Below the pieces are notes generated by a model. That model made no database searches. It was not told the DNA's origin and saw only the letters and a program-made list of their open reading frames with translations. A DNA stretch of 64,000 bases, taken from Xanthobacteraceae bacterium (GTDB lineage Bacteria > Pseudomonadota > Alphaproteobacteria > Rhizobiales > Xanthobacteraceae). The stretch lies in NCBI GenBank assembly GCA_019635585.1, contig JAHBZE010000002.1, forward strand, positions 682,001-746,000, read 5' to 3'. Every line of letters starts with the position of its first letter. Position 1 is the stretch's first letter. A program made the translations under genes and the position numbers. This document shows positions 1 through 64,000 of this stretch, piece by piece.

Positions 1-2
1 CG

Positions 3-2411
3 ATTTATGTTCGCGATGTAGCAAACATCACCCTCGCGACTACTCCAGCGGACATCCATGTGACGAATGTGCGCAAGAGCGAAAGCGGCCTGCATCGCAC
101 GCCTGCGGTGTCGCTAGCCATTGCTAAGCGCCCCGGCACCAATGCGGTCACCATTGCGCACGAAATTGTCAAACGGCTCGAACAGACCCGCGGCAGGATT
201 TTCCCGGCTGACGTCGAGATGACAGTCACGCGAAACTACGGCGAGACGGCAAACGAAAAGGCCAACGAGCTTCTGTTTCATCTCGGTCTTGCGACGATTT
301 CCATCGTGATCCTGGTCGGCTTCGCCATCGGCTGGCGCGAGGCCATGGTCGTAGCGGTCGTGATTCCGACGACGATCCTGTTGACGCTGTTTGCCGCGCG
401 CATCATGGGTTACACGCTGAACCGCGTCAGTCTTTTCGCACTCATATTCTCCATCGGCATTCTCGTGGACGACGCGATCGTCGTCATCGAGAACATATCA
501 CGCCACTGGGCGATGAAGGACAGCCGCTCGCGCGCGGCCGCCGCCGTAGACGCTGTCGCCGAAGTCGGCAACCCGACCATTGTTGCGACCCTGACCGTCG
601 TGGCTGCACTCCTGCCGATGCTTTTCGTCAGCGGCATGATGGGCCCATATATGAGCCCGATTCCTGCGAACGCCTCTGCGGCAATGCTGTTTTCCTTCTT
701 CGTCGCGGTAATGCTAACGCCCTGGCTCATGCTGAAACTCGTCGGCAAGGAGCAGTTGCATTCGCACGGGGATGATGCGGGGAACGGTGGTTGGCTCGGC
801 CGCCTCTACGTCTCGGTCGCCGAACCGATCCTGCGAACGAAGAAGCGCTCTCGGATCTTTCTCGGCTCTGTCGGCGCCGTCACGCTCGCCTCGCTCGGAT
901 TGCTCTATACGCAAAATGTGACCGTGAAGCTCCTGCCCTTCGACGACAAGACCGAACTTTCGGTCGTTGTCGATCTTCCGAAAGGCGCCTCCGCCGAAGA
1001 CACCAACCGGATTTTGCAAAGCATGGTCGAACGCCTTGCGCCGGTGAAGGAGATCGCATCCTTCCAAACCTATGCCGGCACTGCCTCGCCGTTCAATTTC
1101 AACGGTCTGGTGCGCCACTATTATCTCCGCTCGCAGCCCTATCAGGGCGACATCGCGCTCAACCTCGTTCAAAAAAGCGAACGAAGCCGCTCAAGTCACG
1201 AAATCGCGCTCGAACTGCGCAACCGGCTCAAAACCGTCACCTTGCCGGAAGGTACGATCGTGAAGGTGGTCGAACCACCACCAGGACCGCCCGTACTCGC
1301 CACTCTGCTTGCAGAAATCTATGGCCCCGATCCGGAAACGAGGCGCAAGGTCGCAACCAAACTGCGTGCGATATTTGAAAGCATTCCTTTCATTGTCGAT
1401 GTCGAAGACAGCTTCCGTTCGCCGCCGCTACGCACGCGAATCCGAATCGATCAGGATAAGCTCGAATTTTACCGCGTCGAACAGGACAGCGTGTACGACA
1501 CGATCCGCATTATGGCCGGCACCACCACGGTAGGCTATTCGCATCGCGGCGACGGACGCCAGCCGATTCCGATCCGCATCGCGCTTCTGAAAAACCGGCG
1601 CGTGCTGGACGAACGAACGCTTGCGACCCCGATCGCTGCAAACTCGCTCGCAAGCAATCGCTCCGTGGTTGAACTCGGCGATGTCGTCTCGATTTCGGAA
1701 GACCGCGCCTCTTACCCGATCTTCCGTCACAACGGACGTCCCGCGGAAATGATCATGGCGGAGCTTGCCGGCGCGTTCGAAGCGCCGATTTACGGCATGC
1801 TTGCAGTCTCCCATGCGATAGATAACGCCGACTGGAGCGGTCTGCCGAAGCCACGGATCGCGCTGCACGGCCAGCCTGCGGACGATGCTCATCCTGTATT
1901 GCTCTGGGACGGCGAATGGGAGGTAACCTGGGTCACGTTCCGCGACATGGGCGCCGCCTTCATGATTGCCATTCTCGGGATTTATTTTCTCGTGGTCGCG
2001 CAGTTCAAATCGTTTAAGCTTCCGCTCGTCATCCTGACGCCCATCCCGCTTACTTTCATCGGCATAATGCTCGGCCACTGGCTGTTCCATGCGCCCTTCA
2101 CGGCAACGTCCATGATCGGGTTCATCGCGCTCGCCGGCATCATCGTGCGCAACTCGATCCTCCTTGTCGACTTCATCCGCCATGCGCGAACGCCAAACCG
2201 CCCGCTGCTCGATGTATTGCTCGAAGCAGGCGCGATCCGCTTCAAGCCGATTCTATTGACCGCGCTTGCGGCAATGATCGGCGCGGCGGTCATCCTCACT
2301 GACCCGATCTTTCAGGGACTCGCAATCTCGCTTCTGTTCGGGCTCGCCTCTTCCACCGCGCTCACCGTGATCGTCATTCCGGCGATCTATGTCGTGCTGC
2401 GCGGAAAGTGA
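3..2411 (+). CDS. RND efflux permease, 5' end cut by window
   Basis: Inner-membrane proton-driven efflux pump subunit of the RND superfamily. The frame is open from base 3 and already encodes IYVRDVANI, the conserved porter-domain stretch, so the GTG at 60 is not the true start and the gene begins left of the window. About 800 residues of a usual 1,030-1,050 are seen. A first membrane block starts near LATISIVILVGF and contains the TM4 acidic pair in DDAIVVIENI, the proton relay of this family. A second porter half and a second membrane block (IVRNSILLVDFI) follow to the stop. A strong hairpin terminator follows. The substrate cannot be told from the sequence; a membrane-fusion partner would be expected to the left. 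Confidence 0.9.
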   Translation: MYVRDVANITLATTPADIHVTNVRKSESGLHRTPAVSLAIAKRPGTNAVTIAHEIVKRLEQTRGRIFPADVEMTVTRNYGETANEKANELLFHLGLATISIVILVGFAIGWREAMVVAVVIPTTILLTLFAARIMGYTLNRVSLFALIFSIGILVDDAIVVIENISRHWAMKDSRSRAAAAVDAVAEVGNPTIVATLTVVAALLPMLFVSGMMGPYMSPIPANASAAMLFSFFVAVMLTPWLMLKLVGKEQLHSHGDDAGNGGWLGRLYVSVAEPILRTKKRSRIFLGSVGAVTLASLGLLYTQNVTVKLLPFDDKTELSVVVDLPKGASAEDTNRILQSMVERLAPVKEIASFQTYAGTASPFNFNGLVRHYYLRSQPYQGDIALNLVQKSERSRSSHEIALELRNRLKTVTLPEGTIVKVVEPPPGPPVLATLLAEIYGPDPETRRKVATKLRAIFESIPFIVDVEDSFRSPPLRTRIRIDQDKLEFYRVEQDSVYDTIRIMAGTTTVGYSHRGDGRQPIPIRIALLKNRRVLDERTLATPIAANSLASNRSVVELGDVVSISEDRASYPIFRHNGRPAEMIMAELAGAFEAPIYGMLAVSHAIDNADWSGLPKPRIALHGQPADDAHPVLLWDGEWEVTWVTFRDMGAAFMIAILGIYFLVVAQFKSFKLPLVILTPIPLTFIGIMLGHWLFHAPFTATSMIGFIALAGIIVRNSILLVDFIRHARTPNRPLLDVLLEAGAIRFKPILLTALAAMIGAAVILTDPIFQGLAISLLFGLASSTALTVIVIPAIYVVLRGK

Positions 2412-2466
2412 GTTCCCGCGAGCGAAATCTGAGAAGCGCTGAATTCTAAAACGACGTTTTGCAATA

Positions 2467-2506
2467 GGGCGGCGGCGCTTGCGCCGAAAGCCGCCCCCCG
2501 CATTTT
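2467..2506 (+). terminator. Rho-independent terminator after RND gene
   Basis: GGGCGGC (2467-2473) pairs with GCCGCCC (2490-2496) around an inner GGCGC-TT-GCGCC stem, followed by CATTTT. It lies 56 bases after the RND stop and separates that gene from the next promoter. Confidence 0.7.
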
Positions 2507-2518
2507 GAGCCCTCGCAT

Positions 2519-2559
2519 TTGACGTGAATCAATGGCGATTTTCCCGCAGACCCTATTCT
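2519..2559 (+). promoter_or_regulatory. FNR/FixK-type promoter before phasin-like gene
   Basis: TTGACGTGAATCAA at 2519-2532 matches the FNR/FixK consensus TTGAT-N4-ATCAA at nine of ten positions. A possible -10 (TATTCT) lies at 2554-2559. The inferred start near 2566 puts the box centre about 41 bases upstream, the usual class II activator position. Base match is seen; regulator binding is inferred. Confidence 0.65.
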
Positions 2560-2580
2560 TTAAAAAAATAGAGATATTCC

Positions 2581-2931
2581 ATGAGCTTTGTTCCGCAGGG
2601 AATTATCGATTCGTCCGCCGTTCTTGGCAGTCTTCGTGTCGGCTTCGCGAATAATGTTCACGCCAGTGAGCATCTGTTCGGAGTGACGCTCGACTCCGCA
2701 GGCGAAATCGCCCGCCAGTCTGCGATCTACGCCGACACCGCTATCTTGTCTGCCATCGAACTGCAGCAGCATCTCCTGGAGGCGAGAACGTGTCGCGACG
2801 TCTGGACCCAAATGGCCGACCACAACGGGCGCCTGCACGACGCTTACTTTAAGTTTTTGCACGAATGCTTCGCCTGCCGTTCGCGTGCCATCGAACGGCT
2901 GACGACCGGAGGCAGCTATGTTGAAAGCTGA
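2581..2931 (+). CDS. Phasin-like small protein (hypothetical)
   Basis: A 116-residue helical protein with no signal peptide. The segment AIELQQHLLEARTCRDVWTQ followed by a stretch with HDAYFKFLHECF resembles the phasin family, in which amphipathic helices coat polyhydroxyalkanoate granules; the match is by eye only and the family is loose. Its last 14 bases overlap the start of the universal stress protein gene, whose Shine-Dalgarno lies inside this ORF, so the two are probably translationally coupled. An FNR/FixK box sits 49 bases upstream of the ATG. Phasin-like proteins often sit in stress and low-oxygen clusters of alphaproteobacteria, which fits the neighbours. The granule role is an inference. 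Confidence 0.65.
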   Translation: MSFVPQGIIDSSAVLGSLRVGFANNVHASEHLFGVTLDSAGEIARQSAIYADTAILSAIELQQHLLEARTCRDVWTQMADHNGRLHDAYFKFLHECFACRSRAIERLTTGGSYVES

Positions 2932-3811
2932 AACAAAAATGCCCCAAAAGTCAGTCACAGTGCCGGTCATCAACCGCGATACCGGAATGTTCCGCAGCAT
3001 TGCGTTGCCGCTTGTAACGCACGCCAACGGCTTCAGTACCAACGCTTACGCATTATCGATCGCGGAGATGTTTGGGGCATCCATTCAGGGCTTTGCGTTC
3101 GCTTTCGATCCCTTAATCCCGGTTACCGGGCCGTTTGAAACGCCGCCTCCCGCCCTGATCGATGAGTTGTTGGCACGCAGTGAAAGCGAGGCGCGCGCCA
3201 ATGCAACCGCATTCGAGCGCCAGGCAGAGCGGACGGCGGTTAGCGTCCAAACGCAGATCATTCCGGCTGGCATGAGCGAAGCGGTTCATACTTTCGCAGC
3301 GACAGCCCGCAGCTTCGACCTCTCGATCGTACCGCAATACAAATCGGAAGATTCAAGCCTCCCGAATTTCGCTGAAGTTGTACTATTCGAATCCGGCCGT
3401 CCACTGATCGTCGTCCCCTACATTCAACATGCCGCAGCCTCGTTAAAGCGGATACTTGTCTGCTGGGACGGCAGCCGTGCCGCGGCAAGAGCGATATCGG
3501 ATGCGTGGCCGATACTCGAGCGTGCCGAAACAGTCGATGTAGTGACTGCCGGACACGAGAATGTCGTCATGGAACTGCAACATGGTCTCGGACAGCACTT
3601 CGCGCAGCACGGCGTGAATGCTCGCCTTCAGGCTCTGCCCGTGAACGACATCGATATTGCGAACGCAATTCTTTCTCACGCCGCCGACAATAATGCGACG
3701 ATGATCGTAATGGGCGGCTATGGTCACAACCGGATGCGGGAGTGGATTCTCGGTGGGGTAACACGTACCATACTCAGGACCATGACGGTCCCGGTGCTGA
3801 TTTCCCACTGA
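2918..3811 (+). CDS. Universal stress protein, two-domain UspA family
   Basis: A 297-residue cytoplasmic protein made of two Usp folds, roughly residues 20-150 and 155-297. The second repeat begins RILVCWDGSRAAARAI and ends with the nucleotide-binding loop pattern GGYGHNRMREWILGGVTRTI and the typical VPVLISH terminus; the first repeat is more degenerate. The ATG at 2918 is chosen because GGAGG at 2908-2912 sits at ideal spacing, although another ATG occurs at 2939. It overlaps the phasin-like gene by 14 bases and would share its FNR/FixK promoter. Usp proteins of this kind accumulate in growth arrest, hypoxia or other stress; the exact ligand and role here are unknown. Confidence 0.88.
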   Translation: MLKAETKMPQKSVTVPVINRDTGMFRSIALPLVTHANGFSTNAYALSIAEMFGASIQGFAFAFDPLIPVTGPFETPPPALIDELLARSESEARANATAFERQAERTAVSVQTQIIPAGMSEAVHTFAATARSFDLSIVPQYKSEDSSLPNFAEVVLFESGRPLIVVPYIQHAAASLKRILVCWDGSRAAARAISDAWPILERAETVDVVTAGHENVVMELQHGLGQHFAQHGVNARLQALPVNDIDIANAILSHAADNNATMIVMGGYGHNRMREWILGGVTRTILRTMTVPVLISH

Positions 3812-3820
3812 GCACCGTAC

Positions 3821-6502
3821 CTAGGGATTCAGCGGCAAGCGCACAATCTTGATATCGGCCTCATCAACATTCGATGAAATCGTAAACCCGAGTTTCGCGC
3901 ACATCGCCAGCATAGTCGTATTTTCCGCAAGCACCTGACCTTCGATAACCTTAAGGCCTTCGGACTTGGCATAACGGATGATCAAATCCATAAGTTTCCA
4001 GCCGAGACCCTTCCCTTTAAGGTCGGATCTGACCAGAATTGCATACTCGCCGGTTTCGTAATTTGCGTCCGCATGTAACCGCACGACGCCAAGCAGTTTT
4101 TCGTTTTCGTCCAGGGCAGCGAATGCCATGGCTCTCGCATAATCGAGCTGCGTGAGACGGGCCAAAAAAGCATGTCCGGGGCTTTTCGTCATATTGAAAA
4201 AACGCAGCCGCATGTCGCGGTCGGTGATTTGCCCGAGAAAATCTTTCACCAGACTTTCGTCTTCAGGCCGTAACGGCCGGACGAAAATTCTCTTGCCGCC
4301 GTACTCGAGAAATTGCTCCCATTCGTTCGGATAGGCACGGATGGCGAGATGAGCGCTGCGCTTCGAGAATTGTACCGCCCGGATCAACACACGTGAATCG
4401 AGCGCGACGATCCGCTCGGCATTAACTAGCACCGGGTTAATGTCGAGTTCGACGATCTCGGGAAAATCGGAAATCAACTGGCTGAGCTTGACGAGCAATG
4501 CTTCAAGCTCATCCCGTTTCGCCGCCGGCACGTTGCGATAAGCATTAAGAAGCTTCGAAACCCGGGTTTGATCGATCAGGGAACGCGCGAGATTGAGGTC
4601 CAGCGGCGGAAGCGCAATCGCCTTGTCTCCGACGACTTCCACTGAAACACCGCCTTGCCCAAAAACGATTACGCGCCCGAATGCAGGGTCGTCGGCGACC
4701 CCCACGATCACCTCACGGGAATTTGGGAGGTTGATCATCTCCTGAACGAGAATTCCGCCGATCGCGGCATCGGGGCGCAGCTTTCTAACTCTTTCAAGAA
4801 TTTCCTCCGCGGCTTCTTCCGCTTCCTCTGGCGACTTGATATTCAGCCGGACGCCCCCGACATCTGACTTATGAACAATATCCGGCGAAAGAATTTTCAA
4901 GACCAAACTTGAGCTCTTCGCCAGCAACGCACTTGCGATTGTGCGCACTTCTTGCGCGCCCGTCGCAATATCCGAAGCCACTACCGGAATTCCGTAGGCT
5001 ATAAGCAAGCTCTGAATTTGCTCGGGCATGAGCCATTGCTGGCCCGCCGCCAATGCGCCGCGCAATATGCCCGCGACCTTTTCCCGGTCCGGTTTGAAGC
5101 CACCTGCGAGCTTTGGCGGGGTCGCGCGGAGCGCTTCCTGAGCTTGCGAATAGCGAACGAGCTGCGAGAACGCCTGAACCGTGGCGCTCTCGGTGAGAAA
5201 CAACGGGATTTTCGCGCCGCTGAATATTTCGCGCACTGACGGATTGTCGGCGACCCAAGTCGCCAGTACCGGCTTCGCGGGAAAAACTGCCCGGCTGTTT
5301 CGCCGGTATTCGTCGGCAACTCGCCTTGCGATCTCAACCGGAGAAGCCAACGCCGTCGCGACGTTCATCACAATGATGCCGTCCGTGTCCCGATCTTCGA
5401 GCAGGCGTTGCATCGCAAAGCCATAGCGGTCCGGATCCGCGTCGCCCACGATATCGATCGGATTGCCGTGCGACCAGTTTGGAGGCAATCCCTGATCAAG
5501 CGATCGGATCGATTCCTCGGATAGCGTCGCAAGTTTTCCGCCGAGTTCGATATGCTCATCGACGGCAAGCACGCCGAGACCTCCGCCATTCGTCAGAATT
5601 GCCAGGCGCTCGCCCTTGAAGGGGGGAATTGCGCTCAGAATTTCTACCGCCTGGAAGAGTTGCGCGAGATCGTGAACACGCAGCAAGCCCGCTCGCTGAA
5701 ACGCAGCGTCATAGACGGCGTCCGATCCCGCCATCGCACCGGTATGGGTTGCCGCAGCCTTGGCGCCTTGCTCGAAACGTCCCGCCTTGAGAACCACAAC
5801 CGGCTTCGAGCGGGCTGCAATGCGCGCAGCCGACATGAATTTTCGCGCGTCCTGAACCGACTCCACGTACATAAGGATTGCGCGCGTGTGATGGTCGCCC
5901 GCGAAGTGATCCAGAAGATCGCCAAAATCCACGTCCATCTGGTCGCCGACCGAGACGATAGACGTAAATCCGATACCTCGCGGCTCCGCCCATTCGATCA
6001 CGCCGGAAACAATCGCCCCGGATTGGGAAATCAGCGCAAGGTCGCCTGCCTTGGGCATATGTGCGGCAAAGCTCGCATTCAATCGGGAGGATGGCGTCAG
6101 CACACCGATGCAGTTCGGGCCTACGATTCGCAGACCATGGCGCCGCGCATTCAGGCGCGCCTGCTCGAAGCAAGATCCCTCGCCGCGCCCGAGGCCGGAA
6201 CTAACAATGACCGCGGTCTTGCAGCCGTGGCTGCCAAGTTCTTCGATTAGACCCGGAATCGAGTTCGCCGGCGTTGTAAGCACAGCGAGATCAGGCGCCG
6301 CAGGCAGGTCTCCGACCGACTTCACAGCCGAAATGTTCAGTAGGCTCGAGTGTTTGTTATTCACCAGAAAGATCGGCCCGCCGAACTCGGCTTGGCAAAT
6401 ATTCTTGAGAACCGCTAAACCGACCGAGGTATCGCGATTACTGCCGCCGATTACGGCGACGGAGCGCGGCGCAAGAAGCTGGGTAAGCCTATAAGTGGAC
6501 AT
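3821..6502 (-). CDS. Acyl-CoA synthetase (ADP-forming)-like / GNAT acetyltransferase
   Basis: An 893-residue protein of the Pat/PatZ architecture. In order: CoA-binding Rossmann domain (about 8-130, SVAVIGGSN), succinyl-CoA-ligase-like domain (about 150-300), ATP-grasp domain (about 480-700, with VHKSDVGGVRL) and a C-terminal GNAT domain (about 735-893, KGKGLGWKLM as the acetyl-CoA loop). The histidine phosphorylated in true ADP-forming acetyl-CoA synthetases appears present near residue 253 in THTGAMAGSD. Family knowledge: PatZ/Pat proteins acetylate lysines, notably of acetyl-CoA synthetase; enzymes keeping the histidine may also make acyl-CoA. The gene is divergent from the BT1 transporter with 47 bases between starts, and an FNR/FixK-like box overlaps that region. 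Confidence 0.88.
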   Translation of the reverse strand: MSTYRLTQLLAPRSVAVIGGSNRDTSVGLAVLKNICQAEFGGPIFLVNNKHSSLLNISAVKSVGDLPAAPDLAVLTTPANSIPGLIEELGSHGCKTAVIVSSGLGRGEGSCFEQARLNARRHGLRIVGPNCIGVLTPSSRLNASFAAHMPKAGDLALISQSGAIVSGVIEWAEPRGIGFTSIVSVGDQMDVDFGDLLDHFAGDHHTRAILMYVESVQDARKFMSAARIAARSKPVVVLKAGRFEQGAKAAATHTGAMAGSDAVYDAAFQRAGLLRVHDLAQLFQAVEILSAIPPFKGERLAILTNGGGLGVLAVDEHIELGGKLATLSEESIRSLDQGLPPNWSHGNPIDIVGDADPDRYGFAMQRLLEDRDTDGIIVMNVATALASPVEIARRVADEYRRNSRAVFPAKPVLATWVADNPSVREIFSGAKIPLFLTESATVQAFSQLVRYSQAQEALRATPPKLAGGFKPDREKVAGILRGALAAGQQWLMPEQIQSLLIAYGIPVVASDIATGAQEVRTIASALLAKSSSLVLKILSPDIVHKSDVGGVRLNIKSPEEAEEAAEEILERVRKLRPDAAIGGILVQEMINLPNSREVIVGVADDPAFGRVIVFGQGGVSVEVVGDKAIALPPLDLNLARSLIDQTRVSKLLNAYRNVPAAKRDELEALLVKLSQLISDFPEIVELDINPVLVNAERIVALDSRVLIRAVQFSKRSAHLAIRAYPNEWEQFLEYGGKRIFVRPLRPEDESLVKDFLGQITDRDMRLRFFNMTKSPGHAFLARLTQLDYARAMAFAALDENEKLLGVVRLHADANYETGEYAILVRSDLKGKGLGWKLMDLIIRYAKSEGLKVIEGQVLAENTTMLAMCAKLGFTISSNVDEADIKIVRLPLNP

Positions 6503-6549
6503 GGAAACCCGCGTAACGACCTGGATCGTCTAACAGGACTTCAACAGCC

Positions 6550-8061
6550 GTGGTTGATCAAGCTCAAAACGCTAGCGGCGCGCCAGACGGAAAATCTCCC
6601 TCGCTCCTGTCGGGCCTCTATGAGGCAATCATTCGGCCGCTAGCCGCGCTGCGGCTGCGATACGCCCCGCTCCTTCTCGTTTACTTCAGCTATGGCGCCC
6701 TTGGGCTAATCGACATCAGTCGCGATCTCTGGGTGAAAGAACAGTTGAACATTTCGCCCGCCGAACTCGCGGCCATCGGCGTCTGGCTGACCCTGCCGTG
6801 GACCATCAAGATGGTATTTGGCCAGCTCGTCGACAGTGTTCCTATTTTCGGCTCGCAGCGGCGAGTTTATATCGTCGCCGGCGCGTTGCTTATCGCTGGA
6901 GGATTGGTGACGCTCGCGGGCGCTGCTGGCGGGTGGCTCCAGTTTTTATCGCGCACTGGACTATTCGTGCTGGGATCCATTCTTGTCGTGCTTGGCACCG
7001 TCGTTCAGGACGTCGTTGCCGATGCCATGTCGACCGAAGTCGTCCCCCGCGTGCAAGAAGACGGTCAACCACGCGACGAGCAGGAAGTCCGCGCGGATCT
7101 CGGCATGGTGCAAGTACTCGGCAGACTTGCATTGTCCGCGGGTATTTTGGCCGTTGCGGGCCTCTCCGGCTGGATCGCGGCGATTCTGAGCCGCGAGACG
7201 GTCTTTCTGGTCGCGCTTATTGTGCCGGCGCTTTCGCTTCTTGGCGCGTTCACGGCATCGGAAAAAGAAATCGAACGGCGACCGATCGACCTGCGAATCC
7301 TGCTCGGCGGGCTGGCGTTCGGAATCGTCGTGGTCACGACAGGACTACTCGGCGTACCATTTGCGCAAGAGATCATTTTTATGATCTCTATGACCGTGGT
7401 CTGCGTCATGCTCGTCATGGTTACGGCCGACGTCGAACCCGAACACCGCCGCGCGATATTCTTCACCGCGATTATTATTTTCGCATTTCGCGCAATGCCG
7501 GCAGTCGGAGATGGCTATTTTTGGTGGACCATCGATGTCCTCAAGTTTGACGAGTCATTCTATGGCGTCTTGCGTCAAACCGCGGCGGTACTCTCGATCG
7601 TTGTATTGTGGATTTTCGCGAAACAGCTGACCGAGTACTCCATTCCCGCCGTCCTGTTCTGGCTAACGGTCCTCGGCACGGTATTGTCGATTCCGAACGT
7701 AGCGCTCTATTACGGGCTACATCATTGGACCGAGGCGAACTTCGGCTTCGGTGCACGTTCCATTGCAATCGTGGACGCGGCCACCGCATCTCCATTCGCG
7801 CAGCTGAGCATGGTCCCGCTATTGGCACTGATCGCCTATTATGCGCCGGCCGGGAAGCGCGCGACCTGGTTCGCCCTTATGGCCTCGCTCATGAACCTCG
7901 CGTTGGTGGCGGGTCAGCTATCGACGAAATATCTCAATCAGTATTTTGTGATAGCGCGCGGCGACTATTCACAGCTCGGTGCCTTGCTGGTCAGCGTCGT
8001 GCTTGCGGGATTCATCATACCGATAGCCGTGATTGGACTTCTCGGCAGAAAAATTCGGTAG
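6550..8061 (+). CDS. BT1/folate-biopterin-type MFS transporter
   Basis: A 503-residue membrane protein with about twelve hydrophobic segments. The stretch LPWTIKMVFGQLVDSVPIFG followed by SQRRVYI matches the signature loop of the BT1 (folate-biopterin transporter) branch of the major facilitator superfamily; LWVKEQLNISPAELA before it is also typical. The substrate is not predictable; in bacteria most members are uncharacterised. The start is GTG at 6550, with AGGA about 12 bases before it and no in-frame ATG before the first membrane segments. It overlaps the 3' end of the convergent CBS gene by 47 bases. An FNR/FixK-like box lies over codons 2-6. Confidence 0.8.
   Translation: MVDQAQNASGAPDGKSPSLLSGLYEAIIRPLAALRLRYAPLLLVYFSYGALGLIDISRDLWVKEQLNISPAELAAIGVWLTLPWTIKMVFGQLVDSVPIFGSQRRVYIVAGALLIAGGLVTLAGAAGGWLQFLSRTGLFVLGSILVVLGTVVQDVVADAMSTEVVPRVQEDGQPRDEQEVRADLGMVQVLGRLALSAGILAVAGLSGWIAAILSRETVFLVALIVPALSLLGAFTASEKEIERRPIDLRILLGGLAFGIVVVTTGLLGVPFAQEIIFMISMTVVCVMLVMVTADVEPEHRRAIFFTAIIIFAFRAMPAVGDGYFWWTIDVLKFDESFYGVLRQTAAVLSIVVLWIFAKQLTEYSIPAVLFWLTVLGTVLSIPNVALYYGLHHWTEANFGFGARSIAIVDAATASPFAQLSMVPLLALIAYYAPAGKRATWFALMASLMNLALVAGQLSTKYLNQYFVIARGDYSQLGALLVSVVLAGFIIPIAVIGLLGRKIR
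6554..6567 (-). promoter_or_regulatory. FNR/FixK-like box upstream of Pat-like gene
   Basis: TTGATCAAGCTCAA matches TTGAT-N4-ATCAA with one mismatch. It lies inside the first codons of the BT1 gene but about 40 bases upstream of a plausible minus-strand start near 6521, with a weak -10 (TTAGAC) at 6533-6528. It is therefore assigned to the minus-strand gene. It is the weakest of the four boxes because it falls in coding sequence. Confidence 0.4.
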
Positions 8062-8515
8062 TCGCTGCGGTCGAATCGGCGAGCGCACGCATAATATCCT
8101 CGCGGGAGATTACGCCGACCAATCGGCCTTCGCTCACCACCGGAAAACTCCTCGTCTTCGTATCGACCATCTTCTGCAATACGCGGGTGAGCGGCATATC
8201 CGGCGTAACGGTGAGAAGCTCATCACGCATCAGCATTCGCACTGGCGTCTTCATGAGCGAAAGGTAGTCCGGAAGCGGGTGTTCGTTCGTAAACGCAAAA
8301 GCCCGCATAAAATCGAATTTGGAGAAAACCCCGATCAGGCTTCCTTCTTCCAGCACGGGCATCAGGTTGAAATCATGATGCGCGAAAAGGCTGCCGGCCT
8401 CGCGGAGCGTGGCATCGGGCGAGAGCGACAGCACTTCGGTGGTCATGTAATCGGCCACCTTCCTCTCGTAGAAGCTACGGGTTGTACCTTCTTTCTCTTC
8501 CGCACTAATTCTCAT
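8015..8515 (-). CDS. CBS-domain pair protein
   Basis: A 166-residue soluble protein made of two CBS motifs: about residues 20-75 (VADYMTTEVLSLSPDATLREA, then LIGVFSKFDFMRAF) and 90-150 (VRMLMRDELLTVTPDMPLTRV, then LVGVISREDIMRAL). CBS pairs bind adenosine nucleotides and sense energy state; the partner is unknown. Its ATG overlaps the stop of the cytochrome c gene in an ATGA, so the two are translationally coupled and probably transcribed from the FNR/FixK box at 9013. Its 3' end overlaps the convergent BT1 gene by 47 bases. Cytochrome c with a CBS protein recurs in low-oxygen gene sets; a direct link is inference. Confidence 0.85.
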   Translation of the reverse strand: MRISAEEKEGTTRSFYERKVADYMTTEVLSLSPDATLREAGSLFAHHDFNLMPVLEEGSLIGVFSKFDFMRAFAFTNEHPLPDYLSLMKTPVRMLMRDELLTVTPDMPLTRVLQKMVDTKTRSFPVVSEGRLVGVISREDIMRALADSTAATTEFFCREVQSRLSV

Positions 8516-8847
8516 CGGTGTTCCTTCGATAGCTGTTCGAGATACTCGATGATGGGTCCAATCTCATGCGGCTCGAATGTAACAATTGGCATATCCGGAT
8601 GGCCGGTCATTATGCCTTCTGCCAGCGCCTCGGCAAGCGTGTCCGGCGAGTACCGCTTTACGATGTTCCGAAATTCCGGTGCGCGTGGGTGACGGCTCCG
8701 GTCCGAGGGACCGATCGCATGACAACTGGCACAACGCTGACGAAGCAACTCATTCCCGAATTCTTTTGAACTCTGTTGGGCAAAGGAACTTGGCGCAAAC
8801 GCGAGCAGTCCCAATGCCACCAGAACTGTCTCGCGCTTGATGCTCAT
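8512..8847 (-). CDS. Small periplasmic c-type cytochrome
   Basis: A 111-residue exported monohaem cytochrome c. The N-terminus MSIKRETVLVALGLLAFAPS with SFAQQ after it is a Sec signal peptide; the haem site CASCH follows at about residue 40, and the Met region GHPDMPIVTF supplies the likely sixth ligand. An upstream in-frame start would add 18 charged residues before the signal peptide, so the ATG at 8847 is preferred; GAGCGGG precedes it. It would carry electrons in the periplasm between respiratory complexes. It is the first gene of a pair with the CBS protein (ATGA overlap), about 165 bases downstream of a perfect FNR/FixK box, suggesting low-oxygen expression. Confidence 0.87.
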   Translation of the reverse strand: MSIKRETVLVALGLLAFAPSSFAQQSSKEFGNELLRQRCASCHAIGPSDRSRHPRAPEFRNIVKRYSPDTLAEALAEGIMTGHPDMPIVTFEPHEIGPIIEYLEQLSKEHR

Positions 8848-9012
8848 ATGTACCCGCTCACGCCGCTTGGACTGAAACTTTGTAAAGCGACCGCCACGCA
8901 TTGCCGGTTGCTTCTCTGCCTTCGGTCTTGACCGGAAATTTCGTTACAGGAATTTACCAGAATGCCGCTCCATCGAACGAAAGACCAATAATGTGCGCGT
9001 CAGTCCAATGCT

Positions 9013-9026
9013 TTGATTTTTATCAA
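9013..9026 (-). promoter_or_regulatory. Perfect FNR/FixK box upstream of cytochrome c gene
   Basis: TTGATTTTTATCAA is an exact TTGAT-N4-ATCAA palindrome. On the minus strand a possible -10 (CATTAT, 8993-8988) lies at the distance expected for an activator at about -40. The rest of the 8848-9060 gap shows no other gene or hairpin. Confidence 0.72.
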
Positions 9027-9060
9027 TGGTATCGCCGGCTAATTTTTGACACAGATAGAA

Positions 9061-10269
9061 TTATAGCAACGAAAATCCTATCATTCCGAGTGCCGTAACA
9101 AGGCCAAGGATCGGCACCCAAACTGGCACGACTAGGCCGGCGTGCCGCGGATGAATGAATTTCAGGCGTAGCAACGACAGATTGACCAGCGCGAACACAA
9201 CAAGGGTTGCCAACGACGTAAGTTCGGCGAGCCTCACCAGCGGCACGAATGCAGCAAGACAAAAGACCATTACCGAGGTAATTCCGGTTGCGATCAGGGG
9301 TGTTCCGGTCAGATGATTTACGTGGCCCAGTTGAGCCGGTAAATCTCCCTGCCGGGCCATTCCGTAGATTACGCGTGAAGCCATCGTCATCTGCGCAATG
9401 ACCGTGTTCAAGGTCGCACTGATTGCGACGGCGCTGATGGCGGGCGCGCCAAATCCCGCCACTTCGTGAAAGACCATCGCAAGCGGAGCGTTGCTTTGCG
9501 CGAGCTTCTCGATCGGAACGGCAGTGACCGAGATCGCTCCGATCAGCATATAGAGCGAACAGGAGATAACGAGCGTAAGAAGCATCGCCAACGGTACGTT
9601 GCGGCTCGGCTCATGTGCCTCCTCGACAACATTCACCAAATCTTCGAACCCGATGAACGCAAAGAAAGCCAACAGGGCTCCCAGAAAAATTCCGGCGACG
9701 ATATCCGGCTCGAAAGGAGGCACTGCAAACAGAGTGCTGCCGAATGGCACTCCGGCCTTCGCCGCCGCGGCGATAATCGCCACCAGCGCGCCAACTTCGA
9801 TCAGCGTAAGCACGCTCGTTAGGACGACCGACTCGAGAATTCCCCAAGCGGTTATAGCCGTGACAAGAAGAACAACGCCGATCGTCAAATATTCGCGGGG
9901 TATACTTACAAACTCCGAAATATAGCCGACCGCCCCCAACGTCACGGCGGCAGAAGCAACCACGCCAATGATAATCGTGAGACTTCCGGTCAAGAAGGAT
10001 AATGTGCCCGAGCGAAAGGCAGCCTTTACATAGGCCGCTTCGCCTGCGGCAACGGGAAACCGCGTGCACAACTCGGCATAGGAAGCCACGCTTAGAGCCA
10101 TCACGATTCCGGCAAGAGCAAAGGCGAGCGGCGCGTAAGTTCCTGCGTGTCCGGCGATCGTGCCGATCAGTACATAAATTCCGGCGCCAACCGTGATTCC
10201 AGTGCCGTAGAGCACGAGAAGAGGAAGGCCGAGCCGCCGGCGAAGTTGTCCTTTTGGAGCCGCGCTCAT
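9061..10269 (-). CDS. APC-family amino-acid permease
   Basis: A 402-residue inner-membrane transporter with about twelve hydrophobic helices. The first helix carries YGTGITVGAGIYVLIG, the unwound substrate-binding segment of the amino acid-polyamine-organocation superfamily, and FAFIGFEDLVNVVEEAHEPSRN is the conserved TM6 and following loop with its PxRxxP-like turn. Length is slightly short of the common 430-500 residues but both ends look complete. The substrate cannot be assigned. The start overlaps a short upstream ORF by ATGA. Expression may come from the FNR/FixK box at 10484. Its 3' end is followed by the cytochrome c promoter region. Confidence 0.85.
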   Translation of the reverse strand: MSAAPKGQLRRRLGLPLLVLYGTGITVGAGIYVLIGTIAGHAGTYAPLAFALAGIVMALSVASYAELCTRFPVAAGEAAYVKAAFRSGTLSFLTGSLTIIIGVVASAAVTLGAVGYISEFVSIPREYLTIGVVLLVTAITAWGILESVVLTSVLTLIEVGALVAIIAAAAKAGVPFGSTLFAVPPFEPDIVAGIFLGALLAFFAFIGFEDLVNVVEEAHEPSRNVPLAMLLTLVISCSLYMLIGAISVTAVPIEKLAQSNAPLAMVFHEVAGFGAPAISAVAISATLNTVIAQMTMASRVIYGMARQGDLPAQLGHVNHLTGTPLIATGITSVMVFCLAAFVPLVRLAELTSLATLVVFALVNLSLLRLKFIHPRHAGLVVPVWVPILGLVTALGMIGFSLL

Positions 10270-10469
10270 GTGATGGCCGCATTTTCATCAGCGGTTGGAA
10301 GTACCGCTGCGCCCTGAAAGCCGCCGTAACGAAGGCCGTCAATGGCCTTGCTGGTCCGTTCCAAGGAGTGGGTCGTAATGGTTGTCTTGATGTACATCGC
10401 GGTCAGTACGCGGAATAAATCAACGCCGTCCTGCTGCGTCAGATCGATTTCCTTGAAGCATATTGGCAT
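10266..10469 (-). CDS. Short ORF ahead of amino-acid permease (uncertain)
   Basis: A 67-codon frame, not recognised, ending in an ATGA overlap with the permease start. The overlap suggests translational coupling and is the main support. An internal ATG at 10397 would give 43 residues beginning MYIKTTITTHSLERTSKAID; this shorter form fits better if transcription starts near 10450 from the adjacent FNR/FixK box. No signal peptide, membrane segment or known motif is visible. It could be a leader that feeds ribosomes into the permease rather than a functional protein, or a chance frame. Confidence 0.35.
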   Translation of the reverse strand: MPICFKEIDLTQQDGVDLFRVLTAMYIKTTITTHSLERTSKAIDGLRYGGFQGAAVLPTADENAAIT

Positions 10470-10483
10470 ACCCTCGCATGCCC

Positions 10484-10497
10484 TTGATTCAGGTCAA
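10484..10497. promoter_or_regulatory. FNR/FixK box between two divergent transcripts
   Basis: TTGATTCAGGTCAA matches TTGAT-N4-ATCAA with one mismatch. Plausible -10 elements lie at similar distance on each side: TATGTT (10519-10524) on the plus strand toward the DUF3775 gene, and TATGCT (10463-10458) on the minus strand toward the permease. Each inferred start is about 40 bases from the box centre. The remaining 10498-10627 region holds no other visible feature. Confidence 0.6.
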
Positions 10498-10627
10498 GAC
10501 AGTGTCTGGATGCGCGGCTATGTTTTGAACGAAATATTTCTCCGGCCCGCGCTCCGGCGCTGCTACATCGAGACCGATCCGGTATCGTTGCACGGCTACT
10601 AGCGCTTGTGCCAATAGGAGCAGTGTC

Positions 10628-11047
10628 ATGCGCGCGCCAGTATTCTCTCCCACTCTCGCAATCTCACTTGAAAAGGTTTGCTTCATCGCTTTGAAGGCGC
10701 GGGAGTTCGACGTGAAAGACGCGGTGAGCGATCCGGGAAGCGGCTCCAACGCATCAGACGACATGATGATCGACGTTCTGGAAGATCATCCGGACGATCC
10801 TACCTACTCGGAACTAAGAGTATTCATCAACGGCCTCACCGAAGACGAGCAGATCGATCTTGTCGCGCTCGCCTGGCTTGGACGCGATGACAACTCACCC
10901 GAGGATTGGCCGGAGCTCAGAAGCGAAGCCGAACGCGCTCACAACAAGCGCACTGCTTCCTATCTGCTCGGTATGCCGATGCTGCCGGACCAGCTTGAAC
11001 AAGCTCTGTCGATGCTGGGCCACAACTGCAGCGAATATGACCTCTAA
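10628..11047 (+). CDS. DUF3775 domain protein
   Basis: A 139-residue soluble acidic protein. The pattern LKAREFDVKDAV, then SNASDDMM, FINGLTEDEQIDLVALAWLG and YLLGMPMLPDQLEQ matches the DUF3775 family, common in alphaproteobacteria and of unknown function. No catalytic or metal motif is evident. It stands alone, divergent from the permease ORFs, with an FNR/FixK box about 130 bases upstream. The stretch to kdpE (11048-11133) contains no clear terminator. Family assignment is by remembered pattern. Confidence 0.82.
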   Translation: MRAPVFSPTLAISLEKVCFIALKAREFDVKDAVSDPGSGSNASDDMMIDVLEDHPDDPTYSELRVFINGLTEDEQIDLVALAWLGRDDNSPEDWPELRSEAERAHNKRTASYLLGMPMLPDQLEQALSMLGHNCSEYDL

Positions 11048-11133
11048 AGGCGTGACTCGGCGAAAAAGGCTTGATCGCAAAACGCGCTGAAAGTTCCCAT
11101 CTCTCGTGGCGTCGGACGCTGGCGGATTCGACC

Positions 11134-11820
11134 CTACCCTTCCATCCTGTAGCCAATTCCCGGTTCAGTCTTGATGATCGCTGGGTCGTCGGCGTTCTCT
11201 TCGATCTTCTGCCGAAGCTGCCCGATATAGACCCGCAAGTACTGCGTATCGCTCGTATGCGCCGCGCCCCATACAGCCGCGAGAATTTGCCGATGCGTGA
11301 CGACGCGGCCCGCATGCCGGACGAGGAACGCCAGCAGTTCAAACTCCTTCGGCGTCAGGTGTACCTCTTCGCCCGCGCGCGTTACGCGGTGTTTTACCGT
11401 GTCGATCTCTACGTTACCGATCCGCACTGCGGCAACTCCACCATCACGTTCGATGCGGTGACGTAAAGCCGCGCGCAAGCGAGCCATCAGTTCGCCGACA
11501 CCAAACGGCTTATTGACGAAATCGTCCGCACCGAGATCGAGTGCCTCGATCTTCTCGGCCTCGCGATCACGGGCAGAGAGAACGACAATCGGTATCTTCG
11601 ACCACTCGCGCACTTGCCGGATCACGTCCTTGCCATCGCCGTCTGGTAGCCCGAGATCGAGAACCACTACGTCAGGCGCCTTCGCGGCGATGCGCTGCAC
11701 GGCTTCTTTCACAGTACCGACAGCCTCGATTTCGTAGTTGTTCGCCTCAAGCGCGGGCTTGAGAAACCGCAGGATGGCGGGTTCATCATCAACTACGAGA
11801 ACGCGGGTTTTCGCGCTCAT
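11134..11820 (-). CDS. kdpE: KdpE, potassium-response regulator
   Basis: A 228-residue OmpR/PhoB-type response regulator that activates kdpFABC when phosphorylated by KdpD. The receiver domain (1-120) has the phospho-acceptor aspartate in VVVLDLGLPDGDG, the acidic pair in VVDDEPAIL and the conserved lysine in VNKPFGVGEL. The winged-helix DNA-binding domain (about 130-226) ends TEPGIGYRMEG, as in KdpE proteins. The start overlaps the kdpD stop by ATGA. It is the last gene of the kdp run, so sensor and regulator lie at the 3' end of the transporter operon. Confidence 0.95.
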   Translation of the reverse strand: MSAKTRVLVVDDEPAILRFLKPALEANNYEIEAVGTVKEAVQRIAAKAPDVVVLDLGLPDGDGKDVIRQVREWSKIPIVVLSARDREAEKIEALDLGADDFVNKPFGVGELMARLRAALRHRIERDGGVAAVRIGNVEIDTVKHRVTRAGEEVHLTPKEFELLAFLVRHAGRVVTHRQILAAVWGAAHTSDTQYLRVYIGQLRQKIEENADDPAIIKTEPGIGYRMEG

Positions 11821-14477
11821 GGCGTTGCCTTCGCGCGCGGGAAGGTCAGCGTGAAAAGCGCACCACGGCCCGCCATGACCGGACTTGCCACTTCGATCTG
11901 ACCGCCGTGTGCCTGCATAATACCCTTCGCGATCGCTAGACCGAGGCCGACACCGTCGCTTGGCGTGCGCGTCGAACCGGGCCGGAGATTCGATACGAAC
12001 CTATCGAACACATGGGCAAGCTCATCTTTTGCGATGCCGGGACCATCGTCCGCGATCTTAAGCATTATGCGATCATCTGCGATCTCGGCGGAAATCATCA
12101 CCGATGTCTTCGGCGGCGTATGCGACACCGCATTCTGCAAGACGTTACCAACGGCCTGCTCGGCCAGCAGCGCATCTGCTCGCACAAGCGGAAGATCTTG
12201 AGGCAATGATACACTGATCCCGTGATCGGATTGCGCCCGGCGTGCGGTAGCCACGACGCGATCTATAATCTCACGAAGATCAACCCAATCCTTCCGTACT
12301 TCCAAGCCGCCTGCGTCGATACGGGTTATAGAAAGAAGGTTCCGCACCATCCCGTCGAGATGCGTAGCCTCATTCTTGATCTGCGCAAGCAACTCGCGCT
12401 TAGCGTTTTCGTCGAGCTTGCCGCCATAGTCGAGGATACTCGTCGCCGAGCCGAGGATCGATGCCAGCGGCGTCCGGAAGTCGTGTGAGATAGACGCAAG
12501 CAGCGTGTTACGCACCTTCTCGGTTTCAGCAGCCGCCTTTGTATCGATGATCTCGCCGCTCATGTTAGCGCGTTCGAGCGCGGCGGCTGTTTGTTCGACA
12601 AGAGTATCGAGAAGCGCCCGCGTTTCTGCGTCGACCCCGCTCTGCAACACGCCGACGACGCCCAACTTCGTTCGCGGCGTTCGCAATGGGACGAACAACC
12701 AAGCCACAGTCGGCAGAGTTGCGGTACCCGCACCTGCAGGCTCGTCTCGTTCCGCCGCCCATCGTGCAGCGCTCATGCTTGCGAGATCGAGCTCATCGAG
12801 CGGCGGCCAGGCCGCTGCGAGTTTTAGACTACTCGCGTCATCAAGCAGAATCGCGGTCGGAGCCTGAATACTCGAATGTATCTCGGTCGCAGCCGCTTCC
12901 GCTATGTCGTTAAACGAAGCGAGGCCCGACAGCTTTCGCGTGAAATCGTAAAGTCTGCGGGTTGCGAGCGTTCGAGAGGCGGAAGCCTTAGCCTGCTCTC
13001 GCGCGCGACCTGCGAGCGCGGACGTAAGAACGGCTACGGCGAGAAATACAACGAGCGCGAACAGTTCATGAGGCTCTGCAACCGTGAAGGTGTAGGTAGG
13101 CTCGATAAAAAAGAAATTATAAGCAAGAAACGAAAGTATCGAGGCGTAAATCGCCGGAACGACGCCGAATGTTACCGCAGCGAACAATACCGTGAGCAGA
13201 AACGCCATCGATATGTTCGGCAGCCGCGTAATTGCAGAAAGTGCAAGCCCGATGCCGACTGCCGTTGCGACTGCAACGGTTGACCATGCATAAGGCGCGA
13301 AAGCCCACTGCATCGTGGGAAGCCGCCACCGATCAGCACGGCGCTGCTCAACGCCTGCGGAAACGAAATGCACCGCTATGTCCCCCGAACGCCGCAGGAC
13401 TTCGTGCGGTAGAGAGCTGCGAAATAGTCCGGCGATGAAACGACCTCTGTTCTTACCGATGACGATCTGCGTGACGTTCTCAAAGCGGGCGAAACGAACA
13501 ATCTCGTCCGCAAGATCATTGCCGACGAGTGTCTTCGTCTCCGCCCCAAGCGATTCCGCGAGTTTCAGCGCCTCGCCGACGTTGCGCCGTTGACCGGTCG
13601 TGAGCACAGTTTCCGATCGCTCCGCCGTCGCCACGATCCACGGCGCGGCCATGATGTCGGCAAGGCGCTTTGCGGCTCGCACTACGCGCTGGGCGCTTTC
13701 GTCAGCCCCGACGCAGGCCAGGATTCGTTCTCCGGCCGCCCACGGCCCTTCTATTGCGCCCGCCTGCATATCGCCGACGAGATCGCTATCAACGCTTTCG
13801 GCTGCGCGACGAAGCGCAAGCTCACGAAGTGCTTTCAGGTTTTGTGGCTTGAAAAAATTCGCCGCGGCTTGAGTTGCGGTATCTTGAACGTATACCTTTC
13901 CGCCAGCTAACCGCTTGATCAGTTCGTCGGGTGGAAGATCAATAAGCGCAATTTCATTAGCCTGCTCGAACACGCGGTCCGGAATGGTTTCTCGAACGCG
14001 GACCTTCGTAATCTTCTGAATCACGTCGTTGAGACTTTCGAGATGTTGCACGTTCAAAGTAGTCCAGACATCGATGCCCGCTGCAAGAATCTCCTCAATA
14101 TCCTGCCACCGTTTCGGATGTCTTCCGCCAGGAACGTTCGTGTGTGCATATTCATCGACCAGGATAAGCTGCGGCTTGCGTGCAATCGCCGCGTCAAGAT
14201 CGAACTCATGCATAACGCGGTTCTGATAGATGAGCGGCTTGCGTGCCAGCACCTCAAGTCCCTGGACGAGCGCCTCGGTTTCGCGGCGTCCGTGCGTTTC
14301 GACAAGGCCGACGACGACTTCGCGGCCTGCCTCCAACTCGGCGCGCGCGGCGGCAAGCATCGCGTAGGTTTTGCCTACACCAGGCGCGGCGCCAAGAAAA
14401 ATCTTCAGGCGTCCACGCCCCTCGCGGTTCGCGCGGGTCAAGAGGGCATCGGGGGAGGCTCTAAGTTCTGCGGGCAT
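11817..14477 (-). CDS. kdpD: KdpD, potassium/turgor sensor histidine kinase
   Basis: An 886-residue membrane kinase of the usual KdpD length. Domains in order: N-terminal KdpD domain with Walker A GAAPGVGKTYAM (about 30-41) and DEYAHTNVPGGRHPKRW; a Usp-like segment (about 250-370); a four-helix DUF4118 membrane block (about 395-500); a GAF-like region; HisKA with the phosphorylated histidine in SISHDFRTPLASIL; and HATPase with DDGPGIAKDEL and GVGLGLAIAKG. Known role: senses low K+ and ionic conditions, and phosphorylates KdpE. It lies 21 bases after kdpC and overlaps kdpE by ATGA. Confidence 0.95.
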   Translation of the reverse strand: MPAELRASPDALLTRANREGRGRLKIFLGAAPGVGKTYAMLAAARAELEAGREVVVGLVETHGRRETEALVQGLEVLARKPLIYQNRVMHEFDLDAAIARKPQLILVDEYAHTNVPGGRHPKRWQDIEEILAAGIDVWTTLNVQHLESLNDVIQKITKVRVRETIPDRVFEQANEIALIDLPPDELIKRLAGGKVYVQDTATQAAANFFKPQNLKALRELALRRAAESVDSDLVGDMQAGAIEGPWAAGERILACVGADESAQRVVRAAKRLADIMAAPWIVATAERSETVLTTGQRRNVGEALKLAESLGAETKTLVGNDLADEIVRFARFENVTQIVIGKNRGRFIAGLFRSSLPHEVLRRSGDIAVHFVSAGVEQRRADRWRLPTMQWAFAPYAWSTVAVATAVGIGLALSAITRLPNISMAFLLTVLFAAVTFGVVPAIYASILSFLAYNFFFIEPTYTFTVAEPHELFALVVFLAVAVLTSALAGRAREQAKASASRTLATRRLYDFTRKLSGLASFNDIAEAAATEIHSSIQAPTAILLDDASSLKLAAAWPPLDELDLASMSAARWAAERDEPAGAGTATLPTVAWLFVPLRTPRTKLGVVGVLQSGVDAETRALLDTLVEQTAAALERANMSGEIIDTKAAAETEKVRNTLLASISHDFRTPLASILGSATSILDYGGKLDENAKRELLAQIKNEATHLDGMVRNLLSITRIDAGGLEVRKDWVDLREIIDRVVATARRAQSDHGISVSLPQDLPLVRADALLAEQAVGNVLQNAVSHTPPKTSVMISAEIADDRIMLKIADDGPGIAKDELAHVFDRFVSNLRPGSTRTPSDGVGLGLAIAKGIMQAHGGQIEVASPVMAGRGALFTLTFPRAKATP

Positions 14478-14498
14478 CAGGTTTCCTGCCCCGCCATT

Positions 14499-15101
14499 TT
14501 ACGGCTTTGAGCGGTCCAACGCGAGATTGAGCTTGAGTACATTGACACGCAATTCGCCAAAGACTCCAAGAAAACGGCCTTCGGTATGCTCAGCAACAAG
14601 CTGCGCAACACGCTCAATCGGCAGTCCCCGGGCGCCTGCAACGCGCGCGACCTGCAATGCGGCGTAGGCAGGCGAGATATGCGGATCTAGCCCGCTTGCC
14701 GAAGCCGTGACGGCGTCAGCCGGAAGCCGCTTGCCGCCGGATTCTTTTGCGAGCTGCTCCGCATCTGCCTTGATCCGGTCAATTAATTTCTTCGACAGCG
14801 GGCCGAAATTCGAGCCGGAAGAATTCGCCGCGTTATATGGCGCGTCGATAGTCTTGGTATCATCTTTCGGATCAGGCGCAACAGTCGCCGACAACCTGGC
14901 CCTGAAATACCGGTCGGATGTAAAGTTCTGCCCGATTAGTTCGGAGCCGACTATTTGATCGCCGCGCAAAATCAAGCTGCCGTTTGCCTGTGCGGGCATT
15001 ACGGCCTGCGCAACGCCCGTTACCGCGAGCGGATAGCAAATTCCGGTGAGCACGGTCATCAGAATGAGAAGAACGAATGCTGGGCGAAGATGAACAAACA
15101 T
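14499..15101 (-). CDS. kdpC: KdpC, K+-transporting ATPase subunit C
   Basis: A 200-residue single-pass subunit of the KdpFABC complex. The N-terminal helix MFVHLRPAFVLLILMTVLTG, the region GSLILRGDQIVGSELIGQ with NF and YFRARLSA, and the C-terminal DPHISPAYAALQVARVA are hallmarks of KdpC. The ATG at 15101 is preferred over an upstream TTG at 15119 because AGGAAG lies eight bases before it; the gap to the kdpB stop is then ten bases. KdpC stabilises the complex and aids ATP binding by KdpB. Confidence 0.95.
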   Translation of the reverse strand: MFVHLRPAFVLLILMTVLTGICYPLAVTGVAQAVMPAQANGSLILRGDQIVGSELIGQNFTSDRYFRARLSATVAPDPKDDTKTIDAPYNAANSSGSNFGPLSKKLIDRIKADAEQLAKESGGKRLPADAVTASASGLDPHISPAYAALQVARVAGARGLPIERVAQLVAEHTEGRFLGVFGELRVNVLKLNLALDRSKP

Positions 15102-15111
15102 GGCTTTCTTC

Positions 15112-17166
15112 CTACGCAAGGCCTAACACGGCGACGGTTAGATCGACGAGCTTGATACCGGCAAACGGAAGTAGGATACCGCCGAGCCCGTAGATCAAGA
15201 GGTTTCGGCGCAGAAGCGATGCCGCGCCTGCGGAACGATATTGAACGCCGCGCAGCGCAAGAGGGATTAGCGCGATGATGATCAGAGCGTTGAAGATTAC
15301 AGCCGAAAGTATTGCGCTCTTTGGCGTCGCGAGATGCATAACATTCAGGGCCTGTAGTTCGGGATAGGTCACGACGAAGAGAGCCGGGATAATCGCAAAA
15401 TATTTTGCGACATCGTTCGCAATCGAGAACGTTGTAAGCGATCCGCGTGTCATTAGAAGTTGTTTGCCGATCTCAACGACCTCGATAAGCTTCGTCGGAT
15501 TGGAGTCGAGATCGACCATATTTCCGGCTTCGCGCGCGGCCTGTGTGCCGGTCTGCATTGCGACGCCTACGTCCGCCTGCGCGAGCGCAGGAGCGTCATT
15601 CGTGCCGTCGCCGCACATGGCGATCAGGCGTCCGTTCGCCTGCTGTTCGCGGATATAGCGGAGCTTGTCCTCGGGCGTCGCTTCCGCGATGAAATCATCA
15701 ACGCCTGCCTCCGAAGCGATCGCCGCGGCTGTCACAGGATTATCGCCGGTCACCATCACGGTGCGGATACCCATACGGCGGAGTTCACCGAAGCGTTCCT
15801 TAATCTCCCCCTTTACGACATCCTTGAGGTGAATGACTCCAAGCAAACGCGCGCCATCGGCAAGCGCGAGCGGCGTACCGCCCGACTGTGCAATGCGATC
15901 GACTGCGCCACGGAAGTTCGCCGGTTCGGTCTTATTGCCTTCGTTTGCGCAGAATTTGAGCACAGCATCGACCGCGCCTTTGCGTAGCTTGTGTCCGCCG
16001 ACATCAACACCGGATAGCCGCGTTGATGCCGAGAACACGATCAGTTTCATATCATTCGATTTCGCAGTAGCCGATAGATTGTATTTTTCCTGCGCAAGCG
16101 AAACGATTGAGCGGCCTTCCGCCGTCTCGTCGGCAAGACTTGCGAGCCATGCAGCCTCGACAGCTTCCTTTTCCTGTACACCCGCTACCGGAATGATTTC
16201 GGTTGCCTGGCGATTGCCGAAGGTAATCGTGCCGGTCTTGTCGAGCAGAAGCGTATCGACGTCTCCCGCCGCCTCAACTGCCCGCCCCGACGTCGCAATG
16301 ACATTGAAGCGGATCAGACGATCCATCCCCGCAATACCGATTGCGGAAAGCAGGCCGCCAATCGTCGTCGGGATTAACGTCACGAGCAAAGCGATAAGAA
16401 CCGTCAGCGAAAGCTCCGTGCCGGAGTAACCGGCAAGCCCCCACAATGTGGCAACCGCGATCAGGAAGATCAGCGTCATTCCCGAAAGCAGGATAGAAAG
16501 CGCAAGTTCGTTCGGGGTCTTCTGTCGTTCCGCGCCTTCGACAAGCGCAATCATACGATCGAGAAAGGTCGAGCCCGCTTCGGCGGTGACTTTCACCTTA
16601 ACCCAGTCCGAAACAACGGTAGTGCCGCCAGTAACGGCAGAGCGGTCGCCGCCGGCCTCGCGGATCACCGGTGCGGACTCCCCGGTTATCGCCGCCTCAT
16701 TAACGGTGGCGACACCTTCGACGATTTCGCCGTCGGCGGGAATGAGATCGCCAGCCTCGACCAACACGATGTCGCCGATTCGCAGTTCGTCGGCCGCGAT
16801 GTGTTCGACAGCCTCGTCGACGATACCAGGAACGGCAAGGCGCTTCGCCATCACGTTCGAGCGCATGCCGCGAAGCGTCGCCGCCTGCGCCTTGCCTCTG
16901 CCCTCTGCTACCGCTTCCGCGAAGTTCGCGAATAGGACCGTGAACCAAAGCCACGCTGCGATCTGCCCGGAAAACGCAGGATCGCCGCTGCCGGTCACGA
17001 ACTCGCGGACGAAAATCGCGGTAACGACCGCTGCGACAATCTCCGTAACGAAAATCACCGGGTTACGGACGAGTTTACGCGGATCGAGCTTGATCAGCGC
17101 GTCGATAGAGGCCCGCCAGAAAATTGCGGGGTCGAAGAGAGAGGCCGCTTGAAGTTTCGATGCCAT
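15112..17166 (-). CDS. kdpB: KdpB, K+-transporting P-type ATPase catalytic subunit
   Basis: A 684-residue P-type ATPase. The phosphorylated aspartate is in [15 protein letters not shown], the TGES-type actuator loop is [18 protein letters not shown], and the hinge motif is [20 protein letters not shown]. Membrane helices flank these domains as in the family. It hydrolyses ATP to drive K+ through KdpA. GAGG lies just upstream of the ATG, and the gene follows kdpA after ten bases. All key residues appear intact. Confidence 0.96.
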
Positions 17167-17176
17167 GTTTGCCTCC

Positions 17177-18886
17177 TCAGAAAGTCTTGCCCGCGAGCAT
17201 CAACAGATGCTCGACAATCGGGCCGAGTGCGAGCGCGGGAAAGAATTGCAGGCCGCCGACGATCAGGATCACGCCTATAAGCAACCCGACAAACAGCGGC
17301 GTATGGGTCGGGAACGTACCTGCGGATGCGGGTGAGCGCTTCTTTGCCGCCAGCGAACCTGCAATCGCCATCATCGGCACGATATAAGCGAACCGGCCGA
17401 GGAGCATCGAGATGCCAAGCGTAGTATTGTACCATTTCGTATTCGCGCTCAGCCCCGCGAAGGCAGAGCCGTTGTTACCGGTCGCAGACGAATAGGCGTA
17501 GAGAATCTCGCTTAAGCCGTGCGGCCCGTTATTCGCGAGACTTTCCAGCGCGAACGGCAAATTTGCAGCCGCTGCGGAAAACCCGAGGATACAAAGCGGC
17601 AATATCAGCACCGCGAACATTGCGAGTTTCATCTCACGCGCTTCAATTTTCTTTCCCAGATACTCGGGCGTGCGGCCGACCATAAGTCCCGCGATGAAGA
17701 CAGCGAGGATTGCGAAGATCAGCATGCCGTACAGGCCGGAGCCGACGCCGCCTGGAAGCACCTCGCCGAGCTTGATCATGATCAGCGGTATCATGCCGGC
17801 CAGCGGCGTGAACGAGTCGTGCATCGCGTTAACCGCGCCGCACGAAAGACCCGTGGTGACCGCGGCGTAGAGCGCCGACATAACGACGCCGAAGCGAACT
17901 TCCTTGCCTTCAAGGTTGCCGCTGGACGGATCGATGCCGAACGCAGCGAAAGCCGGATTGCCGCCCGCCTCAGCCCAATAAGCTATGCCAACACCTGCGA
18001 CCAGAATCACAAGCATCGCCAAAAGCAGCGCCCAGCCTTGGCGCGTATCTCCCGCCATCTTGCCGAAGGTGTAGGGCAACGATGCCGAAATCGCGAGCAT
18101 CGCCCATATCGAAATCAGATTACTGATCGCATTCGGGTTCTCGAACGGATGCGCGGAATTCACGTTGAAGAAGCCGCCGCCGTTCGTGCCGAGCTGCTTG
18201 ATCGCTTCCTGCGACGCGACGGGACCGATAGCGATGGTTTGCGCCGCACCTTCCAGCGTTTTCACATCTACAGACGCGAGCAGGGTTTGCGGCAGGCCGC
18301 TCGCAACAAACGCGAGCGCGACGATAACCGAAAACGGCAGCAGAACGTAAAGTGTCGCGCGGGTCATGTCGACCCAGAAGTTTCCGACATATGCCGCGCC
18401 GGATCGGGCGAACGCGCGCACAAAAGCGATCGCGAGCGCGATGCCTGTTGCGGCAGATAGGAAGTTCTGCACGGTGAGCCCGGTCATTTGCGCGAAGTGG
18501 CTCATCGTCGTTTCGCCGCCATACGCCTGCCAATTCGTATTCGTAACGAAACTGATCGCGGTGTTGAACGCGAGATCGGGAGCGACCGCGGAGAATCCTT
18601 GCGGGTTCAACGGAAAGAAGCCTTGCAAGCGCAGGATCAGGTAGAGCAGCAGAAAGCCTGCGGCGTTGAAGACAATCATTGCGACCGTGTAGGCGAACCA
18701 TCCCTGTTCTTTCGCGGGGTCGACGCCCGCGAGCCGATAGAAACCGCGCTCAATGGGGCCGAGTACAATCGTAAGCGGCGTACGTTCACCCTGAAACACG
18801 CGCGCCATGTATCCACCGAGCGGCTTCACGCAGACGAGCACGAGCGCGAATAGAATGCCGATTTGCAGCCAGCCGATTGCGGTCAT
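17177..18886 (-). CDS. kdpA: KdpA, K+-binding and translocating subunit
   Basis: A 569-residue polytopic membrane protein of normal KdpA length. It has the four channel-like repeats, with filter-type segments such as [32 protein letters not shown] and [13 protein letters not shown], and the conserved block [13 protein letters not shown]. It supplies the high-affinity K+ path of KdpFABC. The ATG at 18886 follows GGAGA and lies 24 bases after the kdpF stop, so kdpF-A-B-C-D-E form one transcription unit. Confidence 0.96.
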
Positions 18887-18910
18887 GGCAGTTCTCCAAT
18901 GCCCGTCGCG

Positions 18911-18997
18911 TTAGAAGCGTTCGGGCCGCAACAGAGTGAAAAGCAGATAAGCGCCGAGGATCAGCGCAAGTGCGAGGCCGATGATTGGCTCAGTCAT
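18911..18997 (-). CDS. kdpF: KdpF, small K+-ATPase subunit
   Basis: A 28-residue membrane peptide beginning MTEPIIGLALALILGAYLLF and ending LLRPERF. The size, single hydrophobic helix, terminal RPE(R/K)F and position directly before kdpA are diagnostic for KdpF, which binds and stabilises the KdpABC complex. The upstream GAGCGCGGGT sequence could serve as ribosome site. Confidence 0.9.
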   Translation of the reverse strand: MTEPIIGLALALILGAYLLFTLLRPERF

Positions 18998-19007
18998 ACC
19001 CGCGCTC

Positions 19008-19091
19008 CTAGATGTAGCGCGCGGCGGCGGCATAAAGGCCGAGCAGCGCGAAGCCGCCAAGGCCGAGGCCGAGAAAAATCGCGTCCAGCAT
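19008..19091 (-). CDS. 27-residue membrane ORF at head of kdp operon
   Basis: A short frame encoding MLDAIFLGLGLGGFALLGLY then AAAARYI. It is one hydrophobic helix with a charged end, ending ten bases before the kdpF ATG. Comparable tiny ORFs are often found before kdpF in proteobacteria, so it may be an unnamed accessory peptide or a translated leader. No clear Shine-Dalgarno is present; instead a perfect inverted repeat sits just upstream. Real translation is not proven. Confidence 0.55.
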   Translation of the reverse strand: MLDAIFLGLGLGGFALLGLYAAAARYI

Positions 19092-19096
19092 GGTTC

Positions 19097-19118
19097 AAGT
19101 CCCGTTGGTTCGGGACTT
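19097..19118. promoter_or_regulatory. Inverted repeat at head of kdp transcript
   Basis: AAGTCCCG (19097-19104) and CGGGACTT (19111-19118) form a perfect 8-base inverted repeat with a 6-base spacer. In the transcript it ends five bases before the ATG of the 27-residue ORF, where a ribosome site would be expected. It could be an operator or an RNA hairpin. Nothing else is recognisable in 19119-19259. Confidence 0.45.
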
Positions 19119-19259
19119 AATCAACGCCTTCGCGTGCAAGGATTCGATTGGGAAATGCGGTCGCCAAAATAAGGAAGTCGTAAAGGCAACCCTGGAACCG
19201 GTGGCTCGTCTGCATTCGCTGCAAACCGGAATTGAAACGCTACTAAGTCTTTGAAAATT

Positions 19260-19335
<76 letters not shown>

Positions 19336-19437
19336 GCACCAATCGGGCCGCGAGAACTGGCCCGCGGAGACGGGCGGAGATAGCAAAGCACCCCCGCCCT
19401 GTAAAGCATGGATTCCGGCAAATCGGGGCCGAAACCC

Positions 19438-20958
19438 CTATTCCGCAAAGGCTTCTTCGCGCTTCTTTCGAATGGACGGCAGCAGCACCAGAACGAGCGC
19501 GACCGCGGAAACCAGAAGCAGGCTCAGGCTGATCGGATCGCGGACAAAAATCGTCGCATCGCCGAAGGAAAGCTGCATGGCGCGGACGAAATACTGCTCC
19601 ATGAGGCGGCCGATGACGAAGCCAAGAAGCAACGGCGCAGGCTCGCATTCGAGCTTGTAGAGCACGTAGCCGACGACACCGCAGGCAGCCATCGTATGCA
19701 CATCGAACGGGTTGTTGCTGACCGAATAAACGCCGATGCAGCAGATCGTGACGATACCGGGAAACAGCAAACGATAGGGAATCGTCAGAAACTTCACCCA
19801 CATACCGATCAGCGGAAGGTTCAACACGAGAAGCATGAAGTTGCCGATCCACATCGAGGTGACGACACCCCAGAACAGGTCGGGCTTATCGGTAACAAGC
19901 GTCGGCCCCGGCACGATCCGGTGAATGATGAGCGCGCCAAGCATCAGCGCCATCACCGGGTTCGAAGGAATACCGAGTGTCAGCATCGGGATGAAAGAGA
20001 TTTGCGCACCCGAGTTGTTCGCCGACTCCGGCGCGGCCACGCCCGCGAGTTTACCCTTGCCGAATTCGTGCGGCGTCTTCGAAATCCGCTTCTCCAACGA
20101 ATAGGCTGCAAACGCACCGAGCACCGCGCCGCCGCCCGGCAGGATGCCGAGCACGGATCCAACCGTAGTACCGCGCAGGATCGGCGGAATCATTTCCTTG
20201 AGCTCGGCCTTCGTCGGGATGAGATCTAAGAAGCGCGACTTGATTGCCTGACGCTGTTCTTCATCTTCAAGGTTGCGGATGATTTCGCCAATACCGAAAA
20301 TACCCATCGACAGCGCGACGAAGTCGAAGCCGTCGAAGAACTGCGAATTGTCGAAGGTAAACCGCGGCTGGCCGGATTCGCTTGGCCCCACCATCGCGAT
20401 GAGCAAGCCGAGCACGATCATCGCGAGCGCTTTCAGCAGCGAGCCTTGCGCGAGCACCACCGCCGCAACGAAGCCCATGACCATCAACGAAAAATAATCG
20501 GCCGGCGAGAATTTCAGCGCCGCCGCGGCGAGGATCGGCGCGAAACCGACGATCAGGAAGGTCGCCACCGTACCCGCGAAGAACGAACCGACGGCGGAGG
20601 TAAACAATGCGAGGCCCGCCTTGCCTTTCTTCGCCATCTGGTGACCGTCGATCGCGGTCACGACCGACGAGGTTTCGCCGGGCAGATTGATCAGAATGGC
20701 TGTGGTAGAGCCGCCATACTGCGCGCCATAATAGATTCCCGAAAGCATGATCAACGCGGAGATCGGATCGAGCTTGAAGGTAATCGGCAAAAGCAGCGCG
20801 ATCGTTGCGATCGGTCCGAGGCCCGGAAGCACGCCGATCGCGGTGCCGAGTAGCACACCGACGAAGCAATAGAACAGATTATCCAGCGTGAACGCCTGAC
20901 CGAAGCCGAGCGACAGATTGGAGCCGACGTCCGCGAAAAACCCCGTGATCAAATCCAT
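19438..20958 (-). CDS. TctA-family tripartite tricarboxylate transporter, large membrane subunit
   Basis: A 506-residue inner-membrane protein with about twelve helices. The motifs GVLLGTAIGVLPGLGPIATI, YYGAQYGGSTTAILINLPGE and GSVLGILPGGGAVLGAFAAY, with PESANNSGAQ, are the paired glycine-rich signatures of TctA. It forms the transport path of a TTT system fed by a periplasmic binding protein; substrates range over citrate and other carboxylates, and this one cannot be assigned. The start at 20958 is chosen because the longer frame overlaps TctB and adds a non-conserved leader. Order on the minus strand is binding protein, small subunit, large subunit. Confidence 0.93.
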   Translation of the reverse strand: MDLITGFFADVGSNLSLGFGQAFTLDNLFYCFVGVLLGTAIGVLPGLGPIATIALLLPITFKLDPISALIMLSGIYYGAQYGGSTTAILINLPGETSSVVTAIDGHQMAKKGKAGLALFTSAVGSFFAGTVATFLIVGFAPILAAAALKFSPADYFSLMVMGFVAAVVLAQGSLLKALAMIVLGLLIAMVGPSESGQPRFTFDNSQFFDGFDFVALSMGIFGIGEIIRNLEDEEQRQAIKSRFLDLIPTKAELKEMIPPILRGTTVGSVLGILPGGGAVLGAFAAYSLEKRISKTPHEFGKGKLAGVAAPESANNSGAQISFIPMLTLGIPSNPVMALMLGALIIHRIVPGPTLVTDKPDLFWGVVTSMWIGNFMLLVLNLPLIGMWVKFLTIPYRLLFPGIVTICCIGVYSVSNNPFDVHTMAACGVVGYVLYKLECEPAPLLLGFVIGRLMEQYFVRAMQLSFGDATIFVRDPISLSLLLVSAVALVLVLLPSIRKKREEAFAE

Positions 20959-20977
20959 GTGCGTTTCTCGCCCGGTA

Positions 20978-21664
20978 TCAGTAACAGAAGGGAATGGACT
21001 CGCCGGCCACGCCGAGCGCAACCAGCGCGGTTCGCAGCCACGATCCGCAAAGCGCGATCGGCAACCCAAGTCCCCAGATGAAGATCAGCCACGAAAAGAT
21101 CGTCAGCACGATAGCGGTGGTGGTGGCCGAAAGCGCAGTCCACTTCTGGCTTGCGAGACAACTGACGAAGCCGGTGACGAAAATCGCCGGCACGAAACCG
21201 AGACCTTTGATCGTCGCGCCGAAGAACACCGTGATGCCGGTAATGATGAAGAGGCCGCGCCATGGCACTGGACCAAGCGCCTCGCCCCTGTTGCGCAACC
21301 CGCTCAGAAGAATCGCGACCGCAAAGATGAAGAGCAGCACGAGAAGCATCAGCGGGAAGAACGCGACGCCGGGCCGCGCCACGCGGCCGAGCGGCAGATC
21401 GAACATGCCCGCCGCGAATACCCCGCAAACCGCGAGCAGCACGATGCCGGTATAAAAATCTTTCGGATTGGCGACGCCGCCAAACCCGCCCTGACGTCGG
21501 AAGAACAGATAGGCGAAGACAAGATAAGCCGCGACGAGCAGCAGGACCGGGTACCAGCTCACCTCGATCGAACGCAGATAAAGGACTAGACCGAACATCG
21601 CAGCCCCGATCAGGGCGACGATAATGTCGACGGGATTCGTCCGCCTGCTTGTAGTGCTGCTCAT
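20978..21664 (-). CDS. TctB-family small membrane subunit, extended
   Basis: A 228-residue membrane protein. The last 150 residues (from NPKDFYTGIVLLAVCGVFA) match the four-helix DUF1468/TctB family. The first 70 or so residues (NPVDIIVALIGAAMFGLVLY) add two more hydrophobic segments, so it is longer than the usual 140-180 residues. The N-terminal part also begins with an NPxD motif, hinting at partial duplication. It sits 19 bases upstream of TctA. It completes the TTT transporter; the function of the extension is unknown. Confidence 0.85.
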   Translation of the reverse strand: MSSTTSRRTNPVDIIVALIGAAMFGLVLYLRSIEVSWYPVLLLVAAYLVFAYLFFRRQGGFGGVANPKDFYTGIVLLAVCGVFAAGMFDLPLGRVARPGVAFFPLMLLVLLFIFAVAILLSGLRNRGEALGPVPWRGLFIITGITVFFGATIKGLGFVPAIFVTGFVSCLASQKWTALSATTTAIVLTIFSWLIFIWGLGLPIALCGSWLRTALVALGVAGESIPFCY

Positions 21665-21684
21665 GTTTGCGCCCCCGGTAGGTG

Positions 21685-21721
21685 AAAAATCGGCCGGATG
21701 CGAGAGAGCGATCCGGCCGAT
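21685..21721 (-). terminator. Hairpin between binding-protein and membrane-subunit genes
   Basis: An 11-base perfect stem (21689-21699 with 21711-21721, core CGGCCGGAT/ATCCGGCCG) is followed on the minus strand by five T. Lying inside the operon, it probably causes partial termination and gives more binding protein than membrane subunits. Confidence 0.7.
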
Positions 21722-21744
21722 ATATTTTTTCGTTTGCTATGAGA

Positions 21745-22716
21745 TCAGTCGGCGTAGACGCCGGCTGCCTGAATGAGCGGACGCCACTTTTCGATTTCCG
21801 ACTTCAGCTTGGCCTGAAGCGCGGCGCCGGTCGCCTGGTTCTGCGGCACCGGCTCGGTGCCGAGATCGGCGAACGCGCCGACGACCTTCGGATCCTTGAG
21901 TGCCGCCTGCAAAGCCTGCGTGAGACGGGCGACGACTTCCTTCGGCGTGCCCTTCGGCGCGTAAACGCCGTGCCACACCGCAACTTCGAAGCCCTTGAGA
22001 CCTGCTTCGTCGAGCGTCGGCAGATTCGGCAGGTTCTTCACGCGGGTTTTCGTCGTGACGCCGTAAGCCTTCACCTTGCCACCCTTGATCTGGCCGGTGG
22101 TGTTGGTGGTTTGGTCGCACATCAGATCAACGTGGCCGCCGAGGATGTCGTTCATCGCCGGACCGGTGCCGTTATAGTTCACGGTGTTGAGCTGCTGCTT
22201 CACCGCGGCCTGGAACAGCATGCCGCAAAGATGCGAGGCCGAGCCGATGCCCGCGTTCGCGTAGGACGTCTTTTCCTTGTTCTTCGCAATATATTCGAGC
22301 ACGCCCTTGAGATCTTTCGCCTCGAAGTTCGGGCGCGCGATCAGCGACATCGGAGCATCCGTGACGAGACCGATGAACTCGAAATCGGTGAGCGGATTAT
22401 ATGCAAGCTTGCGATAAAGAGTCGGCGCGGTCGACATGCCGATGTGATGCAGAAGGATCGTGTAGCCGTCCGGCGCAGCCTTGGCGACGAGACCCGGAGC
22501 GCGCGTGCCACCGGCGCCGGCCGCGTTCTCGATAATGACCTGCTGGCCCAGGTTCTTCGACATCGATTCGGCAATGAGACGGCCGACGGTATCGGTCGGA
22601 CCGCCCGCCGCGAACGGAATCATCATCGTGATCGTGCGGGTCGGGTAGTTCTGCGCCGAAGCGCCGGTGATGCCGAGCGCGAGAATTCCCGCGGCGGCGA
22701 GTAGCCACTTACGCAT
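21745..22716 (-). CDS. TctC/Bug-family periplasmic substrate-binding protein
   Basis: A 323-residue exported protein. The signal peptide MRKWLLAAAGILALGITGAS ends at AQ, and the mature protein begins YPTRTITMMIPFAAGGPTDTV, the Bug-family hallmark, followed by VIIENAAGAGGTRA. The ATG at 22716 has a near-perfect GGGAGGA eight bases before it, better than the upstream ATG. It would capture a carboxylate for the TctAB pair. The region 22717-23036 (320 bases) contains no gene: it must hold this promoter and, at its right end, the TetR operator. Confidence 0.93.
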   Translation of the reverse strand: MRKWLLAAAGILALGITGASAQNYPTRTITMMIPFAAGGPTDTVGRLIAESMSKNLGQQVIIENAAGAGGTRAPGLVAKAAPDGYTILLHHIGMSTAPTLYRKLAYNPLTDFEFIGLVTDAPMSLIARPNFEAKDLKGVLEYIAKNKEKTSYANAGIGSASHLCGMLFQAAVKQQLNTVNYNGTGPAMNDILGGHVDLMCDQTTNTTGQIKGGKVKAYGVTTKTRVKNLPNLPTLDEAGLKGFEVAVWHGVYAPKGTPKEVVARLTQALQAALKDPKVVGAFADLGTEPVPQNQATGAALQAKLKSEIEKWRPLIQAAGVYAD

Positions 22717-22969
22717 TTTCGTCCTCCCAAAGACGGGTGCTGTGATCGGCACCCTTGTTCTTGTTGCGATCTGCCCAGCCCAAAAACGACGGGCACTGGT
22801 AGAAATCCATAGGCACCATTAGCGGCCATGCCCGTCAAGCCGAAAAGCAGGTCAAGCTGCTTAACACCGCGCAGTTGCAGCATTTTTCGCGCCGGATACG
22901 CGCAGTGACGGAACTTGCGGAAGTCCGATTTGACTCCTGATTTCTAGGGGAATATCCCGTCACTGCCTC

Positions 22970-22989
22970 GCGAGCGAACGTTCATTCGC
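22970..22989. promoter_or_regulatory. Probable TetR operator of RND operon
   Basis: GCGAGCGAAC followed directly by GTTCATTCGC forms a 20-base palindrome with eight of ten pairs matched, centred 57 bases before the TetR ATG. This layout is typical of autoregulated TetR-RND loci. The rest of 22717-22969 shows no clear element. Confidence 0.6.
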
Positions 22990-23036
22990 ACTTACCGCAA
23001 CGCAGCGGGCGAGCCGCCTCATCGGACGAAAAGACA

Positions 23037-23681
23037 ATGCGCCGCGCCAATACGAAGCTTCAGACCGATCGCCGCGAGATGATCCTGCTCGCGGCCAAGC
23101 GCTGCTTTTCCCGCAGCGGCTTCCACAGCACCTCGATGCAGGAAATCTGCGCCGAGGCGCAGATGAGCCCCGGCAGCCTCTACCGCTACTTCCCTTCCAA
23201 GGAAGCGATCATCGCCGGCATCGCCGAACAGGATCGCGCTGACGTCGCCGAGAAGTTTCAGGCGATCGTCGAAGCTCCCGATTTCTTCGAAGCGCTTGCC
23301 CTCGCCGCGCGCCGTTACATCGTCGAAGAGAGCGATGAGGAAGTCTGCCTGCATGCCGAAATCAAAGCAGAGAGCCGGCGCAACCCTGAGATCGCGAAGA
23401 TTTACGGAGGCGTCGAGCAGGAAGTGAAAGAGGGCATGTTGAGCATGCTTCGCGCCGCCGTAGCTCGTGGTGACATTCCGCGGACCGTCGATCTCGAGAT
23501 CGCGGCTACGATGTTGATGGCACTGGTAGACGGTCTCTATTGGCGGCGCGCTGTCGATCCCGAGTTCAATGCCGAAACAGTGCTGCCGACTTTGCTGTCG
23601 GTAACGCACTTCCTGTTGACCAAACCCGAAAATCACACATCGAAGTCCGCAATGGCGGGCCAACCGGCCGCCGGAGAGTAA
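23037..23681 (+). CDS. TetR-family repressor of RND operon
   Basis: A 214-residue regulator. The N-terminal helix-turn-helix reads MILLAAKRCFSRSGFHSTSM then QEICAEAQMSPGSLYRYFPSKEA, the classic TetR recognition pattern; the remaining helices form a ligand and dimer domain. It is the first gene of an operon with the fusion protein and RND permease (two-base gap to the next start), so it most likely represses its own operon through the palindrome at 22970-22989 and is released by a pump substrate. Confidence 0.92.
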   Translation: MRRANTKLQTDRREMILLAAKRCFSRSGFHSTSMQEICAEAQMSPGSLYRYFPSKEAIIAGIAEQDRADVAEKFQAIVEAPDFFEALALAARRYIVEESDEEVCLHAEIKAESRRNPEIAKIYGGVEQEVKEGMLSMLRAAVARGDIPRTVDLEIAATMLMALVDGLYWRRAVDPEFNAETVLPTLLSVTHFLLTKPENHTSKSAMAGQPAAGE

Positions 23682-23683
23682 TC

Positions 23684-24925
23684 ATGCACGGCAATTTCGA
23701 ACGCACGAAAAAGAATCTTCGTTTCGCGCTCGCGGAGGCGAAACAGGGCATCAGGGCTATTGCCGCGGCGGCAGAACCGATCCGCCGGCGCATTCGCGTT
23801 CTCTACGAAAAGAGCCCGCTGAAAGGCAGCAAGCTCGCAGCAGTCGGATTGGTCGTGCTCGCTTTGCTCTGGATTGGATCTGGCATTTTGCTGCCGCATC
23901 ACCAAGCGCCGGCGCAAAACGTGGCGCAGGAAGCCGCGCAGAAATTCCGCGTCGCTGTACTCGACACACGGCTGGAGGACTACCAGCCGAGGCTGCTTCT
24001 TTCCGGCCGGACCGAAGCCGACAAGAAAGTCTCGATCGTCGCGCGTACACAGGCGATCGTCAGTGAGCTTCGCGTGAAGCGCGGCGACCGCGTGAAAGCC
24101 GGCGACGTACTTGCAATCCTTACCGATGACGGCCGCAACGCGCAGCTCAAGCAAGCCCGCGCGCTCGTGCAGCAGCGTAAGGCCGAGTTCGAGGCCCGCA
24201 CCAAACTGATCGAGCAGGGCAACCTGCCAAAGCTCGATGCGAACAGCATCGCATCCCAGCTCCGCGCCGCGGAAGCCGCCCTCGCCCAGGCTGAAGCGGA
24301 AGCCGAGCGCATCCGCATCGTCGCGCCGTGGGATGGCGTGGTGAATCAGGTTTCCGCCGAACAGGGCCAGTTCCTGATGCTGATGCCTTCGATGGGCGCC
24401 GGCGCAACCGGCGCCAACGAAATCGCACAGATGATTTCGCTCGACCCCATCGTAGTGATCGTCGAAGTCTCCGAGAAGCGGCTTGGCGGCGTTCGCGTCG
24501 GCGAACCTGCGGAACTGCGTCTCGTCACCGGCGACGTCGTGAAGGGCAAGGTCCGCTACATTTCGAAGAGTGCCGCCGCGACCACCCGCACCTACCGCGT
24601 CGATATCGAAGCCGCGAACCCGGACAACAAGATTCCCGACGGCATCACTACCGAAGTCGCGATTCTGCTTGCGCATGTGCAGGCGACCAAGGTGCCGCGC
24701 TCGGCGCTGGTATTTTCCGCGCAGGGCAAACTCGGCGTTCGCGCTGTTACCGCCGAGAACAAGGTGATCTTCGTTCCCATCGAACTCGTCGACGACCAGC
24801 AGCAGTTTATGTGGGTCAAGGGGATTGAGGATGGCACGAGGGTGATCGTGCAGGGCCAGGACTTCGTACGCGAAAAACAGATTGTGGACGTTGCGCCCGC
24901 CGATCTGCAGAACGCCCAGCGCTGA
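23684..24925 (+). CDS. RND periplasmic adaptor (membrane fusion protein)
   Basis: A 413-residue HlyD-type adaptor. One N-terminal membrane anchor (LAAVGLVVLALLWIGSGILL, about residues 46-65) precedes the lipoyl half-motifs (SIVARTQAIVSELRVKRGDR, and IRIVAPWDGVVNQV), a helical hairpin (about 140-205) and beta-barrel domains. The ATG at 23684 follows GGAGAG; a longer frame would run into tetR. It links the permease to an outer-membrane channel, which is not encoded here. Confidence 0.92.
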   Translation: MHGNFERTKKNLRFALAEAKQGIRAIAAAAEPIRRRIRVLYEKSPLKGSKLAAVGLVVLALLWIGSGILLPHHQAPAQNVAQEAAQKFRVAVLDTRLEDYQPRLLLSGRTEADKKVSIVARTQAIVSELRVKRGDRVKAGDVLAILTDDGRNAQLKQARALVQQRKAEFEARTKLIEQGNLPKLDANSIASQLRAAEAALAQAEAEAERIRIVAPWDGVVNQVSAEQGQFLMLMPSMGAGATGANEIAQMISLDPIVVIVEVSEKRLGGVRVGEPAELRLVTGDVVKGKVRYISKSAAATTRTYRVDIEAANPDNKIPDGITTEVAILLAHVQATKVPRSALVFSAQGKLGVRAVTAENKVIFVPIELVDDQQQFMWVKGIEDGTRVIVQGQDFVREKQIVDVAPADLQNAQR

Positions 24926-24937
24926 CGGGAGTAACCG

Positions 24938-27900
24938 ATGAATCCCGTCGATTTTGCAATTACCCGGTCGCGGCTGACGATCGCGACCCTGATCTTCCTG
25001 CTACTCGCAGGTGCGGTCGCCTATGTGCGGATCGCGAAGGAATCCGAACCCGACGTGCGGATTCCGATCGTCTATGTGCAGCTTTCCCAGCGAGGCATCA
25101 GCCCCGAAGACTCTGAGCGGCTTCTCTTGCGCCCCGTCGAGACCAAGCTGAAATCGGTCGGCAACGTCAAGGAAATGCGGAGCCAGGCGTTCGAGAACGG
25201 CGGTTATGTACTGCTCGAATTCAACGCCGGCTTCGATTCCAAATCCGCGCTCGCCGATGTGCGCGCCAAGGTCGACGAAGCCAAGCGCGACATGCCGACC
25301 GACATGGACGAGCCGCTGGTGCAGGAGGTCAACCTCTCGCTCTATCCGGTGATTGTGGTCGCGCTCTCCGGCGATGTGCCGGAGCGCACGCTTCTTCACA
25401 TCGCGCGCACCGCGAAAAATGCGATCGAGCAATCGCCGGGCGTGTTGTCCGCCGATCTGCGCGGCGCGCGCGACGAAGCGGTCGAAATCATCGCCAACCC
25501 CGCGCTTATGAAGAGCTATAACGTCGCGCTCGATCAGCTTTTGCAGATTACCCGCGCCTCGAACTCGCTGGTTGCCGCCGGCTCCATCGAAGGCGAGACC
25601 GGCCGCTTCGCGGTCAAGGTGCCTTCGCTCATCGAAAAGCCCGAGGACGTGCTGCGAATTCCGGTCGCCGCGACCTCCGGCGCGAACGTAACGCTCGGCG
25701 ACATCGCGGAAGTGCGCCCGACTTTCAAGGACGCGCTTACGATCACACGCGTCAACGGTCAGCCGGCCATGACCATCGAAGTGACCAAGCGCACCGGCGA
25801 AAACCTCATCAACACCGTAGACGGCGTGAAGAAGGTCGTCGAGCAGTTGCAGAAGACCTGGCCAGCCGCGGTGAAGGTGTCTTTTACGCAGGACAAGTCG
25901 AAGACGATCCGCATCATGCTGCACGACCTGCAGAACTCGGTCGCGACCGCGGTGCTGCTCGTCACCGTCATCATTCTGTTTGCGCTCGGCCTGCGCGCTT
26001 CCGTGTTTATCGGTATTGCGATCCCCGCTTCGTTCCTGACCGGCGTACTCGGGCTTTATCTCGCCGGACTGACGATCAACATCGTCGTGCTGTTCTCGCT
26101 GATCCTCGCGGTCGGCATGCTGGTGGACGACGCGATCATCGTTTCCGAATTCGCGGAGCGGCGCATGTCGGAAGGCATGCAGCCGCGCGAAGCCTATTCG
26201 CTCGCCGCGAAACGCATGGCGACGCCGGTGATTTCGGCGACGTTTACCCGCATCGCCGCCTTCTCGCCGCTTCTGTTCTGGCCGGGCGTGGTCGGCGAGT
26301 TCATGAAATATCTGCCGATCACGCTGATCGCGACGCTGTTCGCGTCCATGGTGGTCGCGCTGATCTTCACGCCAACGCTGGGCGCATTGCTCGGCCGCGC
26401 CTCGCCGGTGCCGCATGACGATCGGGTCTCAGACAAAGGCCCCTATATGCGGCTTGTGAAGCGCGCAATCGCGCGGCCCGGCATGACCATCCTCATCGTG
26501 CTAGCCGTGCTGGTCGTGATCCAGCAGGCTTACGGACGCTTCGGCCGCGGCGTGGAATTCTTCCCAGACGTCGAGCCGGACTTCGGCCAGGTCGTGATCC
26601 ACGCCCGCGGCAATCTCTCGATCGAAGAGAAAGACCGTGTCATGCGGCAGGTCGAGGCGCGCGTGCTGAAATTCCCCGGCCTTTCGACCGTCTATTCGCG
26701 TGTCGGCGAACAGCCGCGCGGACAGGACGAGCTTTCGGAAGACACCGTCGGTGTCATGCAGTTCGAGTTCGCGGACTGGAAAACGCGGCCTAAGGCGCGC
26801 GAGATCATGAACCAGATGCGCGACGTAACCGCGGATATTCCCGGCGTACAGATCGAAGTGACCGCACCGCGCGCCGGCCCGCCGACCGGCAAGCCGGTGC
26901 AGGTGCAGCTCTCCGCGCTCAATCCGGATCTTCTGCCCGCCGCCGCGCAGAAGGTCGCGGCGATCCTCGCCAGACATCCGCAGGTGCGCGACCTCGACGA
27001 CGGCCAGCAGCTTCCCGGCATCGACTGGACCATTCAGGTCAACAAGGCGCTCGCCGCGCAATATGGCGCAAGCGCCGCGACCGTCGGCAACGCCGTGCAG
27101 CTCGTGACGAACGGCCTGAAGATCACCGACTATCGCCCGGCGGAAGCCGACAAGCCGGTGGATATCATCGTGCGCTTCCCGCCCGAGCTGCGCTCGCTTG
27201 GCCAGATCGATGAACTGCGTGCACAGACTGCTTCCGGCCACGTTCCGCTCGGCAACTTCGTCGAACGGGTGCCGCAGAAGCGCGTCGGCAACATCAAACG
27301 CGTAAACGGCAACCGTATCATCACAGTGCAGTCGAACGTCGTCGCCGGCGTGCAAAGCTCGGTGGTGCAGCAGGAAATCGCCGCCGAAATCGCGAAAACC
27401 GATCTCGGTTCGGGCGTGTTGTGGAAAATGAAGGGCGAGGACGAAGAACGCGAGAAGGCTGGTGCCTTCCTCGTGACCGCTTTTGCGACCGCGATCTTCC
27501 TGATCTTCACGATCCTGCTCGCGCAGTTCAACAAGATCACTTCGGTCTTCGTGGTGCTGACGGCGGTCGTGCTTTCGACATTCGGCGTCATGCTCGGCTT
27601 CATGCTGATGGGCCAGCCCTTCGGCGTGGTCATGGGCGGCATCGGCGTGATCGCAAACGCAGGCGTGATCGTGAACAACAACATCGTTCTCATCGATACC
27701 TATGATCGGCTGCGGCACGAGGGCATGAACGCCTATGACGCGATCCTGCTCACCTGCCGCGAACGCGCGCGTCCCGTCGTGCTGACGGCGGTCGCGGCGA
27801 TCCTCGGCGTGCTGCCGATTGCGTTCGGGGTGAACCTCGACTTCGTGATGCGGGAAGTCGCGGTCGGTGCGCCGGCGACGCAATGGTGGATCAATCTCTC

Positions 27901-28066
27901 CACCGCCATCGTCTTCGGCCTCGGCTTCGCGACCATACTGACTCTCGTGGTCACGCCCGCGATGCTGATGGGCATAGAGCAGATGGCGCAATGGCGCAGG
28001 CGAAAGTTCGGCAAGAAACAGCCAAACAAAAGGTCAGGCGGTACTAAAATCGTCCCCGCCGAATAA
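24938..28066 (+). CDS. RND efflux permease
   Basis: A 1,042-residue inner-membrane pump of full length. The N-terminus MNPVDFAITRSRLTIATLIF and the porter start IVYVQLSQRGISPEDSERLL are typical. TM4 carries the proton-relay pair in LAVGMLVDDAIIVSEFAERR. The second half repeats the membrane fold, with VIANAGVIVNNNIVLIDTYD and the conserved RARPVVLTAVAAILGVLPIA. It works with the adaptor 12 bases upstream under TetR control. The substrate is not predictable. A bidirectional terminator follows. Confidence 0.93.
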   Translation: MNPVDFAITRSRLTIATLIFLLLAGAVAYVRIAKESEPDVRIPIVYVQLSQRGISPEDSERLLLRPVETKLKSVGNVKEMRSQAFENGGYVLLEFNAGFDSKSALADVRAKVDEAKRDMPTDMDEPLVQEVNLSLYPVIVVALSGDVPERTLLHIARTAKNAIEQSPGVLSADLRGARDEAVEIIANPALMKSYNVALDQLLQITRASNSLVAAGSIEGETGRFAVKVPSLIEKPEDVLRIPVAATSGANVTLGDIAEVRPTFKDALTITRVNGQPAMTIEVTKRTGENLINTVDGVKKVVEQLQKTWPAAVKVSFTQDKSKTIRIMLHDLQNSVATAVLLVTVIILFALGLRASVFIGIAIPASFLTGVLGLYLAGLTINIVVLFSLILAVGMLVDDAIIVSEFAERRMSEGMQPREAYSLAAKRMATPVISATFTRIAAFSPLLFWPGVVGEFMKYLPITLIATLFASMVVALIFTPTLGALLGRASPVPHDDRVSDKGPYMRLVKRAIARPGMTILIVLAVLVVIQQAYGRFGRGVEFFPDVEPDFGQVVIHARGNLSIEEKDRVMRQVEARVLKFPGLSTVYSRVGEQPRGQDELSEDTVGVMQFEFADWKTRPKAREIMNQMRDVTADIPGVQIEVTAPRAGPPTGKPVQVQLSALNPDLLPAAAQKVAAILARHPQVRDLDDGQQLPGIDWTIQVNKALAAQYGASAATVGNAVQLVTNGLKITDYRPAEADKPVDIIVRFPPELRSLGQIDELRAQTASGHVPLGNFVERVPQKRVGNIKRVNGNRIITVQSNVVAGVQSSVVQQEIAAEIAKTDLGSGVLWKMKGEDEEREKAGAFLVTAFATAIFLIFTILLAQFNKITSVFVVLTAVVLSTFGVMLGFMLMGQPFGVVMGGIGVIANAGVIVNNNIVLIDTYDRLRHEGMNAYDAILLTCRERARPVVLTAVAAILGVLPIAFGVNLDFVMREVAVGAPATQWWINLSTAIVFGLGFATILTLVVTPAMLMGIEQMAQWRRRKFGKKQPNKRSGGTKIVPAE

Positions 28067-28070
28067 ATGA

Positions 28071-28106
28071 AAAACGGGCCGCATTTAATGCGGCCCGTTC
28101 TCATTT
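28071..28106. terminator. Bidirectional terminator between RND and leuA
   Basis: AACGGGCCGCATT (28073-28085) and AATGCGGCCCGTT (28087-28099) form a perfect 13-base stem. T-rich sequence follows on the plus strand (CTCATTTT) and AAAA precedes it, giving T's on the minus strand. It serves both convergent genes. Confidence 0.85.
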
Positions 28107-28121
28107 TCGCGATGTCGCGGC

Positions 28122-29696
<1,575 letters not shown>

Positions 29697-29734
29697 CGTT
29701 CTATTCCTTCTTTGGCTTTACGCCGCTTCGGGCG

Positions 29735-29801
29735 CTCCGGGGTTCTGGTTCGGCTCGATCCCCTGAGTGCCAAGGCGCAAGCGCCCAGCCGGCCTCAGGG
29801 G
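29735..29801 (-). promoter_or_regulatory. leuA leader with competing RNA stems
   Basis: On the transcript, CCCCTGAG (29801-29794) pairs perfectly with CTCAGGGG (29767-29760). The latter can instead pair with CCCCGGAG (29742-29735), seven of eight bases. A further stem (29837-29846 with 29852-29860) lies in the leader ORF. This looks like an attenuation switch, but no T-run follows the distal stem, so its mode and polarity are unresolved. Confidence 0.55.
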
Positions 29802-29890
29802 CGGCGAAGAAGAAGGAGACCCAGAATGAGAGCGTAACCCGGGATCGTGCCGATCCGGGTGGCAAGACGCATATCGCGAAAAGTCGTCAT
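29795..29890 (-). CDS. leuL: leuA leader peptide
   Basis: A 31-residue ORF beginning MTTFRDMRLATRIG and ending LILGLLLLRRP, with six leucine codons within nine codons, four of them consecutive (CTC CTT CTT CTT), just before its stop. Position, size and leucine content fit an attenuation leader in which ribosome stalling senses charged tRNA-Leu. The stop codon lies inside the first arm of the downstream hairpin. Confidence 0.8.
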   Translation of the reverse strand: MTTFRDMRLATRIGTIPGYALILGLLLLRRP

Positions 29891-30021
29891 GGCGTCAGGC
29901 GTTGCTCTCGATTCGTCGTCAGCTTGGCGGAGCGCGGTTAGCAATCCGTAAGCGTACGGCGAGCCGTTCTACCGGCCCTTCCCGGCGCTCGCAAGCCGCA
30001 TCTTTGCGCGGCAAAAATAGG

Positions 30022-30819
30022 TCAGTACTTTTGCCGTTTGATCCAGGTGGACACGGCGCTGACCACCTGATCGTCGATGCCGATAAAGCCGTGCGCGGCC
30101 CGCGCCTCGCAAGGGTGTCCCGTCCCCTGCGGGCCATCAAGCCTCAGAATTTCGAGATTCTCGCTGCCGCGCCACTTCTGGAAATCACCGATCGAAGCCG
30201 GCGACGTGAACGGGCACTGATCCTTGTTGTTCCCGATGATGAGCATCGGGACCTGCGCTTTCTGCCTGTTGCCCTGAATCGCCTTGAGGAAGCTCGGTTG
30301 CTTTCCATGCGGCATCAGCATCGCCGCCGTCAGCACGACAAAGTCCGGGCGGTTCTTTCCTTCCGTCACGAGCAATGTCACGCCGGTCGTGACGCCGGCG
30401 CGGCTCGTGCCGACCAGCACCACCGGCTCCGCGATCGTGCGCATGTAGGTGACGAGCGCACCGACATCCGCTCCATGCAACGGATTGAAGCGATAACCGT
30501 TGACGACGCCGCTCGGCGTTTTCCAGTCGGGCGCGATGTCAGGCACCAGCACCGCGAAGCCTTGTGCGAGATATGCAGCGCGCGTGCGAATGAGCTGATT
30601 GCCCCGCCCCCAGCCGATGTTGCCATTCGGCGCGATGTCCATCTTGCCGTGACCGCCGACAAGCAGGATCACGCTCGCGATCGGCTTGTCGGGCTTCAGC
30701 AGAATGGCGCGGATTTTCTGATTACGGGACGCTATTTCGACGGTAGGTTCGGCGGCATTTGCAATACCGCAGAGAGTCGCACTAAAGGCGAGAGCGAGTA
30801 AAATTACGGCTGCGCGCAT
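30022..30819 (-). CDS. Secreted alpha/beta-hydrolase-like protein
   Basis: A 265-residue protein with a Sec signal peptide (MRAAVILLALAFSATLCGIA then NAAEP). The nucleophile elbow GTSRAG (about residue 142), an HG-type oxyanion stretch VILLVGGHGKMD and a late histidine in GPQGTGHPCEARAAHGF support an alpha/beta hydrolase acting in the periplasm. Which histidine completes the triad is unclear, and the substrate is unknown. It stands alone; 29891-30021 upstream of leuL holds no feature beyond the leu promoter region. Confidence 0.72.
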   Translation of the reverse strand: MRAAVILLALAFSATLCGIANAAEPTVEIASRNQKIRAILLKPDKPIASVILLVGGHGKMDIAPNGNIGWGRGNQLIRTRAAYLAQGFAVLVPDIAPDWKTPSGVVNGYRFNPLHGADVGALVTYMRTIAEPVVLVGTSRAGVTTGVTLLVTEGKNRPDFVVLTAAMLMPHGKQPSFLKAIQGNRQKAQVPMLIIGNNKDQCPFTSPASIGDFQKWRGSENLEILRLDGPQGTGHPCEARAAHGFIGIDDQVVSAVSTWIKRQKY

Positions 30820-30891
30820 CGGTCACCTGCCGCTTAATATTGCATCAAGATTCATTCCGGTACAAATTCGCCGCAACCAGAAGGAACCGGG

Positions 30892-31221
30892 ATGAAACGC
30901 GCTCTTTTCAGCTTGCCCCTTCTCTTGCTCTGCGCAGCTTGCGCGAGCACGTCGAACCAGCCGCAGCAGCAACAGGCGGCCGCACCCGACCCGCAGGTCG
31001 CTTCGCTTGCGCCCGCGAACGGCCCAGCCGAATGCGCGCAGAATATCAACCGCTTTCAGGAAGTGATCGCGGCCGATGTCGGCACCGGCTCGCTCGACCG
31101 CAATGTATTTCCGCGGATCGCGACCGATCTCGGCCCGGTGCGCGCCGTTTGCGCCTCGGGCGATGCCGGCGGCGCGAACCGCGAACTCGCCGCGGTCAAG
31201 AAGAAATACGGATATCGCTAA
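30892..31221 (+). CDS. Small lipoprotein, unknown function
   Basis: A 109-residue precursor. The signal sequence MKRALFSLPLLLLCAAC has lipobox LCAAC, so the mature protein starts at Cys17 and is anchored by lipid. A Q/A-rich linker (NQPQQQQAAAPDP) follows, then a domain with two further cysteines (ECAQNI, AVCASG) that may form a disulfide. AGAAGGAA precedes the ATG. No family was recognised. Confidence 0.75.
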   Translation: MKRALFSLPLLLLCAACASTSNQPQQQQAAAPDPQVASLAPANGPAECAQNINRFQEVIAADVGTGSLDRNVFPRIATDLGPVRAVCASGDAGGANRELAAVKKKYGYR

Positions 31222-31227
31222 GCGCGG

Positions 31228-32109
31228 TTACTTCTCGTTTGCGAGAATTTCACGCGCTTTCTTCAATTCCTCGAGCCCCGCTTTATCGACCGTGGGGAAC
31301 TGCAGGTTGAGACCCTGCATGGCCTCATCGATAGCGGCGGCGACGACCAGCCGCGTGTACCATTTCTTGTCGGCGGGCACGACATACCACGGCGCATATT
31401 CCGCGGCAGTGTTACGGATCGCATCCTCATAGGCGTTCATATATTTATCCCAGAGCGCGCGCTCGGCAACATCGCCCGGATTGAACTTCCAGTTCTTGTC
31501 CCGCTCGTCGATACGGTCGAGGAAGCGCTTTTTCTGTTCTTCCTTCGAGACATGAAGAAAGAATTTCAGGATCAGCGTGCCGTTTCTCGCGAGATAGCGC
31601 TCGAAATTCCGGATATCCTCGAAGCGCTCTTCCCAGATGTCCTTCGTCACAAGCTTCTGCGGCAGGCGCTGCTTAGCGAGAATTTCCGGGTGCGCGCGCA
31701 CTACCAACACCTCCTCATAATAGGAGCGATTGAAGACTCCGATCCGCCCGCGCTCGGGAAGCGCGCAACTTGTTCGCCACATGAAATCGTGATCGAGCTC
31801 GATCGCAGTGGGCGTCTTGAAGGAGTGCACCTGACAGCCCTGCGGATTGATCCCGGACATGACATGCTCGATGGCACTGTCCTTGCCCGCGGCGTCCATC
31901 GCTTGAAAAATCAGAAGTACCGACCAGCGATCTTGCGCGTACAGTCTCTCCTGCAAATCCGAGAGCGACTTCACGTCCTGTTCCAGCCTCTCCTTTGCCT
32001 CGCCTTTGTCGATGTCGAGACCATAGGTATCCGCAGGATTATACTCCGACAGCTTGAACTTCTTTCCGTCCGTTACTTTGTAAAGGTTTGCGAGATTCGC
32101 GCGCGACAT
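31228..32109 (-). CDS. ppk2: PPK2-family polyphosphate kinase
   Basis: A 293-residue enzyme that transfers phosphate between polyphosphate and nucleotides. Walker A is IFQAMDAAGKDSAIEHVMSG (about 67-86), followed by VHSFKTPTAIELDHDFMWR and Walker B/lid elements VFNRSYYEEVLVVR and KKRFLDRIDERDKNWKF, the PPK2 signatures. The size and single domain fit class I or III enzymes; the direction of reaction cannot be told. It lies 12 bases downstream of the pyridoxal kinase gene on the same strand. Confidence 0.9.
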   Translation of the reverse strand: MSRANLANLYKVTDGKKFKLSEYNPADTYGLDIDKGEAKERLEQDVKSLSDLQERLYAQDRWSVLLIFQAMDAAGKDSAIEHVMSGINPQGCQVHSFKTPTAIELDHDFMWRTSCALPERGRIGVFNRSYYEEVLVVRAHPEILAKQRLPQKLVTKDIWEERFEDIRNFERYLARNGTLILKFFLHVSKEEQKKRFLDRIDERDKNWKFNPGDVAERALWDKYMNAYEDAIRNTAAEYAPWYVVPADKKWYTRLVVAAAIDEAMQGLNLQFPTVDKAGLEELKKAREILANEK

Positions 32110-32121
32110 TGGAGTTCTCCG

Positions 32122-32982
32122 CTAGATTCTATTCGCGCGAAAGCGCTGCGATGGATTGACGAATTCTTCCTGCGCCGCGATCAGCAGGATTTCGCGTGAG
32201 CCCGCTTCCTTCGTTCGCTTCATCAGGCCGAAAATGGATGAAGCTGCGTTCGAGAGAGCTTCCGCTGACGAATTTGTTTTCAGAAGATGGAAGAAGAATA
32301 GCGCTGCGATCGCGTCGCCCGCTCCGTTCACCGATATATCGAGCAGCGGCGTGCGAAGCCGGTGCTTGCCATCGCTTCCGGAAACCAGCAGATCGACGCA
32401 ATCCTTCGGCGTATCTTCGACGTGAAGACTGGTCACCAAAATAGTCTTCGGCCCCGCGCGGTGAACGCTTTCAACCGCCTGCAATGCGGCTTGGAGCGTC
32501 CGCGTCTCAGCACCGGAGAGGTATTCGAGCTCGAACTGGTTCGGCGTGATTACGTCCGCCGACTTTATCGCGCGTTCGCGCATGAACTCGGGAATACCTG
32601 GGCGGACGAAGATACCGCGCCCCACGTCGCCGATCACAGGATCGCAGCAATATTGGGCGCGCGGATTGGCCGTTTTCGCCTTAGCCACTGCCGCAAGGAT
32701 CGCTTCGCCGATCGCGGCATCGCCCATGTAACCGGACAGAACACCGTCGCATGCGCCGAGCACGCCGCGTTCCTCGATTCCGGTCACCACGTCGCTCACC
32801 AGATCGGCGCTGAAGACCTGCCCCCGCCACGCCCCATAGCCGGTGTGATTGGAAAACTGGACCGTATGCACCGGCCAAACCTCAGCACCGAGGCGCTGGA
32901 GCGGAAAGGCCGCCGCCGCATTGCCGACATGGCCGTAGGCGACATGGGACTGGATCGAAAGCAGGTTCATTGAACCAAACAT
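32122..32982 (-). CDS. pdxY: Pyridoxal kinase
   Basis: A 286-residue ribokinase-fold kinase that phosphorylates pyridoxal to PLP. MNLLSIQSHVAYGHVGNAAA at the start is the PdxY/PdxK hallmark, then VQFSNHTGYGAW, DPVIGDVGRGIFV (ATP site), ITPNQFELEYLSG and the catalytic ISVNGAGDAIAALF (GAGD). Two starts four codons apart (32982 and 32970) are possible: AGAGG lies close to the first, while homologues begin at the second. It pairs with ppk2. Confidence 0.92.
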   Translation of the reverse strand: MFGSMNLLSIQSHVAYGHVGNAAAAFPLQRLGAEVWPVHTVQFSNHTGYGAWRGQVFSADLVSDVVTGIEERGVLGACDGVLSGYMGDAAIGEAILAAVAKAKTANPRAQYCCDPVIGDVGRGIFVRPGIPEFMRERAIKSADVITPNQFELEYLSGAETRTLQAALQAVESVHRAGPKTILVTSLHVEDTPKDCVDLLVSGSDGKHRLRTPLLDISVNGAGDAIAALFFFHLLKTNSSAEALSNAASSIFGLMKRTKEAGSREILLIAAQEEFVNPSQRFRANRI

Positions 32983-33069
32983 AGCCTCTTTCGCGAAACT
33001 GTGCCCAAGGCATTTTCATCAGGCTACGCCTGTGTGAAAGAGAATAAGAACAGGAGCAGGTAAGCCGGA

Positions 33070-33606
33070 ATGACAGCCCTCGAATCCTTCGCCGCGGAGG
33101 TCGTCAACTTCACGCGAAATAACCAGGCATGGGCGCCTTTCATAGTCGCCGCGCTTTGCTTCGCGGAATCGCTGGCGGTGATTTCGTTCTTTGCGCCAGC
33201 CACCGTTTTGCTGGTTGGTATTGGCGGATTAATTGGAGCCAGCGGCCTGCCGTTCTGGCCGATCTGGTTTGGTGCTGTGATCGGCGCCGTACTCGGTGAC
33301 TGGCTGTCTTACGCGGTCGGCTACTACTTCAAAGGAAGTGCGCATACGCACTGGCCGCTGTCGCGCTACCCGGAATTCACGAAACGCGCGGATGAGTTTA
33401 CCCAGAAGTGGGGTGCGCTGGGCGTCTTCATCGGCCGCTTCTCGGGGCCATTGCGCGCTTTCGTTCCGCTCGCCGCCGGCATCTTCGCCGTGCCGCAGTG
33501 GAAGTTTCAGCTTGCAAACGTATCGTCCGCGATCCTCTGGGCCTTCGTACTGCTCGCGCCCGGCTGGGGCCTGTTCAAGTATATTTCGCAATATCTCCCG
33601 CATTAA
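33070..33606 (+). CDS. DedA-family membrane protein
   Basis: A 178-residue membrane protein with about five hydrophobic segments. The core FVAALCFAESLAVISFF-type N-terminal reentrant region, GAVIGAVLGDWLSYAVGYYF, and IGRFSGPLRAFVPLAAGIFA (the FxGR...R..P..AG motif) define DedA/SNARE-associated proteins, thought to act as lipid flippases or proton-dependent envelope factors. GGAGCAGGTAA precedes the ATG. It is a single gene ended by a strong palindromic terminator. Confidence 0.9.
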   Translation: MTALESFAAEVVNFTRNNQAWAPFIVAALCFAESLAVISFFAPATVLLVGIGGLIGASGLPFWPIWFGAVIGAVLGDWLSYAVGYYFKGSAHTHWPLSRYPEFTKRADEFTQKWGALGVFIGRFSGPLRAFVPLAAGIFAVPQWKFQLANVSSAILWAFVLLAPGWGLFKYISQYLPH

Positions 33607-33610
33607 AAAA

Positions 33611-33643
33611 GCGGGCGGAGAATTCTCCGCCCGCCCGGATTTT
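33611..33643. terminator. Bidirectional terminator, dedA and aldehyde dehydrogenase
   Basis: GCGGGCGGAGAA directly abuts its exact complement TTCTCCGCCCGC (33611-33634). Six A's precede and TTTT follows, so it can end both convergent transcripts. Confidence 0.85.
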
Positions 33644-33655
33644 CCGCGCAATCAA

Positions 33656-35107
33656 TCAGATCGGATAATGCGCGTGTCCGGTCTGGATCGTCATCCAGCG
33701 CAACTCGGTGAACTCGTTGATCCCTGCGCGACCGCCGAAGCGCCCGTATCCGGAATCCTTCACGCCGCCAAACGGCATCTGCGGCTCGTCCGAAACCGTC
33801 GCCGAGTTGATGTGGCAGATGCCGCTCTGGATTTGCGACGCCACCGCATAGGCGCGGTCCACGTCGCCCGAGAACACCGAGGCCGAAAGACCGAATTCGG
33901 TATCGTTCGCGAGGCGAACGGCGTCGTTGTCGTCGTTCGCAGGAATGAGAACGACGACCGGGCCGAAGGACTCTTCGCGATAGAGTTTCATCTCCGGAGT
34001 GACGCCGTCGATCACGGTCGGCGGAAACAGCATGCCGTTCGGCGTGCCGCCGGTAAGCACGCGCGCACCACGATCGGCCGCGTCCTTCACCAGATCGGCT
34101 ACGCGCTTCACCGAACGCTCGGAGACGAGACAGCCGATCTGCGTGTCCTGCTTCGCCGGATCGCCGACGCGCAGGGCTTCCGCTTTCGCGACGAGTTTCT
34201 TGCTGAATTCTTCCATCACCGGCTTCTGCACGATCAACCGCTCGGTCGACATGCAGATCTGGCCCTGATGCATGAAGGCGCCGAAATTCGCCGCCGCCGC
34301 CGCATCGTCGAGGTTAGCGTCGTCGAGCACGACCTGTGGTGCCTTGCCACCGAGTTCGAGCAAAACGGGTTTGAGGAACCGCGCCGCGCTCTGCGCGATA
34401 ATTTTGCCGACATGGGTCGAGCCGGTGAAGTTGATGCGCTTCACACGCGGATCGGCAATCATGGCATCGACTGCGGCGCCCGCGCCTTCGCGCGACGTGG
34501 TCAGAATATTGATCGCGCCTGCCGGCAATCCCGCCTGCTCGAGCACCTCGCCGATGATACGATGCGTGCCCGGCGTTTCTTCGGATGCCTTCATCACGAC
34601 CGTATTGCCGCAAGCGAGCGGCATCGCCACCGATCGCACGCCGAGGATCATCGGCGCGTTCCACGGCGCGATCCCGAGCACGACGCCGACCGGCTGACGC
34701 ACCGCCATCGCAATCCGGCCCGGATGATCGGACGGGATCACCTCACCGGAAATCTGCGAAACCGAAGCTGCCGCCTCCCGCAAAATCGACGCAGCGAACA
34801 TCGCGTTGAACATACCCCAGCCGAACGTCGCGCCGGTTTCCGCCGTCATCGTCTTCGCGACATCCTGCGCGCGTGCAGCGAGAAGGTCGGCGGCCTTCCA
34901 GAGAATTTCGCGGCGCTTCGAAAGGGGAGTCTTCGACCATTCCGCGAAAGCCGAAGCCGCGGCACCCACCGCCGCCACCGCGTCAAGCGGACCAGCATCC
35001 GGCACGCGCGCGATCACTTCGCCGGTGAACGGATTTTTCTTTTCATAGGTGCGTCCGTCGGCGGACGTCGCGTCGCGGCCGCCGATCTTCATCGCAACAT
35101 TCTGCAT
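33656..35107 (-). CDS. NAD(P)-dependent aldehyde dehydrogenase
   Basis: A 483-residue ALDH superfamily enzyme. The cofactor and catalytic elements are VVLGIAPWNAPMI, FTGSTHVGKII, general-base Glu in LLELGGKAPQVVL and nucleophile Cys in GAFMHQGQICMSTERLIV. The HQGQICMS context is typical of the vanillin/salicylaldehyde dehydrogenase branch, so an aromatic aldehyde is a reasonable guess. The ATG at 35107 with GGGAG upstream is chosen; the reading frame stays open far upstream but that part is antisense to the ABC genes. It is divergent from the ABC operon. Confidence 0.9.
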   Translation of the reverse strand: MQNVAMKIGGRDATSADGRTYEKKNPFTGEVIARVPDAGPLDAVAAVGAAASAFAEWSKTPLSKRREILWKAADLLAARAQDVAKTMTAETGATFGWGMFNAMFAASILREAAASVSQISGEVIPSDHPGRIAMAVRQPVGVVLGIAPWNAPMILGVRSVAMPLACGNTVVMKASEETPGTHRIIGEVLEQAGLPAGAINILTTSREGAGAAVDAMIADPRVKRINFTGSTHVGKIIAQSAARFLKPVLLELGGKAPQVVLDDANLDDAAAAANFGAFMHQGQICMSTERLIVQKPVMEEFSKKLVAKAEALRVGDPAKQDTQIGCLVSERSVKRVADLVKDAADRGARVLTGGTPNGMLFPPTVIDGVTPEMKLYREESFGPVVVLIPANDDNDAVRLANDTEFGLSASVFSGDVDRAYAVASQIQSGICHINSATVSDEPQMPFGGVKDSGYGRFGGRAGINEFTELRWMTIQTGHAHYPI

Positions 35108-35236
35108 CGTCACTCCCCTGATTTCTGTTGTTCTTGCCGAGATTGTAGGCGTACCAACTAATTTGACACCTCCGCGCGCCGCTGTCGAGGACGCAAGCCG
35201 GTTTCGCCGGTATCCTGTGGGGCCTATGGTGCGCGA

Positions 35237-36016
35237 ATGACCGGCCCTGCAATTGCCTTCGACCACGTCGTACAGCGATTTCCGGACGCGGCGCCGCCCG
35301 CGCTCGACGGCGTCTCGCTTGAAATTTCGCAAGGCGAGTTTGCCGCAATCGTCGGACCTTCCGGCTCGGGCAAAACCACACTCCTGCGGCTCGTGAATCG
35401 GCTTGCCGATCCCGCCGAAGGCGCGGTCTTCGTCAGCGGTAAAAATGTGCGCGACGCCGATCCGGTGCAGCTCCGCCGCAGCATAGGCTATGTGTTTCAG
35501 GGCATCGGCCTGTTTCCGCACATGACGATCGCGGAAAATATTTCGATCACGCCTCGCCTGCTCCGCTGGCCGCAGGAAAAGCTGCGCGACCGCGCGCGCG
35601 AACTTCTCGAACTCGTGCGCCTCCCACGCAACTACGAGTCCCGCATGCCGGACGAACTCTCCGGCGGCGAACGCCAGCGCGTCGGTGTCGCGCGTGCGCT
35701 CGCGGCCTCGCCGAAGATCGTGCTGATGGATGAGCCGTTCGGTGCGCTCGACCCGGTCACGCGCGACGCGCTCACGCAGGACTATCGCGAATTGCACGAG
35801 AAGCTCGGCCTGACCTCGGTGATGATCACGCACGACATGCTGGAGGCGCTGATCCTCGCCGACCGTATCGTCGTCCTGCAGGACGGAAAGATCATCGAGC
35901 AAGGCACGCCGCAGGCGCTGGCGCGCGGCGCGAAACACGCCTTCGTCCGGGAGCTGATGCAGATGCCGGAGCGGCAGGCCGCGCGGCTCGCCTCGATTCT
36001 GGAGCAGCGCGCGTGA
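35237..36016 (+). CDS. ABC transporter ATPase, osmoprotectant (OpuCA/ProV-like)
   Basis: A 259-residue ATP-binding subunit. Walker A GPSGSGKTTLL, Q-loop FQGIGLFPHMT, signature LSGGERQRVGVARAL and Walker B IVLMDEPFGALD are all present. The partner is clear from the next gene, which overlaps by four bases (GTGA) and carries permease and binding domains of the glycine-betaine/choline/quaternary amine type. No CBS tail is present, unlike many OpuCA proteins. Confidence 0.9.
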   Translation: MTGPAIAFDHVVQRFPDAAPPALDGVSLEISQGEFAAIVGPSGSGKTTLLRLVNRLADPAEGAVFVSGKNVRDADPVQLRRSIGYVFQGIGLFPHMTIAENISITPRLLRWPQEKLRDRARELLELVRLPRNYESRMPDELSGGERQRVGVARALAASPKIVLMDEPFGALDPVTRDALTQDYRELHEKLGLTSVMITHDMLEALILADRIVVLQDGKIIEQGTPQALARGAKHAFVRELMQMPERQAARLASILEQRA

Positions 36017-37572
36017 AGTATACCGACCCGCGCATTGCCGAAGCCTTCGCGCGCCTGCCGGAATATCTCGGCAATCATGTTCTGCTGAGCCTTTCCGCGC
36101 TCGCACTCGGGATAGCGATCAGCCTTCCGCTCGGCATTCTTGCCGCGCGCAACGCGAAGCTGCGCTGGCCGCTGCTTGCGGTCGCATCGCTGGTGCAGAC
36201 CATTCCCGGCCTCGCGCTGCTCGCTCTCTTTTATCCGCTGCTGCTCGGCCTCTCGAACCTGACCGCGATGGCGTTCAACGCGCCGTTCTCCGCGTTCGGC
36301 TTCCTGCCGTCGCTACTCGCGCTCACGCTCTATTCGATGCTGCCGGTATTGCGGAACACGATCACCGGCCTGAACGGCATCGATCCCGCGATCCTCGAAG
36401 CGGCGCAGGGTGCTGGCATGACGCCCACGCAGTCGCGGCGGATGGTCGAATTGCCGCTCGCGCTCCCTGTCATCATGGCCGGTATCCGCACAGCCGCGGT
36501 GTGGGTGATCGGCACTGCCACGCTTTCGACGCCGGTCGGCCAGACCAGCCTCGGCAACTACATCTTCACCGGCCTGCAGACGCAGAACTGGGTTTTCGTG
36601 CTGTTCGGTTGCATCGCCGCTGCGGCGCTCGCGCTCGCCGTCGATCAGTTGCTTGCCTTGATCGAAAGCGGCGTGAAGCGGCGGAAACGCCTGAGGATTG
36701 TGGCGGGCACGCTCGGCCTTATCTTCGTAACCGTTGCCGCGCTCGTTCCCGGCTATACGCAGCGCGTTTCCGGCGGCTATGTCATCGGTGCAAAAACCTT
36801 TACCGAACAATTCGTTCTTGCTGCACTGATCGAGCAGCGCCTGCGCGGCGCGGGACTACAGGCGACCCGCCGCGACGGCCTCGGCTCGACCGTCGCCTTC
36901 GATGCGCTCGCGAACAACGAAATCGACGCCTATGTCGATTATTCCGGCACGCTCTGGGCGACCCAGATGGGCCGCAAGGACGTGCGTCCACGCGAGGAGG
37001 TCTTGCGCGAACTGACGAAATGGCTCGAAGGCAAAGGCGTTCTGCTTCTCGGCGGCATGGGCTTCGAAAATTCATATGCGCTCGCGATGAAGCGCAGCCG
37101 TGCGGCCGAACTCGGCATCAAAACCGTTGCCGATCTCACGCGTCACGCGCCGCGGCTTTCAATCGCCGCCGACTACGAATTTCTGGTGCGCCCCGAATGG
37201 GCGGCGGTACGCGACGCTTACGGACTGCAATTCAGGGAGCAGCGCCAGATGCAAAGTACCTTCATGTATGAGGCGGTCGCGGCCGGCGAAGCCGATGTAA
37301 TTTCGGCCTTTTCCAGCGACGGCCGCATCAAGCAATACGACCTCGTCGTACTCGAAGATCCGAAACGCTCGCTGCCGCCCTACGACGCGATCCTGCTGGT
37401 TTCGCCCAAGCGCGCGAAAGACGAGAAGTTTATCGTGGCACTCAAGCCGCTGATCGGCTCGATCGACGTCGAACTGATCCGCGAAGCAAGCCTCCTCGCC
37501 GACCGCGCCGAGAACAAGCAGACGCCGGAAGGCGCCGCCCGCTGGCTCAACGAAAAAATCGGAAAGCGCTGA
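36013..37572 (+). CDS. Fused permease and substrate-binding protein, osmoprotectant ABC
   Basis: A 519-residue fusion. Residues 1-230 form a permease with about six helices and the EAA-type loop AILEAAQGAGMTPTQSRRMV. After a helix near 225-250, residues 260-519 are a binding protein starting GGYVIGAKTFTEQFVLAALI, with GSTVAFDALANNEIDAYVDY and a C-terminal DAILLVSPKRAKDEK. This OpuC-type arrangement binds quaternary amines such as betaine or choline; the binding domain must face the periplasm. The ligand is inferred from family, not from pocket residues. Confidence 0.9.
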   Translation: MKYTDPRIAEAFARLPEYLGNHVLLSLSALALGIAISLPLGILAARNAKLRWPLLAVASLVQTIPGLALLALFYPLLLGLSNLTAMAFNAPFSAFGFLPSLLALTLYSMLPVLRNTITGLNGIDPAILEAAQGAGMTPTQSRRMVELPLALPVIMAGIRTAAVWVIGTATLSTPVGQTSLGNYIFTGLQTQNWVFVLFGCIAAAALALAVDQLLALIESGVKRRKRLRIVAGTLGLIFVTVAALVPGYTQRVSGGYVIGAKTFTEQFVLAALIEQRLRGAGLQATRRDGLGSTVAFDALANNEIDAYVDYSGTLWATQMGRKDVRPREEVLRELTKWLEGKGVLLLGGMGFENSYALAMKRSRAAELGIKTVADLTRHAPRLSIAADYEFLVRPEWAAVRDAYGLQFREQRQMQSTFMYEAVAAGEADVISAFSSDGRIKQYDLVVLEDPKRSLPPYDAILLVSPKRAKDEKFIVALKPLIGSIDVELIREASLLADRAENKQTPEGAARWLNEKIGKR

Positions 37573-37580
37573 GGAAAGAG

Positions 37581-37943
37581 ATGTCAGACGACCACGGGAC
37601 GCTTGAGAAGCTGAACCACGACTATGTCAGGTCCGTGCAGGACAAGGATGTCGCCTGGTTCGACGCGAACCTTTCGGCTGACTTCATGAACACCGCGTCC
37701 GACGGCTCGATTGCTGACCGGAAAACATTTCTTGTCCAGATCGCGAAAGGCACCGGCGTCTCGAAGATCGCGGAAGAAAACGTGCAGATTCGCATTCTTG
37801 GCGACACCGCGATCATTCACGCGGAAACCGCGTTCACGACCGACGCCGGCGCAAGCGGACGCGGCCGCTACACCGATATCTGGCAGAAGCAGAACGGCCG
37901 CTGGCTTTGCGTCGCCGCGCACGTCTCGCGGCGAGCGGGTTAA
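37581..37943 (+). CDS. NTF2-like (DUF4440/SnoaL) protein
   Basis: A 120-residue single-domain protein. The pattern LEKLNHDYVRSVQDKDVAWF, DFMNTASDGSIADRKTFL and YTDIWQKQNGRWLCVAAHVS is the cone-shaped NTF2-like fold of the DUF4440 group, whose members bind small molecules or act as isomerases; no specific function can be assigned. GAGGAAAGAG precedes the ATG, eight bases after the ABC fusion gene, so it may be co-transcribed. Its stop overlaps the end of the convergent SDR gene by four bases. Confidence 0.85.
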   Translation: MSDDHGTLEKLNHDYVRSVQDKDVAWFDANLSADFMNTASDGSIADRKTFLVQIAKGTGVSKIAEENVQIRILGDTAIIHAETAFTTDAGASGRGRYTDIWQKQNGRWLCVAAHVSRRAG

Positions 37944-38794
37944 GGCCGTAGCCGCTCGATCTTCAACCGCTTGGCGATAATTTTGTCGGAGCGCCGCACC
38001 GGCAGCATGTTGAAGATCGCGCGAGAGAATCTTCCCGGCGTAATCGTGTATCGCGTTTTCACATTCGTGCCGGTGAGCGCGTGGTGGATGAGCTTCGCGA
38101 CATCCTCGGGCGGAAGCCCGTTCTTGCCGAGGTGCTGCATGAAGTTGAACGCGGCTTCCAGCGGCTTGCGATAGGCCGAACCGTCGAGCTTGGAAAAATC
38201 GGGTGCCGCCCCCTTGCCCCAGATCGGCGTCTTGATCGGACCCGGCCCGATCACGATCACGTCGATGCCGAACAGCATCATTTCCCGGCGAAGCGACTCC
38301 GAGAGGCCTTCGACCGCGTGCTTCGACGCAGTGTAAGGCCCGGCGAAGGGGTTGCCGCGCTTGCCCGCGACCGACGAGATCATCACGATCCGTCCCGGCT
38401 CGCCTTTCAACGAAAGATCGGTACCGAGCAGCGGCGCGAACGCTTGCGTCGCCGCGACCAGACCGATCACGTTCGTCTCGAACTGCTTGCGCCACTTGTC
38501 GAGCGAGGTTTCGAGAAACGGTCCCGGAACCGCAATGCCGGCGTTGTTGACGAGACCGGCGAGCGTCTGGCCGTTGAGGTCGGCGCGTACCTTCGCAGCC
38601 GCCGCCTTGATCGCCGCTTCGTCGGTTACGTCGAAAATCAGCGGCTCGAAATTCCCGCCGATTTCCTGCTTTAACCGCGCGCCGTCTTCCGGCTTGCGCA
38701 CGCTGCCGTAAACCTTGAAGCCGTGGCCCGCGAGATATTTCGCGGTGGTTTCGCCGATGCCGGTCGAGGCACCTGTGATAACGACGCTTTTCAT
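37940..38794 (-). CDS. Short-chain dehydrogenase/reductase
   Basis: A 284-residue classical SDR. The cofactor loop is VVITGASTGIGETTAKYL, the structural motif NNAGI is at LAGLVNNAGIAVPGP, and the catalytic triad is Ser in IVMISSVAGKRG with Tyr-Lys in AGPYTASKHAVEGL. The first residues (GSVRKPEDG) lack an obvious 2'-phosphate-binding acidic residue; cofactor choice is open. The substrate is unknown. It is a single gene between the ABC operon and a palindromic repeat. Confidence 0.9.
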   Translation of the reverse strand: MKSVVITGASTGIGETTAKYLAGHGFKVYGSVRKPEDGARLKQEIGGNFEPLIFDVTDEAAIKAAAAKVRADLNGQTLAGLVNNAGIAVPGPFLETSLDKWRKQFETNVIGLVAATQAFAPLLGTDLSLKGEPGRIVMISSVAGKRGNPFAGPYTASKHAVEGLSESLRREMMLFGIDVIVIGPGPIKTPIWGKGAAPDFSKLDGSAYRKPLEAAFNFMQHLGKNGLPPEDVAKLIHHALTGTNVKTRYTITPGRFSRAIFNMLPVRRSDKIIAKRLKIERLRP

Positions 38795-38817
38795 GCGTAA
38801 CGCTCCCTTATTAGTTT

Positions 38818-38865
38818 GAGCATGATCTTTTCCGAAAACCGCTCACACTTTTCGGGATCATGCTC
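38818..38865. repeat. REP-like palindromic intergenic repeat
   Basis: GAGCATGATC at the left end is the exact complement of GATCATGCTC at the right end, with inner TTTTCCGAAAA and CACTTTTCGGG parts. The sequence agrees with a dispersed palindrome I recognise from Bradyrhizobium, Rhodopseudomonas and Nitrobacter genomes. One copy is seen in this window, between the SDR gene and ilvC. Confidence 0.75.
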
Positions 38866-38872
38866 CAAAATG

Positions 38873-38899
38873 AAATCGCCGGGCGGTGCCCGGCGATTT
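38873..38899 (-). terminator. Terminator after ilvC
   Basis: AAATCGCCGGGC pairs perfectly with GCCCGGCGATTT across a three-base loop, starting six bases past the ilvC stop. T-rich sequence (TTTCATTTT) follows on the minus strand. Confidence 0.8.
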
Positions 38900-38904
38900 G
38901 AAAC

Positions 38905-39987
<1,083 letters not shown>

Positions 39988-40047
39988 CTAGGGGGCCGGG
40001 CCAAGGCCCGCAACCCCCGTAAAAGCATGGCTTTTGGCGTTCCGGCC

Positions 40048-40602
40048 TTACATGCTCTCCGGCCCGCGGGCGATCGCCGCGATGCCGGTGCGCGAGCACT
40101 CGATCAGGCCGAGCGGCTCCATCAGCAGCAGAAACTGGTCGATCTTGTCGGCCTTGCCGGTCAGTTCGAAAATGAAGCTCTCGGTGGTGGCGTCGATCAC
40201 CCGCGCGCGGAACGCGTCTGCGAGACGCAGTGCCTCGACGCGGTTGTCGCCTTTGCCCTTCACCTTGATCAGCGCAAGTTCGCGCTCCAGCGCGCGGCCG
40301 GTCTCGGTGAGATCGACCACGCGATGCACCGGCACGAGACGTTCGAGCTGATGCTTGATCTGCTCGATCACCATCGGCTTACCGGTAGTCGCGATCGTGA
40401 TGCGCGACAGATGCTTCTCATGCTCGGTCTCCGACACCGTGAGACTGTCGATGTTGTAGCCGCGGCCCGAGAACAGACCGATGACGCGCGCAAGCACGCC
40501 CGGCTCGTTGTCGACGAGCACGGAGAGCGTGCGGCGCTGTTCGCGCTCGTCGGTTTGCGCGGCGGGATAGTGCGAGGTGGTCGGGATGACTGCCATATTC
40601 AT
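40048..40602 (-). CDS. ilvN: Acetolactate synthase regulatory subunit
   Basis: A 184-residue small subunit. The ACT domain RTLSVLVDNEPGVLARVIGL followed by FSGRGYNIDSLTVSETE binds valine for feedback inhibition, and the C-terminal half (FELTGKADKIDQFLLLMEPL) is the typical ALS_ss_C domain. Its ATG shares one base with the ilvB stop (TAATG), so it is translationally coupled. The 39925-40047 gap to ilvC has a GC hairpin but no clear terminator. Confidence 0.95.
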   Translation of the reverse strand: MNMAVIPTTSHYPAAQTDEREQRRTLSVLVDNEPGVLARVIGLFSGRGYNIDSLTVSETEHEKHLSRITIATTGKPMVIEQIKHQLERLVPVHRVVDLTETGRALERELALIKVKGKGDNRVEALRLADAFRARVIDATTESFIFELTGKADKIDQFLLLMEPLGLIECSRTGIAAIARGPESM

Positions 40603-42362
40603 TACACCAACATCTTTCCTTCTTCGGTGACCGCCTCGCCGATGCTCTCGGCGGCGTCACCCAGGATCATTTCGTTATGCGCGCGGCCCGACGGGATCAT
40701 CGGGAAGCAGTTCTCGGCCTTATCGACGACGCAATCGAAGATCACCGGCTTGTCGACATTGATCATTTCCTTGATCGCGGCGTCGAGATCGCCGGGCTTC
40801 GCGCAGCGGATGCCGACCGCGTGATAAGCCTCCGCCAGCTTCACGAAGTCAGGAAGCGCGGCGGAATAGGATTCCGAATAGCGCCCCCCGTGCAGCAGTT
40901 CCTGCCACTGGCGCACCATGCCCATGTACTCGTTGTTCAGGATGAAGATCTTGATCGGCAGGCGATACTGCACCGCCGTCGAGATTTCCTGCATCGTCAT
41001 CAGGACCGAGGCTTCGCCGGCGACGTCGATCACCAGCGACTTCGGATGCGCCATCTGCACGCCGACCGCGGCCGGAATGCCGTAGCCCATGGTGCCGAGG
41101 CCGCCGGACGTCATCCAGCGGCGCGGCTCCTGAAAGTGCAGGTGCTGCGCGGCCCACATCTGATGCTGGCCGACCTCGGTCGTGATGTAGGTGTCGCGGT
41201 CCTTGGTCAGCTCGTAGAGACGCTCGACCGCATATTGCGGCTTGATCACGTCGCTCGACTTTTTATAGGCGAGCGATTTGCGAGCGCGCCACTTGTTGAT
41301 CTGCGTCCACCAATCCGCGAGCGCTTTCTTGTCCGGCTGCGCCGAAGACGTGCGCCACAGGCGAACCATGTCCTCCAGGACATGCGCGCAATCGCCGATG
41401 ATCGGGATATCGACCTTCACGTTCTTGTTGATCGAGGAGGCGTCGATGTCGACGTGGATCTTCTTCGAATGCGGTGCGAAGGCATCGAGCCGCCCAGTGA
41501 TGCGGTCGTCGAAGCGCGCGCCGATGCAGATCATCACGTCGCAATCGTGCATCGCCCAGTTCGCTTCGTAAGTGCCGTGCATACCGAGCATGCCGAGCCA
41601 CTGCGGGTCCGCCGCCGGATAGGCGCCGAGCCCCATCAGGGTCGAGGTGATCGGATAACCGGTCAGCTTCACGAGATCGCGCAACAAGACCGATGCTTCG
41701 TTGCCGGAATTGATGATGCCGCCGCCGGTGTAGAACACCGGACGCTTCGCGTTCTTCATCAGTTCGACCGCGGCCTGGATCTTGGCCATGTCGCCCTTGA
41801 GCTTCGGCTTGTAGGATTTGTGCTCGACGTTCTTCGCGCCGGTGTATTTGCCCTTTGCGAACTGAATGTCTTTCGGAATGTCGACCACGACCGGGCCCGG
41901 ACGGCCCGAGCCCGCGATGTAGAACGCTTCGTGCAGGATGCGCGAAAGATCGTTCACGTCTTTGACGAGATAATTGTGCTTGGTGCAGGGGCGCGTGATG
42001 CCGACGGTGTCGCATTCCTGAAAGGCGTCGTTGCCGATCAGATGCGTCGGCACCTGGCCGGTGATGACGACGACCGGGATCGAATCCATCAATGCGTCGG
42101 TCAGTCCCGTGACCGCGTTCGTAGCACCGGGACCCGAAGTGACGAGCACCGCGCCCACCTTGCCGGACGAACGCGCATAGCCTTCGGCGGCATGCACCGC
42201 GCCCTGCTCGTGGCGAACGAGAATGTGCTGCACGTCCTTCTGCTGGAACAGCGCGTCATAAATCGGAAGGACCGCGCCGCCGGGATACCCGAAGAGGTGC
42301 TTCACGCCCTGCTCGGCGAGCGCCTTCACCACCATTTCCGCGCCGGTCATTTCATTGCTCAT
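40602..42362 (-). CDS. ilvB: Acetolactate synthase catalytic subunit
   Basis: A 586-residue TPP enzyme making acetolactate or acetohydroxybutyrate. The TPP-activating glutamate is in VRHEQGAVHAAEGYARSSGK, the FAD/central domain follows, and the cofactor motif starts VIDVAGEASVLM and ends FILNNEYMGMVRQWQ. In that motif the usual Gly-Asp is Gly-Glu. The ATG at 42362 is chosen since GGAG lies seven bases before it, rather than the GTG four codons upstream. An Ile/Leu/Val leader peptide and terminator lie upstream. Confidence 0.95.
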   Translation of the reverse strand: MSNEMTGAEMVVKALAEQGVKHLFGYPGGAVLPIYDALFQQKDVQHILVRHEQGAVHAAEGYARSSGKVGAVLVTSGPGATNAVTGLTDALMDSIPVVVITGQVPTHLIGNDAFQECDTVGITRPCTKHNYLVKDVNDLSRILHEAFYIAGSGRPGPVVVDIPKDIQFAKGKYTGAKNVEHKSYKPKLKGDMAKIQAAVELMKNAKRPVFYTGGGIINSGNEASVLLRDLVKLTGYPITSTLMGLGAYPAADPQWLGMLGMHGTYEANWAMHDCDVMICIGARFDDRITGRLDAFAPHSKKIHVDIDASSINKNVKVDIPIIGDCAHVLEDMVRLWRTSSAQPDKKALADWWTQINKWRARKSLAYKKSSDVIKPQYAVERLYELTKDRDTYITTEVGQHQMWAAQHLHFQEPRRWMTSGGLGTMGYGIPAAVGVQMAHPKSLVIDVAGEASVLMTMQEISTAVQYRLPIKIFILNNEYMGMVRQWQELLHGGRYSESYSAALPDFVKLAEAYHAVGIRCAKPGDLDAAIKEMINVDKPVIFDCVVDKAENCFPMIPSGRAHNEMILGDAAESIGEAVTEEGKMLV

Positions 42363-42415
42363 CGTCCGCTCCACTACGTTCGTCTTCGTTGTTTCCGTGC
42401 TCGACCCTGAGAATC

Positions 42416-42441
42416 AAAAAGGGGCCCCGAAAGACCCCTTT
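42416..42441 (-). terminator. Attenuator terminator of ilvBN
   Basis: On the transcript AAAGGGG (42441-42435) pairs with CCCCTTT (42424-42418) and runs into five T's. It lies between the leader peptide and ilvB. A competing stem (42442-42448 with 42485-42491, GCGCACC/GGTGCGC) abuts it and reaches back into the leader ORF. Confidence 0.8.
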
Positions 42442-42469
42442 GCGCACCACCTCGTCATGCCCGGCTCTT

Positions 42470-42520
42470 TCAAGCCGTGCGGGGGGTGCGCCTTCCTACT
42501 ACGAGAATAATCTTGCTCAT
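42470..42520 (-). CDS. ilvB leader peptide
   Basis: A 16-residue ORF, MSKIILVVGRRTPRTA, with the run Ile-Ile-Leu-Val-Val at codons 4-8. It is followed by a classic hairpin-plus-T terminator and then ilvB. Size, residues and position fit a leader that senses all three branched-chain amino acids by ribosome stalling. The same kind of leader is known from comparative work on alphaproteobacterial ilv operons. Confidence 0.85.
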   Translation of the reverse strand: MSKIILVVGRRTPRTA

Positions 42521-42712
42521 GGGTATACTTTACAGTTCAAAAGTTGCGCGGACCCTAATGGCCCTCGCGAGCAGCGTCAAGCCTTTATGCGCCGGTGTTT
42601 TCCCGCCTGCAAGCCGAGATTAGTGGCGTCATTTCTCACGGGATTGTGGTCGGAGGCCGGTTCCGGCGGGCACGCGCCCGGCCTAGCTTGGCTCGACACG
42701 GAGCCAAGCGAT

Positions 42713-43567
42713 TTGCCCTTCCTGCGCGAGAAAAACGGGACCCTCTCCCCGCACAAGCTGATCGCTTTTACCGGCGCCTGCCTTCCGGCGCTGTACTTGC
42801 TCGGGCTCGCCATCAATCAGGATCTCGGCGCCCAGCCGCTGGTTGAATTGACCCACCAGACCGGTGAATGGTCGGTGCGGTTTCTGTTTCTTTCGCTCTG
42901 CATCACACCGGCGCGGCGGCTCTTCAACGCGCCGAAATTGATCTTCATGCGCCGTACGCTCGGCGTCGCCGCCTTCCTCTACGCTTTCGCGCATTTCCTT
43001 CTGTATGTGATCGACCAGAACTTCGCGCTCGGCACGGTCGCGCGCGAGATTGCGCTCAGGCTTTATCTGACCATCGGCTTCGCGGCACTCGTGATGCTGA
43101 CGGTGCTCGGGCTGACTTCGACCGACGGCATGATCCGCCGCATCGGCGGGCAGCGCTGGAACAAGCTGCACCGGCTGACGTACCTGATCGCCATACTCGC
43201 GGTCATTCACTTCATGATGCAGAAGAAGCTCAACATCTATGAGCCGACCTGGATGGCGGGCTTGCTCGCTTGGCTCTTGTTTTACCGCCTGGTGCAAAAA
43301 CGCGCGCGCGAAATCCGGCTTCCGCATTTGATCGGGCTCGTGATCGCGGCAACGTTGTTCACCGTCGCCGCCGAGGCGCTTTGGTATGGTTTGCTGACCG
43401 GCGTGAGCTGGCAGCGCGTGTTGCAGGCGAATCTGATGTTTCCGGATGCGGTGCGGCCTGCCTGGGTCGTGCTTTTCGTCACAGCCGGACTGACGATCGC
43501 TTCCGCGGTTGCACTGTGGCTTCGCCCGATGCGCAACACGCGGGAGAAGTTGCGGGCGGCGGAGTAG
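42713..43567 (+). CDS. MsrQ-like haem-binding membrane protein (ferric-reductase domain)
   Basis: About 284 residues with six to eight membrane helices. Histidines lie in helices as in the ferric-reductase/MsrQ family: VELTHQTGEWSVRFLFL, YAFAHFLLYVIDQ, KLHRLTYLIA and AVIHFMMQKKL; TSTDGMIRRIGGQRWNKLHR is the conserved MsrQ loop. Such proteins bind haem b and feed electrons to MsrP for methionine-sulfoxide repair; no msrP is nearby, so the role is open. The TTG at 42713 has GGAG upstream and matches homologue length; ATG at 42587 is an alternative. Confidence 0.82.
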   Translation: MPFLREKNGTLSPHKLIAFTGACLPALYLLGLAINQDLGAQPLVELTHQTGEWSVRFLFLSLCITPARRLFNAPKLIFMRRTLGVAAFLYAFAHFLLYVIDQNFALGTVAREIALRLYLTIGFAALVMLTVLGLTSTDGMIRRIGGQRWNKLHRLTYLIAILAVIHFMMQKKLNIYEPTWMAGLLAWLLFYRLVQKRAREIRLPHLIGLVIAATLFTVAAEALWYGLLTGVSWQRVLQANLMFPDAVRPAWVVLFVTAGLTIASAVALWLRPMRNTREKLRAAE

Positions 43568-43568
43568 C

Positions 43569-44483
43569 CTAGGCGAGAAGCTTCGCCAAAGCCGCATCCG
43601 GCTTCACCCACTGAAATTCCGGCAGTTGATTCCGGAACCACGTCTCCTGCCGCTTCGCATATTGCCGCGTGTCGCGCTTGCCCTGCGCCGCGGCTTCTTC
43701 CAGCGTCATCTCGCCGTTCAGGTATTTTATCAGCCACGGCACGCCATGCGCCTTCATCGCCGGCATACGCGGGTCGAGATTGCGCACCTTAAGCCGCGTC
43801 ACTTCGTCGAGCGCGCCTTCGATAAGCATCTTGTCGAAGCGCACATCAATCCGCTTCCCCAGCGCTTCGCGATCGGTTTCAAGAAAGATCGCCTGATAGT
43901 CGCCCGAATTAAGCACCGGCACGCCCGGCTCCTCGCGCCATTCGGCAAGTCCCCTGCCCGTCGCCTCTACGACTTCGAGCGCGCGCAAAATACGCTGCCG
44001 GTCCGACACGCGGATTTCAGCCGCCGTGCGCGGATCGCGCGCGGACAAAAGGGCGTGCAGCGCTTCATTCTCTTTCGTGTCGCCGAGGTCGCGGATTTGC
44101 TGCCGCACTTCCACCGAGACTTCCGGCACCGCCGACAGGCCTTTCAGAAGCGCACTGAAATAAAGTCCGGTGCCGCCGATCACGATGGCGGTTTTGCCGT
44201 CCGTGTGCGCAGCCGCGATTTCCGTCTCCGCCTCGCGCAGCCAGCGGCCGGCGGAATAAATCTCCTCGGCGCCGACATGCCCGTAGAGCCGGTGCGGCGC
44301 GCGGTTCATTTCCTCGTCGGTCGGCCGCGCGGTGATGATCCGCAGGTCACGATAGACCTGCATGGAATCGGCGTTGATGATCACTCCACCCGTTCGCGCA
44401 GCAAGCTCCAGCGCCAGCGCGGACTTGCCGCTCGCCGTCGGCCCTGCAATAAGCACCGCGCTTTTCACATTCATGGCGTCCAT
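43569..44483 (-). CDS. miaA: tRNA dimethylallyltransferase
   Basis: A 304-residue enzyme that prenylates A37 of tRNAs reading UNN codons. The P-loop is VLIAGPTASGKSALALELA, followed by INADSMQVYRDLRIITARPT, IVIGGTGLYFSALLKGLS and the C-terminal KRQETWFRNQLPEFQWV, all diagnostic. The start at 44483 (or 44474, MNVKSAV) abuts or overlaps the start of the divergent serB, so each promoter must lie within the other gene. It converges on the MsrQ-like gene with one base between stops. Confidence 0.95.
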   Translation of the reverse strand: MDAMNVKSAVLIAGPTASGKSALALELAARTGGVIINADSMQVYRDLRIITARPTDEEMNRAPHRLYGHVGAEEIYSAGRWLREAETEIAAAHTDGKTAIVIGGTGLYFSALLKGLSAVPEVSVEVRQQIRDLGDTKENEALHALLSARDPRTAAEIRVSDRQRILRALEVVEATGRGLAEWREEPGVPVLNSGDYQAIFLETDREALGKRIDVRFDKMLIEGALDEVTRLKVRNLDPRMPAMKAHGVPWLIKYLNGEMTLEEAAAQGKRDTRQYAKRQETWFRNQLPEFQWVKPDAALAKLLA

Positions 44484-45363
44484 GTCTCACGTCGCGACCC
44501 TCGTTAGCAATCCCGTTCGCCCTGCGGTCGATGCCGCGGCGATTGCGAAGGCGCGCGCGCTCTTGCCCAATGCGATTTCCGAAACGGTACTGAAGCCGGG
44601 GATTGCCGCTGATATCCTCTTCGCGCCCGGCCCGGACGCAAAGGAGCACGAACTAAGCGATCTCGTCCGCGCGGCCCTCGCGCCTGCGCCGGTCGATATC
44701 GTGGTGCAGGAAACCGCGTTCCGCCGGAAGAAGCTGTTCGTCGCCGACATGGATTCGACCATGATCGACCAGGAGTGCATCGACGAGCTTGCCGACTATG
44801 TGGGCCTGAAGGCGCATGTCGCAGCGATCACCGAGCGCGCGATGCGGGGCGAACTTCCGTTCGAGCCAGCCTTGCGCGAGCGCGTGGCACTCCTGAAAGA
44901 CCTGCCGCTTTCGGTAATCGAGGAGACTATCCGTGCGAAAATTACGCTCGCCGCCGGTGGCAAGGAACTGATCTCCGCGCTCAAGGCCAACAGCGTCTAC
45001 ACTTGCCTGGTCTCCGGAGGCTTCACGCTATTTACGAACGTGATCGCGGAGAAACTCGGCTTCGACGAGAACCGCGCGAACGAACTGCTGCTCGAAGACG
45101 GCAAGCTCACAGGCAAGGTGAAGGAACCGATCCTCGGCCGCGCTGCGAAGCTCGCGACCTTGCAGGAACTCACTTCGCGGCTCGGGATCCGTCCGGAAGA
45201 AACCATCGCGATCGGCGACGGCGCCAACGACCTCGACATGATCACAGCGGCCGGCTTGGGCGTCGCGATCCATGCGAAGCCCGCGGTCGCAGCCACAGCG
45301 CAGGCGCGCATCGACCACGCCGATTTGAGCGCGATTATCTATTGCGGGGGTTTCTCCGCCTAG
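44482..45363 (+). CDS. serB: Phosphoserine phosphatase
   Basis: A 293-residue HAD enzyme, the last step of serine synthesis. Motif I is VADMDSTMIDQECIDELADY (nucleophile Asp), motif II is CLVSGGFTLFTN, and motifs III/IV are KVKEPILGRAAK and IAIGDGANDLDMITAAGLGV. The N-terminal 70 residues match the alphaproteobacterial SerB extension. The start MSHVATLVSNP is chosen by similarity to homologues; no good ribosome site precedes it. Its stop overlaps the convergent kinase gene by four bases. Confidence 0.94.
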   Translation: MSHVATLVSNPVRPAVDAAAIAKARALLPNAISETVLKPGIAADILFAPGPDAKEHELSDLVRAALAPAPVDIVVQETAFRRKKLFVADMDSTMIDQECIDELADYVGLKAHVAAITERAMRGELPFEPALRERVALLKDLPLSVIEETIRAKITLAAGGKELISALKANSVYTCLVSGGFTLFTNVIAEKLGFDENRANELLLEDGKLTGKVKEPILGRAAKLATLQELTSRLGIRPEETIAIGDGANDLDMITAAGLGVAIHAKPAVAATAQARIDHADLSAIIYCGGFSA

Positions 45364-47474
45364 CCGCCGAGACGGCGAAGGCCCTGCTGGCTGAGCGGCC
45401 GGTTCGGCTCGCGGGCCAGCGCCGCGCGGAAGTCCGCGAGCGCCTCTGTGCGGTTGCCGAGTTTCTCAAATATCTGCCCGCGCTTCTCGTAGTCGGCGGC
45501 GAAAACGGTTTTCGCATCACGGATGATCGCGTCGAAATCGGCGCGGGCGCGGTTGAGGTCGTCGATACGTGTCGCGGCACTCGTCTCTGCGCGATTGATG
45601 TAAACGTCCGCGCGCTCGCGATAATAATCGAAATCGGCGGGCGCAAGCCGTATCGCGACCGCGTAATCGTTGAGCGCCCGTCCGTAATCGTTGCGGCTGG
45701 CATGCGCCTGCCCCCGCCGCGCGTAATAATATGCCGAGGTCGGGTCGAGCCGGATGGCGTCCGAGAAATCGGCGATGGCCGAGACGTAATCCTTCTTCCA
45801 CATATTGGTGCGCCCGCGCTCGCCGTAATAGACCGCGCGCGTGGGGTCGAGCTTGATCGCCTGCGTCTGGTCGATGATCGCGCGGTCGTATTCGCTTGCG
45901 AACCAGTAGGCCGTGCCGCGCAGGCTGTAGTTCAGCGCGACATTCGGCTCGAGACGGATCACCTCGGAAAGGTCTTCGATCTGTTCCTGATAGTGGCGCA
46001 GCACACCGTGGCTCCGCGCCCGTCCTTTAAGCGCAGCAAGCCGAGTGACGCTATCGCTTCCGGCGAGTTTGAGTGTCTCGGTGTAACCCGCGATTGCCTG
46101 CGCATGATTGCCGTCCCTCGCGAATTTGTCGGCGCGATCGAGCGCCGCCCGCGCGGTCGCGCTCGGCGGCAGGTTATTATTGTTGGTATTGTTGTTCGTG
46201 TTGGTATTGGTGTTGGTATTCGTATTGTTGTTGACGCTGTAGTTCGTTATCCGCCCGCGGCTCGAGGCGATGAGCACGCCTGCGACGACCACGACCGCGG
46301 TCACAATGGCGGCAATGCCGATCCACGAACTCCGCGACCGGGTAGACGTTACTGCCGCTTCCGAAGTATGCGCTTTGGCAGGGGGCGTTTCGGCAGGCTG
46401 TGCGGATTGCAGGCGCGTAGCCAGCTCGTTATCGACCAAATTGGTCGCAGCGAACGACGCATCCTGAGGCATAGATGCTTTCGCGCCCGGACCCGAAAAT
46501 CCCGGTGTCGGCATCGGCTCGACCTTCACCGTCTCGACCGGTTTGATGACGGCTGTCTGCCCGCCCTCGTCGTGCAATCCCTGGCGGAATTCGGCGATGC
46601 TCATGGGCCGGTTCGCGGGCTTCAGCGAAAGCGAGCGGTCGATCGTGTCGATCGCGGATTTCGGCAGCGAAATGCGCGCCGCCTGCGCCACGGACACATA
46701 TGAATCAGCGCCCTTGAGAATAAGATCGTTCTTGCGCTTGTCGGCATCGACCGGCGGACGGCCGGTTACGGCGCGGTAAAGCACCGCGCCGAGCGCATAG
46801 ACATCGGCGCGCGGATCGAGCTGCGCTTCGTCGTCGAGTTGTTCCGGCGGCGAATAATGTTGCTTCGCGACACCATAGCTGCGGCCCGAGGCGGCGCGCG
46901 TCTGCGCCGTCTGCGCGATAATCTTGATCGCGCCGAAGTCGATCAGCATCGGCCGCCCATCTTTGCGGATCATGATGTTGTCGGGTGCGATGTCGCGATG
47001 GATGAATTTCCGCGAATGGACGTATTCCAGCGCGTCGCAGATCGGATCGAGCACCGTGCGCATTTCGCCGAAGGTCAGCGCATCGCCTTTGTCGCGGAGC
47101 CACTGTTCCAGCGTCTCGCCCTCGACCTGCTCCATGAACATGTAGCCGGTTTCGTTCGCGGGAACGTAATTCAGGACATCCACGATGTTCGGGTGTCTGA
47201 ACTCGCAAAGCTCTGTGGTTGAACGCCGGAAACGGTCGAGCGCCCAGGCTACGACATCCGTATCGTCGCGCGAGAATACCACCTGCGTCGCGTTTTCGCG
47301 GGAAGCGATGCCGCGCGGGAAGAACTCCTTGATCGCCGCGCGCCGCCGCGTGACCGGATTGAAACCTTCGTAAGTGATACCGAAACCGCCGACGCCGAGC
47401 ACACGCACGATCTCGTAGCCGGAAATCTGTGTTCCGATCGGAAGCGCGAAGGGATACTGTGGCTGTTCGCTCAC
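45360..47474 (-). CDS. Membrane Ser/Thr kinase with TPR domain (second of tandem pair)
   Basis: A 704-residue protein. The kinase domain (about 18-285) has Gly loop VLGVGGFGITYEG, Lys in AAIKEFFPRG, catalytic loop HRDIAPDN and IDFGAIK. A low-complexity linker, one membrane helix (WIGIAAIVTAVVVVAGVLIA, about 386-405), an Asn/Thr repeat and five or so TPR units (about 445-690) follow. The catalytic loop has Ala where most Ser/Thr kinases have Lys. The kinase should be cytoplasmic and the TPRs periplasmic. GTG start overlaps the upstream kinase stop (GTGA). Substrates are unknown. Confidence 0.88.
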   Translation of the reverse strand: MSEQPQYPFALPIGTQISGYEIVRVLGVGGFGITYEGFNPVTRRRAAIKEFFPRGIASRENATQVVFSRDDTDVVAWALDRFRRSTTELCEFRHPNIVDVLNYVPANETGYMFMEQVEGETLEQWLRDKGDALTFGEMRTVLDPICDALEYVHSRKFIHRDIAPDNIMIRKDGRPMLIDFGAIKIIAQTAQTRAASGRSYGVAKQHYSPPEQLDDEAQLDPRADVYALGAVLYRAVTGRPPVDADKRKNDLILKGADSYVSVAQAARISLPKSAIDTIDRSLSLKPANRPMSIAEFRQGLHDEGGQTAVIKPVETVKVEPMPTPGFSGPGAKASMPQDASFAATNLVDNELATRLQSAQPAETPPAKAHTSEAAVTSTRSRSSWIGIAAIVTAVVVVAGVLIASSRGRITNYSVNNNTNTNTNTNTNNNTNNNNLPPSATARAALDRADKFARDGNHAQAIAGYTETLKLAGSDSVTRLAALKGRARSHGVLRHYQEQIEDLSEVIRLEPNVALNYSLRGTAYWFASEYDRAIIDQTQAIKLDPTRAVYYGERGRTNMWKKDYVSAIADFSDAIRLDPTSAYYYARRGQAHASRNDYGRALNDYAVAIRLAPADFDYYRERADVYINRAETSAATRIDDLNRARADFDAIIRDAKTVFAADYEKRGQIFEKLGNRTEALADFRAALAREPNRPLSQQGLRRLGG
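46172..46235. repeat. Asn/Thr simple-repeat tract in kinase gene
   Basis: On the minus strand this is a run of AAC/AAT/ACC codons encoding alternating Asn and Thr (VNNNTNTNTNT and more), between the membrane helix and the TPRs. Near-repeats of ATTGGT/GTTGTT units make it prone to length change. Confidence 0.75.
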
Positions 47475-49741
47475 GGCCGCACGCCCAGCCGCTGCAGCGC
47501 GTCGCGGCTGCGAGTCAGCGAAGAGTCGAGCCGCAACGCCTCGCGAAGATCCTTGATCGCTTCGTCGCGCCGGCCGAGTCCTTCATTGGCGAGCCCGCGC
47601 CCCTGATGCGCAAGCGCGCGCCGAGGGTCAAGCCGCACCGCGTCGGAATAATCCGACAGCGCGCTGATGAAATCCTTCCGCGCGAGATAAATCCGGCCGC
47701 GATTAATATAGGCGTTTACGTGATTGCGGTCGTAGCGCAGCGCCTCGGTGTAATCTTTGATCGCGCGGTCGCCGTCCTTCAGGTCATCATAGGCGTTGCC
47801 TCGCCCAACCAGCGCATTCACGTTCTTCGGATCCAGCCGGAGTGCGACCGAATAGTCTTCCAGCGCCCGTTGTGGCTCGTTCTTCGCGAGCCATGCATTG
47901 GCACGATTGGCATAGGCGGTGGCATAAGTCGGATCGAGCGATATCGCCTGATTGTAGTCGGCGATCGCCTTGTCATAATCGCGCCGGTCATAATTCAGAT
48001 TGGCGCGCGTATTGAAAGCGAGCGCGAATTTCGGGTCCAGCCGCAGTGCGTTGTTGATGTCCTCGAGCGCACGGTCGGCGTTACCGCGCTCGCGCCAGAC
48101 GATCGCGCGGTTCAGATAAGGCACCGAAGCCCGCATGGTGTTCGGCTCGAGGCGGATTGCAACGCTGTAGTCGTCAAACGCGCGGTCGCCGTCGCCGAGA
48201 CGATAATAGGAAAGTCCGCGGCCGGTATAGGCATTGACCAGTGTCGGATCGAGCCGGATCGCATCGGTATAGACCTGGACTGCCTGCCGGTTGTCGCCAT
48301 TGCGTTGCAGATCGTTCGCGCGATTGAGGAGCGCGGTCGCGTCGTTCGACGGCGTCTGCTGTTGTTGCTGTTGTTGCTGCCGCTGCGGACGGCGGTCATC
48401 TTCGGCGTCGCGGCGGGGTTGCTGTTGCTGCTGCTTTGGTTGTTGTTTCTGCTGCGGTTGCTGTTCTTCCTGCCCCATCGTGAAGCGGAAGCCCGACATG
48501 CGATCCACCAGATTGATGATCGGGCGATGCAGCAGCACTGCGAGCGCGCCGAGCAGCACGAGCACGACCGCGATCCAGTTCGCGACCGACATGCCGGAGC
48601 GGCGCACCGTCGGCGTTTCGTTGCCAGGAGGCGAATAGGACTGGCCCGGGTCTGGCGCAGCCGAAGACGGCGTGTACGGTTTTGCCTCCGGCCCGGTGTA
48701 GGCAGTGCTTGCCGGCGCGGATGCGGTGGTTGCGGGCTCCTGCACGAGCGCGGCGGGCGGGATCGCAACCGTCGCATCCATCGGCGTCACCGGCGAAATC
48801 ACCGCGGTCGCGGGTTCGCTCGGCGTGCTCGTGTTACGCGCGGCAAGACGCGCGCGCAGTTCGGCGATCGTCGCCGGCCGCTCCTTCGGCCGTAGCGAAA
48901 GTGCTGCATCGATCGCGGCCGCGAATTCCGGCGGCACCGCGATCTGCGCGGCTTTCGCGAGCGGAATATAGGAATCCTCGCCTTTGAGCGCGGTATCGGT
49001 CTTGCGCTTGTCGGAATCGACCGGCGGCTTGCCGGCAACGGCGCGATAGATCGTGGCGGCGAGCGAATAGACGTCCATCCGCGGGTCGACCACGCCGCCA
49101 TCGTCGCCCTGCTCCGGCGGCGAGTAGTTCGCCTTCACGACGCCAAAGCTCTTCGGCGACGGGCCGTGTGCGCGGGTATGCTCCGCGATGATCTTGAGCG
49201 CGCCGAAGTCGATCAGCACCGGGCGGCCGTCCGCGCGGATCATGATGTTGTCGGGCGCAATATCGCGATGAATGAGACCGTTCGAGTGAACGTATTCGAG
49301 CGCATCGAAAATGGGGTCGAAAATCGGGCCTAACTCGGAAAGCTGCGGCGGCGTTTTGCGCGCTTTCAGCCAGTCCTCGAGCGTCTGCCCCTCGACGTGC
49401 TCCATCACCATGTAGCCGGTGCCGTTGTCGGCGACATAGTTCAGCACTTCGATGATGTTCGGATGCTTGAGCTTGGCGAGACGGTTCGTCGAGTCGGCGA
49501 AACGCTTCAGCGCCCAGGAAACGATCTCGTCGTCCTGCTTGGAATAAGCGATCCGGGTCGCGTCGTCGCGCGAGGCGATGCCGCGCGGGAAGAATTCCTT
49601 GATCGCGACGCGCCGTTCGGTGATCGGGTTATAGCCTTCATAGGTAATACCGAAACCGCCGGCCCCGATCGGCCGGACTACCTCGTAGCCCGTGATCATC
49701 GTGCCCGCGCGAAGCGCGAAGGGCATATCGGTGGTACGCAA
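47471..49741 (-). CDS. Membrane Ser/Thr kinase with TPR domain (first of tandem pair)
   Basis: A 756-residue paralogue of the next gene. Kinase domain (about 15-285): PIGAGGFGITYEGYNP, VAIKEFFPRGIASRDDAT, HRDIAPDNIMIRADGRP and IDFGALKII. A proline/alanine/threonine-rich linker, a membrane helix (VANWIAVVLVLLGALAVLL, about 390-410), a Gln-rich stretch and about eight TPR units follow to the C-terminus. The TTG start at 49741 has GGAG eight bases upstream; an in-frame ATG lies five codons later. It lies downstream of degP on the same strand. Role unknown; an envelope-sensing kinase is a reasonable guess. Confidence 0.88.
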   Translation of the reverse strand: MRTTDMPFALRAGTMITGYEVVRPIGAGGFGITYEGYNPITERRVAIKEFFPRGIASRDDATRIAYSKQDDEIVSWALKRFADSTNRLAKLKHPNIIEVLNYVADNGTGYMVMEHVEGQTLEDWLKARKTPPQLSELGPIFDPIFDALEYVHSNGLIHRDIAPDNIMIRADGRPVLIDFGALKIIAEHTRAHGPSPKSFGVVKANYSPPEQGDDGGVVDPRMDVYSLAATIYRAVAGKPPVDSDKRKTDTALKGEDSYIPLAKAAQIAVPPEFAAAIDAALSLRPKERPATIAELRARLAARNTSTPSEPATAVISPVTPMDATVAIPPAALVQEPATTASAPASTAYTGPEAKPYTPSSAAPDPGQSYSPPGNETPTVRRSGMSVANWIAVVLVLLGALAVLLHRPIINLVDRMSGFRFTMGQEEQQPQQKQQPKQQQQQPRRDAEDDRRPQRQQQQQQQQTPSNDATALLNRANDLQRNGDNRQAVQVYTDAIRLDPTLVNAYTGRGLSYYRLGDGDRAFDDYSVAIRLEPNTMRASVPYLNRAIVWRERGNADRALEDINNALRLDPKFALAFNTRANLNYDRRDYDKAIADYNQAISLDPTYATAYANRANAWLAKNEPQRALEDYSVALRLDPKNVNALVGRGNAYDDLKDGDRAIKDYTEALRYDRNHVNAYINRGRIYLARKDFISALSDYSDAVRLDPRRALAHQGRGLANEGLGRRDEAIKDLREALRLDSSLTRSRDALQRLGVRP
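48355..48470. repeat. Gln-rich simple-repeat tract in kinase gene
   Basis: CAA/CAG runs on the minus strand encode QQPQQKQQPKQQQQQP and a second Q8 run after a charged RRDAEDDRRPQR stretch. It sits between the membrane helix and TPRs, the same place as the Asn/Thr tract of the sister kinase. Confidence 0.75.
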
Positions 49742-49862
49742 AAGAGCCGCTCCCCATGAGGAAATTGCCGCGGATGCTAACGGCTTGGCCTATCACGCGC
49801 AAACGCGATTCCGTGAGCATCCGGGCTTGGCCGGACACTAAGGCGTGAGTCGGCGCGGTTTC

Positions 49863-51350
49863 TTACGGAATTGAGACGGCGACAAAGCGCTGCTCACCGT
49901 CCGGATTGACGAGCAGTAGCAGGGCGGACTTCTTTCCCGCCTTTTTGAGGACTTCGACGCGGTTGCGCATTTCGATGGCAGTCCCGACCGGCTCCCCGGA
50001 AACCTCGGCCAGCACCAGCCCGGCCTCGATATTTTGTTCGGCGGCGTTCGATTCCGGATCGACCCGGGTGATGACGAGGCCTTTGCGGACACCGCCCAGC
50101 TTGTAGCGGCGGCGAAGCTCGTCGTTGAGCGCGCTCACTTCAAGGCCCAGCGTCTGGGCGAGCGCCGCGTTCTGTTTGGGTTGCTGTTGCGGCTGCGCGT
50201 TGGTCTGGCGCTTCGGTAGCTTGTCAGGCTCGGCGAGCTTTTCGACGTGAATCTTCAGCGTCTGCTCTTTTCCTTTGCGGATGACGACGACATCCACGGT
50301 TTTCCCGATCTCGCTGCCGGCCACGATCCGCGGCAAGTTGCGCATCTCGCGGACTTCCTGCCCGTTGAAGCGGATCACGACGTCGCCCGCGAGCATACCG
50401 CCCTTCATCGCCGGCCCCTTTTCGTTGACCGAGGCGATCAGCGCGCCGCGGGTCGAAGGCAGGCTCAGACTTTCGGCAATCTGGTCGTCGACCGGCTGGA
50501 TCGAAACGCCGATCCAGCCGCGCTGGATTTCGCCGGTCGCAATCAGTTGCTTGATGAGGGGCGAAACGGTGTTCGACGGAATGGAAAAGCCGATACCGAT
50601 CGAACCGCCGGTCTGCGAAAAGATCGCGGTGTTGATGCCGATCACTTCGCCTTGAAGATTGAACAGCGGTCCGCCCGAATTGCCGCGGTTGATCGCCGCG
50701 TCGGTCTGGATGAAGTCGTCATAAAGGCCCGATTCGATGTTGCGGTTGCGCGCCGAAACGACGCCCACCGTCACCGAACCGCCGAGTCCGAACGGATTGC
50801 CGATCGCCATCACCCATTCGCCGACGCGCGTCTTGTCGCTGTCGCCGAAGTTCACGGCCTTGAGTGGCGTCTTCGGCTTCACGCGCAGCACCGCGAGATC
50901 GACCTTCTCGTCGCGGCCGATCAGTTCGGCCTTCAGCTTGGTACCATCGGTGAAGTTGACGATGATTTCGTCGGCGTCCGCGATCACGTGGTTGTTGGTG
51001 ACCACGATACCCGACGCATCGATCACGAAGCCGGAGCCGAGCGAGGAAACCTTGCGCGAGCGCTTCTGGTCGCCGTCATTCTTGTTCTTGAAGAATTCGT
51101 CGAAGAACTCCTCGAACGGCGAGCCCGGCGGCAGTTGCGGCATCGGCACACCTTGCGACGGAGCCACGTTCTGGGAGGTCGAGATGTTGACGACCGCCGA
51201 CTGTACGCGCTCCGCGACATCGGCGACATTGTCCGGTCCCTTGGTCTGCGCACGCGACACATGCGGCGCTCCGATCAGAAGCACCGTCAGTGTGACGGCG
51301 GCAAATAGCTTGACGAGCAGTCGAGAACCGGAATCGCGCAAAGCGGGCAT
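49863..51350 (-). CDS. DegP/HtrA-family periplasmic serine protease (Do)
   Basis: A 495-residue precursor with a signal peptide (LLVKLFAAVTLTVLLIGAPH, cut near SRAQT). The catalytic triad is His in VVTNNHVIADADEI, Asp in DEKVDLAVLRV and Ser in AAINRGNSGGPLFN. Two PDZ domains follow (about 290-375 and 400-490). The ATG at 51350 is preferred over a longer frame with 30 unlikely residues. It degrades or refolds damaged periplasmic proteins. It follows hflK, hflC and a DUF2065 gene, a common order in alphaproteobacteria. Confidence 0.93.
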   Translation of the reverse strand: MPALRDSGSRLLVKLFAAVTLTVLLIGAPHVSRAQTKGPDNVADVAERVQSAVVNISTSQNVAPSQGVPMPQLPPGSPFEEFFDEFFKNKNDGDQKRSRKVSSLGSGFVIDASGIVVTNNHVIADADEIIVNFTDGTKLKAELIGRDEKVDLAVLRVKPKTPLKAVNFGDSDKTRVGEWVMAIGNPFGLGGSVTVGVVSARNRNIESGLYDDFIQTDAAINRGNSGGPLFNLQGEVIGINTAIFSQTGGSIGIGFSIPSNTVSPLIKQLIATGEIQRGWIGVSIQPVDDQIAESLSLPSTRGALIASVNEKGPAMKGGMLAGDVVIRFNGQEVREMRNLPRIVAGSEIGKTVDVVVIRKGKEQTLKIHVEKLAEPDKLPKRQTNAQPQQQPKQNAALAQTLGLEVSALNDELRRRYKLGGVRKGLVITRVDPESNAAEQNIEAGLVLAEVSGEPVGTAIEMRNRVEVLKKAGKKSALLLLVNPDGEQRFVAVSIP

Positions 51351-51467
51351 GGAGAGCCTGTTCCTTTGGGGAAATCGGGATTTGAACCGTCCTGTAGGCA
51401 AAATTGCGCCCGAACGGACAATGACGCAAGCGCGGGCCACGTCATCCGGTTCCGTTATTGCCGCAAT

Positions 51468-51653
51468 TTAGTGCCGTACGAACCAGACCAGCACGACGCC
51501 GGCGACCGCGACGACGAGGCCGAGAATCCGCAACGTCCCCTCGGGCGCGTCGATGATGGCCGCCGCCGCGCGTTTGGCCGCGCCTGGGAAAGCCGCGAGC
51601 GAAAGTCCCTCGATCGCAAGCATGAGTCCGAGTGCGGCAAGAAGAAACGTCAT
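51468..51653 (-). CDS. DUF2065 small membrane protein
   Basis: A 61-residue protein with two helices (LLAALGLMLAIEGLSLAAFP and ILGLVVAVAGVVLVWFVR). The size, EGL motif and position 12 bases after hflC fit the DUF2065 family, found beside hflC in many proteobacteria. Function unknown; a role with the HflKC-FtsH complex is suggested only by location. Confidence 0.85.
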   Translation of the reverse strand: MTFLLAALGLMLAIEGLSLAAFPGAAKRAAAAIIDAPEGTLRILGLVVAVAGVVLVWFVRH

Positions 51654-51665
51654 GGGTTACTTGGA

Positions 51666-52562
51666 TCAGCGCGCCGGCGGTGTCGGCTGCTGCAGGGTGC
51701 CCGACGGATTCTGGAAGAAACGGAAGAAATCCGAATCCGGCGTGAGCAGCATCCTCGTGCCGTCCTTCTGCAAGCCCTGTTCGTAGGCCTGCATCGAACG
51801 GTAGAAGGCGAAGAAGTCCGGGTCTTTGCCATAGGCATCGGCGAAGATCTTGTTGCGCGTACCATCGCCCTCGCCTCGCAGTTGCTCGCCCTTCGAAGTC
51901 GCTTCTGCGATGATGACCGTCACGTCGCGGTCGGCTTTCGCGCGGATCGCCTGGCTCGCCTGATTACCCTGCGCTCGGATTTCCGCAGCTTCGCGCTGAC
52001 GTTCGGTCTGCATCCGCTGGTAAATCGCCTGGCTGTTCGCATCCGGCAGATCGGCGCGGCGTAGCCGCACGTCGACGACTTCGATGCCGAAGTTATTCTT
52101 CGCCTGAACGTTCATGCCGTCCTTGATGCGCGACATCAGGTCGGCGCGGTCGTCGCGCACGACTTCGATGAAGGTGCTCTCGCCGAGCACGCTGCGCATG
52201 GACGAGTTCAGCACCGGCAGAAGGCGCGAGTTCGCGCCTTCGACGGTCGCGACCGACTGGTAGAATTTCAGCGGATCGATGATGCGATAACGCGCGAAGG
52301 CATCGACTACGATACGCTTCTGGTCGGAGGCGATGACTTCCTGCGGCGGGTTGTCGAGGTCGAGGATACGCTTGTCGATCAGGATCACGGTATCGATGAG
52401 TGGCGCCTTATATTGCAGCCCGGGCTCGAGGATGATGCGCCGCGGCTCGCCGAAGCGAAGCACCAGCGCCTGCTGAGTCTGATGGACGAAGAAGATCGAC
52501 GAATAGACCGCGATCGCGGCGAGCGCGATGATGACGGCGATGACGCCGGTAATCGTTCTCAT
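51666..52562 (-). CDS. hflC: HflC, FtsH-modulating SPFH protein
   Basis: A 298-residue SPFH-domain protein with one N-terminal membrane helix (GVIAVIIALAAIAVYSSIFF). FVHQTQQALVLRFGEPRRI and GLQYKAPLIDTVILIDKRIL are characteristic, with a long coiled-coil region (about 180-235, RQREAAEIRAQGNQASQAIR). With HflK it forms a large cage around FtsH in the membrane and tunes proteolysis. Its ATG overlaps the hflK stop (ATGA). Confidence 0.94.
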   Translation of the reverse strand: MRTITGVIAVIIALAAIAVYSSIFFVHQTQQALVLRFGEPRRIILEPGLQYKAPLIDTVILIDKRILDLDNPPQEVIASDQKRIVVDAFARYRIIDPLKFYQSVATVEGANSRLLPVLNSSMRSVLGESTFIEVVRDDRADLMSRIKDGMNVQAKNNFGIEVVDVRLRRADLPDANSQAIYQRMQTERQREAAEIRAQGNQASQAIRAKADRDVTVIIAEATSKGEQLRGEGDGTRNKIFADAYGKDPDFFAFYRSMQAYEQGLQKDGTRMLLTPDSDFFRFFQNPSGTLQQPTPPAR

Positions 52563-53695
52563 CGGCGAAGGCTCCCACCCTGAGGCTGCTGTCGCAGCAG
52601 TTGATCGAGCGGCAGATAGGGCACGACATTCGAGCCCTTGTTGCTCGGGTCGAGAATGACCTTGTCGATGCCGCCGAGCACACGCTCCATGGTTTCGAGA
52701 TACATCCGGCGGCGCGTGACTTCCGGCGCGAGTTTGTATTCGGTCAGAATCGAAAGGAAGCGCGCAGCCTGGCCCTTGGCTTCGACCACGGTGCGCTCCT
52801 TATAGGCTTCCGCCGCCTGCAGGATCCGCGCGGCTTCGCCTCGCGCCTCCGGCACGACGCGGTTGGCATAGGTCTGCGCTTCGTTCTGCAGACGCTCGGC
52901 GTCGGCGCGCGCGGCTTGCACGTCGCGGAACGAGTCGATCACCTGCGCCGGCGGATCGACCTTCTGCATCTGCACGCGCGTGACGGTGATGCCCGACTGA
53001 TAGCTGTCGAGAATCTTCTGCATCAGCTTCAGCACTTCCTGTTCGGTCGCGGCGCGCGCGCCCGTCAGAATCGGCTGAATCTGTGCGCGGCCGATCACTT
53101 CGCGCATTGCGGATTCGGCGACCGCCTTGATCGTGCCTTCGGGATTCTGAAGGTTGAAGAGATAACGGCCGGCGTCGTTGATGATCCAGAACACGGAGAA
53201 GTCGACGTCGACGATATTTTCGTCGCCGGTCAGAATCAGGCTTTCCTCCGGCACGTCGCGGGTCACGGTACCGCGGCGGAAGTCATCCTGCTGACGGAAG
53301 CCGATGTCGATTTTGTTTTCGAACGTGACGCGCGGCGTCAGCGCGGTCTCGATCGGGTAAGGCAGATGGTAATTGAGGCCAGGCTGCGTCGTTTGCACGA
53401 ACTTGCCGAAGCGCAGCACGATGCCCTGCTCGTCGGTATTCACGCGATAGAAGCCGGACAGGAGCCAGATCACGATCACCGCGAACAGGAGAATAAGGCC
53501 GCCGCGGCTGCCGAAATTGCCGGAACCGGGCAGCACACTCTTTAATCTGTCCTGACCACGCCGGATCAGGTCTTCCAGATCCGGCGGCTGATTGCCGCCG
53601 CTGCCGCCGCGGCCCGGGCCTTGCTGCGGCCCCGAACCCCACGGTCCGCGCGGGCCACCGCCCCACGGTCCGCCGCTCTGATTCTTCCAAGACAT
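52559..53695 (-). CDS. hflK: HflK, FtsH-modulating SPFH protein
   Basis: A 378-residue SPFH protein. A Gly/Pro-rich N-terminus (GGPWGGGPRGPWGSGPQQGP) precedes a membrane helix (LILLFAVIVIWLLSGFYRV, about 68-86) and the SPFH domain (VNTDEQGIVLRFGKFVQTTQ, GLNYHLPYPIETAL). The helical part DVQAARADAERLQNEAQTYA is typical. GGAGG lies upstream of the ATG. It is the first gene of hflK-hflC-DUF2065-degP. The 53696-53832 gap likely holds the promoter. Confidence 0.95.
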   Translation of the reverse strand: MSWKNQSGGPWGGGPRGPWGSGPQQGPGRGGSGGNQPPDLEDLIRRGQDRLKSVLPGSGNFGSRGGLILLFAVIVIWLLSGFYRVNTDEQGIVLRFGKFVQTTQPGLNYHLPYPIETALTPRVTFENKIDIGFRQQDDFRRGTVTRDVPEESLILTGDENIVDVDFSVFWIINDAGRYLFNLQNPEGTIKAVAESAMREVIGRAQIQPILTGARAATEQEVLKLMQKILDSYQSGITVTRVQMQKVDPPAQVIDSFRDVQAARADAERLQNEAQTYANRVVPEARGEAARILQAAEAYKERTVVEAKGQAARFLSILTEYKLAPEVTRRRMYLETMERVLGGIDKVILDPSNKGSNVVPYLPLDQLLRQQPQGGSLRR

Positions 53696-53832
53696 TGAAA
53701 AGCCTCCGGTGGCGCGGGCGTTGTGGGACGCCCGTTCTCGGTTTCGCGATGGTTATAGGGTAGCGATTGCGGCGGTTCAACGCGCGGCCCTGTCGCGCAC
53801 CAAAGGGGTACGTAGTGATACGCAGTCCCTGC

Positions 53833-54072
53833 TCAGCTACGCGCCCGGGCGGCCGGATAATGTGCGCGGTAGTGATCGAGTACGAAGAGCCGGATCGCGG
53901 AGGACAGATTCCCCTGCTTTCTCTTCTGATCGACTTCCTGCACGACGTCGGAAAGCGTCACCTTACGCTCGGCCGCGATGTGTTTTAGCGCATCCCAGAA
54001 TGCATCTTCCAGACTTACGCTAGTTTTGTGTCCGGCAATTACGATCGACCGCTTTACGACAGGACTCTTCAT
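53833..54072 (-). CDS. Ribbon-helix-helix domain protein
   Basis: A 79-residue protein. The stretch VVKRSIVIAGHKTSVSLEDA then FWDALKHIAAERKVTLSDVV matches the RHH_4-type family of alphaproteobacteria, small DNA-binding-like proteins. It is coupled to the DUF4169 gene by ATGA. The pair next to fumC is a recurrent alphaproteobacterial arrangement. Targets are unknown. Confidence 0.85.
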   Translation of the reverse strand: MKSPVVKRSIVIAGHKTSVSLEDAFWDALKHIAAERKVTLSDVVQEVDQKRKQGNLSSAIRLFVLDHYRAHYPAARARS

Positions 54073-54260
54073 CGCTCACCTTCTCTATCTGCAAGCGAAT
54101 GCAGACTGAGAGAGTGCTCTCTTTTTTCCTCGAGCGTGGCGGTTAGCTTGCGCTCATGCAGGGGGCGGCCGAAGCGAGCACGGTTTTGTGCGGCAACAGC
54201 TTCTTTTTCGGCGCGCACCTTGGCTTTGCGTGCGCGCCGCAGGTTTACAACCTCGGCCAT
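54069..54260 (-). CDS. DUF4169 protein
   Basis: A 63-residue highly charged protein beginning MAEVVNLRRARKAKVRAEKE, with NRARFGRPLHERK, the DUF4169 pattern. The ATG at 54260 has GAGGAAG upstream; a longer frame would add 34 unlikely residues. It overlaps the RHH gene. Function unknown. The divergent fumC promoter lies in 54261-54488, which shows no other feature. Confidence 0.85.
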   Translation of the reverse strand: MAEVVNLRRARKAKVRAEKEAVAAQNRARFGRPLHERKLTATLEEKREHSLSLHSLADREGER

Positions 54261-54488
54261 CGGCCGCTTCCTCGTCCCATCCCCGGACGCTGCGGAATCT
54301 TGCGTTCCGTTAGCGTCAACGCGGGGAACATTAGTGACAATAATCATCTTCGCAAGTGACAATTCGGACGATTTTGCATAGCGGTACTATGTTGTTGCTG
54401 TTATCGCTTGCGCGCGACGCGCATTGCATCGCGAAGAGCGGTAATGCGATACGCTTCAGCAACAAAAATCAAATTGCGAGACGAAGAG

Positions 54489-55880
54489 ATGACGAGCACA
54501 CGCACCGAGACCGACACATTCGGTCCCATCGATGTACCAGCCGATCGTTATTGGGGCGCGCAAACGCAGCGCTCGATGATGAATTTCAAGATCGGCGGCG
54601 AGCGCATGCCGAAACCGGTGATCCGCGCGTTCGGTGTGCTGAAAAAATCGGCGGCGATGACTAACAAAGAGCTCGGTCTGCTCGATGCCAAGCTTGCGGA
54701 CGCAATTTGTAAAGCAGCCGATGAGGTCATCGCAGGCAAACTCGACGATCATTTCCCGCTCGTCGTCTGGCAGACCGGCTCCGGCACGCAGTCGAACATG
54801 AATGCGAACGAGGTCATCGGGAATCGCGCGATCGAAATGCTCGGCGGCGTGATGGGCTCGAAAAAGCCGGTGCATCCGAACGACCACGTCAATATGAGCC
54901 AGTCGTCGAATGATTCTTTCCCGACCGTGATGCATATCGCCGCGGCAGAAGAAATCACCCACAAACTGATCCCCGCGCTCGAACACCTGCATCAGGCGCT
55001 CGACAAGAAAGCGAAAGATTTCGCGCACATCATCAAGATCGGGCGCACGCACACGCAGGACGCGACGCCGCTTACGCTCGGCCAGGAATTTTCCGGCTAC
55101 GCCGCGCAGGTCCAGACCTCGATCCGGCGGATTCGCGACTCCCTCGCCGAACTGATGCTGCTCGCGCAAGGCGGCACCGCGGTCGGCACCGGCCTCAACG
55201 CGAAGAAGGGCTTCGCCGAAAAAGTCGCGCAGAAAATCGCGGAGATGACGAAGCTCCCCTTCGTCACTGCGCCGAACAAGTTCGAGGTCATGGCGGCGCA
55301 CGACGCCTATGTCGCAACCCACGGCACGCTGAACGCCTGCGCCACCGCATTGTTTAAGATCGCGAACGATATCCGCTTCCTCGGCTCCGGTCCCCGCTCG
55401 GGCCTCGGCGAACTTTCGCTGCCCGAAAACGAGCCGGGCTCCTCGATCATGCCGGGCAAGGTCAACCCGACCCAGTGCGAAGCGCTGACCATGGTCTGCT
55501 GTCAGGTCTTCGGCAACAACACCGCGGTTACCGTCGCGGGCTCTCAGGGCCACTTCGAGCTGAACGTCTATAAGCCGGTCATGGCCTATGCGCTGTTGCA
55601 GTCGGTGAAGCTGCTCGGCGACGCCGCCGTTTCTTTCACCGACAACTGCGTGGTCGGTATCGAGGCGAACGAGGACAAGATCAAGGATCTGCTCGAGCGC
55701 TCGCTGATGCTGGTGACCGCGCTTGCGCCCAAGATCGGCTACGACAACGCCGCCAAGATCGCGAAGACCGCGCACAAGAAGGGCACTACGCTCCGCGAGG
55801 AAGCCGTCGGCGGCGGCTTCATCTCGAACGAGGAATTCGACGCCCTGGTCCGCCCGGAAAAGATGATCGGCCCCGAATAG
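54489..55880 (+). CDS. fumC: Fumarate hydratase class II
   Basis: A 463-residue TCA-cycle enzyme that interconverts fumarate and malate without an iron-sulfur cluster. It has the class II hallmarks: [38 protein letters not shown], the [14 protein letters not shown] motif and the signature loop [16 protein letters not shown] with the catalytic serine. The ATG at 54489 gives standard length. A strong terminator follows; its right arm contains the start codon of the next gene. Confidence 0.96.
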
Positions 55881-55938
55881 CCGCCCGCGCCGCGGAACGG
55901 ACTTTACGCGAAGATCAATTGAAGAAATCTTCGAGACC

Positions 55939-55973
55939 GCGCAGCATGGCCCGCCCATGCTGCGCGCTTTTTT
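55939..55973 (+). terminator. fumC terminator overlapping the next start codon
   Basis: GCGCAGCATGG (55939-55949) pairs perfectly with CCATGCTGCGC (55955-55965) over a five-base loop, then GC and six T's. The ATG at 55957-55959 of the glycosyltransferase lies in the right arm. Confidence 0.85.
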
Positions 55974-57849
55974 CCACGTTCCGATTGCCGCGATTCTCGC
56001 ACTGGCCGCAGCGTTTCGTCTGTGGAATCTCAGCGAGAACGGCTACGGCCGCGAGTATTATGCCGCCGCCGTACGCGGCATGCTGCAAAGCTGGCACAAC
56101 GTCTTCTTCAATTCGTTCGATCCCGGCGGCTTCGTCACGCTGGACAAACCGCCGGTCGCGATCTGGGTACAGGCGCTGTTTGCGAAACTGTTCGGCTTCA
56201 GCGCGCTGAACGCCTTGCTGCCGCAAGTCATTCTCGGCCTCGCCGCTGTTCTTCTCGTATTTCTTCTCGTGCGTCGCACTTTCAGCGAACGGACCGCGCT
56301 ACTTGCCGCGCTCCTGATGGCAGTAACGCCTGCCAGCGTTGCGGTCGACCGCTCGAACAACACCGAAAGCTGTCTGATCGTCGTACTCCTGCTCGCGGCT
56401 TGGTTTGCGATGCGCGCCGCCGAAAATGGCCGGCTACGCGATCTCTGCGGCGCGATGCTGATGCTCGGGATCGGCTTCAACGTGAAGATGGCGGCGGCAC
56501 TCATCCTCGCGCCCGCGATTGCGCTCTCTTTTTTCTTTTTCAATCGGCAGATACCGCTCGCACGCCATTTCAAATTCCAGACGATCGCCGGCCTGCTGAT
56601 GATCGCAGTCTCGCTTTCCTGGGTTACCGCTTTCGATCTCGTTCCCGCCGACAAGCGGCCTTACGCGGGCAGCACGAAACACAATTCGATGCTCGAGCTT
56701 GCATTGCTTCACAATGGCGCGGCGCGTTTCACGCAGCCAAATCCTGTCGCCGCCGCGCAGCCGGACAAGCCGCGTCCGGTTCTCTACGACGAATCTCCGA
56801 CCGGGCCGCTGCGCCTCTTCCGCGCGTTGCAGGCGGGACAGGCGGCGTGGCTTTTGCCCTTCGCGCTCGCCGGAATGATGTTCGGATTTTTCGCCAATGA
56901 ATGGAATCGCGAACGGCGCATCGCAGCGGCGATCTGGGGCGGCTGGCTCGCGAGTTACTGGATCGTTTTCAGCGCCGCCGGCGGTCCGTTCCATACCTAT
57001 TATCTTGCGACGCTCGCACCTGCCCTTGCTGCACTTGCCGCCATCGGCGCATCCGAAATCTGGCGTCGCTATCGGAACGGCGATTCACCGCGCTGGCTCG
57101 CATCCGCCGCCATCGTGCTTACCGTTCTGTGGCAGGCGTGGATTTTCGCGGGGCAGACACAATTCGCAGCACCTTACTGGCTGAACTGGATTGCCGCGAT
57201 TTCCGCCCTTCTTGCATTGCTCGGAGCCGCCGCATTCGCCGGAAAATTTGTCCGCAAATATCTGGCGTTAGCGGCGCTTCCCACTGCTCTGCTCGCCTTG
57301 CCGGTCGCCGCCGCGCTGAGCGTCGTGCTGATCCGTCCGAACGTCGCCGCACCCGTCGCAACCCTCGGAGCCTTTTCGGAAGACCGGATGCTCGATGCGC
57401 TCCGGGTGAATCCGCGCCGCGCCGAACCTGCGCGCGAAAAGCTGATTTCATTTTTGAAAGAACAGCGCAACGGCGAGAAATTTCTTGTCGCAGTCGAAAA
57501 CGCGCTGCTCGCAGGCCCCCTCATCATCGCGACCGGAGAGCCGGTCATGGCGCTCGGCGGCTATCTCGGCACCGACCCGATTTTGACGCCGGAAAAACTC
57601 ACTGCGCTCGCCGAAAATGGCACGCTCCGCTTCGTGATGCTCGGCGGCTTCACGCTGACCGCGCGTAACACACCGAATGAGCTTGCGCTCCGCGAATGGA
57701 TTCAAAAACATGCCGTGCCCGTTGATCCACAGCGGTGGAGCCTATATCCCGCCCGCGCCGGCAAGCCCTTTCGGCTTCGCGTCGGCGGAGTGGTGACCGA
57801 AATGACCTTTCCGGAACTTTATGATCTGCGCGGCAACCCCGAGCGGTAA
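55957..57849 (+). CDS. GT39/ArnT-like membrane glycosyltransferase
   Basis: A 630-residue polytopic protein with 11-13 hydrophobic segments. The first periplasmic loop carries the acidic residue and Asp-Pro/Lys-Pro-Pro motif of the PMT/ArnT superfamily (NGYGREYYAAAVRGMLQSWH, SFDPGGFVTLDKPPVAIWVQ). Such enzymes use polyprenyl-phosphate sugars to glycosylate lipid A, proteins or other envelope targets; acceptor and sugar are unknown. The C-terminal 130 residues form a soluble periplasmic domain. No ribosome site is seen, and the only suitable start lies in the fumC terminator. Confidence 0.88.
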   Translation: MLRAFFHVPIAAILALAAAFRLWNLSENGYGREYYAAAVRGMLQSWHNVFFNSFDPGGFVTLDKPPVAIWVQALFAKLFGFSALNALLPQVILGLAAVLLVFLLVRRTFSERTALLAALLMAVTPASVAVDRSNNTESCLIVVLLLAAWFAMRAAENGRLRDLCGAMLMLGIGFNVKMAAALILAPAIALSFFFFNRQIPLARHFKFQTIAGLLMIAVSLSWVTAFDLVPADKRPYAGSTKHNSMLELALLHNGAARFTQPNPVAAAQPDKPRPVLYDESPTGPLRLFRALQAGQAAWLLPFALAGMMFGFFANEWNRERRIAAAIWGGWLASYWIVFSAAGGPFHTYYLATLAPALAALAAIGASEIWRRYRNGDSPRWLASAAIVLTVLWQAWIFAGQTQFAAPYWLNWIAAISALLALLGAAAFAGKFVRKYLALAALPTALLALPVAAALSVVLIRPNVAAPVATLGAFSEDRMLDALRVNPRRAEPAREKLISFLKEQRNGEKFLVAVENALLAGPLIIATGEPVMALGGYLGTDPILTPEKLTALAENGTLRFVMLGGFTLTARNTPNELALREWIQKHAVPVDPQRWSLYPARAGKPFRLRVGGVVTEMTFPELYDLRGNPER

Positions 57850-57969
57850 CCGCCCGCTTCATTACAAGCCGGTAACGCCCGGCTTACAGAAGTTTCATTT
57901 GAAGATCACAATTCGCGCGCCCATCCTTATCCTTATCGGGAGAACGTCTCCCTCAGGAGAAGATGCGCC

Positions 57970-58578
57970 ATGAAGAAATTGGTTATCGCCGGAGTCGCCA
58001 CTGTCGCGCTCGTCGGCACCGGCATCGGCGTTGCCGCCTATGCGCAGAGCCGGCATCAGAATTTCGGCGATCATTTCGATCGCATGATCGAGCGCGTTCA
58101 GTTCGGCGACCAGAAAGGCTGGCACAAGGGCTGGCGCGGACCGCGCCATCAGCTGAGCGCCGAAGACCGCGCTGCCTTCCTCGACGCGCGCATCGCCGCG
58201 GTGAAGGCGGGTCTGAAGCTCTCCGCCGAGCAGGAAAAGCTCTGGGGACCGGTCGAAAATACCGTCCGTGAACTCGGCAAGAAGTGGGGCGACCGCATGG
58301 CCGCCCGCCGCGACGAGTGGCAGAAGCGCCGCGCCGAATTCAAGGACGGCAAGGAACCGCCCGCGATCGACCAGCTCGATCGTCTGCGCAAGCGCGCCGA
58401 CGCCCTCGCGGAACGCTCGGCTGACCTCAAGCGTTTTGCCGATGCGGCCCAGCCGCTCTACGCGACGCTCGATGATGGCCAGAAGCGCCGCCTGCAGATG
58501 CTGGTTCGCCCGCACCGCGCCGGCATGATGCACCGCTGGCATCATCGCGACCGCGACGATGGTCCGCGCCGCGGATAA
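57970..58578 (+). CDS. Spy/CpxP-family (LTxxQ) periplasmic protein
   Basis: A 202-residue precursor with a signal peptide (MKKLVIAGVATVALVGTGIG, cut near AYAQS). LTxxQ-like motifs occur as KLSAEQEKLW and ATLDDGQKRRLQML, and the protein is rich in helices, basic residues and histidines (HRWHHRDRDD). Family knowledge: Spy-type chaperones protect periplasmic proteins; some members bind metal. GGAGAAG lies before the ATG. It is a single gene ended by a strong terminator. Confidence 0.85.
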   Translation: MKKLVIAGVATVALVGTGIGVAAYAQSRHQNFGDHFDRMIERVQFGDQKGWHKGWRGPRHQLSAEDRAAFLDARIAAVKAGLKLSAEQEKLWGPVENTVRELGKKWGDRMAARRDEWQKRRAEFKDGKEPPAIDQLDRLRKRADALAERSADLKRFADAAQPLYATLDDGQKRRLQMLVRPHRAGMMHRWHHRDRDDGPRRG

Positions 58579-58650
58579 TTTGAGATCGGAAGCCTGTCGC
58601 TGACCTCCAAAGGGTCTTTCTCTCCATCCTTGTAGCGACGATTTCCGTAG

Positions 58651-58690
58651 TTGGGCCGCGAGTTGCCCCCCTCGCGGCCCAACGCTTTTT
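58651..58690 (+). terminator. Terminator after Spy-like gene
   Basis: TTGGGCCGCGAG (58651-58662) pairs exactly with CTCGCGGCCCAA (58671-58682), followed by CGCTTTTT. Confidence 0.85.
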
Positions 58691-58741
58691 ACGCAGCGCT
58701 GCTCGCGAAGGTGATCCGAAAAGCCGCGTTACTGCCCGTGG

Positions 58742-59218
58742 TTACTTAGGCGGATTGTAGAGCGCGCGGAGATTGCCTTCGCTCCAGAAGATGTCGTCGG
58801 CGCGCCAACCCTTCGGCGTCAGCACGAGCGAAAGCCGCACCGACACCGCCTTGCCGAAATTCTTGAAGCTTGCGGTCGCGGTTGCGCCCTTGCCGTCGCT
58901 CGCGCTCTGGATCGTGACCACCGGATCGGTGATTTCCCAATCCTGCGCATCGACGAACGGATCGCCGTTGAGTAACGGCGCTTCCTGCTGCTTCTCGGCT
59001 TCCTTCGCGTCTTTGTCGATCAATTCGGCAAGCGAAGACGTGAAATAGAGGTCGAGCGCCTCGCGCGTAGTCAGATCGATGCCCGGCGTGTTCTTGCCGA
59101 GATAGCGCTTGTAAATGCCTTCGACGAAAGCCTGGGCATCGGCATTTTGCGCGTTCGCCGGAATTGCAAACAGCGTCATCGCCGCGAACGCGGCGGCCAG
59201 AAAACTGCGAAAGATCAT
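58742..59218 (-). CDS. DUF3828-like exported protein
   Basis: A 158-residue precursor with a signal peptide ([20 protein letters not shown], cut near ANAQ). The mature part ([14 protein letters not shown], then [20 protein letters not shown] and a C-terminal [16 protein letters not shown]) resembles DUF3828 proteins of unknown function. Its ATG overlaps the thyA stop (ATGA), so it is translated with thyA. A role linked to thymidylate synthesis is not evident; the coupling may be incidental. Confidence 0.78.
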
Positions 59219-60009
59219 ACCGCGACTTCCGCCTTGATCGCCGGGTGCGGATCGTAGTTCTCGAAGGAAATATCCTCGTAGCGGAACGAGAAAATATCCT
59301 TCACCGCCGGATTGAGTTTCAGCGTCGGCAGCGGACGCGGTGCGCGCGAAAGCTGCAATTCCGCCTGCTCGCGGTGATTGTTGTAGAGATGCGCGTCGCC
59401 GAAGGAGTGCACGAAATCGCCGGGCTTGAGGCCCGTCACCTGCGCGACCATATGAGTCAAGAGCGCATAGGACGCGATATTGAACGGCACGCCAAGAAAT
59501 ACGTCTGCCGAGCGCTGATAGAGCTGACACGAGAGCTTGCCGTCGCCGACCCAGAACTGAAACAGGCAGTGGCACGGCGCGAGCGCCATCTTCGGCACGT
59601 CGGCCGGATTCCACGCGCTCACGATCAGGCGGCGCGAATTCGGATTGGTTTTGATTTCCGAGATCAGGTCCTTGATCTGGTCGATGGTGCCGCCGTCCGG
59701 GTTCGGCCAGGAGCGCCACTGCTTGCCGTACACGGGGCCGAGATTGCCCTGCGCGTCCGCCCACTCGTCCCAGATCGTGACGCCGTGGTCCTTGAGGTAT
59801 TTGATGTTGGTGTCGCCCGCGAGAAACCACAGCAGTTCATGCACGATGGCTTTGAGCGCGAGCTTCTTGGTGGTCACGAGCGGGAAGCCTTCGGAAAGAT
59901 CGAAGCGCATCTGGTGACCGAAGACAGAGAGCGTCCCCGTGCCGGTGCGGTCGCCCTTGGCGACGCCGGTCTGGATGATGCGCTCGACGAGATCGAGGTA
60001 TTGCCGCAC
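59215..60009 (-). CDS. thyA: Thymidylate synthase
   Basis: A 264-residue folate-dependent enzyme that methylates dUMP to dTMP. The catalytic cysteine is in [14 protein letters not shown], and [20 protein letters not shown] plus [20 protein letters not shown] are fully conserved. No folA lies beside it, unlike many genomes. The region upstream (60010-60227) holds two copies of an AT-rich palindrome shared with the divergent TetR gene. Confidence 0.96.
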
Positions 60010-60103
60010 GGGTCTGTTCCCTGAGTCGTTCCTGAACTTACGCCCAAGCCCTTATGGCTGCATCTGTCGGGAATTCTTTGTCCCTGACAAAGGCGATAAT
60101 GAG

Positions 60104-60125
60104 TATTAGAATATATATTCTATTA
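60104..60125. promoter_or_regulatory. AT-rich palindrome, copy 1 (probable TetR site)
   Basis: A 16-base perfect palindrome (TAGAATAT/ATATTCTA, 60107-60122) with partly matching flanks. It repeats the core of the copy at 60199-60220, 95 bases away, and lies about 95 bases upstream of thyA. Confidence 0.6.
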
Positions 60126-60198
60126 CTTTATGCCGAGCGGGTTAGCTCTAACACAGCTTGGGCCAGTTCGACCCTTTAAGGCATCAGCCTCATTGATA

Positions 60199-60220
60199 TA
60201 TTAGAATATATATTCTAATA
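60199..60220. promoter_or_regulatory. AT-rich palindrome, copy 2 (probable TetR operator)
   Basis: A perfect 22-base palindrome with half-site TATTAGAATAT, ending seven bases before the TetR ATG, where it would cover the ribosome site and probably the promoter. Strongly unlike the surrounding GC-rich sequence. Confidence 0.7.
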
Positions 60221-60227
60221 CTTCGAC

Positions 60228-60809
60228 ATGGGCCGCCCGGCATTGCTCAGTCAGGACGATTTCATTGCCGCCGCCACGTTGGTCGCGGCACGGCTTGGCC
60301 CGGCGAAAACCTCCATCGCAGCCGTCTCGAAAGCCGCGGGCGTGCCGACCGGCTCGATCTATCACCGCTTGCCCTCCCGCGACGCCCTGCTGGCGGAAAT
60401 CTGGCTCGCGGCGGCGGACCGCTTTCAGGCGATGGCGCTCGCGGCATTCGCCGCCGCGAGCTCCATCGAAGCAGCAGCCGAGGCGGCACTGGTCACGTCC
60501 CGCTTTGCCCGCGCGCATCACGCGCAGGCCGTGGTGCTGAACTCGCACCGCCGCGAGGAATTCGTCACCGCCGACGCGCCGCAGGAACATCGCGAACGCG
60601 CGATAAAGCTCGCCGCCGAACTGCGCGAGGCAATGACAGACATTGCCGCGCGTCTTCTGCCCGGCGATCCGCGCGGCAAGGAACGCATCGCGGTCGCGCT
60701 GATCGGCATTCCGCTCGGCGCGGTGCGCGTGTTCCTTCCACAGGCAGTGCCGCCGCAGGAAATCGACGCGGACATAGAAGCAGCGGTACTCGCGGCGCTC
60801 CGCCATTGA
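60228..60809 (+). CDS. TetR-family regulator
   Basis: A 193-residue regulator. The helix-turn-helix reads TSIAAVSKAAGVPTGSIYHR followed by LPSRDALLAEI; the C-terminal helices form the ligand domain (RFARAHHAQAVVLNSHRREE). It probably binds the two palindromes upstream and so represses itself. Neighbouring targets could be thyA (divergent) or a distant gene; no transporter or enzyme follows in the same direction, since thiC has its own riboswitch. Ligand unknown. Confidence 0.88.
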   Translation: MGRPALLSQDDFIAAATLVAARLGPAKTSIAAVSKAAGVPTGSIYHRLPSRDALLAEIWLAAADRFQAMALAAFAAASSIEAAAEAALVTSRFARAHHAQAVVLNSHRREEFVTADAPQEHRERAIKLAAELREAMTDIAARLLPGDPRGKERIAVALIGIPLGAVRVFLPQAVPPQEIDADIEAAVLAALRH

Positions 60810-60837
60810 CGCGCCTCAAATAAGAGCCAACATTACT

Positions 60838-62865
<2,028 letters not shown>

Positions 62866-62867
62866 CC

Positions 62868-63107
62868 ATGACGCACGTGACCTACAAGATCGTCCGCCAC
62901 GACAGCGGCTGGGCTTACACCGCGAACGGCACGTTCTCGGAAGCGTTTCCGAGCCACGACGCGGCACTCGCGGCCGCAAGGCGCGCCGCGCAGGAACAGC
63001 GCACGCCGGGCGATACGCATGTCATCGAATATGAAGATGCGAACGGTAAGTGGCGCACCGAAACCGCTTCCGGTAGCGACCGGCCGGAGACGGATGTGAA
63101 GGGGTAG
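62868..63107 (+). CDS. DUF2188 protein
   Basis: A 79-residue protein. YKIVRHDSGWAYTANGTFSE then FPSHDAALAAARRAAQEQ and THVIEYEDANGKWRTE matches the small DUF2188 family, of unknown function. It starts two bases after thiC, so it is very likely in the same riboswitch-controlled transcript. Confidence 0.8.
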   Translation: MTHVTYKIVRHDSGWAYTANGTFSEAFPSHDAALAAARRAAQEQRTPGDTHVIEYEDANGKWRTETASGSDRPETDVKG

Positions 63108-63224
63108 CGAGCCTCTAAGCGCCGAACACGCCGCCACCCATTCATCCGCCGTTCACCGCACACAGTCGTGATTTGAATTTCCGCGCCTTCGGGAGAATCT
63201 TGATCTCACGAAAGGTTACGGGAC

Positions 63225-63815
63225 ATGACACAGGCACGCTTCGCAAAGGCAAAGGTGTTCTCGGGTAAAGGGGTCCGCGGCCTCGCCGCGGCCTTCGTTC
63301 TCTTCGCAACGGCGGCAACGCCCGCACTTGCCGGCACCTCGCGCGGCTGGGAGCACGGCGGCAAGTTCGTCAACTTCGACCCCGTCATTCAGGCCTATAA
63401 CCGCTCCGGCGCGACCTTCCGCATTACGGGCCTGTGCCAGTCGGCCTGCACCACGTTTCTCTCGATCAAGAACGTCTGCGTAGAGCGCAGCGCGAATTTC
63501 GAGTTTCACGCCGGCAGCGACGGCGAAGGCAACATCTCGATCGGTGCGACGCGCTACATGCAGAGCACTTATAACGAGCGCCTGCGCCGCTTCGTGATCG
63601 ACAACCGCTATATGGAAACCTTCGCCTTCCATCGCATTACCGGCAACGACATCATCGACAAGTTCGGCTATCGCGCCTGCAACGAACAGGACCGCTTGCT
63701 CGAAGCACAGGACAGCGACATTCCCGGCGCGAACCAGGGCACGTTCGCCGAGAATACGCGAAACCTCGAGCAGCCCTCCACGCGCGGCATCGAAGGCAGC
63801 TACCGCTCTCGCTGA
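63225..63815 (+). CDS. Exported protein with ClpP/crotonase-like core (hypothetical)
   Basis: A 196-residue precursor with a long signal peptide (VRGLAAAFVLFATAATPALA, cut before GTSRG). The region FRITGLCQSACTTFLSIKNV then CVERSANFEFHAGSD recalls periplasmic ClpP-like proteins of the COG3904 type, with Ser in CQSAC and a later His as possible active residues. Two cysteines of CQSAC and CVERS may form a disulfide. A paralogue follows at 63908. The enzymatic role is an inference. Confidence 0.65.
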   Translation: MTQARFAKAKVFSGKGVRGLAAAFVLFATAATPALAGTSRGWEHGGKFVNFDPVIQAYNRSGATFRITGLCQSACTTFLSIKNVCVERSANFEFHAGSDGEGNISIGATRYMQSTYNERLRRFVIDNRYMETFAFHRITGNDIIDKFGYRACNEQDRLLEAQDSDIPGANQGTFAENTRNLEQPSTRGIEGSYRSR

Positions 63816-63907
63816 GGTCACGCCCGCAACCTCCTGATTGGTAACGGGATTTTTCCGGGCTCAAGGATGGAAAAGCCGCTAGCGTCGGCGCCTTGGAGGA
63901 AACCACG

Positions 63908-64000
63908 ATGCGCCGGATGTTTTTGGCTGCCGCCTTTTCGGTACTCGGCTCGCAAGTCTTTGCGGGCACTTCGGCAGGCTATGGCCAAGGCGGCCAGTTC
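63908..64000 (+). CDS. Paralogue of the preceding exported protein, cut by window end
   Basis: Thirty-one codons are visible: signal peptide MRRMFLAAAFSVLGSQVFAG, then TSAGYGQGGQF, which parallels GTSRGWEHGGKF of the upstream gene. GGAGG lies seven bases before the ATG. The rest of the gene is outside the window. Confidence 0.75.
   Translation, partial: MRRMFLAAAFSVLGSQVFAGTSAGYGQGGQF

Follow-up and report, generated by a model that had tools for sequence, protein, structure and literature searches.

Four palindromes of the form TTGA-N6-TCAA lie within 8 kb near the start of the 64-kb stretch of DNA analysed here (the window; C2:682001-746000 of a genome of 3.208 Mb in two contigs), which raises the question of whether the genes around them form a low-oxygen regulon under a FixK/FNR-type regulator and, if so, which genes belong to it. 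The idea of such a regulon is itself already established. We consider it likely that the locus is a genuine, largely ordinary FixK-type low-oxygen island.

Boxes of the window and the genes they face

As a first step, we checked the four sites of the original prediction (2519, 6554, 9013, and 10484), all of which are exact and correctly placed (Table 1), and counted the pattern across the window. The exact form occurs five times, whereas 100 dinucleotide-shuffled versions averaged 0.63. When one mismatch was allowed the excess was weak (24 sites; 16.6 expected; 8 shuffles reached 24), and the looser published FixK2 consensus, TTGM-N6-KCAA, showed no significant excess (7 sites; 4.95 expected; 24 of 100 shuffles reached 7). 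Boxes ahead of genes are therefore above chance in the exact form and not in the looser one, and the latter was dropped as support for a regulon. An explanation by chance, in which four unrelated palindromes happen to share a compositionally favourable stretch, can draw on the background of about 0.63 exact sites per 64 kb and on the many genomic boxes that lie inside open reading frames (ORFs), yet it appears very improbable, because none of the 100 shuffles reached five sites and because recurrence in relatives, described below, is far over that of permuted controls.

Table 1. Boxes and genes of the island, in window coordinates.
Feature	Position	Strand	Remarks
Box 1 (TTGACGTGAATCAA)	2519..2532		centre 55.5 bp upstream of the ATG of the 116-aa ORF
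ORF116 (116-aa ORF; earlier "phasin-like")	2581..2931	+	predicted two-helix hairpin
Usp, universal stress protein	2918..3811	+	Pfam PF00582
Pat-type protein	3821..6502	-	Pfam: ADP-forming acyl-CoA ligase domains and C-terminal GNAT
BT1-family (folate/biopterin-type) transporter	6550..8061	+	Pfam PF03092
Box 2 (TTGATCAAGCTCAA)	6554..6567		centre 58.5 bp upstream of the Pat ATG, opposite strand to BT1; overlaps the BT1 GTG start
Two-CBS-domain protein	8015..8515	-	Pfam PF00571; downstream of the cytochrome c gene
Small cytochrome c	8512..8901	-	Pfam PF00034
Box 3 (TTGATTTTTATCAA)	9013..9026		centre 118.5 bp upstream of the longest cytochrome c ORF
Amino-acid permease	9061..10269	-	Pfam PF13520; divergent from DUF3775
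Box 4 (TTGATTCAGGTCAA)	10484..10497		centre 137.5 bp upstream of DUF3775; between divergent permease and DUF3775
DUF3775 protein	10628..11047	+	Pfam PF12616; predicted all-helical

The fifth exact site of the window, at 60806, had escaped the original prediction. It lies directly ahead of a TPP riboswitch, which makes its membership in the regulon doubtful.

Next, we considered the gene that each box may serve. Box 1 would serve the ORF116-Usp pair and box 3 the cytochrome c-CBS pair at the distances given in Table 1; the true start of cytochrome c may be internal to the called ORF. Box 2 had been placed at a gene start, and it does overlap the start of BT1, but its target is probably Pat on the other strand rather than the BT1 permease. 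Its distance from Pat, 58.5 bp, is near those in two relatives (-55.5) and in Sinorhizobium meliloti (-62.5). The BT1 transporter is not clearly a member of the regulon. Its gene adjoins Pat in a genome of the same genus (G085) as well. The -10 elements that had been assigned about 40 bases from each box centre were weakly borne out: the best hexamer 27-37 bp from the centre, on the gene-facing side, matched TATAAT at 4/6 positions for three boxes and at 3/6 for the Pat box, and a match of at least 4/6 occurs at 14.5% of random positions.

Box 4 would serve DUF3775, with the divergent permease perhaps as a second target. One might instead suppose that some of the boxes are functional and others are not, with box 4 acting for the permease alone and DUF3775 standing outside the regulon here. 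A second congener, G104, has a permease homologue (63%) with a box upstream as well and gave no DUF3775 match, and the distance of 137.5 bp between box 4 and DUF3775 is larger than that at seven of nine other near-box loci (nearest box per locus). We nevertheless find this quite unlikely, since boxes at -55.5 to -164.5 precede 10 of the best 30 DUF3775 loci and -10-like hexamers (4/6) flank box 4 on both sides.

ORF116 had been described as phasin-like. It gave no Pfam match to E = 1 and no NCBIfam match, and its predicted hairpin gave no fold match in the PDB at E 0.001. Homologues were found in 3 of 149 genomes of the family, a count that includes the window's own genome; the three belong to this genus, and in each of them the gene lies directly 5' of Usp. 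The phasin identity therefore finds no support in the Pfam, NCBIfam and fold searches and was dropped, and with it falls the link to carbon storage that had been built on it.

Regulators and boxes across the genome

Six proteins encoded in the genome passed the HTH_Crp_2 cut-off. The recognition helix of FixK/FNR-type regulators carries the motif E-x-x-S-R, and a regulator of this type is encoded at C1:230167, where a FixK-like protein has an ETVSR helix and found its best NCBIfam model in Caulobacter FixK (234 bits, under the 300-bit cut-off). Its lone cysteine, residue 233, lies close to the C-terminus and leaves it without an Fe-S cluster motif, so that it does not carry the N-terminal cysteine cluster of a classical FNR; a further Crp-type protein (L019) does have a cysteine cluster, but not the E-x-x-S-R helix. 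Genes resembling fixL, fixJ, and fixK are grouped at C1:230-233 kb, with fixL and fixJ divergent from fixK. The FixL-like kinase matches FixL of relatives at 60-63% and FixJ its counterparts at 52-60%. We propose that the FixL-like kinase would sense a drop in oxygen and phosphorylate FixJ, that phosphorylated FixJ would turn on fixK, and that FixK would bind the four boxes and activate four units, namely ORF116-Usp, Pat, cytochrome c-CBS, and DUF3775; the divergent permease may be activated as well.

A scan of the whole genome, which had been suggested as a check, returned 64 exact boxes (63 with assigned positions) compared to 16 for the reversed control pattern. When 64 sites were placed uniformly, a cluster of four within 7,965 bp arose anywhere in 2.7% of 4,000 simulations, indicating that the density seen here is unusual; the genome holds two such clusters, the window's own and one at C2:837664-841119. 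Outside the window, 39 of the 58 located boxes fall inside called ORFs and 19 do not, by crude ORF calling. An exact match by itself is therefore weak evidence, and the case for a regulon rests on context and recurrence. As for context, a box centre lies 80 bp from the called start of cydA (identified by Pfam) and another 82 bp from that of a COX1-family gene, which we call ccoN-type from its 84% match to a G085 gene and the neighbourhood in G085. Boxes are also found at a PNPOx-like gene and a YgaP-type gene.

FixK is not the sole candidate for binding these sites. A protein encoded at C2:838250, which from its ENLSR helix we take to be Dnr-like, has two boxes upstream of its gene, which adjoins genes for an MFS transporter and a CBS-BON protein. 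The boxes of the island could then be bound mainly by this regulator, in response to nitric oxide or anaerobic conditions, and FixK would play a secondary part. The box motif cannot discriminate between the two, and the available part of PMC2908626 describes the alphaproteobacterial FNR, FixK, and DNR motifs as virtually identical and places Usp in both the predicted FNR and the predicted DNR lists. We regard main binding by the Dnr-like protein as unlikely, given that the physical partner of the island in G104 is fixK-fixL-fixJ and that the Pat gene on S. meliloti pSymA is preceded by a FixL-like kinase. FixK would thus be the main binder.

Recurrence of the boxes in relatives

To evaluate recurrence, we used 149 family genomes drawn from a larger group (G149 lies outside the family draws) and inspected, for the best 30 loci per gene, the span from -400 to +20 of the inferred start, starts being rough; for DUF3775 these were the best 30 of 73 matches. 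A box was present near the start at 8 (Pat), 10 (DUF3775), 13 (Usp), 17 (CBS), and 10 (cytochrome c) of the 30 loci, and at 7, 9, 12, 17, and 9 of 29, respectively, when the window's own loci were left out, counts which come from related genomes and are not independent. As controls, eleven palindromes made by permuting the letters of the box were hit 3 times in 1650 tests (Pat: 0; DUF3775: 2; Usp: 0; CBS: 0; cytochrome c: 1; 330 tests each), and 420-base coding stretches gave none in 30 for Pat, DUF3775, and Usp and 2/30 each for CBS and cytochrome c. Two of the cytochrome c boxes in relatives lie at +6.5 and -9.5 of the inferred start. Since Usp and cytochrome c are multi-member families, orthology is unproven for these two. 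The expectation that boxes would be conserved upstream of the genes of relatives therefore holds in part, at 8 to 17 of the best 30 loci, far over the controls. For Pat, ten further loci of the best 30 carry a box farther upstream, up to about 1.5 kb, and 12 carry none within about 1.5 kb; in G050, G005, G046, and G089 the farther box lies ahead of a CBS gene that directly precedes Pat.

Within the genus, FixK is present at 71-100% identity in five of eight genomes. G063 gave no FixK match, G121 and G137 gave matches at 27-28% only, and in these three genomes, of which G137 is just 72% complete, Pat, Usp, CBS, cytochrome c, and DUF3775 found no match at the thresholds used. G023 speaks against the regulon: with FixK at 85%, it gave no match for Pat, Usp, CBS, or cytochrome c and a DUF3775 match of only 42%, box-free. 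G085 keeps together a boxed CBS gene, BT1, Pat, Usp, and ORF116, near the ccoN-type gene carrying its own box, and the Pat promoter there has TTGC-N6-TCAA, one mismatch away from the strict form and fitting the published consensus. In G104, a 20-kb segment brings together a radical-SAM gene (hemN-like in our reading), fixK, fixL, fixJ, ORF116, Usp, CBS, cytochrome c, and the permease. Eight boxes lie in this segment, one within the fixL ORF. The box ahead of the ORF116-Usp pair is found in both G085 and G104.

Farther away, S. meliloti pSymA resembles the island: it has a Pat homologue (45%) whose gene is preceded by a box at -62.5 and lies in a 20.7-kb stretch with seven boxes. Just upstream of Pat come a Crp-type protein and a FixL-like PAS kinase, the latter matching FixL at 41%. 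In contrast to the island, matches to CBS, DUF3775, and cytochrome c were absent from this stretch, and its Usp matches are partial and weak (33-40%).

The FixK2 regulon of Bradyrhizobium diazoefficiens has the same box and the same type of regulator. Usp, CBS, GNAT, cytochrome c, and PNPOx-like proteins are among its microoxia-induced or FixK2-dependent genes in the available parts of PMC6515984 and PMC9104804, and a pyridoxamine-oxidase-family gene is among the FixK2 targets that the latter lists. The portion of PMC6515984 at hand reports that microoxia raises the GNAT protein bll6068, the Usp bll6069, the CBS protein blr6074, and phaC2, and marks bll6069, blr6074, and phaC2, not bll6068, as FixK2 targets; that bll6068 might be the Pat homologue is a guess on our part. 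The genes of the island may respond to low oxygen. The two systems differ in gene set and order, ORF116 is confined to the source genus among the 149 genomes, and the lone Cys of the source FixK is at 233, whereas FixK2 is controlled through C183 (PMC9104804, as far as available). Beyond the B. diazoefficiens table, our literature searches turned up no link between FixK and Pat; the available part of PMC6191541 does not speak of Pat under FixK, and the main text of PMC4999443 does not mention universal stress, acetyl, CBS domain, phasin, or usp. The compact FNR/FixK-type regulon of the original prediction is well supported by the FixL/FixJ/FixK cascade genes, the boxed oxidase genes, and the recurrence at relatives of five genes.

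Pat and DUF3775 in a possible low-oxygen programme

The freshest points of the island are the box-linked DUF3775 and a Pat that retains the histidine of ADP-forming ligases. By Pfam and alignment, Pat combines ADP-forming ligase domains with a GNAT domain fused at its C-terminal end, and residues 3-884, nearly its full length, align to 9it0 and 9isq, two protein acetyltransferases of solved structure. In these bacterial Pat acetyltransferases, its best solved relatives, an HTG stretch is missing from the alignment, whereas the window Pat has it, as do 8wzu, an ADP-forming 4-hydroxybutyrate ligase, and 2csu, a protein from an archaeon. The stretch includes His253, presumably the phospho-histidine of the ADP-forming ligase family, and is kept in 30/30 of the best Pat loci. 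Protein acetylation by Pat is suggested by its domain make-up. Because HTG and His253 are retained, we tentatively raise a second activity, which we hold to be possible though not probable: a FixK-controlled Pat may be bifunctional, forming ATP at low oxygen from acetyl-CoA or another acyl-CoA and acetylating metabolic enzymes through its GNAT domain.

DUF3775 is a recurrent neighbour of the box. We aligned 27 of its 30 loci (L117, L121, and L133 were excluded). Its helical model found no match in the PDB at E 0.001, and a function from fold was dropped; a full-text literature search by name returned only work on an insect.

What emerges is a testable list of low-oxygen genes that reaches beyond respiration. 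If the bifunctional reading of Pat is true, the island would bring substrate-level ATP production together with protein acetylation and a DUF3775 factor within a microoxic survival programme that may be family-wide. The locus also raises the question of whether alphaproteobacterial Pat-type enzymes act as ATP-forming ligases at low oxygen.

Boxes outside the island

Besides the island of box-preceded genes, the genome holds another cluster of exact TTGA-N6-TCAA sites (boxes), in which four boxes fall within 3.5 kb. They surround the gene of a Dnr-like regulator together with those of an MFS transporter and of a CBS-BON protein. The fifth exact box of the window, lying just ahead of a TPP riboswitch, is probably a chance site.

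Features in and beyond the window
Feature	Location	Strand	Remark
Second box cluster	C2:837664-841119 (locus L031 3665-7120)		
Fifth box with TPP riboswitch	window 60806-60933		
TPP riboswitch	window 60837-60933		box at 60806 lies shortly before it
Crp-type protein, locus L019	C1:218874	minus	
Response regulator, then kdp-like genes	window 11134-18886	minus	adjoins island
Two adjoining large ORFs	window 45360-49741	minus	

A further Crp-type protein

The Crp-type protein of L019 carries a cysteine cluster (C-x2-C-x6-C) close to its N-terminus, but its recognition helix is without E-x-x-S-R.

Other genes of the window

Judged by their sequences, the kdp-like genes read like kdpD, kdpC, kdpB and kdpA; of the window's boxes, box 4 (10484) lies closest to these genes. 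Each of the two large ORFs combines a protein-kinase domain with TPR repeats, and the pair are perhaps duplicated Ser/Thr kinases.
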